Source: Mactra quadrangularis (taxonomy: Eukaryota > Mollusca > Bivalvia > Venerida > Mactridae). From it: a stretch of 64,000 bases of DNA. Location of the stretch: the NCBI GenBank assembly GCA_025267735.1, contig CM046303.1, positions 49,927,403-49,991,402 on the forward strand, in the 5' to 3' direction. Each line of letters starts with the position of its first letter. Within the stretch, counting starts at the first letter, position 1. The position numbers were made by a program, and so were the translations under genes. The notes below the pieces were generated by a model. It saw only the letters and a list, made by a program, of their open reading frames with translations, made no database searches and was not told where the DNA came from. Shown one piece after another: positions 1-64,000 of the stretch.

Positions 1-240
1 CTGTTTGACGTCATCTTGGATTTTATAGCGAGCGCTCGACATTCTGTACACAAATGGTCTGACTGACCGATATCTTCACCTATTTATGTAATGAGCGCAG
101 TCGTTCAATAGCCTAACAATTCGCGAGGCGGGCGCTCGCTCGAGCGCTCGCATTGTTGAACACACCTCGGGTTTAATTGCACACGACCCGAACAGTTACA
201 GTCCGGAAATAATTATCTTTAAAACAAACCCAATACGCGG
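1..240. promoter_or_regulatory. GC-elevated patch with CRE-like palindrome
   Basis: This patch is richer in G+C and CpG than the rest of the window. It has a perfect TGACGTCA palindrome at about 6-13, which matches the cAMP-response-element consensus, and two copies of a CGAGCGCTCG-type palindrome (about 28-38 and 132-151). No coding frame is evident. It could be the edge of a promoter or CpG-containing regulatory patch belonging to a gene outside the window, or the end of a degraded repeat. The motifs are seen directly; the regulatory role is inference. Confidence 0.25.
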
Positions 241-1746
241 GAATCAGCACTTATAGTAATGTATACAGTACAAGTATTAGCATTTCCAAAAATGCTTGAA
301 TCGTCGATTAGCCATGTATGACATCTCCTTTAGTAAAGCATTTAAGCAAGATATGTGTCAGAGTTTAACAATTTCGACATGTTCCGATCGAGCACATACA
401 AACTCATTTTTATGGTATACGTTGTAATTCACCTGCCCATTTGGCAAGAAATTATATTTATTGATAACCAATCCAGATTATTCGATTCAAGAACATGTTC
501 TGTCCCATATTCCGACGGCTAATCGAACGAAGATTATATTTCTTTACAAGAAAATATTGAGGCAAAGCATCAAAGGTCCCCAAACAATTAATAGCACGAA
601 AGTACTGCTTACGCCTGTGATCTCTATAAGTGAGAACTTAAATTCTTTAAAAACTGTTTATTAACCGTTAATTAAACCAACCATGTTTGATAATTTAATA
701 TATAAATGTACAATATATAAAACGATCATTATCAGTGATGGTCTGATAATTCTTCTCTGTTTATGGTGTCAGTCACAGTGTCTTCGTCAGTGGTTTAGAC
801 TGTGACTTTCTATAAATAGACCGCGAAGGCCGTCGAGTGTACATCTATCTAATAGTACTGCCACACACCTCTCACGAGTATTATGGACAGTCTTATCTCT
901 GTTACAAGTTAATCGCTTCAAGTATACTCTGTAACGTCATATTGAGCGTCTGGTCATTTTCTCGCGCAGAAATACATAAAGTACCAGTTTCAGTATGAAC
1001 TATTTTATTGTAGCGGAATTATCCGGATATGGATGCTGTTAGGTCTCGTTGATTAAATATAGGACTCCGATCGGAATACCACTATTAATCTATTGGTAAC
1101 AGAGTATTCATTGTTAACACAATGAATACAAAAACCATGCACTCAATATTGCAATAAAAAAACCGCGACATAAGCAAGAAGCTTCTTAATTATCCATAAA
1201 TGTCACGAGGGCGAGATTATATTTATGCAGAAAAGAAACCATCCCTAAAATTCTGTAACGTTTTCGATGGATTTCAGTTGTATTTTTAGACCAAATATCA
1301 TTATATGTTGCATGTATTTTTCATCCCTTTATCAAATAGTCACCAATTGATTCAAAAGTCACTGGTCATACTTAAATGCAAAGTGCAAAGCCAAACGTAT
1401 TTTGATCCTCACTCTCATCATTTAACTCTAGTATATACTTCAATATATCGTCGCAGTACTGATGAACTGAGTGGGCATATTTAAAGTCAGATGGACATAA
1501 AACGTGACTAAATGCTGCAAATCAAAGTAGTATATTAGCATCTAATTAAATAGAAAAAAACATCTTTAGTGCGTGTATGTTTTTTAAATGTCATGTTTCC
1601 TTAACGGTTTGTTGACATTTTTCAGCTTTATCGTCAGGTACATAATCCCTAAAACATTTAAACAAATCTTCGTTTCTAGCTGTCTTTGATACAGAGTACT
1701 TATTATTGTTCGATCGGTTTATATATTAAACGCTTAATCATTTTTT
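241..1746. other. no gene seen
   Basis: AT-rich sequence with no convincing coding frame. The only structure noted is a 10 bp-arm palindrome (GTATTCATTG / CAATGAATAC) near 1106-1131. Short open frames here have no recognisable protein features. Confidence 0.5.
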
Positions 1747-1800
1747 ATGTTTGTTTGGGTTTTACGGCGCACCAACACAGAAAGGTCATATCGCACCGAA
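1747..1800 (-). repeat. SINE 3'-tail fragment
   Basis: Read on the minus strand this contains the motif ATGACC..CTGTGTTGGTGCGCCGTAAAACCCAAACAAAC. The same motif, diverged, ends the SINEs at 4.8, 6.4, 43.0 and 47.8 kb and recurs at 61.56 kb. Only the tail is present; no tRNA-like head is visible beside it. The open frame crossing it is therefore repeat-derived. Confidence 0.6.
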
Positions 1801-3024
1801 TCATTTTTTTTAGAAATAATCTTAAGCAATCTACTAATACTGATACATTTAAAATATTTGTGAAAACCACGATTTTATCAATTTTTAATTCAACTCTGCG
1901 ATGCTTTTAGTCGTTTTGCTTTAATTATCCAAATGTGATCTTTATTATCTCTCTCAGTATTTTTTCTTTATCATCGTCTTTCACATAATATAGTATGATT
2001 AAGTAAAATAACGTTGGTGTGCCTTACCGGGACATGTATTCGTTTTTTTTTCAGAACCGGATGGAAACAATTTTAACTTGCGTCACCTTTTTTGTGTTAT
2101 TCTAAATAAATGAAAATATGTCATAGTACAATGAATGTATAATAATACTTACGGTATTTATATTTGATGGTTCACTGTTTTTAATAAGTTTTTATGCTAT
2201 GTACATATTATTTGCATGAATATATTATTTTCAAATAATTATATATTCCGTTTATCTTGTGGGAAAAGTAATATGCTTTGTAGTTTGAGCATTACATTGT
2301 CAATGTTCTTAATAACTCTTAGACAGATATGAGTAGGACTTAGTATTCAGGTGAACTGTATAAAAACACCATCTTAGATTGCGTTTTACACAAACATGAA
2401 AATGTAGCACCAATCCCTTTTTAATTCCAGTCTCTAGAACGAGTCTTAAGAGATTTCACGAACAAATTGAATACACACACCCATTAAATGGACAAAACAA
2501 TAATACTGTTAAACTATCAGCTTACCACTTCCTTATGAAATTAATTAAACGATGTAATTAAAATACGTATGTATGACGCCTTTATGGCTTCTGTAAACGA
2601 TTAGATGCAAGTAAATAGCTATGCATTTAATCGTGAATTAGATAATACTTAGTTCATTACAATTTTACACAATTGTAATTGATTTCGAGTCTCTGCTGGG
2701 CAATGAAAAGGCTATTTCTATGATAGTTATTTTCCAAACAAAATAGAGAATCTAAATAATGTAATATTTTTTCTGTGGTTTGCTTTGATCGTGAATGATG
2801 CATATAATTTTAATACTTAGCTAACCCTAATTATATAAATTATTGTAATATTGTGTGTCTATATTGGGCTTTTAATTAAAATCAAAGTGTATTATTTGTA
2901 TGTTCCTGAACGAATCAATTAAAATGTTAAGCCAGGAAAAAATCTAATATTTTACAGTATATACGTTTGAATGAAAATTTGTTTCAATCTATCTTCAGAC
3001 AAATTAAGATATGAAATATACATC
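1801..3024. other. no gene seen
   Basis: Very AT-rich sequence without a recognisable coding frame, RNA gene or repeat beyond short A/T runs. Confidence 0.5.
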
Positions 3025-3358
3025 ACTGACTACGGAGCCCCTAACCCTAATAAACGAAAATATTATTTCGTTTAAACGTAATATTATTGCGTTAAATCGA
3101 AATAATTATTTCGATTTTTCGAAATAATTATTTCGTTTTTTTCGAAATAATATTATTTCGTTTTTTCGAAATAATTATTACGTTTTTTCGAAATAATTAT
3201 TTCGTTTTATCGAAATATTATTTCGTTTTTACGAAATAATTATTTCGAATAAACGAAATATTATTACGTTTAATCGAAATAATATTACGTTTAAACGAAA
3301 TAGTTGTGAAAATAAAAAAAGTATTTCAAAATGTCACTTTAGGGGCTCCGTAACTGAC
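3025..3358. mobile_element. MITE of palindromic repeats, 14 bp TIRs
   Basis: The element spans 3031-3352. It begins TACGGAGCCCCTAA and ends with the exact reverse complement TTAGGGGCTCCGTA. It is flanked on both sides by ACTGAC (3025-3030 and 3353-3358), a 6 bp target-site duplication. The interior is a run of about ten alternating CGAAATAATTATTTCG-type palindromes, so the whole element can fold into long hairpins. There is no coding capacity, so it must depend on a transposase from elsewhere. The 5' end also contains CCCTAACCCTAA, two telomere-like hexamers, probably by chance. The superfamily is not certain. Confidence 0.88.
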
Positions 3359-4080
3359 AATGTAAAAGGAATTTTGATGACGTTGCCAATATTTTTGTTT
3401 GATGAATCATTTGTAAAGTGTTACAACTTTGTAAATTATCACTAAAGCTAAACTATCTACAAAAGGTGCTTTATGTATCGTTTCAAGTCTGCTTATTTTC
3501 TATAGTAGACTAAAACTGAGAATTGACCTGCTAGAATGAAGTACATGATAAATTGTTTGATTATACTGTTGACTGATTTGACTGATTTCAATACTAAATT
3601 CCCTCTTGTTATAAAATATTTGTGCTTTCAAAGTACTAAGATCAAATAAGAATTTAAAGCAATAAGTTCAAATTAGAAATCAAATTAATATGTTCAAATT
3701 GGATTTCAATGTAATAAACTTATTCAAAATGGTGGAATAACCTCTGTTTATTAAACAGAACTGTTCTGTTCTGTTTATCAAAAAGTGTCTTGTTTGTACA
3801 TTCTAACGCAAATTTATATAGCACCTAGTTAAAAATCGTTTCAATATTTTTTCTCATCTTTTGAAAATATTCTAACTTTAGACATAGTTGTTGTTTTAAA
3901 AATGCTAGCTACATGCTTACTTAAAAAACCACAAGGTTTGGACAAAAATGATTACAATAGGGTGGGTGGAAGGTATTTGCCAATATTATTTAGCAAAACA
4001 ATAACATTATTTGTTCTGACATAAACCTGTTGCGACAAGTGAGTGATTTGTTTAGGAACATCTAGAACCTGCTTAAATGT
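3359..4080. other. no gene seen
   Basis: AT-rich sequence. A small nested repeat of CTGTT/AACAG occurs near 3745-3780. Nothing else is recognised. Confidence 0.5.
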
Positions 4081-5735
4081 CCCTGTTGTTATTGTTTTTC
4101 CACTGTCTTTTTTCAAGTCAGAAACACCCTAGGATTTTATACTTGTTGTTATCAGAGCTATTTTTAAATTTAAACATATTTCCCTCTTTGTTGTCTTTGT
4201 TGTTTGGAAAATCTGTTTACTGTTGTTGTTTATGATATTTTTTTTAAATTTGTGTATGAAATTAGCTCAATGCAATTGTGTTTATAAGTACGGATTATGT
4301 AATTAATTTATAAAACCAACTTATGTTTAGAACAAAAAACATATGGCAAAAAATTCACGACATGTTTGTATAAAAGGAAATATTTGTATCAACCTTTAGG
4401 TTATATTTATGGCGTGCCTATCAAATTAATTACTAACTTGAGGTTGGTGACCTACGAAGTAATAACATTAGATCAGCAAAACTGATTAAGCATACATGTA
4501 TATCTGTATTGATTTGATATTAACAATGAATCACGGTATGATATGTTAAAGACGTGTGTAAGAATGTTGTTGTACGTGAGTGAACAAATAACAACAACTA
4601 AGGGTGTATTGGTTACCTTCATAACTGTAATACAGTACCGTGATGAAATAATCACGAACAAGTGTGAAATGAAATCTCCAAACTAAATAATTCAAAACGT
4701 ACATAATTTGCAGTCGTGGAACTCGTAGTTTTGTTTGCGGTATCGCACCCAAAAGCTTTTTCAGATTTGGTTTAACGTCGTATTCAACACATATTTAGGT
4801 CATATATACGACGGCTTGCTCTTCCTACTATAGGTTTCCTTGACACTTTTCTTTTACCAGTGCTAACTTACCCTACCACGAGGCCGACAACTCATGTGTA
4901 GGGTATGACCGCGACCGGGCTTGAACCAGCGATCTCCGGATTCGAAGTCAGACATGCTTACCACTACGCTACGGCGCGGCTTTTTTAAGATGTAGTTTAG
5001 TTTGAGGAATTTGGAAACGCTAGTCCTAAAACTGGCGAGATAGGCATTTTTCCCACAATGTGGGCTTGAAGAGTTACTTTACCGACAACATTAAAATGCA
5101 CCCTTAATTAATGCATATTTTTGTTAGATTTAGTCATACTTTTCGTAATACTAAATTGTTTACCGCATAATAAAACCCTTCGAGCTCGTAGACTTATAAA
5201 ATATATATGCATGGAAATCGGCTTGAATCAAAGCTAAATGCGTTATGCTGAAGCATGTATTAATAATTGAATTAAATTTAAACTGCTCTTCACGTTTCCT
5301 TTAATCCATTCATAACTTCTAAAAAACCTTTAAACTACATGTACATAAATGTTCGGTTTGAAACGTTATGGGGGAAATTATTAAAAGTATACAATGCATT
5401 ACATCTCAGATAATTATAGAAAAGTCTACCACTATTACATGAAAATATATATTTCAATAATTGCATTGTACCATCCTATAAAATATTGTTTATTCTTAAT
5501 AAATCTGCTATCTAATTAAATAAATATCATTTGTCTTAATTAGAGTTTTTGTATGTTTTTTTTCCTCATTATTGTAATGAATATAGTACTTAGTTGTGAT
5601 ATTTGTCTAATAATACGAAATTCTATTCCAGAAGAGTGCTAAAATATAATAATGAATGGCAATTCAATATAGGATTGTAAACGTTGACATGGTTTACTTT
5701 TGTGATACAAATGTAATAATGTTAAGCTTTTAAAT
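4081..5735. repeat. tandem duplication, copy 1 (1655 bp unit)
   Basis: The whole segment recurs immediately downstream at an offset of 1655 bp with only scattered substitutions and small indels. Paired landmarks include TTGTTATTGTTTTTCC at 4086 and 5741. The unit carries a SINE (4769-4980) near its middle. No coding frame is conserved between the copies. Confidence 0.92.
4769..4980 (-). mobile_element. tRNA-derived SINE, family 1, copy a
   Basis: On the minus strand, a tRNA-like head holds an A box (TAGCGTAGTGG, plus-strand 4961-4971) and a B box (GGTTCAAGCC, 4918-4927), the internal RNA polymerase III promoter. A body and the tail ending ATGACCTAAATATGTGTTG..ACGACGTTAAAC follow. The anticodon-loop position reads TCG but the anticodon stem is imperfect. 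This is therefore a retroposon and not a functional tRNA gene. Confidence 0.85.
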
Positions 5736-7393
5736 CCCAGTTGTTATTGTTTTTCCACTGTCTTTTTTCAAGTCAGAAACACCCTAGGATTTTGTTTTTG
5801 CTGTTATCAGAGCTATTTCAAAATTTAAATATATTTCCCTCTTTGTTGTCTTTGTTGTTTGGAAAATCTGTTTACTGTTGCTGTTTATGATATGTTTTAT
5901 AAATTTGTGTATGAAATTAGCTCAATGCAATTGTGTTAAATTAGTACGGATTATGATATTAATTTATAAAACCAACTTATGTTAAGAACAAAAAACATAT
6001 GGCAAAAAATTAACGACATGTTTGTATAAAAGGAAATAATTGTATCAACCTTTAGGTTATATTTATGGCGTGCCTATCGAATTAATTACTAACTTGAGGT
6101 TGGTGACCTACGAAGTAATAACATTAGATCAGCAAAACTGATTAAGCATACATGTATATCTGTATTGATTTGATATTAACAATGAATCACGGAATGATAT
6201 GTTAAAGACGTGTGTAAGAATGTTGTTGTACGTGAGTGAACAAATAACAACAACTAAGGGTGCATTGTTTACCTTCATAACTGTAATACAGTACCGTGAT
6301 GAAATAATCACGAACAAATGTGAAATGAAATCTCCAAACTCTATTAAATACTTCCAAATGTACATATTTTATAGTCGTGGAACTCGTAGAGTTTTGTTTG
6401 CGGTATCGCACCCAAAAGTTTTTTCAGATTTGGTTTAACGTCGTATTCAACACATATTTAGGTCATATATACGACGGCTTGCTCTTCCTACTATAGGTTT
6501 CCTTGACACTTTTCTTTTACCAGTGCTAACTTACCCTACCACGAGGCCGACAACTCATGTGTAGGGTATGACCGCGACCGGGCTTGAACCAGCGATCTCC
6601 GGATTCGAAGTCAGACATGCTTACCACTACGCTACGGCGCGGCTTTTTTAAGATGTAGTTTAGTTTGAGGAATTTGGAAACGCTAGTCCTAAAACTGGCG
6701 AGATAGGCATTTTTCCCACAATGTGGGCTTGAAGAGTTACTTTACCGACAACATTAAAATGCACCCTTAATTAATGCATATTTTTGTTAGATTTAGTCAT
6801 ACTTTTCGTAATACTAAATTGTATACCGCAAATAAAACCATTCGAGCTCGTAGACTTATAAAATATATATGCATGGAAATCGGCTTGAATCAAAGCTAAA
6901 TGCGTTATGCTGAAGCATATATTAATAATTGAATTTAATTTAAACCGCTCATCACGTTTCCTTTAATCCATTCATAACTTCTAGAAAAACCTTTAAACTA
7001 CATGTACATAAATGTTCGGTTTGAAACGTTATGGGGGAAATTATTAAAAGTATACAATGCATTACATCTCAGATAATTATAAAAAAAGTCTACTACTATT
7101 ACATGAAAATATATATTTTAATAATTGCATTGTACCATCCTATAAAATATTGTTTATTCTTAATAAATGTGCTATCTAATTAAATAAATATCATTTGTCT
7201 TAATTAGAGTTTTTGTATGTTTTTTTTCCTCATTATTGTAATAAATATAGTACTTAGTTGTGATATTTGTCTAATAATACGAAATTCTATTCCAGAAGAG
7301 TGCTAAAAATTATAATAATGAATGGTAATTCAATATAGGATTGTAAACGTTGACATGGTTTACTTTTGTGATACAAATGTAATGATGTTTAGT
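5736..7393. repeat. tandem duplication, copy 2 (1655 bp unit)
   Basis: Second copy of the unit at 4081-5735. Similarity ends at about 7393, where the sequence becomes TTTTTAATTAACGAAG and no longer matches. Copy 2 has small differences, including ATTAAATACTTCC for the shorter copy-1 text near 6340. They lengthen a chance open frame at 6199-6438 without creating a recognisable protein. Confidence 0.92.
6432..6643 (-). mobile_element. tRNA-derived SINE, family 1, copy b
   Basis: Same SINE as 4769-4980, carried inside the tandem duplication and not inserted independently. The tRNA head, A box, B box and tail all appear unchanged by eye. The matching flanks show that it was copied with its surroundings. 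Confidence 0.85.
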
Positions 7394-7822
7394 TTTTAAT
7401 TAACGAAGTAACGGTATTATTTATCAATTCGTTACACGGGTATTATATTTTTTATATACCAATTTACCAATCAGGTGAGAACTCGATCTAAAATGATTCG
7501 CTCGCCTACTCACTTATAGAAGATCTGGCTGTTATTAGGGTCACGTGCAGGTGACTTTTCTCATTATAAATCCTTGGCGCGGCCATAAGAGATCCTATAC
7601 GACAGCGGTCTATAGGATATCTGTTTAGGGAGATAGTCTTCTAAATTACTGGTACATGATGCAATAATTATATTATAACGAATTAAATCGTAATTAAATT
7701 GTGTAGCTGCTGCTGCTTTCATATTTCTTGACCAAGAAATGATTAGTGCTTATAAAGTATCTTCATCTTGTGTTAGTCTTATATTCTTGTATCCTAGATT
7801 TTTCTGGTTGAAGTTCGTGATA
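7394..7822. other. no gene seen
   Basis: Mixed-composition spacer between the tandem duplication and the next SINE. Nothing is recognised. Confidence 0.5.
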
Positions 7823-7874
7823 GTAAAGTAAAGTAAAGTAAAGTAAAGTAAAGTAAAGTAAAGTAAAGTAAAGA
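7823..7874. repeat. (GTAAA)n microsatellite
   Basis: About ten uninterrupted GTAAA pentamers. They form the 3' tail of the adjacent minus-strand SINE and are likely length-variable. Confidence 0.9.
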
Positions 7875-8190
7875 AATTGCATTTTCTAGTCTAAGTTTCA
7901 TGCTTACGCACGTTCACCGACTTTACAGCTATTACCTCTGGTCATTGGGCTACTGGTATCTATCTATCAATCTCCCTGGGGAGTCTTTTTACTCCGCTTA
8001 TTAGTGCAGCCGACAAATTGGCGCAACGGAATTATACCACCCTCGCAGGTACCCATTTACACCTGGGTGGAGTGAAGCAATCGCAGGTAAATTTCTTGCT
8101 CAAGGAAATTAGCAGTGCCCCTTGTGGGGTTCGACCCCAAGACCTCTCGATCCATAAGCGCGCGTCCTATACCACTTGACCACGGCTCCT
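7823..8190 (-). mobile_element. tRNA-derived SINE, family 2, with (GTAAA)n tail
   Basis: Read on the minus strand it starts AGGAGCCGTGGTCAAGTGGT, a tRNA head with an A box. The B box is GGGTCGAACCCC (plus-strand about 8127-8138). The body then holds CTTGAGCAAG..ATTTACCTGCG and CACCCAGGTGTAAATGGGTACC, a body motif I recall as widespread in invertebrate SINEs (memory, not checked). The element ends in about ten TTTAC pentamers, seen on the plus strand as (GTAAA)n at 7823-7874. Simple-repeat tails like this are typical of SINEs copied by LINE machinery. Confidence 0.85.
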
Positions 8191-11100
8191 GCTGTGAAAC
8201 CGGACCTCAATAAAAACTCTGTCATATGAACAAAAGATATAAATTCAAAATTTCAAGTAATTACGTTATACATGTAGGATCAAAGATGTCAGATATTAAG
8301 ATACATGTATTAATTCGCTCTAGCCTGTTGTTTCATGTAACGATAATATATTTGTTCAAATAATCATTTGCGTAAATATGACTTTACAGGCATTGAAAAT
8401 TAGATTGATATAACTTCTTTATTTTGAACGGTTTGATTTTTTTTTAATTTATTAAACAAATGCCGAGTGACCATATCATAGAGATCTTCTGGTGTACAAA
8501 TATATATATCGTACTTGCAGTGAATTACTTTACAATGGAGAAGCATATTACATGCCGGTCTTGTAAAGCTTAAAACTAGTTCCAAATATAGGTTCATACT
8601 ATACAATTACCTTTTTTGCGGAAATGAAGGACATTTTTTAACTCAGTGACGGTATAAAAGTATTCTTTAATTTATGCTTTTTCGATATGTCATTGAATTT
8701 TCAAGCTGTTGAGTTTGCCTATAGAAAAACGGATAAACATTGCTTCTTTTGGCAAATATGAATGAGTTCATTAGCGTTTAGGACTGACGTTTATCGTAAT
8801 ACGAATATGCCCTTAAACACTCAATAAATGACATTAAATCGCTCATTTGGCATGGAAATGATTATTCTCCATGATATCGTCTCTACATATCGAAGCAGCA
8901 TTTATGTGAGTACTTCTACCATTGGGTTTATGAACTGATCTAAGTATGTCATCCAAATTTAATTAAGTACGTGCCTTCCTTTTAGTTAATTTATGTTTTA
9001 GGTGGTGATTATATCAATGTCCGATCAAGAAGGTGCTCTGCATAGTTAATGATCTTTGATATATCTTTGGGCTGTATAAGAACTTGTAACTGGATTATAT
9101 GGAAATCACACGTTGTCTATGTACGTGACGTTTTGCTAATGGACCAATTAACATACGTTTCTATTTCTTGTTTTAGTTAATTACAACGTGTTCGACGGAG
9201 ACAAGTTGTAGAGGATATTGTATTAATGATGACTCTATAAACGTCTGATAAATACATGATTACTGAAATCCTTTCTGCTTGCCACCAGGATATCCTGACA
9301 TAAGGTACGTGAGGAAAATATTGCAGGTAAGTTTTTTTTTTGGGGGGGGGTGATAGAGGTAACGCGTCTCCTGATAAATGTGAAGTGTTATTGAGGTAAG
9401 CGGTCAATCGGATAATCTAGTTCCTATTACCTTATTGTACCAATTTAGTGATTGCAATTTAGCTGTGGCTCAATAACGAAAGAAGGCGATGACTAAATCA
9501 AATGAGAGAGTCACAGGCCTTTATAAAGAACCTCATGGAAATTATGACTTATCCAATCTGAATATATCAGCAAGATTTTTTTCACAAGTAGAGTATATTT
9601 TCCATGTTAAACTAGTGAAAATACTTTTTACAAAGTTTGAAGATTTCTTTTTTTAATCTGTTCACCTCTATGGTCGGTTCAATATTGACCTCAGGGGTAT
9701 ATCTCAAAGCGGTTTAACTAATAACGCACAGTCTAACGCATGCACGGACGCCGGATAGACTGCTCACTGTTGTTCACATTCAGCACTTTATGTTTCGATT
9801 AGCTTAACATATTCACACTTTCTGTGTGAAAACAGAAGTACATAAGAAATAGTGCAATATGTTAATCAAATTAATTAAGTGAAGTCATACAAAAATGTCA
9901 AATGACATTGGTTTGTAGATATGTATATCAATATTGATTAACATCTGCAATGTCTATATCAGATATAAAAATTCTGTCTGATAATTATGCCCTAATCTGA
10001 CGTGGAATTAGGCAATACTTGACGTGAGTTCTCTTGATTCATCTTGGACGACCTTTGTCTGGATTGCATGTAATAGCATTGTACTTAAAACTGGCTTAAC
10101 ATACACGCAACATAAACTATATAGTAACAGAACAAATTGATATTACTTCATTGAAAATCCATGTACTGAATATCTCGAATACAAGCCAGTAATGAAAGAA
10201 ATGTCTTTCATTAGCAGACAAAACCAACAGCTCTTTGAATGTATATAGAATGCATGCGTTGAATAAATTCGATTTATCACACTTACATTGATAAGGGAAT
10301 GAACAGTCAAAGGTTATCTCCAAATTTGTTGAAAACTTCAAGAATTCAAAGACAATGCAAAGAGTAAGGCGCCTGAAAACAGCCCCTGTTGTATAAGGAA
10401 AAAAACGTCATGAGGTCTTGAGTTCAATTTTCTTTTATTCATATACAATGATTCAAACTGAATTTTGGAGAATTCAAATTACTTAAATGCATTGTTTAAT
10501 TGACACTTAAATGGCGATAGAAACCACAGTCTAGTCGACTAACCTTGGTCGATAAATTGAAACCTTACAAAACAAGAGTGGAAATTATTCAAATTAAAAA
10601 GATACAAACGTCAATTTTGGCTGTTCGTTAATTCGTTAATCAATGCGGTTTTGTGTTCACTTGTTGATGAATACCTTTGACCTCCTAGAGTGACAGACAC
10701 TTTAATAGATTTGTTTATTCTGATATTGGCAGACAGCTGTGGATATTTATGTTACAAAATATATTTCCAAATTTGAATTATGAAATTTGCGCATTGATTT
10801 TATCATTGAAAAACTTGGAGTGTTACCTAGGTTTGGGGAAACATAGTTATTGCTTCTGTTAGTGGTAGTTTTGTGACAATTGATTGTGATATACATTATG
10901 TTTACTGGTTATATCAAAGTCTCTTAATGTTTAGAACATGGCGTAGGTATATGCCTATTTCGTGATGTGAGAAATTAGCGCAACATTTGTATTTAATGTG
11001 TTCTAAGTGTATTGGCCGTATTATCATCTAATCGAATGTCAAACTAAGCGGGAGATATGGACCTCTTGCATTACGCTTACTTTTTTCAGAAACTTTTAAA

Positions 11101-11700
11101 ACTGGATTTGAAATTTTATATGTCGGATTTCTTTTTGCATATGATTTGGTCAATCTTAAACAACTTGATATACCATTTATGAAGCATACTGTTTACATTA
11201 TACTTTACAGGATTAGCATACACTTGCATTATTATGCTGATAATAGGCGAGAATATTATGGGGCAAGTATTATGTAATTTACGATTTTAGATGAGAACGG
11301 ATATATTCCACGAGACAATAACGAGAGCATGTCGTGGGGTGTATGTTGTTACTTTATGACACAGTTACGAAACGAAATATTTGAAGGTACACGATTAAAA
11401 AATATTGCGTTGTTGAACAACTAAATATTATCGATTGTTATCGTCAGTTGCTTTTTGGTTCTGTGTTGTTGTACCGTTAAACCCAAACTAACCAATCATT
11501 TCATCGAGTTGAATGTTAAACTCGTCCTGCTAAAAATTAACCATAGCTTGCACCAGACATATTGCCGATAAAACTGAAACAATTGCCAAAGATTCATCAT
11601 TGGTCCTTAAGGTCATGTAAAAAAAAATTACCGATTTAATCTTTTAAGAATAGTTTTTACTACACCTAGACAAATAACCTACAGTTAACAATCCACACAA
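8191..11700. other. no gene seen; low-complexity tracts only
   Basis: No protein, RNA gene or clear repeat is recognised. Minor features are a T10G10 run near 9331-9350 and a small hairpin (TTCACA / TGTGAA) near 9810. The short open frames here have no family resemblance that I can see. Confidence 0.45.
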
Positions 11701-12330
11701 ACAATGATAAAAAGTCTTAATTTAATTATAAAGTTTACATATCAAGCTAAAATCAAACTTTCTATGTATTCGGTAACTCCTCAACCAATGTCGTAGACAA
11801 ATTTATTTTGTCTAGAATTTGATAAACGACCAGCTGGCAGACGTTATATTCTTTGTTTTGCTCTTAAATTTACAGACATGGGCTCGTAAATTGTTATACA
11901 AAGTCTCATCAAATTTTTATTATGATATTGACATTTTCATTCCGTTGTAAAAGGATTGTACCTTGATATGATTCCAGTAACTACTTATAAAATATACTAT
12001 ACAAATATCAACCAAGGATAGAAACTACATGCTGAGCGATGTTTATGCATTCTTTTATTCTTAATTCTTACAAACTATATTTTATTCGTCTTAATGAAAA
12101 ACAAGTCTATGCCATGGACAAATAAGTGTGAAGCTTAATTTATGAAGCAGGCAAATGTTTTTTTCTAGTAGTTTTTATTTTAAATAATAACGTTACATTT
12201 TTTAAAACAAGCAACTTTGTTTTTGTTTATGCAATAATGTTATTGTCCAAGATAAGCTCTTTTAAACCATTCACTTGATATTAAAATTGTCACTTGTTTT
12301 ATTTGATAAAAAATGCATTCTAAAGACGGA
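11701..12330 (-). repeat. outlying diverged copy of the tandem unit
   Basis: Segments here match, in the same order and orientation, sequence at 26.5-26.95, 30.6-31.0, 36.0-36.45 and 40.4-40.85 kb. Examples are GTAGACAAATTTATT (11791), a ...CATGCTGAG element (~12030) and TTTGTTTATGCAA..TGTTATTG (~12220). This makes the 11.7 kb region the leftmost recognisable copy of the repeated unit. The minus-strand frame ending at 11762 (VVYQ.LD.INLST.LV) aligns with the conserved frame in the other copies but has a ~10 bp deletion upstream, so it looks like a decayed remnant. Confidence 0.65.
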
Positions 12331-12869
12331 GCACGCAGGAAGTGTGCTTTTAACGTACACAAGAATCACTCTTCTAGCACAATAACATAGTGCGCTTAAC
12401 AGTGATATTAAACATTCTGGACTTGTTGCACTAAGTGTCAGAGAATGTTTCTGGCAGTGATTGAACTGCACATGCTTGCTTTCTTAGAAAAATATAATAA
12501 TTTTAATAAACAATATTATAAGACATACATTAGCATATAGTAAATTTTAAGGGTGTATTTTAAAATCATGTTAAGTAGACCAAATTAAATTAATTTTAAT
12601 TTTGACATTCAAATATTATATCGTTTATTTTATCATGTGTAGTGGCTTGATCTCACTTATACGCGGTCGCACTTACTTATCTAATTTAACCTACTGCAAA
12701 ACGGCCTGGCAAACTTCTAATTATAAATTTCAATCAGACTTATAACTAGTACACGATATCGACACCATTTAATAAAAATGTCGACCATAGAAATATAAGT
12801 TACATAAGTATATCTAGCAGTGTTTTCTTTACCATTGTTCTGTGTCTCAAAATAAGTGCATGGTTCTTT

Positions 12870-13012
12870 CTTAGAAATAGTTATGAGACTTGAAAAAACA
12901 ATACCATCCCAATGTATGTGCTAATTGAATTGTCACAAAATGTAATAGACATTTAAAAAGACATAGCATGACTCTCAAATAGGAGTCTCATTTAGTTTTC
13001 TGACCATGTTGA
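12870..13012. repeat. direct repeat flanking Penelope-like fragment, left
   Basis: About 143 bp starting at TTAGAAATAGTTATGAGACT, repeated with a few differences at 13318-13462. The two copies bracket the reverse-transcriptase remnant. Confidence 0.85.
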
Positions 13013-13299
13013 ATTTTTCAATAAATGTGTTAAGTTCTTCAAGAGAATGATCCCAAAGCAAAAAAGCTGACTACTTTTCAAAAACTCCTCAAATTTCCCC
13101 ATGAAAAGTACAGTCTGCTATTACTTCCTTGTCTTAAATAATACATACAAGCATCTGTTCCATCCGTATGCGGTATATTGGTATAAAGTGAAGAGACATC
13201 AAGAGTTACCAAATACGTGTTGTTGCTTTGTAGTTTAATATTACGCAATTTGTTGATAAAATCCGTGGTGTCTTTAATATATGATGGCAATCTAAGCAT
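13003..13299 (-). pseudogene. Penelope-like element reverse transcriptase fragment
   Basis: Penelope-like elements are telomerase-related retroelements. The minus-strand frame from 13299 downward contains [15 protein letters not shown] and then [15 protein letters not shown], which matches the reverse-transcriptase motif with the first catalytic aspartate (the D in LDVSSLYTN). Further along the homology jumps frame twice: a block reading [10 protein letters not shown] (about 13072-13105), then LLWDHSLEELNTFIEKFN (about 13003-13060). The stretch that should carry the YxDD catalytic motif, just before LLWDHS, is missing. The fragment is therefore a dead internal piece with at least two deletions or frameshifts. 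No GIY-YIG endonuclease domain is seen. Family call from motif recognition; breaks seen directly. Confidence 0.85.
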
Positions 13300-13317
13300 A
13301 TGTGTTTAAGTATAAAT

Positions 13318-13462
13318 CTTAAAAATAGTTATGAGACTTGAAAAAACAATACCACCACAATGTATGCGCTAATTGAATTGTCACAAAATGTAATAGACAT
13401 TTTTAAAAGACATAGCATGAATCTCAAATAGGAGTGTCATTTAGTTATCTGACCATGTTGAT
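13318..13462. repeat. direct repeat flanking Penelope-like fragment, right
   Basis: Second copy of the 12870-13012 repeat. Similarity stops at GACCATGTTGA, exactly where the left copy continues into Penelope-like sequence. Confidence 0.85.
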
Positions 13463-14100
13463 CATATAACCAATGTTGTGTTTTGTGGAAACATTATTCA
13501 CGTTCGTGTCGTTTATTTAGACTTCGCTTTTTAGACTATTGAAATTGACACAGTGTTTCTACTAGAAATAGACAGTGAATTTCACCAGCACATATTGTTC
13601 CTTTAACTATTCTGTTGCTAAAACGGCAACAAAAACGATTAGTCGTATCCCTAGGACTATTACTTCAACACGATATGCACAATAGAGGTACAAGAATACA
13701 TTGTATAATGATTATTGCATTTTAAAAGGATTTCACTATGTAGATATGAAAAGAAATATTGAAATAGATAACAGAACAGAACACACCTTTATTTCTTAAA
13801 CCATGATGCATGAGCAATAATATAAACAGAAATACAAATACAAAAAGGGTAAAAATTACATGCATATACGAAATGTAAAGTGGATCTATATTGCAATGTT
13901 TTAGTGTTTTATTTATTTTTTTAGATTTTTTCTACATTTTTTATATAATGCTGCATTATATCAAGTGGTCAAATAGTGATATTCATCCATGACTTGGTAT
14001 TACTAAATTGATTACATGTTTTGGAAATGTTATAATAGCAGGTATATTAGAGATAACAACTCGTCAACAAGCCAATAAATTTGATAACATTGCATTCATT
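13463..14100. other. no gene; possible LINE 3' tail near 13.77 kb
   Basis: No coding frame. Near 13768-13800 the minus strand reads AAATAAAGGTGTGTTCTGTTCTGTT. A polyadenylation-like AATAAA followed by repeated CTGTT pentamers resembles the 3' end of a truncated non-LTR retrotransposon. This identification is weak. Confidence 0.3.
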
Positions 14101-14458
14101 TACCTTCAAGCATTTCAGTAGCTCGCACTACATAATTTTGAATAAACCGACGAATTATGAAATCACAGAAAGTTAAATGTAAGTAAAGCAATACTTATAC
14201 TTAACATTCTTGTTTAATGTTCTATAATTTTGAAAAACAAAACAAAATGCAATTATAGATAATTTGCATTATTTGTAGTATAAATCTAACATATCGAACT
14301 ATTAAAGTTATTAAAATAATCTTTAATTGCATTGTAATATTGTTTTTCAATGCTTATTTCAAGATCCAAATTATTATTTCGTGATACTCTGGTAGTAATC
14401 AAATTCTTAGCAACATACTAGAACTGAAGTTTATTTCTCTTAGTTGTAAAACGTATGT

Positions 14459-14580
14459 CTATTACAAATACAATAGCACTTGGAAGCAAACTGCTACTGC
14501 AATAGGAAGCACTCGTAAAATACCGTCTGGAAGTTTTTGCTGCAAAGTGTTCATCATATCTATGCACATATTCGATTAAG
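14459..14580 (-). other. conserved minus-strand frame L3, copy 1
   Basis: In the frame ending at TAA (14462-14464), the minus strand reads CIDMMNTLQQKLPDG..., then a hydrophobic stretch (ILRVLPIAVAVCFQVLLYL), then stop. The paralogous site at 47456-47600 gives C...NSLPQKLPE...CFQVLSYL-stop. Several differences between the two are synonymous (CCA/CCG, TGC/TGT, TTC/TTT). It could be the last exon of a secreted or GPI-anchored type protein, because the end is hydrophobic. The copies near 31.6 and 41.5 kb are disrupted. I do not recognise the family. A chance frame is still possible. Confidence 0.3.
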
Positions 14581-16991
14581 TAATTATATGTATTACAGTA
14601 CACACATTACTGTGATGAAAAAGTAGATTATAATACTTTTGATACGAAGTATTACAATTTATAAATTTACATAAAAAAGGGAAAGTCGAAATTAGACATG
14701 ACTGCCCATGAACAGGCATCTTTTATATGTCAGGTTTGAGGCGTTTATCAAAATACTTCAATAACCGGGTGTTACATGTGTTCATTTTCAAAACAGTTAC
14801 ACATGATATCAGCTTGACATGATAGACAAACCCAAAGTGTAATAAATGTTCATATAATCTAGGTCTAACTATTATAATATGCACTCAATCATTAACAAAA
14901 AATACGGTATGCATTATATTTATTGGCAATTAAAATATAATATTAAGGACATAAAACAATTCAGACTGTCAAGAATATCACTTTCATTATCGATATATGT
15001 TCCTAAAGTTATTGTTGAGCAGGATTATGTAGAGGTATATGCTTTTCATTTTATTTTTGCACTTAAGAAATTTATAACAACATATTGTCCTTTTGTCTTT
15101 ATTGTTAAATTCATGTTGGAGTATATTTAACATTACATCGCTTCATCTGCTTTACGCATAAATAAAACATTTTCAAAACAATGCCTCATTGGTACAATCG
15201 CACATAGATCTGTACGTCCTCAGTCGAATTCTGAATGTAAAGATGTGTGAATGCGGCGGCAAACATACATGTAGAGCTCGTAAATTTTGATAACATTAAA
15301 TTTTACCATCTTGATCCTTTAAGTTTGGTTGAATTATTATTAAATTTGACAGTTCATCATACCGTGCCACGTACCATGTGACTTTGCGTGTGATTTTTTA
15401 ATAACAAAACACGAAATATATTAAAATTTATAAATCGCATGCCTTTATACGTTATTTTACGTATTAAAGTGTATATGGATTCGGATAAATATATTCGTGT
15501 TCAATGAAACAACATTCAAACTGTATACCTCGCTCACTTTTAATTGCCTACAATTACTCGTATCTAATCTATTTAACAGTAAAACCTGAAGTCAATAGCT
15601 GCTGTATCATTTCAGTTATTTTCCCAAACTATGTACATTTGTAGTTTATGTCATATTATGACTCCTTATCTTGATGTATTAATTTTACATATGGATAATT
15701 CAATCATATACAATGAGAATACAATACACTGAATGTAAGATTTTTTTTATTTAAACGTTTACATAACAAATCAATAAAGATAAATCACATATGACAGGAG
15801 TGTTTTCGTAATAATAGTTTTGTGCTAATATATTTGCACAAAGAAAATAAATACATGTCGCAGTGACGTTTTTTTGACAATATAAATATCAACTATAACT
15901 CCGATGCTAGTAATGAATGTCAAAGTTTATAAATAAATATACATCTTTTAGATTTAAGAGCTTTTTTTCCTTGGTATAAATGTATCATTATTTTACAAGA
16001 GAATAAATGAATGCTAACCTCGATACGGCGGCGGAGTTCTCCTAACATCTTGATTTAAAAAAAAAATATTGATGTCAAATTTAATTCCATATCAAAATTA
16101 GTCCAATTATTACAAAAATGCAAATTCAATAAACTTGCGTGCACAAAATAAACAAGGTATGAAAATAACCTTAGAGCACCGGCACATAAACATGCATTTA
16201 AATCAGAATATAATGCAATATTTTCTAATTCCTGAACAAGGGGGTATATATTTCCTTATATTTTATTAGAGTAGTGTATCTGAGTTATAAAAGCCAACAC
16301 TAGATATATATTTAGATTGACATAAAATACTAAGTTGCAATTGGCTAAAAGATAATGCTTATAGTCAGAGATAAAGAGTTTATCATTCATGTAGGACCAT
16401 ATTTACAACTGTCCTTCGAGTAACGTCTTGGTACGCTTATATTATATTTTTATTATAGTTTTGGTTATCATAAATATTTTTTAATTGCCAATGTTACAGA
16501 AGCCAATTCTATACATGACTCACATGACTTCCTAAATCGCTTCAAAGTACTGTTTTATCATATTAAGTAGATTTCATTTTCTGATTTTTATGTTATCTGC
16601 AAATCCCTTGTTTTTCATAACATGGTCTGTGAGTTGAAAACCTCAAGCTAATCATTTTTTATGACTTGACGCATACGTAGAAGTCCATATTCAATGATTC
16701 CCTATGGAGATTAGTTACTTTTTTTATAACAAAAGTTATGTACCAAGATTGCATATAAAACGTCATCTGTTTAAAATTATTATATTATTTATAAATAATT
16801 GTATCTCTATTGTGCCAGTGATTAATTTTGTCAAATATAATAACATATTTATCATAATCATCATCCAACTCTTTCGTAAAGTTTTGTCCAATGTTTTATA
16901 TTACCCCCAACAGATTTATGCTAAACAGTTATTTTTTATATTCTGCAGTGAACGATCTCAGAAAATTTGTCGAAACATTTTTATCAATAAT

Positions 16992-17235
16992 AACACAGTC
17001 CGGAATACGTTTGCGAATCCGGAAATCTTGCAAACTTACTTTTTTTATTTTTCATCCGATTAATTTCAAATTTTCAATAAATGTAGATCTTCACATGGGC
17101 ATAACACCAGTAAACTTTCATCCAGATATCTTTACTATAAATATGTTTAATTTTAAGTCAAAAGTCAAAATTCCCATGGGAATCGGCAAATTCCCATGGG
17201 AGAAATGCTCTCCCATGGGATTTTCATGGGAGAAA
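16992..17235 (+). repeat. left terminal inverted repeat of 9.5 kb element
   Basis: About 245 bp, near-identical to the reverse complement of 26235-26479, with roughly half a dozen mismatches by eye. The outermost 30 bp contain TCCGGA twice (17000 and 17018 region), a possible transposase-binding repeat. The first part of the palindromic CCCATGGGA motifs falls within the repeat. A long open frame crossing this end (16891-17403) is a run-through of flank and repeat and not a gene. Confidence 0.9.
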
Positions 17236-17399
17236 AATGGGAATTTTCTCCCATATACAAATATGGGAGAAAATTCCCATTTTTTTCAAATTCATCTAAA
17301 CAAACATTTAGACACATACATGGATAGATCTATAAGTACATATCATTATTCCAAAGAAAAAATACATAGTTTGTCACTTTTAAAGCTTTTAAACACCAT

Positions 17400-17560
17400 T
17401 TAAGAATTCTCCCATATTATAAATGGGAATTTTCTCCCATGGGAGAATTCTCCCATTTAGAAAATGGGATTTCTCCCATGGGAGAATTCTCCCATTTCTG
17501 TATATGGGATTTCTCCCATGGGAGAATTCTCCCATTCTTTAAATGGGATTTCCTAACTGT
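17400..17560. repeat. subterminal array of nested palindromes, left
   Basis: Repeated units of ATGGGATTTCTCCCATGGGA followed by GAATTCTCCCAT, each about 40 bp. Both the CCCATGGG core and the GGGAGAATTCTCCC core are self-complementary, so single strands can fold in several registers. All units here carry CATGGG. Confidence 0.9.
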
Positions 17561-18166
17561 ATCCTACTTTCTATGTTTAACTTAGTCTATATACTGTTTG
17601 TAGCTAACATTGGCTTCACCCATAGATCTCGACAGGTGCACTAGGATTATCATTACAATGCATCATGTCTGGTCTATGAATTTCACCAAGATATTTCAAA
17701 TCATTCCCGATTTCACAAGACTTATTTGTCAAACCTTCAAGGCTTCAGTCCGGTATTTGTCATTTTGTTTGTTCATGTAAACATGTTTGTATCCGGTTTT
17801 TAACAGTGACACGTAGTTTTGTCGGTTTTAATCAGTAATACGTATGTTAATTCACATTTCTGCCAAGTATCAGTAATTTATTCCAATTATTTACTGTGAT
17901 ATTAACGATTTTCCAGCGAGAATTGTCACATATTGCAACTGTCCATTTTTAATTACTGTTTCCGGTGCGTTGCTATTAACAACGCTCTTTCTATTATACG
18001 GATCTATTATTCTAATCTACGGACATTTAGTATTTTAATGATTTATAAAATATTTAAGTGTAAAAACACCAGAAATCATCGTTACAAGGTTATTATTATA
18101 TTTCTTTTCCGATTTGATGTATTTTTCAGTATATTTTGCTGAATAATGGGCCGTTAAATTACTTAA
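17561..18166. other. element interior, no gene seen
   Basis: AT-rich interior of the 9.5 kb element between its left palindrome array and the LINE fragment. Nothing is recognised. Confidence 0.5.
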
Positions 18167-18631
18167 TTACTTCTGGAATATGCTTCAGTAATATGGTATC
18201 CACTCTACAAAAAAGAAATGCTAGCCATTGAAAATGTCCAGAGGAGAGCTACAAGAGCCGTTCGAAGTCTCCAAGGTCTTGACTACACGCACAGGTTATT
18301 AAATCTCGGCCTCCCTACACTTGAATACAGGAGAACAAGGGCTGATTTAACTCAAGTATATAAAATAATCAACAAGTTAGATATTATAGCTAATGAATTT
18401 TTACTACTAAACCAAAGATCAACAAGAGGTCATAATGTAAAACTCTTTAAACAAAGAGCAAATAGAAATGTTAGAAAAAATGCTCTAAGTCACAGAATAA
18501 TAGACACTTGGAACGGCCTGCCTAGCAGCGTAGTAGAGGCTCCAACATTGAACTCTTTCAAAGCCAGACTCAACAAAAACTGGAACATTCCCTGCAAATT
18601 TAGATCTACATGCTACCACCCCTATCAGTAA
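18167..18631 (+). pseudogene. LINE (non-LTR) reverse-transcriptase C-terminal fragment
   Basis: The open frame from about 18167 encodes LLEYASVIWYP, then VQRRATRAV, LGLPTLEYRR, TQVYKI, a TRGH..KL block and DTWNGLPSSVVEAP, and closes with NSFKARLNK before a stop at 18631. This order is the familiar C-terminal region of Jockey/CR1-type non-LTR polyproteins, downstream of the catalytic palm. A stop precedes residue 1 and all catalytic motifs are absent, so it is a 5'-truncated copy, the normal fate of LINE insertions. The first ATG is at 18218, but homology starts upstream of it. It lies inside the 9.5 kb element and arrived as a passenger. The frame is intact over ~150 codons, suggesting it is fairly young. 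Confidence 0.88.
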
Positions 18632-18780
18632 CCATAACACGTCTAAGTCTATATCTTAGTTTAAACAAATAGATTCATGCCGAAAATAGATGTACATAAT
18701 TTTAGATACTTGTTTTAACCTGTATATAACTCTATAAGTGTAAATGTATGAAAAGTAATTATAAAGTATCATCATCAAGA
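18632..18780 (+). mobile_element. LINE 3' UTR and tail
   Basis: Sequence following the LINE stop codon, ending at AAGTATCATCATCA (about 18767-18780). Short simple-repeat ends of this kind are common on non-LTR retrotransposons. The exact end is inferred, because no target duplication was identified. Confidence 0.5.
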
Positions 18781-18939
18781 TGACTGATATACATATCTTA
18801 TTGAAAAAACAATAGTGCCTGTACGAAAACCACAGAACAGTGTGTGCTGTAGTGAAAAACAGTTTTTTAGGGAAAACATATCCAAAAATGGCAAGAAGCA
18901 TTCAATGCTTAACTCAATGAGTATGTAGCCATTAACTAT

Positions 18940-19165
18940 ATGAACTATATGAACTAAATTAAGCGCAAATAGAGCGCAGTGCTGATGCAACATGTGACCT
19001 TTAGCATGACGGCGTAGCACAGTTTGTTGCACTGCTGCACTTTCGCGACGTTTGTTGTCCCTCTGATACTGTGTAGCACTTGCTGCACAGGGAGCACTAT
19101 GTAAGTCCAAGCCTGTGCCGCAGTCCATGAAATCAGCACTTACTCCCAAAGTATGTGCACATTGT
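18940..19165. other. GC-elevated unrecognised patch
   Basis: About 225 bp with clearly higher G+C than the surrounding element and repeated TGCTGCAC/GTGCAGCA words. Open minus-strand frames cross it (for example 18775-19149) but show no family motif that I know. It may be a decayed coding fragment or part of another repeat. Confidence 0.3.
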
Positions 19166-19344
19166 TCTTTTGTAGATTGAACTTAAAACTTTTTTGTCAT
19201 TTTGTTGCTTAGGCCTACTTTTCTAAATTATTTTTATAGATCTAGTAACTACGTATACTTCATTATTTAACTGGTATTGTTTGTTTTTTAAACCCTTTTT
19301 GACATTGTTGTACCAGGGATATTTCGCTAGGGATATTTTACTGG

Positions 19345-19630
19345 GCGGATACAAGACTTTTCCAGGGGGGGATGTAATATATTGAATCTAAAATTTCTTA
19401 TTGGTTATTAACAACGTTCCGCCATTCAAGGCTTCCTCAGATATGAACAACAGAGGGTATAAACAATATTAATAATGGAAATACATAACCATTTAACCTA
19501 TGTTAAGCACACAAGAAAAAATACTAGAAATACTACTTTAAAATGATTTACACTCAAGATATACACTAAATCGACAGGTACATTTTGGAGATTCTAGGGG
19601 GGGCGGACCCCTGACCCACCGCTAGATCTG
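19345..19630. mobile_element. possible small MITE with G-rich ends
   Basis: Starts near GGGCGGATACAAG..CCAGGGGGG and ends near GGGGGGGCGGACCCC..CTAGATCTGCC, whose reverse complement resembles the start (GGCRGATCTAG / GGCGGATACAAG). G-rich ends followed by a GGATC-type motif are typical of abundant invertebrate MITEs. The inverted match is imperfect and I could not fix a target duplication. Confidence 0.35.
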
Positions 19631-19722
19631 CCTATTCATGCATTGTAAGCCAGTCTTGTTATTTATTGATGTTGTAGCGTGTGAAAATATTTTGACATTA
19701 ATATATCTTTTAGAGGTATAAT

Positions 19723-20215
19723 AGGAGAGACCGGGGCTGGATGGTACACTTTTCATATTTATAAGTTTGTTTTAAGATGCTATATAATGCCAATGTGGTT
19801 TTAAATACCGGTAAGGTACAACACAACTCTATGTTATTGCGGTTTTGTAAGATTAAAAACATTTGAATGTTACCAAAGAAACAGAGGACATCGATCGTTT
19901 AATGAAACAATTTATTTGTCCCAACTTTTTCCAGTCTCGGGGCAGGTTGGTACAAGGCATAGGATAAGTTGGTGCAAGATAAAACCAGTGCTAATAGTCA
20001 TATTGTTAACTTGGAGACACTCATTTCATTTCCATGCTTGTACAGTAATAACTCTGAACAAATGCTATACTAAGTCCACAGGAGCTCTTAAGAGGGAATT
20101 TTCGTAGTATGATATAAAATGTCAAGCTCCTGTGCTCTGTCCTTAATACAATATTGATCATATGGTCTGTATCAACCTAGCTGTCCCGTGCACCAACCCA
20201 CCCAGTCTCCCCTAA
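19723..20215. mobile_element. MITE with ~26 bp imperfect TIRs
   Basis: The left end reads TAGGAGAGACCGGGGCTGGA then TGGTACAC. The reverse complement of the right end reads TAGGGGAGACTGGGTGGGTT then GGTGCAC. The same motif recurs inside as GTCTCGGGGCAGGTTGGTAC (about 19933) and AAGTTGGTGCAAG, as expected for subterminal transposase sites. There is no coding capacity. It is nested in the 9.5 kb element. The flanks are TA-rich and the duplication is unresolved. Confidence 0.6.
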
Positions 20216-23200
20216 ATATAATATTTCATGAGCGATAGAAAAAACTGAAAATTATTGATACATTATAAAAGAACTTAATTTTACATGTTTGATCTTGACG
20301 ACAACGATTATAAACAAATTAGTAATTGTTTTAGTAACTTTAATTCCGGAAGTAAAACTCTGTGCTTTGGGAACGAAACTCTGGGATGTTGTTTTTATGT
20401 CAAATTTCGTCAATTATTACAATCTAATGGATCTAACAAAATAAAGAAACTTTGTGAAAATGTTCATGTGATTTATAATTCATTTTACAAACTATAGAGG
20501 AAACATTAATCAACAATATTTTCTATTCTGGATGTCTAAAAAGTGAGGATGTTTTACATTGAAACTCATCAACTAGATGCCTATGGCTAGTATGAGTGAC
20601 AACAATCATGAACATTACCTGACGAAGAACATACTTTTGGTTTGAACTTTATATCGGACAAGCACAGAGGACTGAGTATGCATAGGTATGGTCCTTTATA
20701 TTTGCGACCTGTCTTTACATGTCTGAATTCTGTGCTTTGTCATATACAACATGATGAAAGTTGGTGATATTACTCATGTAACATTGAGGTAAGATCATTT
20801 CAAGGTTCTAATACTCTTATCATTTTTACTTCATATAAAGGATGGATCTAGAATGCTCATGTTAAAATTATAATTGGGAATCTGGAATTTATTATATTTT
20901 TGGAAGACCCTGTAATGACTGGACATGATCTTACATTATTTTATTTAGAAGGTCATAAGACATCATCATGATCATGTTATTTAATGAAAACAAGTCAGTG
21001 TGACTCAATTTACCTTGTACCTTATAGTCACTTCTGAAAGCCTTACTGTATTACATTTATACATCTTAACAAATTTTTGCTTTAATAAGAAGGTCTCTAT
21101 GAATTACTTAATCTACATGTACATTGCATCAGATAAATGACTTAAAGTGTTTTGTTTGTTTATAACCTTCTTATCTGAGACTAGATAACATTCACTCTAG
21201 GGGTCCTGCATAGGAAGGGACAGTTGGATTATATACACTGTTAGCTGATTGGCTGAGGTCTATAGTTACACTGTGATATCTAAGGGAGAAATCATATTTT
21301 TTCTTAAAAACCAAAACACTGAAAATACTAATTTGAATTACATGTTTTCACAGAGCATTTTATTATGAAGGCCTATAGATATATATCCGAGTCAGTAAAA
21401 AATCTTTATAGATTATGGAGTAGATGGGCACTGTTCAAAATATTATTTAATTTACATTATTTATGTTTTAGTCTTTAAATATATTAGATCTACATATTTA
21501 TAAAACAAGGTCATTTTTACAATAATTATAATACTATTTAAGGCGTTAAAAGTAAAGTACATAATTATATCCAAAATTTATCACTAGACTTATGATCAGT
21601 GCATTCAAAACAAATCAACTAAATAAATGCACTATGAACTTAATAATGATATATATTGTATGTATAATGTCAAAAGATCTTCTTGACTAAATCAAATGTA
21701 TAAAAAATCTGCAAATAACTTAGCAACTACCAATCTAATATGATATAATATATCAGTGGTAAAAGTCTACTACTCTCCATATATGTATTTTTATAACTTG
21801 GACCAGTGCCAAATAATAGAAAAGAACACATTGTATATAGCTAATGTAAGCATCATTTAAACTTTGATAGAGACTATATATATACATGTATAAAGATACA
21901 GACTATATATGACTAGCATAGCAAAGATCTGATAAGAGATATTGTTTTGTAAGAGTGTATTTATACATTAATATTTTGAGGCTGAAAGAAAACCCTATCA
22001 GTCTGATAGGAAAATTATATATTCATGTGTATAATATACATGTTATTATTTTCAATGCATGTACTTAATGAACAAATACTCAGAGAATGACTTTATATTT
22101 ACAGCATTTTATACAAATTACATTGCAGACAACTTGTATCTCATGATACCTCTGGATGATCATAATCATTATAAATAATCTTAAAATATATTAATGAATT
22201 TTCTTATTTACATTGATAATTCAGTAATTGCTCATAGATGACTATTATTATAATTTCAGTGATGTAGAAAATGAATTGAGTTTCTTTTTTGCATTGTTTC
22301 ATTTTTTTCTTTTGATTTTTACAACTACATACATCATTTATATACACATTATTATAAAATAACTAGTATTATGTTTTTGCTTTTTTCAAAATAAGTTTGG
22401 TGTAAATCTTAAATGCTGTATATCAAATTGAACAGACAGAATTGTAAATTACTAATAATAAATCTAATCAATTAACCACTGAAAGAAGAAGCTGTCAAAA
22501 TTGTTACTATGGCAACCAGCTGATATCCCAGGTTCAACAGTCTATTTATAGCTACAGATCTTAGATGAGATAAGCTGATTAAGACTAATTGTTTAATACT
22601 ATGTATAGATATACAGACTGTGTAATATAATGTCAGAGAGTAGATCTTATTTAAAGATAAAGCAATAGTTTAGTCTTATTTTAGCTACTATATTTATTTA
22701 ACTTATTGTTAGATAAACCCTATGATGATTAGACTGTTAGCCAATATGTGTTTATGAAAAACAGAACTTGCTCTCACAAACTTAGCAGAATATTATATTA
22801 TGCTATTATGTATAATTATTTTTTCTGATGAAACTAGAATAAAGTACAATGTATACTGATATGTATATAGATAAAATTGAATTTGTTCAGTGAACTATAG
22901 TGATAATGTCACCTGCAGAGTGTAAATATTGTCTTCATTGGCCTCTCCACAAATATACACTAAATAAAACATTTATTTTTTCTTGTCTGAAACAATAGAA
23001 GCACTTGATTGATACACTTATAAACTAAAATATTATCACCGAAATGCCCCAGACACTCCTGGTAATTGAAACGTTTGAAGTACATGGTTTTCCATACAGT
23101 AAAAGCTTCTGTAATTCTTCACTTGTTTTTTATAACATGAATTCCTGTATGCTTCTCCAGTAACAACTGAATAGTAGTTCAATTTGTGAATTGGTACACA

Positions 23201-23489
23201 TGAATCACGGTTAGGGTCAGATTGCCACTAGCTCAACAATCCACAGCCTTTATCTTTTTGATTACATTTTATAATTGAATCATTTGACTATTTCATTACC
23301 TCAACTTAAATTGTGTTAAATATATTTTGTAAATTTATCATGATTATGTTTTATTAAGTGTCCACAGTCACAACAGTGAACTACTGATTTGAATTGATTT
23401 TTTTACAAACCAAATCAGGTTTGTCTTACTTGTGTAAATAGTAGGCTTCTAGTACATTTAAAGGAGAAATTTACAAACATTGCCTTAAG
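20216..23489. other. element interior, no gene seen
   Basis: About 3.3 kb of AT-rich sequence inside the 9.5 kb element. No coding frame, RNA gene or tandem repeat is recognised. It is the part of the element most in need of a similarity search. Confidence 0.45.
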
Positions 23490-25562
23490 TTAATTCAAGC
23501 ACTAGCCAGAATAATCATGCTACTAGTGGGCTAGTTATAGTTAAGGTGAAGACTAATCTTGTAGGGAGTTATTATGCAAAATTACCTGAGAAAATATATG
23601 TATTTGGTTTTCAATAATTCCTGTATCTATGTATGCTAGTCCTGGAGTTAGGCTAGTGGGTTAAGTTGATGACTGCCATCTTAATTTTTTTCAGGCACTA
23701 GGTCCAATAATAATGTTATGAATTTCAAAGCAAAATCATTAGCGGTAGTTAGCTTGATCGTATAAATCAAGTAGATTTCCCAAGCCTGTATCTATGTATG
23801 CTAGTCCTGGGGTCAGGCTAGTGGGTTAAGTTGATGACTGCCATCTTAAATTTTCTCAAGCAGGTCCATTGATTATGTTATGAAGTTCAAAGCAAAATTA
23901 TTAGCTAGCCCGATTGTATGAATAAAGTAGATTTCACAAGCCTGTATCTATGTAAGCTTGTCCTGGGGTCAGACTAGTTGGTAAAGTTGATGACTGCCAT
24001 CTTAAATTTTCTCAAGCAGGTCCATTAATTATGTTATGAAGTTCAAAGCAAAATTATTAGCTAGCCTGATTGTATGAATCATGTAGATTTTTCAAGCATG
24101 TATCTATGTATGCTAGTCCTGGGGTCAGGCTAGTTGGTTAAGTTGATGACTGCCATCTTTAATTTTCTCGAGCACTCGATCAATTATTAATGTTATGAAG
24201 TTCAAGGCAAAATTATTAGCTAGCTTGATTGTATGATCAAGTAGATTTCACAAGAATTTCAGGCTAGTGGGTTAAGTTGATGACTGCCCTTTTTAATTTT
24301 CTTAAGCGCTTGGTCTATTATTTATGTTATGAAATTCAAAGCAAAATTTTCAGCTAGCCCGATTGTGTGAATCAAGTAGATTTCGCAAGAATTTATCTAT
24401 GAATGCTAGTCCTGGGGTCAGGCTAGTGGGTTAAGTTGATGACTGCCATTTTTAATTTTCTCAAGCACTAGGTCTTTAATTAATGTTTTAAAGTTCAGGG
24501 CAAAATTATCAGCTAGCCCAATTGTATTTATCAAGTAGATTTTACAAGCGTGTATCCACATTATGTATGCTAGTCCTGGGGTCAGGCTATTTGGTCAAGT
24601 TGAGGACTGCCATCTTTAAATTTCTCGAGCACTACGTCCATTATTAATGTTATGAAGTTCAAGGAAAAATTATCAGCTAGCCCGATTGAATGAATCATGA
24701 AGATTTCACAAGCCTGTACCTATGTATGCTAGTCCTGGGGTTAGACTAGTTGGTTAATTGATGACTGCCATCTTCAATTTTCTCAAGCTCTTTGTCCATT
24801 ATTAATGTTATGAAGTTATAGGAAAAATTATAAGCTAGCCTGATTGTATGAATCAACTAGACTTCACAAGCCTGTATCTATGTATGCTAGTCCTTGGGTC
24901 AGGCTAGTGGGTTAAGTTGATGACTGCAATCTTAAATTTTCTCATGCAGGTCCATTAATAATGTTATGAAGTTCAAGGCAAAATTATCAGCTAGCTTGAT
25001 TGTATGAATCAAGTAGATTTCCCAAGCCTGTATCTATGTATGCTAGTCCTAGGTCAGGCTATTGAGTTAAGTTAATGACTGCCATTTTTAATTTTCTCAA
25101 GCACTAGGTCTTAAATAAATGTTTTGAAGTTCAAGGCAAAATTATCAGCTAGCCCAATTGTATTTATCAAGTAGATTTTACAAGCATGTATCTACATTAT
25201 GTATGCTAGTCCTGGGGTCAGACTAGTTGGTTAAGTTGATGACTCCCATCTTTAATTTTCTCGAGCACTCGGTCCATTATTAATGTTATAAAGTTTAAGG
25301 CAAAATTATTAGCTAGCCCTATTGTATGAATCAAGTAGACTTTACCAGCCAGTATCTATGTATGCTAGTCCTGGGGTCAGGCTTGTTGGTTAAGTTGATG
25401 ACTGCCAACTTAAATTTTTTTCGAACACTAGGTGTATTTTTAATGTTATGAAGGTCAAGGCAAAATTATCAGCTAGCCCAATTGTATTTATCAAGTAGAT
25501 TTTACAAGCCTGTATCAATGTATGCTAGTCCTGAAGTCAGGCTAGTGGGTTAAGTTGATGAG
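23490..25562. repeat. ~160 bp satellite array, 13 monomers
   Basis: The word CTAGTCCTGGGGTCAGGCTA marks the monomers. It occurs at 23636, 23801, 23957, 24113, (deleted at ~24262), 24406, 24570, 24729, 24887, 25043, 25206, 25365 and 25525, giving spacings of 156-165 bp. A degenerate monomer lies at about 23500-23630. Some monomers carry shared variants, such as CTCAAGCACTAGGTCTT with ACATTATGTATG, that recur every four monomers (24406/25043, 24570/25206, 24729/25365; 636-637 bp). This suggests a higher-order unit. The array lies wholly inside the transposable element. Confidence 0.93.
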
Positions 25563-25924
25563 TGGTATAAGTGATAAAATAATAGTGTATCTACTCCTTA
25601 TTTTTTATGAAACTTAAAATCTAGGGAAGTCTGTATTCAAGTTATTGCATTGTGCTCATCTACAAAATGTAATCATAGAAGCAGGTTAACATATTTACAT
25701 TTATGTAATATATTTACAACCAAAAACTCATTATAAGTATTGTATTTTTTAAATGAAAACTTCATTTAAGAAATGAAAAAGAATCAACTGTAAGCATTTA
25801 CTATTTTAGACTTTAAAATCATTCAAAAAAAATACAAGCCGTCTTTTGAAACTTCAGCCCAATATCAAATTTCCCTTATATCTTTGCAATAGTTTTTCAT
25901 TGTGAATATTCTACCATTGAAAAA
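25563..25924. other. element interior, no gene seen
   Basis: AT-rich spacer between the satellite and the right palindrome array. Confidence 0.5.
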
Positions 25925-26085
25925 ATTGGATTTCTCCCACGGGAGAATTCTCCCATTTTGAAAATGGGATTTCTCCCACGGGAGAATTCTCCCATATGCG
26001 ATATGGGATTTCTCCCACGGGAGAATTCTCCCATTCTGAAATATGGGATTTCTCCCACGGGAGAATTCTCCCATTCTAAAATATG
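25925..26085. repeat. subterminal array of nested palindromes, right
   Basis: Four units like those at 17400-17560, but all four carry CCCACGGG where the left array carries CCCATGGG. The within-array uniformity implies that each array has been homogenised separately. The open frame encoding repeated NGRILPWEKS (25865-26074) is a by-product of the repeat. Confidence 0.9.
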
Positions 26086-26234
26086 GGAATTTTTTATTTT
26101 TGGACTTTTTAAATATTTTTTTTCACATTCTTGTTGAAAACATCAGTATGATGCCAAATCTGTATTTTTACCTTGTTGTGACCTTTATTAATGGAATTAG
26201 AAATGGGAGAATTCTCCCATGGGAGAAAATTCCC

Positions 26235-26479
26235 ACATTCTAAATGGGATTCCCATGGGAGAGCCATTCTCCCATGGGAATTTGCTGATTCCCATGGGAA
26301 TTTTGACTTTTGACTTGAAATTAAACATATTTCTAGTAAAGATATCTGGATGAAAGTTTACTGGTGTTATGCCCATGTGTAGATCTACATTTATTGAAAA
26401 TTTGAAATTAATCGGATGAAAAATAAAAAAAGTAAGTTTGCAAGATTTCCGGATTCGCAAACGTATTCCGGACTGTGTT
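26235..26479 (-). repeat. right terminal inverted repeat of 9.5 kb element
   Basis: Reverse-complement partner of 16992-17235. It ends CGTATTCCGGACTGTGTT and is followed directly by the TAAT duplication. Confidence 0.9.
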
Positions 26480-26509
26480 TAATATATAATTATGCATATT
26501 GAGTTATAA

Positions 26510-26640
26510 TCAAGCTGTCTGGTAATTCGATTCGTCTTGAACCAATGCCGTAGACAAATTTATTGTGTCTAGATTTTGATAAACGACTATGACTCCCGGA
26601 TTGACAGACGTTATGTGGTTTATTTTTACCGTAACAATTG
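26510..26640 (-). other. candidate terminal exon L2, copy 26.5 kb
   Basis: On the minus strand TTTTATCAG, acceptor-like, is followed by a frame ending ITSVNPGVIVVYQNLDTI then NLSTALVQDESNYQTA-stop. The same border and frame recur at 30.56, 36.03 and 40.40 kb with in-frame and conservative changes, for example GTIVVHQNLDTINVSTKLVQ-type text. At 45.42 kb only the LVQDE.N...A end survives. It may be the last exon of an amplified minus-strand gene. The longer open frame to 26914 reads through the supposed intron. I do not recognise the product, and without transcripts the exon is a hypothesis. Confidence 0.35.
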
Positions 26641-26914
26641 CTGATAAAATGTAATACGATGCTATATCTAATTTGAAATAGGCAGATGGCATTGTTATTG
26701 TCAGGGGATTAATTCTTGATATATTGCCTGCATGTTTTTTTAAAGAAACTTCATGTAAACTGCATGCTGAGTGCAATTTATATTTCCTGCAAAATATTTT
26801 GTCTTGCATAAATGTCAAGGTGTTTAATTGTCTGAACAACAGACAAATTTGAATGCAATTTATTTTAATAAATGTATTACAATAAAACGAAAATAGATAT
26901 GTTTGTTTATGCAA

Positions 26915-29690
26915 AATGTTATTGCTCTAAATCTAAAATGGAGCTGTTTTGAAATGTTTCTCATTATACTGAAAAGTGTTATTTGTTGATATTTGTAATA
27001 ACACGGTAGCAACAATTCCAAATAAAATCGTGTACATTAAAAGTACTTTAAACGAACAAAAAAGCTCGTCTCAAGCGAATGACCTTTCCGGTTTATTTAA
27101 ATGTATCACTTAATTGTATTACACTATGTCAAGTGTATGTCTTAAAAACAAATGTTAAACCTAAAAAAATATCAATTCAAACCCCATTGCCAAGGAATTT
27201 TGGCTATTCCAGAGATTATTTAATACCCATTGTTTCTCAATTGATAAGAATTAAAGACAATTGTAAAAATGGTTGTTTCATTGGTAACATTAATATGAAA
27301 GTTTTGTTTTACATGTACCAAAACAGGAAAAATGACCAAAACATTAACATAATATACAAGCTGGATAAATTTACTTGATAAACTTCACAGTCTTGATTTT
27401 ATTTATTTATTTATTTAAGATTTAGACGTTGATAAAAAATGGATGTGAGTAATAAATTACGCATTTAGATATTAAATTAGATCGACTTAGACAACAGAAA
27501 GTCAAACTAGGTCACAATGTTATGCCTGAATCCAGAATAAAGCGTTTATCATTCATGTAGGACAGGGCCTACTTATATTTTATCAACTATTCAATTAACA
27601 TGTCATTGAATGAAATTTCATATATGACCTAAATGAATTCCCAAAAAATCTCTTTTAAGTATTGTTTATGGAAAAAAAACTACATTATCTTAATTTGTCA
27701 CCATAAGTAAATGACTCGTTTTTAATAAAAATCTCAAACTAACAAGTGTTATATCTTATACGTATACGTAAGAGTCAACATTTATTAATTCTATATCGAG
27801 ATTACTTAGTTTGGATTTTATAGGTGTTGTATACTAAATTTCCGAATAAAACGCCATCCATTTTAAAATTACAATGGCAATAAGACAATTCTCTTTGAAA
27901 CTAGAAGTTCTCTAGTTTACCCTAAGGTAACAAATGTCTCTATATATACAAAGTGAGTGTACTAGATAGTATTCAATCTGTTTTATTACTCGTATGCTTT
28001 TTTCTAGAGTTCTCAAGTGGTAAGTCAATCAATCCACTTCCATATGCAACTATAGTTTTTATTGCTGTGTCATTTGACAAAACCAAGACCAGTGAACAAT
28101 TACTTAAATTCGTTTTTTCGTATGTATTCTATCCGCCACTTACTTGCTTTATAAACGTGATTTATGACATCGATCAACTCTCATATACTTTTATATAAAA
28201 ACATCTGAAAATTAACAGATACATTGTTCAAGACATGGTATGTCTTGCTTCGGTTGTAAATCGCACCCGCCTCGTTAGATTGGAAATCATTCGTTTACAT
28301 ATATTTACACTTTAACATACGCGCAACGTAGATACAACTACATGCATGAAAGACGTTTTTTCCTCATCTGATTGGATGGATACCAAAAGGTAAATCAGAA
28401 TTAGAAGTTCATATGTACATGCTTCTACGTTTATGTCATAATTAAAACTTCGTGTATAAGGATTAAGAATAATACGGTTCTCATGTACAACAATAAACGT
28501 GAAAGCCCAATTTATTAAAAACATCTAATAAAACAGAAGTAGTGATGTATTGTCGATGAATTTAATTACAGTATAGTCTAATAAATCATACATAAGGTTA
28601 TTTCAGATTTTGTTTCGATATTAAAAACATTAGAAAAACAATATTAAGACACTAGAAAGGAGAATATTTCAGAGATTTGAAGTCATAAAATAGTTAACAA
28701 TTAAAAAACTAATTCATTATTAAAAACGTATTTTCTTGTCTGTTTTTAAGACATCCGCAGTGTATACGAGGGGTTATCCAAAGTTCGTTTAAAAATCTTT
28801 TGAACGTCAAAGTGTATTGTAAAGAAATTTCATCAGCATACTTTTTATAACAATATCAACATATTTTAAAAGTAACAGGTAACTGCGTCAGTAAATGTCG
28901 ATCTTATATTGATTTTAAATACATTGTAGGTACATACACTGTACACGGCACACGATAGAAAATTGCAGTCAGTCATCGTGTATTTGTTACTGACAAACAA
29001 GTAATTCACGTAAAAAACTAAGCATCTTTCTTTCATGATGGCATTTACATATTTTCTTCTAATATAATTGTTGATGTCATTATTGTTATTTCTTTGTTGA
29101 TACCGCTAGAAACGCCAGACGACGGCATTATCAAAAACGAGAAATTTACGGACACCGTTGTATTTCTAAAGCATGAGGAATATTGATTATTGGTGATGAT
29201 ATCTACTTAATGCATTTACGATAATAATATACGAAAGTATTTCTGCCTTCTCCCAGGGATACATACTAGGCGTTTGGTTTTAAATTACAATAAGAGCTAA
29301 TTACTTTATAAATATGAAGGTAACATTGAATTTAATTAAGATTTTGAATTATCAAACATGATATTTCTATTGTATCTTTTAATTAGTTAATCTATATTAA
29401 CCGCCAAGTCAATAGTATCTTTGTAAGATATTCAATTACATTGGTTCTGATACGAAGTAATGATAATAAAACAAACTGAAAAAAGAAATGTGTACGTTAT
29501 AATGTCTTTAAGTAATTCTATAACTTACATAACATTACGTTAGACTCCACTTAAAGAAAGTACTCATGTCTACATGCCTAGCATACCAATATATTTTATC
29601 GTTCAATAATTCAAATTAATTATGGAAAGTTCGATCAACTTAATTAATTTATTGCACAATAAAACACATGAATATTTCGAATATGAATAC
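26915..29690. other. copy A unit interior, no recognised gene
   Basis: This stretch matches 36.45-39.24 kb closely and 43.7-45.1 / 53.75-55.3 kb more loosely. Open frames at 27079-27378 and 27953-28198 are not preserved with synonymous patterns in the older copies. A perfect 8 bp-arm hairpin, CAAGACAT-GGT-ATGTCTTG, lies at about 28232 (and 37763). Confidence 0.5.
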
Positions 29691-29694
29691 ACTC

Positions 29695-29757
29695 AATTTA
29701 GTATGTATAGATCGGCAAGGCACTTAAGAGTCCATTAACCACTTCACAAAGGTAAGT
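29695..29757 (+). promoter_or_regulatory. conserved block with donor-like site, copy A
   Basis: The block GATCGGCAAGGCACTTAAG...CACAAAG followed by GTAAGTTAAATG is one of the best conserved parts of the repeated unit, also at 39.25 and 55.41 kb. GTAAGT is a consensus 5' splice donor. Upstream, copy B has TATATATAA about 25 bp before the block; here the equivalent is weaker (TATGTATAG). It may be a plus-strand TATA promoter with a short 5' UTR exon. Inference only. Confidence 0.3.
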
Positions 29758-30558
29758 TAAATGTTTCATAAAGAAAATAACTTTCTTTGTTGTATGTTTT
29801 CTACAACAAAAATGAACTAACCATTAAGAAAAGATAAGTGTAACTGCATTTGTGAAAACACAGACAATGTTTTTGATAAACAGTTGTTTAGGAAGTAGTA
29901 AGATGCAATATACGAGTGTAATAAAATTATAAAATACGTAATTTCCGACTGAATGTAAATGGTACTTGGATGGCGCGGCATGTTTCATGTGTTTCACGAA
30001 CAAATACGTTCATGGCTATGTGATTTGCGCCACCTTTTTTTGGTACATGTTTCACAATGTATAATTTATAAATGAAAGCTGGGATAAGTAAATGTGGTTG
30101 ATATCATTAAAAAGTTAAGTTTGAAAAGGGAATAAATTTCCTTATCCCAGCAATGTAAATACTTATTTCATTTGTTTATCAGTATGCTTTTTATATGCGT
30201 CATTTATAGTTATGTATAATAAATAACACAATCATCATACAATTTGGTCTTTGTCAAGTTCATTATTCTATGTACCATCAGAACGAGCTGCGTCAACGGG
30301 CAGTAAGATTGACTAGCTAGGTAGATTGTACATAGTAGTTGTGGATACAAAAAATGTATCTCTAAAGCATCAATGAATGATATTGTCAAATATAAAAACA
30401 TATATTCATGCTACAGCTCTTTCACCAAGTTTTGTCATAGTTATATATTATCCCTAACTGATAACTATGCCTATCAGCTGTTTTTATACTTAGCGTTTAA
30501 AAATTGCATAATATTTTAAATCTTGTTTTAATTTTAAATGGTACATATCTGGATAAAA
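29758..30558. other. copy A unit interior, no recognised gene
   Basis: Matches 39307-40395 in copy B apart from the insertion there. The empty site for that insertion (TTTATACTTAGC) is at 30483-30494. No recognisable protein. Confidence 0.5.
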
Positions 30559-30698
30559 TCAAGCTTTGTTGCTATTCGATTCGTCTTGAACCAATTTCGT
30601 AGACACATTTATTGTGTCTAGATTTTGATGCACGACTATGACTCCTGGGTTGACTGATGTTTTGTGGTTCAGTTTTGTTGTTACATTTCTAAACATTG
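30559..30698 (-). other. candidate terminal exon L2, copy 30.6 kb
   Basis: On the minus strand, after TTTTTTATCAG, the frame reads MFRNVTTKLNHKTSVNPGVI and continues VVHQNLDTINVSTKLVQDES to NSNKA-stop. It is about 9 nt (three codons) longer than the 26.5 kb copy, consistent with an in-frame indel. See the 26510 entry for the argument and its limits. Confidence 0.35.
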
Positions 30699-32797
30699 CT
30701 GATAAAAAATAATTGAAAATATAATTAAATTTGTATAAGGCAGATGGCATAATGCCTGCATATTTTCTTGAGACCCTTCATTTACATGTATATCGAATTT
30801 AATTTTAATATAAACTGCATGCTTAGCACTATTTGGGTTTCCTGCATTTAAAGAAAAACTGTTTCCAATTTGCATAAATATCGAAGTGCATAATTGTCTG
30901 TGTAACAGACAATTGAAATACAATTTATTTTAATATAAGTATTGCATTTCAACACAAATAAATAAGTTTGTTCATGCAAAGAGCACTAACTATAAAATGA
31001 AAATGTTTGGAATTACTCATCTTATACTGAACATTGTTATTTGTTGGCATTTGAAATGCTGCTACAACTCCAAAAAGAAACATTATTAATGAAGTGTAAT
31101 AGAATTACGTTTAAGCAAAAAATGACTAATTTTTAAAGTGTTACATTGTCGTGCCTAACATTGATATAAACATAGTGGACCTTCATGCACTCGTTATTCA
31201 CTAAATGTAATTGCTTTCTTGTGGAATTACAGTATTCATATATTGTATAAGACATAATATTGTACATTTAGAGTACTTTGCTAAAACTTATTTGCAAGTT
31301 TTTAAATTGAACTTAATACGAGATTTTGAATAGACCGACGAAATCTATGATCTCAGACAAATATTTTGTAATAAAACAATAATCATTGATTAAATTAGCA
31401 TTCTTGTTTATTTTTTAATATGCAATGAATAATAAGTATTCTTTTAATATAAAACTTATTTGTTGAACAATCGAAGTAATTTAATAGGTTAGAGCATTTT
31501 ACCTCAATTTGTATTTTAATATTCGAATTGTAAACCAAGTTCTTTGCAAACATACTTTTACTGAAGTTACTTTTCTTAGTTTTAAAACATAGATTTAAAA
31601 CAAATACTTAACACTTGAAAAAAAAGCTTTTTACAATTCTTTTCTGGATGTTTTTACTGTTTAGCATACCAATGGACACTTGATTAAGATACGCATATTG
31701 CAGTAACGAGAAGAAAGAGTCACACATATATTACATGGTTAAATAAAAGTATATTTAATGATAAATATTATTAATGCGTTTTGAAAAAATTGGAATTAAA
31801 CATTACTGCATTTGAAATAATGAAAATTGTCATGTCAGGTCCCATAATGCAAATTTGTTGTATGGGTTAAGTTCTCTAGTATGTTTATTGTAAACGTAGA
31901 TGAAATAGGATCGATTTTATAAGCTTTGCATAAATACATTGATATATCAAACACAGAAACAAAAATATAAAAATATATGTATTTACTAGAATATTTGTAA
32001 TCTCTTGAATAATATTGACTATTTAACCAGTGATTTTCGTTTCAAGTAGTTACTCTGTACAGTTATCAGTGTCTATATAATACGCAAGACAATGTTTTGC
32101 CTAAACGTACTAAGATATCTAAATATTGTGATTGCATAAATTTTACTAGTATGATCTATTTATTACATAAAGTTTTATAAATTAATTTTTTGATACAAAA
32201 TTAATGAATAATTTATTATAAATGCACTAGATATTTAGTTGAATACTGTAATACACAAAACAGAAAACATGGTGTCTAGACTGAATATAATATCTCTACA
32301 AAAGACATACTCGCGCATGATATAAAGCTATTGAAAACGGGAAATCGGTATGTTACACAAACAGCAATAACGTTGTTGGCATTTAAATTGTACAACACGG
32401 TATATGAGAAATATTAATTTGGCAACCGGTTCAAAAAGGGAATTGAATATTTCTAATATACTCAAGCGCCTTAAGTTTATTTAATCATACTTGTAAAATG
32501 TCGTTGTAATATGTGATTGTTACCTTTCTAATAACCACTTGTGCTTTGAAATTTGCTTTCCTGTATTTTAGAGAAATAAAAGTACTATAATCATTTCAAT
32601 TTTCTTTCCTAACTGGTTCATTCGATCTATATTTCGGATAATTGACTAGATGCGATTTGCTTGTGCATGAGTTAATGATTATATTATACAATATACTGAA
32701 CATGGATCTTGTAACAGGGGTATGACTTGGATTTTTATACAACCATAAAAACAAAATCTCATGTGACTGGAATATTTACGTAATTAAAGTTTTGTGT
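30699..32797. other. copy A unit interior, no recognised gene
   Basis: Matches copy B 40537-42679. It includes a decayed L3 site near 31.56-31.70 kb, where the CFQVL-type end is interrupted. Confidence 0.5.
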
Positions 32798-33055
32798 TAT
32801 AGCTCGTTTAGGATAACTTGAGACAAACTACTCAGTTAGGACTCAGGTATTACATAAAACAGGGAGGTCAGCTGATTTTGTGTAATGAAAATATTAAACA
32901 TGTCTTAATGCTTGGAACGTGTATTCTCGTACTAAATTTTAAACAGCAAAAACATGCTGATAATAGTCGATAATTACGTGTACTAAACTTAAATTCACAT
33001 GTGTATAAAAATGGCATCGTTGTATTTTGTCTCAAGTTATCCTAAACGAGCTATA
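32798..33055. mobile_element. 254 bp MITE with perfect 28 bp TIRs, TA duplication
   Basis: The element (32800-33053) begins TAGCTCGTTTAGGATAACTT and ends with its exact reverse complement; the match extends 28 bp. It is flanked by TA on both sides. Copy B reads GTGTTAAAATAT at about 42677-42688, the clean empty site with one TA. A TA duplication with short non-coding interior fits a Tc1/mariner-type MITE. Confidence 0.92.
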
Positions 33056-33359
33056 AAATATAATTATTCAGAACATACATAAATGACGTAGTGACGTATT
33101 TTGACAATGTAAATATTAATTTTAACTTTAGGCTGTAAATGAATGTCACATTTTGAAGACAAATATAGTTTCCCTCGGTATAAAAGTTTCATCATTTTAC
33201 AAAATGATCAATACATTTAAATATCCTAAGGACAAGTTCTTCAAATATGTCAAACTTTATCTTATATTTGAACTAGACTAGTTTATAACATGGCGAATTT
33301 GAACTAGCAGTCACAATATATGTTTGCAATTTACTTTATTTATTTATCGGAGTTAACGC

Positions 33360-33437
33360 CGGGTCAACACAATTTTAGGTCATTTTACGGCGCCCAGCAC
33401 ACCTAATCTAGCTTTCCTGGACCATTGTCTATAACCA
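33360..33437 (-). mobile_element. truncated SINE (tail only)
   Basis: Holds the 3' part of the SINE that is complete at 42978-43243 in copy B. The tRNA head is missing because the duplication breakpoint falls inside the element at ATAACCA (33437). Confidence 0.8.
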
Positions 33438-33589
33438 TTTCGATAATAAGAGAAGTAAATCGTTGTAATTTGATTTAAGACCACAACAATTCCATTGAAG
33501 TACAGTTTGATTTATGGTTCAACGAAAAGTAAAAAACTTACTTCGGAAACTTAACAGGACTTCGCGCCGAAGTCCGCGGAGGAGATGGG
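33438..33589. other. duplication junction filler
   Basis: 152 bp found at neither end of the other copy, lying between the end of copy A and the start of copy B. It contains a GC-rich hairpin, GGACTTCG-CGC-CGAAGTCC, near 33557. It may be DNA inserted during the duplication or what remains of the original boundary. Confidence 0.7.
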
Positions 33590-36028
33590 TATTACAGTAC
33601 ACACATTACTGTGATGAAAAAAGTAGATTATGATACTTTTGATACGAAGTATTACAATTTATAAATTTATATTAAAAAGGGAAACTCGAAATTAGTCATG
33701 ACTGCCCATGAACTGGCATCTTTTATATGTCAGGTTTGAGGCGTTTATCAAAATACTTCAACAACCGGGTATTACATGTGTTTTGTCGTATTAAAACAGG
33801 AAAGATTTTCAAAACAGTTACACATGATATCAGCTTGGCATGATAGGCAAACCCAATGTGTAATACATGTTCATATAATCTAGGTCTAACTATTACAATA
33901 TGCACTCAATCATTAACAAAAAATACGGTATGCATTATATTTATTGGTAATTAAAATATAATATTAAAAACATAAAACAATTCAGACTGTCAAGAATATC
34001 ACTTTCATTATCGATACATGTTCCTTAAGTTATTGTTAAACATGATTATGTAGAGGTATGTGATTTTCATTTTATTGTTTGCACTTAAGAAATTTATAAC
34101 AACATATTGTCCCTTTGTCTTTATTGTTACATTTATGTGGGAGTATATTTAACATTACATCGCTTCATCTGCTTTACGCATAAATAAAACATTTTCAAAA
34201 CAATGCCTCATTGGTACAATCGCACATAGATCTGTGCGTCTTTAGTCGAATTCTTAATGTAAAAATGTGTGAATGCGGTGGCAAACATACATGTAGAGCT
34301 CGTAAATTTTGATAACATTAAATTTTACCATTTTGATCCTTTCAGTTTGGTTGAACTATTAAATTTGACAGTTCATCATACCGTGCCACGTACCATGTGA
34401 CTTTGCGTGTGATTTTTTAAATAACAAAACACGAAATATACTAAATTTATAAATTGCTTGCCTTTATACGTTATTTTACGTATTAAAGTGTATATGGATT
34501 AGTATAAATATATTCGTGTTCAATGAAACAACATTCAAAATGTATACCTCGTTCACTTTTAACTGCTTGCAATTACTCGTATCTAATCTATTTAACAGTA
34601 AAACCTGAAGTCAATAGCTGCTGTATCATTTCAGTTATTTTCCCAAACTGTGTACATTTGTAGTTTATGTCATATTATGACTCCTTATCTTGATGTATTA
34701 ATCTTACATATGGATAATCCAATCATATACAATGAGAATACAATACACTGAATATAAGATTTTTTTATTTAAACGTTTACATAACAAATCAATAAAGATA
34801 GATCACATATGACAGGAGTATTTACGTAATAATAGTTTTGTGCTAATATATTTGCACAAAGAAAATAAATACATGTCGTAGTGACGTTTTTTTTGACAAT
34901 GTAAATACCAACTTTAACTCCGATGCTAGTAATGAATGTCAAAGTTTATAAATAAATATACATCTTTTATATTTAAGAGCTTATTTTCCTTGGTATAAAT
35001 ATATCAGTATTTTACAAGAGAATAAATGAATTTTAACCTCGATACGGCGGAGTTCTCCTAACATCTTGATTTTAAAAAAAATATTGATGTCAAATTTAAT
35101 TTCATATCAAAATTAGTCCAATTATTACAAAAATGCAAATTCAATAAACTGGCGTGCACAAAAAAAACAAGGTATGAAAATAACATTACAGCACCGGCAC
35201 ATAAACATACATTTAATTCAGAATATAATGCAATATTTTCTAATTCCTGAACAAGGGGGTATATAATTCCTTAGATTTTAATAAAGTAGTGTATCTTAGT
35301 TATAAAAGCCAACTCTAGATATATATTTAGATTGATATAAAATACTAAGTTGCAATTGGGTAAAAGATAATGCTTATAGTCAGAAATAAAGAATTTATCA
35401 TTCACGTGGGACCATATTTACAACTGTCCTTCGAGTAACGTCTTGGTACGCTTATATTATATTTTTATTATAGTTTTGGTTATCATAAATATTTTATAAT
35501 TGCCAATGTTACAGAAGCCAATTCTATACATGACTCACATGACTTCCTAAATTGCTATTAAATACTGTTTTATCATAAGTAGATTTCATTTTCTGATTTT
35601 TATGTTATCTGCAAATCCCTTGTTTTTCATAACATGGTCTGTGAGTTGAAAACCTCAAGCTAATCATTTTTATGACTTGACGCATACGTAGAAGTCCATA
35701 TTCAATGATTCCCTATGGAGATTAGTTACTTTTTTTATAACAAAAGTTATGTACCAAGATTGCATATAAAACGTCATCTGTTTAAAATTATTATATTATT
35801 TACAAATAATTGTATCTCTATTGTGCCAGTGATTAATTTTGTCAAATATAATAACATATTTATCATAATCATCATCCAACTCTTTCGTATAGTTTTGTCC
35901 AATGTTTTATATTACCCCCAACAGATTTATGCTAAACAGTTGTTTTTTATATTCTGCAGTGAACGATCTCAGAAAATTTGTCGAAACATTTTTATCAATA
36001 ATATATAATTATGCATATTGAGTTATAA

Positions 36029-36159
36029 TCAAGCTGTCTGGTAATTCGATTCGTCTTGAACCAATGCCGTAGACAAATTTATTGTGTCTAGATTTTGATA
36101 AACGACTATGACTCCCGGGTTGACAGACGTTATGTGGTTTATTTTTACCGTAACAATTG
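36029..36159 (-). other. candidate terminal exon L2, copy 36.0 kb
   Basis: Near-identical to the 26510-26640 copy, as expected for its duplicate. The same acceptor-like border, frame and stop are present. The identity adds little independent support because the duplication is recent. Confidence 0.35.
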
Positions 36160-39100
36160 CTGATAAAATGTAATACGAAACTATATCTAATTTGAAATAG
36201 GCAGATGTCATTGTTATTGTCAGGGGATTAATTCTTGATTTATTGCCTGCATGTTTTTTTAAAGAAACTTCATGTAAACTGCATGCTGAGTGCAATTATT
36301 ATTTCCTGCAAAATATTTTGTCTTGCATAAATGTCAAGGTGTTTAATTGTCTGCACAACAGACAAATTTGAATGCAATTTATTTTAATATATGTATTACA
36401 ATAAAACGAAAATAAATATATTTGTTTATGCAAAGTGTAATTGCTCTAAATCTAAAATGAAGCTGTTTTGAAATGTTTCTAATTATACTGAAAAGTGTTA
36501 TTTGTTGATATTTGTAATAACACGGTAGCAACAATTCTTAATAAAAACATGTACATTAAAAGTACTTCAAACGAACAAAAAAGCACGTCTCAAGCGAATG
36601 ACCTTTCCGGTTTATTTAAATGTATTACTTAATTGTATTACACTATGTCAAGTGTATATGTATGCCTTAAAAAACAAATAATGTTATACCTCAACAAATA
36701 TCAATTCAAACCACATTGTCAAGGTATTTTGTCTATTCCAGAGATTATTTAATACCCATTGTTTCTCAATTGATAAGAATTAAAGACAAATATAAAAAAT
36801 GGTTTGTTTCATTGGTAACTATATTATGAAAGTTTTGTTTTACATGTACCAAAACAGGAAAAATGACCTAAACATTAACATAATATACAAGGTGGATATA
36901 TTTACTTGATAAACTTCACAGTCTTGATTGTATTTATTTATTTATTTATTTAAGATTTAGACGTTGATAAAAAATGGATGTGAGTAATAAATTACGCATT
37001 TAGATATTAAATTAGATCGACTTAGACAACAGAAAGTCAAACTAGGTCACAACGTTATGCTAAAATCCAGAATAAAGCGTTTATCATTCATGTAGGACAG
37101 GACCTATATACATTTTATCAACTAGTCAATTAACATGTCATTGAATGAAATTTCATATATGACCCAAATTTCTTCCCAAATAAATATCTCTTAAGTATTG
37201 TTTATGGAAAAAAAAACACATTATCTTAATTTGTCGTCATAAGTAAATGACTCGTTTTTAATAAAAATCTCAAACTAACCATTTTTATATCTTAAGTATA
37301 CGTAAGAGTCAACATTTATTAATTCTATATCGAGATTACTTTGTTTGGATTTTGTAGATGTTGTATACTAAATTTCCGAATAAAACGCCATCCATTTTAA
37401 AATTACAATGGCAATAAGACAATTCTCTTAGAAACAAGAAATTCTCTAGTTTACCCTAAGGTGACAAATGTCTCAATATACACAAAGTGAGTGTACTAGA
37501 TAGTATTCAATCTGTTTTATTACTCGAATGATTTTTTTAGAGTTCTCAAGTGGTAAGTCAATGAATCCACTTTCATATGCAACTAAAGTATTTATTGCTG
37601 TGTCATTTGACAAAACCAAGACCAGTGAACAATTACTTAAATTCTTTTTTTCGTATGTATTCTATCCGCCTCTTACTTGCTTTATAAACGTGACTTATGA
37701 CATCGATCAACTCTCATATACTTTTATATAAAAACATCTGAAAATTAACAGATACATTGTTCAAGACATGGTATGTCTTGCTTCGGTTGTAAATCGCACC
37801 TGCCTCGTTAGATTGGAAATCATTCGTTCTCATATATTTACACCTTAACATACGCGCAACGTAGATACAACTACATACATGAAGGACGTTATTTTTTCCT
37901 CATCTGATTGGATGGATACCAAAAGGTAAATCAGAAATTAGAAATTCATATGTACATGCTTCTACGTTTATGTCATAATTAAAACTTCGTGTATAAGGAT
38001 TAAGAATAATACGGTTCTCATGTACAACAATAAACGTGAAAGCCCAATTTATTAAAAACATCTAATAAAACAGAAGTAGTGATGTATTGTCGATGAATTT
38101 AATTACAGTGTAGTCTAATAAATCTTACATAAGGTTATTTCAGATTTTGTTTCGATATTAAAAACATTAGAAAAACAATATTAAGACACTAGAAAGGAGA
38201 ATATTTCAGCGATTTGAAGTCATAAAATAGTTTGTAACAATTAAAAAACTAATTCATTATTAAAAACGTATTTTATTGTCTGTTTTTAAGACATTCGCAG
38301 TGTATACGAGGGGTTATCCAAAGTGCGTTTAAAAATCTTTTGAACGTCAAAGTGTATTGTAAAGAAATTTCATCAGCATACTTTTTATAACAATATCAGC
38401 ACATTTTAAAAGTAACAGGTAATTGCGTCAGTAAATGTCGATTTTATATTGATTTTAAATACATTGTAGGTACATACACTGTACACGGCACACAATAGAA
38501 AATTGCAGTTAGTCACCGTGTATTTGTTACTGACAAACAAGTAATTCACGTAAACAACTGAGCATCTTTCTTTCATGATGGCATTTACATATTTTCTTCT
38601 AATATAATTGTTGATGTCATTATTGTTATTTCTTTGTTGATACCGCTAGAAACGCCAGACGACGGCATTATCAAAAACGAGAAATTTACGGACACCATTG
38701 TATTTATTTATGCTTTAGCATGAGGGAATATTGATTATTGGTGATGATATCTACTTAATGCATTTACGATAATAATATACGAAAGTATTTCTGCCTTCTC
38801 CCAGGGATACATACTAGGCGTTTGGTTTTAAATTACAATAAGAGCTAATTACTTTATAAATATGAAGGTAACATTTGAATTTAATTAAGATTTTGAATTA
38901 TCAAGCATGATATTTCTATTGTATCTTTTAATTAGTTAATCTATATTAACCACCGAGTCAATAGTATCTTTGTAGGATATACAATTTCATTGGTTCTGAT
39001 ACGAAGAAATGATAATAAAACAAACTGAAAAATGAAATGTGTACGTTATTATGTCTTTAAGTAATTCTATATCTTACATAACATTACGTTAGACTCCACT

Positions 39101-39240
39101 TAAAGAAAGTACTCATGTCTACATGCCTAGCATACCAATATATTTTATCGTTCAATAATTCAAATTAATTATGAAAAGTTCGATCAACTTAATTAATTTA
39201 TTGCACAATAAAACACATGAATATTTCGAATAACAATACA

Positions 39241-39306
39241 CTCAATTTAGTATATATAAATCGGCAAGGCACTTAAGAGTCCATTAACCACTTCACAAAG
39301 GTAAGT
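39241..39306 (+). promoter_or_regulatory. TATA-like box and donor-like site, copy B
   Basis: TATATATAA at 39251-39259 is followed about 42 bp later by CACAAAG|GTAAGT (donor at 39301). This is the best example of the conserved block also present at 29.70 and 55.41 kb. A short non-coding first exon is possible; no downstream exon was identified. Confidence 0.3.
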
Positions 39307-40034
39307 TAAATGTTTCATAAAGAAAATAACTTTCTTTGTTGTATGTTTTCTACAACAAAAATAAACTAACCATTAAGAAAAGATAAGTGTAGCTGCATTT
39401 GTGAAAACACAGACAATGTTTTTGATAAACAGTTGTTTAGGAAGTAGTAAGATGCAATATATGAGTGTAATAAAGTTATAAAATACGTAATTTCCGACTG
39501 AATGTGCATGGTACTTGGATGGCGCGGCATGTTTCATGTGTTTCACGAACAAATACGTTCATGGCTATGTGATTTGTGCCAGCTTCTTTTGGTACATGTT
39601 TCACTATGTATAATTTATAAATGAAAGCTGGGATAAGTAAATGTGGTTGATATCATTAAAAAGTTAAGTTTGAAAAGGGAATAAATTTCCTTATCCCAGC
39701 AATGTAAATACTTATTTCTTTTGTTTATAATTATGTCTTTTTATATGCGTCATTTATAGTTATGTATAATAAATGACACAATCATCATACAATTTGGTCT
39801 TTGTCAAGTTCATTATTCTATGTACCATCAGAACGAGCTGCGTCAACGGGCAGTAAGGTTGACAAGCAAGGTAGATTGTAGTAGTTGTATTGTGGATATA
39901 AAAATTTGTATCTCTAAAGCATCAATGAATGATATTGTCAAATATAAAAACATATATTCATGCTACAGCTCTTTCACCAAGTTTTGTCATAGTTATATAT
40001 TATCCCTAACTGATAACCATGCCTTTCAGCTGTT

Positions 40035-40331
40035 TTTATACTTAGCTTTCAAATACAGTATCCAGATTGATACAATAAAAATCTACTCTCTGTAAATTTA
40101 TTCCATTTATTGACGTTTCGGCATGTTTGCCTTTATCTAACATAGATATTTATAAAAAATTAACTAAATTATTGCTTTGTACAATTTCATGACAATAAAT
40201 CACAATGTTTATATCAATGTTAGGCACGACAATGTAACACTTTCAATGTCATGTAATATCCATGTTAGATAAAGGAGAACATGCCGAAACGTCAATAAAT
40301 GGAGTAAATTTACAGAGAGTTTATACTTAGC
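40035..40331. mobile_element. Penelope-like hammerhead-end insertion
   Basis: A 273 bp insertion (40047-40319) is flanked by TTTATACTTAGC (12 bp) on both sides; copy A has a single TTTATACTTAGC at 30483-30494. It contains ~60 bp inverted repeats beginning CTCTCTGTAAATTTA and including CCATTTATTGACGTTTCGGC. The reverse complement gives a GCC-GAAAC-GTC string, typical of hammerhead-like ends of Penelope-like elements. The CTGATGA core is altered to TAGATAA, so an active ribozyme is not supported. A target duplication of this length fits target-primed reverse transcription. Between the repeats, 40203-40247 is an inverted copy of a sequence at 41001-41045 and ~31134-31178. Confidence 0.75.
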
Positions 40332-40395
40332 GTTTAAAAATCGCATAATATTTTAAATCCTGTTTTAATTTTAAATGGTATATATCTGGATAAAA

Positions 40396-40536
40396 TCAAG
40401 CTTTGTCGCTATTCGATTCGTCTTGAACCAATTTCGTAGACACATTTATTGTGTCTAGATTTTGATGCACGACTATGACTCCTGGGTTGACAAATGTTTT
40501 GTTGTTCAGTTTTGCTGTTACATTTGCTGAAAATTG
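40396..40536 (-). other. candidate terminal exon L2, copy 40.4 kb
   Basis: Minus strand: an acceptor-like TTTTTATTAG, then FSANVTAKLNNKTFVNPGVI, continuing VVHQNLDTINVSTKLVQDES to NSDKA-stop. A 1 nt difference near the border relative to the 30.6 kb copy means that the splice phase may not be preserved. Confidence 0.33.
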
Positions 40537-42977
40537 CTAATAAAAATAATTGAAAATTTAATTAAATTTGTATAAGGCAGATGGCATTTGTTTGTTGTTT
40601 TGGGATTAATTATTAATATAATGTCTGCATATTTCCTTGAGAACCTTCATGTACGCGTATATCGAATTTCATTTTGATATAAACTGCATGCTTAGCACTA
40701 TTTGTGTTTCCTGCATTTAAAGAAAAACTGTTTCCAATTTGCATAAATATCGAAGTTTATAATTGTCTGCGTAACAGACAATTGAAATACAATTTATTTT
40801 AATATAAGTATTGCATTTAAACACAAATAAATAAGTTTGTTCATGCAAAGAGCACTAACTATAAAATGAAAATGTTTGGAATTACTCATCTTATACTGAA
40901 CATTGTTATTTCTTGGCACTTGAAATGCTACTACAATTCTAAAAAGAAACAAATTAATGAAGTGTAATCGAAGCAGGTTTAAAGCAAAAAAAGACTAAGT
41001 TTGAAAGTGTTACATTGTCGTGCCTAACATTGATATAAACATAGTGGACCTTCATGCACTAGTTTTTCACTAAATGTAATTGTTTTTTGTGGAATTACAA
41101 AATGAATATTCATATATTGTATAAGACATAATATTGAATGTACATTCAGAGTACTTTGCTAAAACTTATTTGCAAGTTTTCAAATTGCACTTAATGCAAG
41201 ATTTTGAACATACCGACGATGATCTCAGACAGTTATATTGTAATAAAACAATAAACATGGATTAAATTAGCATTCTTGTTTATTTTTTAACATGCAATGA
41301 ATAATAAGTATTCTTTTAATATAAAACTTGTTTGTTGAACAATCGAAGTAAATAAATAGGTTAGAGCATTTGTACTCAAATTCCTCAATTTGTATTTTAA
41401 TATTCGAATTGTAAACCAAGTTCTTTGCAAACATACTTTTACTGAAGTTACTTTTCTTAGTTTTAAAACATAGATTTAAAACAAATACTTAACACTTGAA
41501 AAAAACAAACAATACTTTTCTGGATGTTTTTACGGTAATCTGTTTAGCATACCAATGGACACATTCGATTAAGATGCGCATATTGCAGTACTTAACGAAA
41601 AGAAAGAGTCACACATATATTACATGATTAAATAAAAGTATATTTAATGATAAATATTATTAATGCGTTTTGAAAAATTAGAATTAAACATTACTGCATT
41701 TGAAATAATGAAAATTGTCATGTCAGGTCCCATAATGCAAATTTCTTGTATGGGTTAAGTTCTCTAGTATGTTTATTGTAAACGTAGATGAAATGGGATC
41801 GATTTCATACGTTTTGCATAAATACATTGATATATCAAACACAGAAACAAAAATTATATGTATTTACTAGAATCTTTGTAATCTTTTGAATAATATTGAC
41901 TATTTAACTAGTGAGTTTCGTTTCAAGTATTTACACTGTACAATTATCAGTGTCTATATAATACGCAAGACAATGTGTTGCCTAAACTTACAAAGATATC
42001 TAAATATTGTGATTGCATAAATTTTACTAGTATGATCTATTTATTACATAAAGTTTTATAAATTAATTTTTCGATACACAATTAATGAATAATTTATTAT
42101 AAATGCACTAGATATTTAGTTGAATACTGTAATACACAAAACAGAAAACATGGTGTCTAGACTGAATATAATATCTCTACAAAAGACATACTCGCGCATG
42201 ATATAAAGCTATTGAAAACGGAAAATCGGTATGTTACACAAACAACAATAACGTTGTTGGCATTTAAATTGTACAACACGGTATATGAGAAATATTAATT
42301 TGGCAACCGGTTCAAAAAGGGAATTGAATATTTCTAATATACTCAAGCGCCTTAAGTTTATTTTAACATACTTGTAAAATGTCGTTGTAATATGTGATTG
42401 TTACCTTTCTAATAACCAGTTGTGCTTTGTAATTTGCTTTCCTGTATTTTAGAGAAATTAAAGTACTATAATCATTTCAATTTTTTTTCCTAACTGGTTC
42501 ATTCAATCTATATTTCTGATAATCGACTAGATGTATTTTGCTTGTGTATGGGTTTAATGATTATATTATACAACATACTGAACATGGATCTTGTTATAGG
42601 TGTGTGACTTGATTTTTTATTCAACAATAAAAACAAAATCACGGTTGACTGGAATATTTACGTAATTAAAGTTTTGTGTTAAAATATAAATATTCAGAAC
42701 ACAAATAAATGACGTAGTGAAATATTTTGACAATGTAAATATTAATTTTAACTTTAGGCTGTAAATGAATGTCACATTTTGAAGACAAATAAAGTTATTT
42801 TCCCTCAGTATAAAAGTTTCATCATTTTCCAAATGATCAATACATTTAAATATCCTAAGGACAAGTTCTTCAAATATGTCAAACTTTATCTTATATTTGA
42901 ACTAGACTAGTTTATAACATAGTGAATATGAACTAGCAGTCACAATATATGTTTGCAATTTACTTTATTTATTTATT

Positions 42978-43243
42978 GGAGTTAACGCCGTGTCAACACA
43001 ATTTTAGGTCATTTTACGGCGTCAAGCGCACCTAACCTAGCTTTCCTGGACCATTGTCTATAACCAGTACTCACCTACCCTTCCACAAACTTCTCCATAT
43101 TATCTAATCAATGGAGGAAAATCGACATTTTGGTCAAATTTTCATGGAAGAGTATAACCTCCCCGGATGGGATTCGAACCCGCACCCCCTCGGGCACGAG
43201 TATCCAAATCCCGGCTCGCTAACAACTGCGCTATCGACCCGGG
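42978..43243 (-). mobile_element. tRNA-derived SINE, family 3, full length
   Basis: The minus-strand head starts CCCGGGTCGATAGCGCAGTTG (A box, plus-strand 43223-43233), continues through a long variable-arm-like segment, and has B box GGTTCGAATCC (43170-43180). The long variable arm suggests a Leu- or Ser-type tRNA ancestor. The tail ends ATGACCTAAAATTGTGTTGA then CACGGCGTTAAC, shared with family 1, so the two families probably use the same LINE partner. The tail-only copy in A (33360) is cut by the duplication breakpoint. Confidence 0.88.
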
Positions 43244-45195
43244 TTTTGCAATTTGCTAGTATCTTGTAAAACAAGATGGTAAGTGATCAGTTATTCTAGT
43301 GCTAGAACTGCCAATGAAGTTAAACATATCATTTATTTCTATTGGCTACATGCGACAATAGCATAAGGCAATTACTCGTATAGTCATTTAAGATAGCAAC
43401 TCTTATGATTATGTAAAATTCATCAAATTAATATTTCGTGACAAAACATAGTTTGGTGCATTCAGTAATAAATATATTGACATTCTCAAATCTGTTAGTT
43501 TTTTCTTAATATTTTGTTAATAAGCCACCCAACAACACAATGACAGTAAAGTCAATTCAATGCATAACCAAAATGACTTCTCTTTCGCGATTAAGTACAG
43601 TGTTATGAATAAAAAATCTTTCTATTATTTATTTTATGTTATAATCAAATCCCTTGTTTGTCATAGCATGGTCTGTGTGTTAAAACCTGAAGTAATCATT
43701 TTTATGGCCAATGGGTAACGTAGGAGTGTATTATGATTCTCAACTGGGATTACTTAGTTTTATTGTAATACTTGTTATATACCAATATTTCATATAAATT
43801 GTCATCTATTTCAAGTTACGATGGTATTAAGACAATGCTTTTTAAAATAAGACATTCTTGAGAATACCCTTATGTACAAATGTCTTTGTATATATGAAAT
43901 GTGTCTCCTAGATAGCATACAAGCCATGTCCTTATGTATTTGTTCTGATGTACTTGAGTGGTATCAGTCCACGCATATATGCAATGGTATATTTCTAAGT
44001 CGGTTGACAAAACATTAAATGCTAGTACACAGTAACTTAAAGTACATGACTTTTATTTGAAAAATTACTATTTTAATCCATTGTGCTCGTATTTACTTGT
44101 ATGTGATAACTAACGTTGCACAAACAGTTTCCATATTTTTCTGTACGTTTCTGAAAATTAACCTTTCTTTGAAGAGTATGACTTGCCTCAGCTAAAAACC
44201 GAACGTGCCTCGTGGGAGTCGAATTGAATGTTCTGTAAACTATTTTGACATATTAAAACCATAAATACACTTTACAAGTGCGCACACAACACTCAGTTCA
44301 TGTATGATAGACGTGTATTATTTTCTACGAGTAAACATATACTACATGTAGTATTCTTGGTCATGCGTGTTTTTGTACTTTACAATGGACTTGTACACTA
44401 AATAGGTAAATAAGCTAATGCGTGAAGAGCATTTGACTGATTTAAACAGATCATTTTTATATGTAACATTTTTGTTTAATTGTGTGTATGCACATAGTAA
44501 ATTTTATATACAATGATGTTTATGAAATAAGTGTAAACTAAATTAAACTATAAAATTGTAAAAATAATTCACCCCTAAATATTGGCGTGTAATGAAACTG
44601 GCTATGTTTATATACGCAATGTTGACGACCGGTAAATATTGTTTGAAATATGAAGTACATTTGGTTCATATGTACAAAATGCTACATGCATTTCGTATTT
44701 AACTGCATGTATTAGGATTAAAAAGTATTATGGTTCTTTTGTATAACAATTCAAATAAACTGACAATATGTGTTTAATTCGTAGTTGAAATTAAGAACTT
44801 CAATAAGTTCTATAATATGAGTAAAGATTTCATAAACAAAACTTTCTGATGAATTTCGATGAATTATATTACAATAAAAGTTTTAATCTAACATAAAGTT
44901 TTGTTGGATTTTTATTGATAATTAAAAGACGATAAAAAACTAGTACATTAATCAATTTGTTTTCGAATATGTTTCACCATTCAACAGTTTGATGGAATGA
45001 AATCACTTAATTATTATTCAAAAAGTGATTTATTTTTTGTTTTTATCCATTATTATATATTTGTTGTTCATGACCAAGTCATTATGCTAAAACGATGACA
45101 AAATCTTCATTATTTTGAACTCCCGTTTCTCTTAAGAATATTTACGACATAATTAAGCATGGGATTGGTGCGGTAGACCATTTTGTTAATATCAT

Positions 45196-45400
45196 TTGTC
45201 TTCCAGACATGATTACATGAACGATAATGCTAAACCGTACCCCGTCTATGCTGTAACACAGTTTTTGCGACGGAACGCCGTCACGACCATTCCCTGGTCT
45301 GCAAAGTGTCCTATTAAAACCCACAGGCACACGTCTGAATTATCCAGGCCTCAAATACAAAATTCTGAATATATTTTAAAAAGTTGTCGTTTATTTATAG
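45196..45400 (+). pseudogene. Tc1-like transposase C-terminal fragment
   Basis: The plus-strand frame contains MNDNAKPYPVYAVTQFLRRN followed by AVTTIPW. This matches the Tc1/mariner block normally reading DNARPH..V..FL..N.V..LPWPA..SPDLNPIEH and so includes the second catalytic aspartate of the DDE/D triad (D in NDNAKP). The following residues (CPIKTHRHTSELSRPQIQ) still align with the SPDLNPIEH.WDELGRR region, but the catalytic acidic residue there is lost. No ATG opens the homology, and the N-terminal helix-turn-helix and first D are absent. It is a short dead fragment inside the third unit copy. Confidence 0.72.
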
Positions 45401-45421
45401 ATCGTACATATCGAGATAATA

Positions 45422-45571
45422 TCAAGCTTTCTCATTATTCGTCTCGTCCTGAACCAATGATGTAGACTAATTTAGTGTGTGTTATATGTTGATGAACGGC
45501 TTAATTCTGGGTTCTGATTTCTGATAGACGCTTTATGGTAAATATTGACTGTTAAATTAGCAGACAATTGC
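45422..45571 (-). pseudogene. L2 terminal-exon remnant, 45.4 kb
   Basis: The acceptor-like ATTTTTGTCAG|CAATTG border and the end LVQDETNNEKA-stop are recognisable, with synonymous-looking changes (CAA/CAG, GAA/GAG) against the other copies. The middle is frameshifted and contains stops. Confidence 0.35.
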
Positions 45572-45659
45572 TGACAAAAATGTAATCCAAATACTCATCA
45601 AATTTAAATAAGGCAGATTACATTTTTAGGGATTAACTATTGATAAAATGTCTGCATAA

Positions 45660-45740
45660 TTACAAGACAAGACAAGACAATTTTATTCAAGAAAATCAAG
45701 GCAATCGGCCCAAAATACAGCAATACAATATACAAAATAG
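45660..45740 (-). mobile_element. LINE 3' end with CTTGT-type tail
   Basis: Read on the minus strand this is ...GGGCCGATTGCCTTGATTTT then CTTGAATAAAATTGTCTTGT ending in CTTGTCTTG repeats. An AATAAA signal followed by a pentamer tail is the usual end of a 5'-truncated non-LTR retrotransposon. Confidence 0.6.
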
Positions 45741-46925
45741 TGTGGTTATGTAAGCGGTTTTTTAAGTTTAAAAAAGTTTGTATATGTGAACTGTTCTTGC
45801 TTTAAAATGAAACTATTTGATATTATTCACCATATAAATCGTAAAATGTTGGTATCTAAGTAAATCAAACGCTGCAACCATTCAAAAAATGAAGATATGC
45901 ATGAAATGTACTTTAACGAACACAAGAAATACTTTTCAAGCAAGCAAACTAACCCATTCAAAGTGTCTTGGCTCTGTTAAGTTATTTTAATGTTTTGAGT
46001 ATATATGTTTGTGAATGAGAAGGACAAATTTACACACGGTGATACAGGGTTGACTTAAAATGCGCCATACACATCTTTCTGTAGTGTTACTGTTTTTTTT
46101 CTTTTTGTTTCTCGATATATTTCATTGTTAAGTTATTTATTTGATTTACGTATAGTATTAAAATACAATTTATGGTTATGAGAAAAATATATACCTATAT
46201 TTTAAAGCGGATTTATCACATTTGTTGACAAAACATTTGGCTTCAAAAGCAAATATAGTTATGATCGGTGGCTCAATGGTTAAAAAAAGTTAAATGATAC
46301 CATATTCAGTGACTGTGTCATTATTCAAGTTGTGACACGTTAACATATCAGAACTATAAAACAGCCCATGCAAGACTGTGACTTTTACTCACGTAAGGTG
46401 AAAATAGGCCTACAATTTTAGAGACAAAAAAGTCATATCAGATAGCTGGGGGGAAATACATTTGACGAGGGCGCCGATGTTGTAGAAGGACTCTTCTATG
46501 ACAGAATTGGAGAAGCTAGTTTGTATAAAAACTTGTTCCTAGCAAAATTGCTATTGTGTACACATTACATGTGCTGTTCGTTTTTCTTTGTTGAGGGATT
46601 AAGGCTAACCATAAAATCTGCCTTGATGAGGCTATGCACGGATCTATTATAGATGCAGTAAATGCATAAATGAACTGCGTAAATTCACAATAAGATTGTA
46701 CATAAGTTGTAATATACATTCTGAGTGTATTCTGTTTGTTTTTTTTAAAAATAGGTTGCGAATTTGAAATATGCATGTAGCTAAGTTGTACATGATAGGA
46801 GGAAATAAAATATATAAATCCGAAGCAATCATGTTGTGCTTTCTTCTAGTGTAATGAATGAAAAAACTGATTCGCAAACGACATTAATAAAAAAATATGT
46901 TTTACAACGTTTATTTTGTTAAACA
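45741..46925. other. no gene seen
   Basis: AT-rich sequence without recognisable coding or repeat content. Frames at 46516-46877 on the minus strand have no family features. Confidence 0.45.
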
Positions 46926-46934
46926 ACATAATTA

Positions 46935-47035
46935 ATGACGTCCAGCGCACCTAACCTTGCTTTCCTGGACCCTTGTCTATAACCAGTACTCACCTAACCT
47001 TCAACAAGGCCGGAAACAGCTCCATATACCTTAAT
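46935..47035 (-). mobile_element. SINE body fragment, family 3 type
   Basis: Contains the GACGTCCAGCGCACCTAACC..CTTTCCTGGACC..TTGTCTATAACCAGTACTCACC body seen at 43020-43080, but lacks the tRNA head and the outer tail. Confidence 0.7.
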
Positions 47036-47455
47036 GACGTGACGCTAAATAGTCGAACATTGTGCGCAACGTCTATATATCAAAAGCATCAGCTCGACAG
47101 CAAATAAATGAATTAGATCATCTTAATAACTGTTATTTGCAATCCTATAACATGTTGAATATATCTACGTGATATAAAATCACAGACAGTTAAAAGATGA
47201 TAAAGCAAGCACATAATATTACATTACTTAACATTCTTGTTTAACGTTAACAAAAAGCAATCAAAATTATATGCATTCTTTTTAATTTATATCTAATTTA
47301 TTAATCAATTAAAGTAATTAAATAAGTAAGAGCATTGTAATAAAATTTTTCAATACGTATTTCAAGATACAACTCGTGTTACTCAAGTAATCATCAAGCT
47401 CTTTGCAAACATGATAAACTGGAGAAACCTCTCTTGGTTGTAAAACGTAAGACTA

Positions 47456-47610
47456 TTACAAGTACGATAACACTTGAAAACAACTGCTTCTGTTACAGAC
47501 AGTACGCTTGCAATTACTTTCCGGAAGTTTTTGTGGCAAACTGTTGAGGTTATTTTCGACTAAGGTACACACGTTTTTGCAATGGCAAGTAAAGTAGCCC
47601 ATTTTTTTTA
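47456..47610 (-). other. conserved minus-strand frame L3, copy 2
   Basis: The frame reads CHCKNVCTLVENNLNSLPQK and continues LPESNCKRTVCNRSSCFQVL to SYL-stop, paralogous to the frame ending at 14462. Shared residues are C, N.L, QKLP and CFQVL.YL. The frame extends to 47719 but similarity was only checked over the last ~50 residues. The segment is cysteine-rich. Function unknown. Confidence 0.3.
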
Positions 47611-47787
47611 AAAAAAAAGTATTACATTTGATAAATATTATACAAGATGTAATTACGTCACACGGACAGCTATAACAATGGTGGCATTTTAAAAATTGAA
47701 CAACACGGTATGTAAACATACTAATTCAGTAACCGCTTCAAGAACAAAATTGAATGTTAAAATATAATATTACCACATATAATATTA

Positions 47788-48000
47788 CCGTCGCATTCAA
47801 CACATATATAGGTCATATACACGACGGCCAGCTCTTTCTACTATAGGTTTCCTGGACACTTTTTCTATCACCAGTACTAACTTACCCTACCACGAGGCCG
47901 ACAACTCATGTATAGGGTATGACCTGCCGCGACCGGGATTCGAACCCGTATCTCCGGATTCGAAGTCAGACATGCTAACCACTACGCCACGGCCGCGGCT
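47788..48000 (-). mobile_element. tRNA-derived SINE, family 1, copy c
   Basis: The best preserved family 1 head. The minus strand begins AGCCGCGGCCGTGGCGTAGT; B box GGTTCGAATCCC; then CGGTCGCGGCA closes a nearly complete acceptor stem. The tail is CGTCGTGTATATGACCTATA followed by TATGTGTTGAATGCGACG. The sharper B box than in copies a and b suggests it is closer to the source sequence. Confidence 0.88.
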
Positions 48001-50461
48001 TAACTGAATACTAATGATACAAGTAACAACTAAAACATGAATCATACAAAACACACATAAAGTAAATCTGGCGTAAACATATTAAATTGTTTAATTGACT
48101 TTTAAAACAGAATAATAAGAACACAAAACAAATCACATTGTCAGGAATATCATTTTATTGTAGATTCTATTTTTATTGCACTTATGTTTAACATAATTAT
48201 GTAGATGTATACGTCGTTCATTTATAATCGCGGAAATCTGTGTCGAATTTTGCCATTTCTTTCTATATTAATTGTATGGAACAATTTATAACGCTTTCTC
48301 TGCTAGTGATAAACGAACAAATAAAAAACATTTATTAATTACGAAGACACATCAGGACTATCGTGCATTCGTTCTGTTGCTCTTATGTTTAAAGCTAAGA
48401 ACAAAAGATGCTTTTGTGCAATAGGCGGAACTCGGCGTGGAATATGCTCGTTTTCACTTGTATAGTGACTAGTCATGAATATGCACAAACTATCTCCAAA
48501 TGCAACATGACTTATGTTATTTTTACATTTATTTCATACAGGTACATATATGTACAATGTCTTGAATGTTTCGTGATTGATTGCTTACTATTTGCCACTT
48601 GCATTTTGCTTTAAATATGTCTATTACCTATTCCCTGGTTTTATTTAATATCTTTTTCGACTTGGTTACTTGATTAAGTATGCGTATTTATGGGTTTTAT
48701 ATTGATACTTTATTTTATACAATACGAATGCGAAATTTATCAGCCGATTTTAAAAAGCAAACCAATAAAGAGAAATCAAATAATTTTATGACAAGAATAT
48801 TTACGTAAGTATAGTCCTATGCTAATACATAACATAAGGGGTTATAAATACGTAGCAAAGTTAGGGTTTTTGACATTGTAAATATTAACTAAAACTCCGA
48901 GGCTAGTAATTAATGTCTAAGTTCAAAGACAAATGTATATCTTGAGACATAAAAAAATATTTCCCTCGGTATAATATTTCATCATTTTACAAAAACGATC
49001 AATAAATTTCAATCTCCAAAGGCGAAATTCTCCAAATATCTTAGAATGATTACTGAAGTATTGATGGCATTTTATCTTTTATAAGAATATGACCAGTTAA
49101 TATCATTGTTAACTTGAACTAGCTGTCTGATCATGGTTTCAGTTTTTACGAATTCCTTGTAAAAAGAGAAAGGTAGGTGATGAGAAATTCTAGAATTGCC
49201 AATGAAGTTTAACTTTGTATTTTGTTAAATAATACAGACAACGATACCGGTCATTTAATGTGGATTGGCGCGTTTAGTAATGAAGTGAATAATATTAAAA
49301 AACTAAGACGTGTACACATTTACTGAGATTTGAAATAAAATATAAGAAAGAGGCACACTTGCATTTAAGAAGACAGAATTGAAAATCCTACATGTAATAA
49401 ACGGGGGTTTAGACAAATGATTAGTTAGTGTATCAGAGAATAAACAAGGATATAAGATATATAGATTAAGATCGACATTTACAGTACAACGTAGACATGG
49501 GTCACAACAACGGTATGCCAATGATCCACAATAAAGAGTTTTATACAATATCAATTTCTACCGGTACAAAACACTACGAGGTTATACTATATTGTAGCTA
49601 GTTTTTAGGCAGATAATTTCACTGGCAAATCACTATGCAGTCCGAAAGATCAAGCTATCATTAGTATCCGATTACTGCGTGGTTCCGTATTTGGCGATAT
49701 GTTAATACATATTATACTATACATTTCGGCCAGTCTCGTTTTGAAAAACTTATGCATCCTCGTTTGAGAGTAAATCCCAAAAACCCGCACGAGCAAGAAT
49801 TCTTCGAACAGTGCTAGTTTGACTTTCAATGGAATAGCATGTACCTTTATATATTGCACTCTTATAAAATGCTACGTTTTTGAAAACTCTAGAGACACAT
49901 AGGAGTTGACAGTGAAACGTATACAAGTTACTAGACTATGTAATTTAAAAATAAAAACACCCATAATGTGAAATCGGATTTTGTTTTATTTATAATCTTA
50001 TTTATAAGAATTGTGTTAATGTTTCCTGGCTGGTTTTCGATCCCAAGATAAATGGACAAGTACCTCTCACTGCAGACAGCTTAAGTTAAAGCTGCATTAC
50101 TACCATCACTCATAGTCAGGTTACAGTCTATCATTTATGTAGGGCCATAAATATTATTTGCATTGACTTTGCTTTTACGGATACTCTTGAGCAATGCCTT
50201 GGTATTTTTGATTTTTATAAGCATTTTTTTTTTATTTTATGCATTAACCAAACAACCATGCAATGTCAGTGAAGCCAATTCAATGCATTAATCATATTAA
50301 TAAATATTTCCTAAATCTATTTAGTACAGTTTTATGAATAAAAATCTTTCTATTAATTGTTTGACGTTATTAGTGAATCCCTTGTTTGTCATAACATAGT
50401 CCGTGTGTTACAACCCAAAGCAATCATTTTTATGAACAATGGTATACGTATGAGTCAATAT
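48001..50461. other. third-copy unit interior, no recognised gene
   Basis: Diverged match to 15.3-16.7 kb and 34.3-35.7 kb. Open frames at 48408-48614, 49303-49554 and 49650-49859 show no family features. Confidence 0.45.
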
Positions 50462-50479
50462 TTAAGGGAGTTCGGGAGG

Positions 50480-51600
50480 AAAAAAGTTTATGATGGAATT
50501 TTTTTCTAACATTCATAAATTTGTTTATTTGCCCATTTGAAGTAAATTCATCGAAAAAAAAGGATAGGTCACCGTCCATTTTAAAAAGTTACAGCCATTT
50601 AAAAATGACCCCCAAAAATGTGTTAATTTTCCGCCAAAATACGTCAAAAATACCATATATCAGTCAGATGCATAGGAAATAGCCTATTTCTCATTAAATG
50701 ATGGTTATTTTTGTGATGGACGATTATAAGTGAGTCGTCCCCTCAAATCAAACAGTTTTACAAAATTCTAATACTCGAGGTTGGCATAAATTTCGTTCAA
50801 AAACGATAATTACCCCACCCACTTTTAAAATAAATTATCTAATGGTCCATTTCTACGTAATGATACAAACAAACCTATGATGGAATTTTTTTATTTCTGT
50901 GTTAGAAAGATCAAATGATGACTCATTTTTAAAAAGAAATGAAAAAAACAATATGTCACCGTCCTTTTTAAAAAGTTACAGCCATTTAAAGATGACACCC
51001 AAAATGTGTAAATTTCCCGCCAAAATATGTTAAAAATACAATATATCAGTCAGATGTGAAATAAAATAGCCTATTTATCATTAAATTATGGTTATTTTTG
51101 TGATGCATTGATAAAGTTAGATCTATCTCCCTTTCTTACAGAATTTTATCGATCAATTTTCGCAAAATGTTCTCACAAACATGATAATTACCCCACCCAC
51201 TTTTAAGAAATAGTTTCAAAATGTTGATTTTTTACGTAACATTGTTTTGCGACCTTAAAATGATTTTTTTTTAAATTTTGTTTAAAATGATTGATACAAT
51301 GTGTTATTATCAGATAGAAATAAAAAAAAATAGGTCACTGAACTTTTAAAGGAAATCTGACATGTTTTAAACACAATATAAAACACAAAATCTGAGCAGA
51401 TTATAAAATTCCAAAGTCTATTAATTTCTGGTTGAATTTATTTGAACTAAAAAGATGTTTTACTGCTATCTGTATGTTATTCATAGTTTAAGATTGAAAT
51501 AAAATTAATATCAATAATAATATTGCTTTTTTTGTCAAAAAAATATTTTTTTAACACATTTAAGCACTGTAAGGGTTACCCCACCCACTTCTTTAATAAC
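50480..51600. repeat. three ~380 bp tandem units in TTAA element
   Basis: Blocks recur such as GATGGAATTTTTTT (50493, 50879), GTCACCGTCC..TTAAAAAGTTACAGCC (50569, 50955), ATATATCAGTCAGATG (50654, 51041) and ATAATTACCCCACCCACTTT (50807, 51184; GGTTACCCCACCCACTTC at ~51568). The third unit is more diverged. Confidence 0.85.
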
Positions 51601-53700
51601 CTCTAAAAATCTATATTTTGTGACTACCATGGAAGTTCGATGTCACAAATCTTCTGAAAAGGGTGATAAATAAATCTTTACTCCACATATTTGTAAAAAC
51701 TTTTTCTGAATTCACCATGGCAACCAAATATTCTAAATACATGTAGTTGTGATAAGGGAAATTCACATGTTCTTGACTGTTTTATACTATATCTTGTTAC
51801 TCCCTAGAACTATTCCAGTTATTAACACCAACTAACTTTTGAGTTAGTGCTGTAAAATTGTATTTTGGTTGCCATGTTTATTCATACTTTTTTTAAGTTT
51901 GTTGCAATTCTAATCTTAGTGCCTTGAACCTCATGCATGGAAATAAATGATCATACACTGAGGTACTATTCATGGCCAGAGTTTCTTCTGTTATCTTATT
52001 ATATTTCCAATTAAATGTAATAATAATAATAGATTAACAAGATTCACACCCTTATTATAAGCTTTATTTAAATCAAAGGTGATGTATACAAGTATACATG
52101 CATGTATATAGTATTTCAAAGCAAGGGAGGTAACTACAATATAATAATATAACAATTTTCAAGTCATACTTCCTCAATGATGTCATAAAGATGTTTTGAT
52201 ATTGAAATTTTGTCACAGCACAGAACAGAACAGTAAATAATGCTTTACGAGTGTGAATTACTGAGTGAGATCTGATTTTCAATTTATAAAAAACAATGTT
52301 TATAGCATTTCACCAATCACTTGTGGCTTTGTCAAACAAATGTTTTTTTATAGGTAGTCCTATTGATTTGAAGTGTGCACTAACAATCTATCATGCTCTC
52401 AGAGTATCATCATTATGGTAAAAATAAATACACCATTCACCTGAAAGAAAGAAAGATACTGATAGTTTTTGTGCATAAAGTATACAAAAATTCAAAATAA
52501 ACAACTAATTTCAAATGGCATATATCAGCAGTATTATTATTGACAAATATAACAAATAGAAGAACAGTAATACAATACTTAAAGATATTTTAACTTCTTT
52601 ATATACTCTATAAAAAAGACAAATGTTTCATTACACTTATGCCATTGTTGATGGTGCACTGCCCCCCCCCCTCCATTAAAATAAACACCTACAAGGAATA
52701 ATGCTAAAAAATTACATAGTTGGTAAGCAAATAAAAAATCTCCCCCCCCCCCCCAATTAAAAATATTGAGCTGCCCCTGTACAGCTTTAGCACATAGATA
52801 GTGGGTGGGATATGAAATGTAAACAAACCTTTTATTGTTGTGAATTGAGTTACAACAAACTTATTTTCTTATATCTACATCCATCAAGTCAAACAGAATG
52901 ATCAAACTCTATGAAAAACAATCTGAAAATTAAAATAATAATGTCTCCTTAAATAGAATCTAAAATAAAACTAGACCTAAACATCAATGAATTTGTTCAA
53001 TGCATTTTGTAGATCTACGATTTTGGCGACGTGTTGTCTAGACAAGTTGCCTCCGAATTGAAACCATTCACACCGAATAACACACGTCAGCATATAAATT
53101 TATCAAAATATCAACGTCACCAATGTTTTCAAATTAAACGTGCTAATAATTTTGTGAATCAAAAATAAACCACCATGACCTTGATTATTGTTTACATATT
53201 GCGTCATTCTATTTCCGCGTCATAAGTGAAGTTTAAAATACGGTCATACACATGTTATCAACCAAAAGACACACGCATATTAAAATACATAGAATGTTTA
53301 AGGATTTAACATACCTGCAAGCGTGGTCCTTAATCGAATTTATTTGATGAAAACATAATCGCTCAATCTCCAAACATGACCATGTGTAGTAACGTTGAAG
53401 CAAGTGCACGTAGACCTACGAACGACAACTCTTGATAAGAGTGTTGAAAGTGTAGTGTATGCTAGATACGTCGATCGACAAAATTTGATTTATTTCTCGA
53501 CTAAGATAATTTAAGATTTCACACAAATGTGAGCGTTTAAGGTACATTATTTATTTTTTTCGTATGTTATTGTAACAAAAAATGACGTTGGGAACATAGG
53601 ATATTCTGAATTTTAAAAAAGTCGACTATTTTGCAGTTAGCATACAAAATTGGAAATACGTATAACGGTGACGACGTAACGTAGTTCATCCGTGTAAATC
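51601..53700. other. TTAA element interior, no gene seen
   Basis: AT-rich interior with two long C runs (about 52663-52673 and 52742-52755). No coding frame is recognised. Confidence 0.5.
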
Positions 53701-53711
53701 ACTATAAAAAA

Positions 53712-53724
53712 TGGCGCATGCGCA
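53712..53724. promoter_or_regulatory. NRF1-like palindrome at element end
   Basis: GCGCATGCGC lies about 20 bp inside the right end of the TTAA element, exactly the consensus bound by NRF1-type factors. It may be coincidental or part of the element's own promoter or end structure. Confidence 0.35.
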
Positions 53725-53747
53725 GATTGGGTAGCGGACTGCCTTAA

Positions 53748-54979
53748 TGACTCAACTGGGATTACTTTGTTTTATTGAAATAGTTATAAACCAATATTTT
53801 ATATAAATTGCCATCTATTTTAAGTTACGATGGTATTAAGACAATGCTTTATAAAATAAGACATTCTTGAGAATACCTTTATGTACAAATGTCTTTGTAT
53901 ATATGATATGTGTCTCCTAGATAGCATACAATCCATGTCCTTATGTATTTGTTCATAAGTACTTGGTTAGCCTCAATCCACGTCAATATGCAATTATATA
54001 TTTAGTGTCATTTGACCAAATATTTAATGCCTGTAAACAGTAAGTAAAAGTATTTGACTTTATTTGGAAAAATGCGCAGGTAATCCACTGTTTGTATGTG
54101 ATAACTCACACTGCACAAGTGGTCTACATACCTTTTTGTACGTTTCGGAAATTAATACTGTTATTGCTTATGGAAGAGTATGACTTGCCTCGTTTAGAAA
54201 TTAAATGTGCCATTGGGAGTCGAAGTAGAATGTTCTATAAACTATATTGACAACATCATAATTTAAACACACTTTACAAATACTTACACAACACATAGTA
54301 TTTTCTAGTGCTTGTATAACAGACATGTATTTTATCTCTTTAATTAGACAAATACTGAAATTATTTTATGTATTCATGAAGTACAAGTGTTTTTTTTTTT
54401 TTAAAAAAAACGCGCGTCCACGTGTATATCGTAAGACAAACTGCATATACTATGATTGAAAATATTAATATGGTTCTAACGTACAGCAAATAAAAATAAA
54501 CTGACAATATGTGTTTAGTACAAAGATGTTATTAAAGATATTACTTATTTTTTATTTGTTAATAAAAATATAATAAAGTACGGGAATATTGATGAATTTT
54601 CGATGAATTATATAACAGTTAAATTTCAATAAATATGACATTAAGTTATTTCAGAATTTTTATTGATAATTAAAAGACGATACAATTACTTGAACATTTA
54701 AATCTAGGGAACAGATAGACATTTTCCGAAGAGGTTGCGCCACTGAACAGTGCAATGACATTAAACCACCTATTTATTGTTAAAAAATATATCAGTTTAT
54801 GTTTTTACGACATTTATAATACACATATTTCCTGACCAATGCGTTATACTGAAACGATGACAAAATTTATTTATATGTTAAAGCATGTTGCTGTTAATCT
54901 TTCCATTCAATTTGTTTAGCGACATAATTTCATAAAACCATTTCTGCCTACTTTCAGAGAAAAATCTCTGGGGTTTGTC
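53748..54979. other. third-copy unit interior, no recognised gene
   Basis: Continues the unit after the TTAA element and matches 43.75-45.0 kb well by eye. No frame is conserved. A T14A8 run lies at about 54391-54410. Confidence 0.5.
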
Positions 54980-55095
54980 AAAAATAAAAACAGAAGATTT
55001 TGACAACTTTTAACTGTGCTCAAATAACATATTAGACAAAATTAAAAACAGAAGATTTTGACAACTTTTAACTGTGCTCAAATAACATTTTAGAC
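54980..55095. repeat. 58 bp tandem duplication
   Basis: ATAAAAACAGAAGATTTTGA and the following ~38 bp occur twice back to back with 1-3 differences (CAGAAGATT at 54991 and 55049). Confidence 0.9.
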
Positions 55096-55394
55096 AAGTA
55101 ATATATGTATGACAGCATCTCTGTGGGATGCTAAACTTCATTACAATTCTTCTGATACTGATAATTATTATGTAAATCAAAATATGTACATAGGAAATTT
55201 TTTCTGCAATGCTATAACTTACCTAACATTAAGGGAGAATCCACTTAAAGTACTCGTGTCTACATGCCTAGCATACCAATATATTTTATTATTCAATAAT
55301 TCAAATTAATTATGAAAAGTTCGATCAACCTAATTAATTTATTACACAATAAAACATTAATGTTTCGACTATCAACGTCATGGTACTCAATTTA

Positions 55395-55455
55395 GAATAT
55401 ACTTGTGATCGGCAAGGCACTTAAAAGCCTCTTAACTACTTTACAAAGGTAAGTT
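55395..55455 (+). promoter_or_regulatory. donor-like conserved block, third copy
   Basis: GATCGGCAAGGCACTTAAAA..TTTACAAAG followed by GTAAGTTAAATG (donor at 55449). The TATA-like element of copy B is degraded here to ATATACTTG, while the donor side is kept. Confidence 0.3.
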
Positions 55456-55799
55456 AAATGTTTATCTAAGAAACAAACTTACTTTGTTGTATGCATTTCC
55501 TCAACGAAAATAAGTGAACTCTTGAGGAAATATAAGTGTTACTGCATTTATTACTACACAGACCATGTTTTCATAAACAGTTGTTTAGTTAACCGTATAA
55601 TGCAAAATATATATGTGTTGCTACGGCGTTAACCGCCCCCCCCCAAAAAAGCAAAATATAATAATATGTGTTTCTCCACATAGTGGAGATTTTATAAATA
55701 ATTGTATCTCTACAGCATAATTGAGTACCATTGCTAAATATATAACATGCTCCATCTCTTTCATACAGATACCTTGAATGTTGTATTCAACCAGTTAAT

Positions 55800-57180
55800 T
55801 TTTAAACATTCCATCTCAGTGCGACATAGTTTATCATTGTTTATTTATTTTTGTTCGTTTAGTTTACAACTATGAGCTGTTTGCTTGCTTGTATTTGGTG
55901 TTTAAACAACCAAACTTTACGCTTAGTCTTTCGTGTAATATAAACTACTTTTTTGTATTATTTAATTATTTATTCTTACTTCAGGCAATGCTATTCATTA
56001 CATGGGATTACTAAAATTACATAACTTTTCTAAATTTTATTTGATCATTGCATTTCTAAGTCAACCTAAACGATAAAATAAGATTGTGGAAATAAGGATG
56101 TTATGTGTTTTCTAGTATTATTGACGTATTTGCTTTGACATACTATTTTGAATCGAGTTCTACAACTTCAAGAAACTCGTATGTCTTTATCAAATGATAA
56201 CACAAGTTTTATGTTATATGGCATATGATAGCATGGCTATTCTTGTTCAACTATGATGGATACATTGTTTATCTATCTATAGACTATCAATTTAGAGTGG
56301 CGCCGATTGTGTTTCATGGTTTGACAGGTAATAATTTAAGTGTCGTTTAAAGGGTTCTGAACTATTAGATTTGTATTGTCAGAGGGTACTACTTGATATA
56401 ATGCAAGTTCATTTAGAGAATGATCTCTTCGCAAATGCTTCCGTTATTTATGTCGGTCACATATGTTTCGATACATAATACCATACACACTTGATCACGA
56501 AGTTTATTTAAGAGATATGTCTTAATCCGAAGTGTTTCCGTCTGTATGCATATACTGGTGCTGAATAAGGTTCAAATCCTGAAATACACTGGTTTCTGTT
56601 CTGTTAAATTCACAGTTATACATTAGACTGATATTTTAGGCAAGCATTTTAGTGCTTCAGTATCAGACTCCAATATGTTGTGGCAACTGTATAACGTCTT
56701 TCACTAACTAACATTGCTCGAACTTGGGATTTTGTTTCAATGTCAGAAAGTATAAACGCTGATTGACAATTAAGATGCGGGAAACTGCAACAAAAACTCA
56801 TCAAAACGTGAAAAAATATAGCTACTAAATCAAAGAGGTGACCATTTAAATATATTCCAACTTGTTTAAATTAAGCTACATGTTTTGTAGACAGTCCGGT
56901 TTAAACTATTTACTTATCGATCTCGTTTTTGCGATTTATAAACTTGGCCACGAACTCTTACATTGGGTAATGACCGATATAAACTGAAGAAATAGTATTA
57001 CATTCGTCTCTATCAAATAACCATTCCATTCAACTAAACAAGTATCACATACCAGAAAATGCGAGTTATATTATGCTAGTATTGGATATAAAGCAAACGA
57101 GGTTTAGGCTACACATATTGTGAGTATGAATGCCATTTTTTAATCAAATGACGAAAACAGACATATTATCATACCCCAAC
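55800..57180. other. no gene seen
   Basis: Beyond the recognisable unit copies. AT-rich, with no coding frame or repeat identified. Confidence 0.45.
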
Positions 57181-57430
57181 AGCTTGTCGGTCGATCGTTC
57201 GGTCTGTAGCTTTAACTTGTCCGCACATTTTTAGTACGGATTTGATTCAAACTCCACTCATAGATAGGATATCAGGATATCAAACAGGCATTTTGGTGAC
57301 GGTGCATTGATTTTTTGCAGTGATAAGGCCCTTTGATGAAAAATATTGTCCGCTCATTTTCTCAGCACCTATTTTACGGATTTGATTCAAAATTCATGAC
57401 AGAGATCCGTTGGGGGGGGGGGGGTATATC
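57181..57430. repeat. two-unit degenerate tandem repeat with G-run
   Basis: The phrase TTGTCCGC.CATTTT followed by TACGGATTTGATTCAAA occurs twice (about 57218-57255 and 57346-57390), the second followed by a G12 run. GTCGGTCGATCG-type text precedes it. Repeats of this kind are abundant in some invertebrate genomes, but I cannot name the family. Confidence 0.5.
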
Positions 57431-60400
57431 ATCATATTCAGTGATAGGTCTAGTTGAACTCGCGATATCATTTAATGATATATATGTTTACACAAAAGCG
57501 AAGGAAACTAATGACCACAAGCAGTACAATGTGACTTTATAAATGTTGCTGAAAGTTCAGTACTTTACTCTGTGCACCTTATAACCCTATAACAGTCGTG
57601 CAGATGGTGATCTAACAGAAAAATAATTAGAAACACCTTTTTAGACAAAACGGACTAATTGTGTTATTTCTTAGCTAAGTAAAGAAACACAAAAAAGTCC
57701 TCTAGTTACAAGATGTTAGACTTAACATTCGTCTTGATTAAGATTATTGGAAAATCCGTTGTCTGTTAGACATTCAAGCCGCTTTCTTCAGCGTCAACAT
57801 TTCGTTCAGATTCACCAATCAAAACCCAATACAGTGAAAGTTGGACGGAGTGTTTTCAGTTTGAAAATTACTTTTCGTCTGTACTGCGAAACATGCAGTT
57901 TGCTTATTGAATTATTATTTAGTGTTTACCGCAATCATATATCTGAACATTTGTTCTGTCAAGTATTAAACATCTAACACTTTATTCAGGCAGATTGGTT
58001 CTGACTACACACTACGTTGTATTTAGTATACCTGTGATTTTCTTTATTATAGTTCATATGTAAATAGATCAACCTGAGTGAACTTATCTCTACAGCTAAT
58101 ACTTCGTGATGAGCATCGTGGCTACCTTCAGAAAATCTCGACGGTTGAATGAATGCAGTTGGCATCGAGAGTGAAAGAGGTGTTACAGTTGAAACATAAA
58201 TCTGACTCGAGTAATAAATGGGAGTTAAACAAATCAATACTTATTATTAATTAAGCCAACAAAAATAACAGTAATTACGACGTAAATTTGGAAAGAAGAC
58301 TAAATACTGTCAGCAGAAAATACGGAATTATTTGTTAAATTTCAAAGGGCGAAAAGTAATTTTGACATACCGTTCCTCAGTTGTAAAGTGAAAAATTGCT
58401 ACAAGAGCATTATTTTTATACTTTGATTTACTTAATCATCTTGACGGAACGGTAGCTGTGAAATAGGTGTGTTTGGGATAACCATTTATACGAGAAGTGC
58501 ATCAGAGAAACTATTCATACTATTCAAACATTCTGGTAGATGTTCAAGACTTAATCTAACTTTAATCAAGTAAGTGCATGTTTTCTTAGTTTTTATAATT
58601 TCATAAACTGAAAACAAAACTTTTTATTAATCTATGTTTTTTTATTTTCTAATGATGTTTTCACAGAAGCAATGCAATAGTTTTGCCTTTTAGCAATTAT
58701 TTTATAACCAAAACGCAAAAATACACGAATTTCTCGATTTTTGTCATTACAAAATAATTAAAATTCCAATCTTCGTACATGTGAATATTAAATGTATGTG
58801 TAACTAAAAGCATGAATTATATAATGAACTAAATACAAAGCATGAATGGCAGTTGTTGATGTCGCTTTTCAAATCGTCTCCGTCCTTCAGCATGTAATTC
58901 CATGACAGTGCGTTCTACAGTGTTATTTTTTGCCTAACCTACGTTTATCTCGTCAGTGCATGTAACAGTACTTGTTAAATTGTCTTCTTGTGCTAACAGC
59001 GTTTACTAAAATTTCCAAACCACGTCAATAATGTTTTAACATAATTATATATAATAACATATACATAAGACACATGTTGCATTATATACGGAAGTTGTCA
59101 ACACACAAGAGTTAGAGGCAAAATGTGTGATGCTGAAATAATGGAACAACTGCAAACATTAATAATCTATTAACTTCCTCTATAATTCCATGCGACATTT
59201 ATAGAGTTCACAAATGATTTACTAACCAGTGTTCATAAGCAAATAAATGAATGTCAAACATGATTAGGATCTAACATTTACATTGTAAGCACTCCGGCAT
59301 AATGTAAAAACCGGACAAGTTTGGATAGTACAGCAAACGCAAAGCAAAAACTATAGTAATATTATGCTATAAAGACTACATTGGTAATTGCATACTCACT
59401 TAAGTTTCGACAATTTGTAAGTTCAATTGCTTTATTTAAGGAAAATAAACTTATATCAAGACCATTTCTCTTTTATACCGTTGAATATAATGGTCCTAAT
59501 AGAGAACATTTACTGCAGTATCTCTAAATTTCTTGAAAATTCTAAAATAATTATGCAAGATTTGTTGTTGAATTCCATATAAGCAGTTAAAGCACGAAAA
59601 CACGCACGAAAATGAATTTTACGTTAAACATGCCAACAAAATAATTGAAAATCTTTGATTTTCTCTACATGGTAAATGGAAAGCCGTTGTTTTGTCATAA
59701 ACGATTATTATATTTCATTTTATGAATTTCTATAAGAGCGTCTCTTGCTGTTTGCTTTTCTTAGGTGGGTTTCTAAATAATTTTGCATTTTCTGATCAAA
59801 TAAAGCGATATAATCTACAACACCAGTTCAGCTAATTAATTAAATCAATTTTATTGCCGTTTTATTGCACTTTATCCAGAATAAAATAAACTATAGATTA
59901 ATCAAGGCACGCACAAGTCCCTGGATGCGAAATAAAAGGAATTCGTAACGTAAATTTTAAAGCGAGTTAGCCAACTAAATAGTCATTGTGTATTAATAAC
60001 ACTTTTTTTCAAATTGTGATTAATTATACATATACCTAGATATATTTGCCATTGTAAAAAATAAATCATTATAATCATTATAGAATCGTGTTAACCATTA
60101 AATAATACAAGCTACATTATTGTTCTTTACTAACAAAATGATATTGCAAATGAGAATGTATCGAGTAGTTGTCGTTTACAGGTTTCAACTTTAATGCCAA
60201 CTTTTCTAAAACTTGTAATCTTGTAAAGAAACATATTTGAAACGTTAAGCATTGTTTTTGATAATGACCTGTTTAGTGCCAATTGACATTCATCTGTACA
60301 ACTGTAAAAGACGGTGGTTTCATGTACTACCCTTCTAAACAGTAGATATGATTTAAGCTCGTGATCATGACTTAAATGTTATAAATAAGTCTAAAATAAA

Positions 60401-61563
60401 ATAAAATATATTTCTTTTATAAATAAATCTAAAAAGAAAATGAAACCATTTTCTAAGTTCCATTACCGACATGAACAAGAATAGTGAAATAAATAACCTG
60501 TTAATTATCTGTTAGATTTTAACTATCACATCAGGTAATAATGATATATTTAAGATTATATTCGAGAATATACACAAGTAATGCAACATATCTTAATTTG
60601 GAATATCATAGAAACATAAGAAATGTTTCGGAAATCAAGACTTTTTACCGCAGAAAAATATCTTTGAACTGGACGTACTCGTGCGCAACAAAATTAAAAC
60701 TAAATCGAGTGTACACGGAGCAATTGAATGAAATCTGTGTTGCGTACCTTTCAGCAATAATATGTAAAACTAGGTCGTGTTGCAGGGATGCATCCGGCAC
60801 ACACACACTCACACTTTTTAGTTAGAATCCTCTAAAACTTCGAGTTTCGAATGAGAACCATATGTAGTGTTGCAAACGAGGAATACGAACACATCATGAT
60901 GAAAAAGAACAAGTTTCTCTTCTCTTGTTCTAAATGAAAGTAACATTGACACGATTAATGCGTTCAGCTACACAAACACATAATTTCATCTCCTTGTCAC
61001 TTGGAACTAGTTATTACGTGTTAACATCAAGACGAGAGGAGACGAGAATAGACGAGATGTTCTAGACCTTGCTTTTATCTTGTAAAAAGGTCGCGAAATA
61101 GGTTACAACGAAGTGATCTTAGACGATGTGATAATCTGATAGACTTAAGTTAAAGTTTAATTATCAAACTTTTTACCGATGCTATCACGGCTGAAAATGT
61201 ATTGCACAGACCATTCTTTAATTATTTAGTTTGGTTCATGTGTCTCCTATATCCGTATGTTTGATCGCATCAGAATTTTTCTTATTTTTCTGTCTAGCTT
61301 AGTTATTATCTGTCATAAATCATCGTCTACATTTATATTCACCAATCTTTCAACATCTTACCGAATGGCGACAAATTCTAAGCAAAAACATCATCTGATG
61401 TCCGCCCATGTTTTGAATGTTAATTAGTATTCGAGTTTTACTTTTCGATGGCGTTTTTATAAGTGGACACTGAAACGAAAAGATAATTAAACAATGTATT
61501 TTAATATAATATTGTATTATATAGATAATTGACAATATATACGTAGATTCAAACATTTTGAAG
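57431..61563. other. no gene seen
   Basis: About 4.1 kb of AT-rich sequence with no recognised coding frame. Small features are repeated GACGAG/GAGACGAG words at about 61031-61060 and a short CA run at 60800. Frames at 57333-57542, 57747-57977 and 60541-60825 have no family signature. Confidence 0.45.
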
Positions 61564-61603
61564 TATTGGTACGCCGTAAAACCAAAACAAACAAACAAAC
61601 AAT
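61564..61603 (+). repeat. SINE 3'-tail fragment
   Basis: TATTGGTACGCCGTAAAACC followed by AAAACAAACAAACAAAC matches, in the opposite orientation, the tail fragment at 1747-1800. The open frames on both strands here include it and are repeat-derived. Confidence 0.55.
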
Positions 61604-63465
61604 ACATTTGGAAACCAAAAAGACCGAAATATTATACTAATACACATACTTCTAAGTTCCGCTTTAAATACTCTCTGGTATATGAAACTGTGGAAACATT
61701 GATTTTAATAGTTCTAAATTGTGGAACTTTCCATCATTTTAACAGAATGCATTTATACTTCTATATAAAGAGTAATGCACTACGACAATAATTATATACG
61801 TAATAGAAATACCGTGCAAAATGTTTCAGTAATTATTATCCTCAGTTCATTTTACAAATGTATTTATATACTGTAAAATATTCAGGTTCTATGTATGATG
61901 TTAATATTTGTTCAGTGGCTAAGTGCGACATTTGGCTTAATTATGAATCTCATAAATAGCTTATATGACGTTTAATCCGACAAACATGAGGTCACCATAT
62001 AACGTTGATTTATTTAATGGCAATACATGAACTTTGATGTATACGTATGTTTTTACGAGTTTTTTCTAGATACATATTTGATAAAAATAGTATACTAATT
62101 TTTAATACATGAACTTTTACATGTATAAATAGTAAATAGTTAGAATTTAACAAGTTTGCATATTAGATACATTTAAGGTTACAATGGTATACTCAGTAGG
62201 TGAACATTCTCATTCATGTATACAAAGAAAATATGTTTTAACAAGTTTAGCGTTACATTGATATAGGCCTACTCTGTATTATTTGTCTGTTATTCCACAT
62301 AATGTATCGGGATTAAAAGACATACATTTACCACAAAATGTACTGGTTAATAATAACATAAATATACTTCCGTTGTGGAGAATACCATTGTTGTACATAC
62401 TTTACTTGAATAGTACATGTATTTATTCCGAGTATATATTTCTCCCTGATATATAATTTCGCTTTGAATGGTTTCTTGAAAAAGAAACGTTTCCTTTTGA
62501 ACGTTGGTTATTTCTCTTAGACATCGTGGCTTGAAAAGAAATTATAGCTCATTTAAGACTGAGTGTCGCATCTATCTTTCTTTGTGTCTTTTTTCCGCAG
62601 GCATTGCTTTAAACTGTGCTGAGGTTCGATAACACATGAGATTATTGTTACGAAAATTTGTTCGGACAGCAAATCCATGACTAGCGATTGTATGGAAAAA
62701 ACTATAATTGAGTTGCTGTACAAGGCGATTGTGTCATTTGTAACTCAAAGTTCACTGTCAAATTACTTAGACTTATTGTGAAAATGTTTACAGGGATCAA
62801 CTTTCCTAATTTAAATAAACTTGTCTAAAACATTACTAATATCCTTAGTAATAAATAAAAACTCGAAAATAATGTGTTTTCGTCCAATAACAGGGAATAT
62901 GGAGACGTTGTTGGCCTATTTGGAATGGTAGGTGGTTATTTGTTACATTAAATGGCATAGAATAGCTAGGTTGGATGAGTTGGTGTGCGTAAAATGATCA
63001 CAATATGTGTTGACACGGTGTTAAAGCCAACTAAAATAGACTCCATAAAATAACAAATATTTTACGTCTCTGTGCTTATATTACAAATTAGTTTGCCATG
63101 TTCCAAATCACAGACATCCAATGTCGTTGTATACATTTATAAACTACATTAAACAGTTAAATTCAATAATTTACCAAGCAGTATATCTATTGAAATATAT
63201 GACTTTTCTAAAAATAACAAAGTAATCCGAATTTATTACTAGTATTCTTCCCTTAGTATTAAAATGTGACAAACATTAATGTATTTTATCACTTTTAGGA
63301 ATATTTTTGGAACTGTTTGTTTCACGCCCTATTTCAACATAAATGTCTGATGACGCAGAGCTCACGTAACCAGAGGAGTGAAATTCCAAGTTATTTCCTC
63401 ATGTCCGCGGAAAAGTAAAATCTTAAACTCAACTGGTCAGGAATCATATTGCACTTACCCAGAAG
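61604..63465. other. no gene seen
   Basis: AT-rich sequence with no recognised feature. Confidence 0.45.
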
Positions 63466-63863
63466 TATAGTCCGACAGAATTAACCTGAGCTTGACCTTT
63501 ATGCAAGAATACATTAAACTCAGTATTTATTTTCTATTTTTGTCTTCGGTTGTTAATCGCGTTTTATCGGAAGCTTTCGGCTCAATACACGCATTTAACT
63601 GTTAATTTTGTTTTTATATGAATAAACACTTTAAAACTGTCCCACAATATTGCGGACGAGTTTCTCCATAAACGAATGTGTTCAAAATTAAAAGTACAAT
63701 AACATGCCATTTTTACAAAATTGATTTATATTTGTCATATAGGCTGTTATATACACGTGTACAATCGTATACTCGCATACGGAAACTCACGATTAATTGT
63801 AAGTGAAACGTGTAATTATTATAATAAAGTAGTTCAAGCTCAGGGTAATTCTGTCGGACTATA
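63466..63863. mobile_element. 398 bp MITE with ~32 bp TIRs
   Basis: It begins TATAGTCCGACAGAATTAAC followed by CTGAGCTTGACC. The reverse complement of its right end is TATAGTCCGACAGAATTACC followed by CTGAGCTTGAAC, about 29 of 32 matching. The outermost TA may be a TA target duplication, as in Tc1/mariner-type MITEs. The interior is non-coding; the minus-strand frame at 63713-63898 runs through the right repeat. Confidence 0.85.
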
Positions 63864-64000
63864 CCATTCTCAAATAGAAATATAGTGAACTGTGACATTA
63901 TATTAATAATTTAAGTAAATATAAATAATTAAATAGAATATTTCACTTTTAAATATGATTATTTCATGTACAGTATAAAGTATTACTTTGTCAGTATATT

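Follow-up and report, generated by a model that had tools for sequence, protein, structure and literature searches.

The 64,000-nt stretch of Mactra quadrangularis DNA that was analysed, referred to here as the window, contains at positions 16992-26479 a 9.5-kb element with no recognisable gene. The DNA around the element is duplicated; one of the two copies carries the element, and the other, copy B, does not. The following features are discussed below, with L058 denoting a sister copy of the element:

16988..16991, no strand: left target-site duplication TAAT, matched by a single TAAT in the empty copy B
16992..17227, plus strand: left terminal inverted repeat, first bases AACACAGTCCGGAATACG; its outer 31 bases recur in the genome
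17155..17290, no strand: subterminal CCCATGGG palindromes at the left end, whose DNA fold scores z -10.8 relative to shuffled sequence
17403..17552, no strand: left palindromic array of a 39-bp unit, fold z -9.1
17550..17556, no strand: deletion junction at which about 2.5 kb of L058 is absent, TAA being common to the breakpoints
18163..18166, no strand: TTAA repeat left of the private insert
18167..18958, plus strand: private 792-bp insert, recognised by copy comparison as not being family sequence
18959..18962, no strand: TTAA repeat right of the private insert
23620..25561, plus strand: satellite array within the family body, made up of some 12 units about 160 bp long
25898..25901, no strand: CATT, the equivalent of the L058 target site in an older family member
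25921..26088, no strand: right palindromic array of the 39-bp unit, fold z -7.1 for 25920-26069
26244..26479, minus strand: right terminal inverted repeat, ending ...CTGTGTT, from the alignment with the left arm
26480..26483, no strand: right target-site duplication TAAT
35999..36002, no strand: empty site with a single TAAT in the paralogous copy B

The terminal inverted repeats start with AACACAG and are 236 bp long with 96% identity (16992-17227 against 26244-26479), with 6 mismatches between left and right in the first 225 bp; the first-pass annotation had put these near-identical ends at about 245 bp. The direct matches between the two sides of the element are restricted to the palindromic arrays, and the ends themselves are inverted. 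Both the TAAT duplication and the exact empty site proposed from the sequence were observed, and the flanking DNA aligns with the uninterrupted copy B, with 94.7% identity over 2.4 kb on the left and 95.5% over 4.1 kb on the right.

The genome search for further copies of the ends, whose absence would have spoken against the first-pass reading, did not refute that reading. The outer 31 bases had 205 exact matches in the 979-Mb genome, while the backward control had none; at only 3 places were the outer 18 bases kept and base 19 different. The positions were known for the first 100 of the 205 matches, and 20 copies, drawn from the 40 matches most like the left end of the window element, were read at length. 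The gene-free body of the window element was shared by 19 of these 20 copies, fetched at 10 kb, and the best copy for comparison was 11,222 bp long. The copies are spread over many contigs and have differing flanks. Among the 100 ends listed, at least 17 convergent pairs were spaced by 3.9-22.7 kb, and neighbouring ends not more than 25 kb apart faced each other in 17 of 18 cases. An exact 4-bp duplication flanked four of six two-ended copies (TAAT in the window, CATT in L058, TATA in L064, CCAT in L084); in L085 the duplication differed by one base, and L074 had none, which counts against the interpretation favoured below. The absence of the element from copy B, together with the same-ended relatives scattered through the genome, shows that the 9.5-kb stretch belongs to a family of large mobile elements.

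To sample the other ends, 300-bp probes were taken at 60 of the 88 further listed ends. Of these, 52 matched the family copies L058 or L073, with L126 doing so mainly via a small dispersed repeat. The remaining eight had no family match (seven matched no compared sequence, and L140 matched another repeat only), which is also evidence against the favoured interpretation.

The sister copy L058, on the same contig as the window copy, aligns with it over about 8,730 positions, of which 39 are mismatched when gaps are left aside. This distance of about 0.45% indicates that the window element moved recently. An 8.7-kb comparison of L056 with L058 shows 4 mismatches and 11 bases in gaps, and family copies are up to 99.8% alike. 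L058, with its CATT duplication, interrupts an older family member, which provides a second natural empty site. The left end of the window element is 99.2% identical to the left end of L058 and 96.9% to its right end, so that the difference between left and right ends is inherited, and the likeness of the two ends does not date the insertion. Hence, the youth ascribed to the element stands on the distance to L058, but not on the similarity of its ends.

Directly after the left array, L058 carries about 2.5 kb that is missing from the window copy. The window copy in turn contains the 792-bp insert between TTAA repeats, and all 20 copies retrieved at 10 kb were without this insert. A frame in this insert (18167-18631) resembles by eye the C-terminal part of a LINE protein; the putative LINE piece that had been counted among the contents of the element is therefore not a part of the family. 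The MITE noted in the first pass was recognised by eye as a MITE-like stretch with inverted ends near 19733 and 20213, and as it is also present in L056 and L058 it is not private to the window copy. The satellite (23620-25561) has a period of about 156-165 bp and 12.3 units, and the palindromic arrays lie on both sides of the element, in agreement with what had been read from the sequence. For most of the satellite sites checked (12 of 16), an exact end was present at a distance of 4 kb or less, and the four that are not near one count against the favoured interpretation. The approximately 160-bp satellite belongs to the family body.

The lack of a visible transposase was borne out in the window element, where translation in six frames, with X at stops, gave no Pfam match at E ≤ 1. 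A single-frame scan gave two matches, both below the cut-off: the LINE-like frame matched HSDR_N (E 0.0078), and DUF19 was matched at E 0.19. No Pfam family exceeded the cut-off in six frames of L058, read to 10 kb, or of L061, from the other subfamily (one match, E 0.61, far short of the cut-off), although Pfam may lack the relevant transposase family. No family transposase or autonomous relative was found in the copies read, three of which were examined by six-frame Pfam search and the others by frame length or selected frames, covering at length a minority of the 205 ends. Since 100 of the 205 places were listed and copies were chosen by left-end likeness, an autonomous copy that is rare or diverged may have escaped detection. 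Frames of at least 125 aa in L066, L071, and L072 had no Pfam match above the cut-off (Nucleotid_trans in L072, E 0.024, was below it), two of six frames scanned in the extra segment of L062 contained nothing, and 8 kb read from a 19.6-kb copy showed the same body with no frame longer than 94 aa.

Two candidates for a family gene were rejected. L068, the one copy of 20 without the body, starts with approximately 600 bp from the beginning of the family sequence, continues with a stretch that recurs as the ends of another element, X, and then has reverse-transcriptase frames. The ends of element X form 14 opposed pairs at 2.7-12.8 kb, six of them at 4.5-4.8 kb, and for the L068 frame 7517-7843 the protein collection contained a single relative, while Pfam gave no match. 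In L056, a frame with a sub-cut-off HTH_Tnp_4 match sits beyond the satellite break, after which 5.3 kb match no family sequence, and it is therefore taken as a separate insertion.

Alternatively, the body could derive from a giant autonomous element by decay, with the transposase gene lost or diverged past recognition, rather than being a passenger built around borrowed ends; we regard this as possible but doubtful. The conservation of the body over about 11 kb would fit such an origin, as would the existence of a divergent subfamily (L073, L147) whose segments have been inverted and shuffled. However, in four well-preserved copies (L056, L058, L059, L064) frames of at least 110 aa were confined to the ends and, for L056, to sequence outside the family, and the substitutions among 22 copies aligned to L058 showed no 3-base periodicity above the threshold used, which, together with the three copies lacking Pfam matches above the cut-off, argues against it.

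The inverted ends common to dispersed copies and the constant short duplication are those of cut-and-paste TIR transposons. TTAA targeting, as in Kolobok or piggyBac, does not fit the four exact duplications, and TTAA preceded 1 of 23 left ends. The Academ group makes short duplications too. The piggyBac termini are CC...GG (PMC10045372), in contrast to AA...TT in the window. Kolobok and KolobokP, known from molluscs, have RR...YY termini, which AA...TT resembles, and solo KolobokP units have duplications of 3-4 or 4-5 bp, comparable to the 4 bp here; however, KolobokP has long terminal direct rather than inverted repeats, its oyster families span 1.7-4.7 kb, and ordinary Kolobok inserts at TTAA (PMC9587614).

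A Mutator-type foldback element would also combine long inverted ends and tandem repeats with the lack of a coding frame. The foldback Tetris of Drosophila virilis is likewise non-autonomous and tied to satellite DNA, with long inverted ends, no conserved coding frame and no autonomous partner found, but it makes 8-10 bp duplications, and its parts were building blocks of a satellite (PMC4079207). The 4-bp duplication, the satellite within the body, and the body of about 11 kb set the present family apart, and the foldback assignment was rejected on the duplication length.

Rolling-circle elements are not known to make long terminal inverted repeats or target-site duplications. The long inverted ends and the 4-bp duplications with exact empty sites thus contradict a Helentron-type non-autonomous element with central satellite repeats, which is very improbable even though the oyster Cg_HINE elements of that superfamily, with their subterminal repeats and 3′ palindrome, disperse short satellite-like arrays of about 160-bp repeats, mostly 140-180 bp (PMC7492417). 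That the insertion lies within a 95% duplicated region might suggest segmental duplication or an assembly artefact, but the many contigs, different flanks, and four separate exact 4-bp duplications contradict this, leaving it next to no probability.

The window element very probably inserted recently and belongs to a family of giant, gene-free DNA transposons that end in inverted repeats and produce 4-bp duplications; a cut-and-paste transposase acting in trans is likely to move it. The data support the earlier description of a large, young, non-autonomous, satellite-carrying element. A putative DDE-type transposase would bind the AACACAG ends as well as the palindromic CCCATGGG arrays immediately internal to them, and would cut A/T-rich target DNA with a 4-bp stagger. 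The satellite may have spread as a passenger, and the length of copies would then have been altered by internal deletion, inversion, and nested insertions. It is rather unlikely that the family forms an undescribed superfamily-level lineage of giant (11-23 kb), coding-free, still moving transposons, acting as a satellite delivery vehicle, with the body conserved because transposition requires parts of it together with the palindromic arrays near the ends. Most non-autonomous DNA transposons are short. The titles and abstract openings searched contained no such element, which is no proof of absence. With its 11-kb gene-free body, near-identical copies, self-insertion, and satellite array, the family offers a direct system for studying how satellites disperse and what size of cargo can be mobilised by a transposase that is not linked to it.

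A 16-mer of the end matched 1 viral and 45 prokaryotic contigs in public collections, which was attributed to chance since none of the 46 had a further element match at E ≤ 1e-3, and a 26-mer of the array matched no viral contig there. Ends L096, L101, L104, and L138 are among the seven of 60 that matched no compared sequence. End L136 is single-copy apart from one weak 61-bp match, while, by eye, end L117 reads like a Tc1-type transposase frame and end L110 is a tandem repeat.

The two ends of the window element (16992-17227 and 26244-26479) are inverted and 96% identical across 236 nt, with six mismatches in their first 225 positions, and the element is flanked on each side by TAAT. Region B, the other member of the duplicated region, contains a single TAAT (35999-36002), from which the sequence continues without the element. 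Hence, the long near-identical ends, the TAAT duplication and the exact pre-insertion site reported in the first-pass annotation were all borne out. Since the duplicated regions with and without the element are ~95% identical and region B is uninterrupted, the insertion is later than the duplication, as had been proposed, unless the element was precisely excised from region B, of which no sign was seen. A second empty site is provided by the sister copy L058, the left flank of which corresponds to element positions 8549-8910, while its right flank resumes at 8905-9488. Judging from these flanks, L058 is inserted into an older member of its own family, and the uninterrupted equivalent of its target, CATT, is visible in the window element at 25898-25901. 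In the four bases preceding 23 left ends A and T predominate; T is the last base in 16, and TTAA occurs once.

The search of the source assembly (979 Mb, 447 contigs), in which the window occupies 49927403-49991402 of contig C11, with the left 244 bp gave matches of 96-100% identity among the best 40 of 1011 candidates scored. The outermost 31-mer occurs exactly at 205 places (106 forward, 99 reverse), while the same 31-mer read backward does not occur. Among the first 100 of the 205 places, neighbouring exact ends at most 25 kb apart formed 18 pairs, one divergent and 17 convergent, the latter spanning 3.9-22.7 kb (median 12.9 kb). Some convergent pairs may be mispaired where copies nest, as instanced by an 18.9-kb pair on contig C3, which contains a further inexact end. 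When 20 of the 39 other left-end matches were each taken at 10 kb, the body of the window element was found in the same order in 19, so that the further genomic copies sought by the earlier annotation are present. In the copy L073 the first part of the body is rearranged, with inverted pieces. The twentieth copy, L068, has family sequence only in about its first 602 bp; its positions 1011-1470 are an end of a different element of high copy number, whose ends are opposed, measure at least 454 bp and form 14 opposed pairs of 2.7-12.8 kb, six of them at 4.5-4.8 kb. Extension of nine copies gave three with both ends, and two more were taken as pairs of ends.

Two-ended copies of the family, with length and target-site duplication
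L058, 11,222 bp, extended copy, duplication CATT
L064, 11,132 bp, extended copy, duplication TATA
L074, 12,704 bp, extended copy, no duplication
L084, 3,851 bp, taken as a pair of ends, duplication CCAT
L085, 8,256 bp, taken as a pair of ends, AGCT/AACT with one mismatch

Of 88 listed ends outside the copies already compared, 60 were probed 650-950 bp inward. Family copies were resembled by 52, in several subfamily arrangements (one mainly via a small dispersed repeat), while seven matched no sequence in the comparison set and one matched another repeat. For the pairs spanning 19.6 and 22.7 kb, the slices taken at the ends shared a single diverged type, and the 8 kb read from the 19.6-kb copy showed the same gene-free body and satellite.

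Read in six frames, the window element gave no Pfam family above the cut-off, in agreement with the earlier report of no visible transposase, and neither did L058 to 10 kb; L061, of a second subfamily, likewise gave nothing above the cut-off, its one match having E 0.61. Two matches came from single frames of the window, both below the cut-off. In L056, L058, L059 and L064, frames of at least 110 aa are confined to the ends, except that those of L056 may also fall in sequence foreign to the family, and substitutions over 22 copies showed no 3-base periodicity above the threshold applied. These results indicate that no gene is recognisable in the body; it is possible that it hides one with short exons, from an unknown family.

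The body is bordered at both sides by 39-bp units of CCCATGGG and GAGAATTCTC palindromes. As single strands, the arrays near the ends give much better folds than shuffled sequence does (z -7 to -11), as palindromes should. Subterminal repeats are found in other transposons, and by analogy we would guess that these arrays are putative transposase binding sites. The regular 4-bp duplication, the inverted ends and the clean empty sites suggest that the family would move by cut-and-paste through a DDE-type transposase acting in trans, while the 4-bp duplication and AA...TT ends fit several superfamilies. The element belongs to a known type, the large non-autonomous TIR transposons that have a satellite as cargo, and the first-pass annotation was right about its nature and its value as a lead; what makes it unusual is its size, recent movement and absence of coding capacity.

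The satellite cargo described earlier was also found in other copies, with 10-18 motif units in six copies, 11 in the window copy and none in the remainder of the window. A two-unit probe gave 268 genomic matches (best 40 of 283 candidates scored). Sites were grouped by eye from the matches listed on C1, C2, C3, C6 and C10, the contigs counted because their exact ends were fully listed (C11 and C12-C19 were left out). Among these matches there were 16 sites. For 12 of them an exact end was no more than 4 kb away; the remaining four, of which C10 has two and C2 and C3 have one apiece, may have ends altered within the 31-mer or be free arrays. The sites near exact ends and the motif units in the copies show the family to be a carrier of the satellite.

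The left and right ends differ by ~3% in the same pattern in the window copy and L058, so this difference is inherited and has no value for dating the window insertion. L056 and L058 differ by four mismatches and 11 gapped bases across 8.7 kb (99.83%), and the window copy and L058 by 39 mismatches in ~8,730 aligned positions, gaps excluded. Only three places, all on C11 (38.15 and 38.79 Mb, and 49.94 Mb for the window copy), exactly match a left-end 35-mer that carries the base of the window at position 100; they are the window copy, L056 and L058, which suggests that these copies form one recent lineage, perhaps spreading locally. Confinement to one contig is the pattern expected of local hopping.

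Compared with L058, the window copy lacks ~2.5 kb, starting where its left palindromic array ends, and the breakpoints have TAA in common; stretch 1001-2500 of this segment is covered by 17 of 22 aligned copies. The window copy also has a private 792-bp insert (18167-18958) bounded by TTAA repeats. The LINE piece noted earlier stood in part: a frame resembling, by eye, what we take to be the C-terminal part of a LINE protein is present, but it is confined to this insert, to which none of the 20 copies taken at 10 kb has a match. A MITE-like sequence in the body (19733-20213), with inverted ends judged by eye, is also in L056 and L058. Elsewhere in the window, a minus-strand frame at 13081-13305 is weakly reverse-transcriptase-like (RVT_1 E 0.039, below the cut-off) and by eye Penelope-like. 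The repeat at 47785-48001, with an Rfam tRNA match at 47925-47996, is likely a tRNA-derived SINE, and a stretch 88.5% like it is held by each copy of a ~1.66-kb head-to-tail tandem duplication (4073-5733 and 5730-7399, 96.4% identity).
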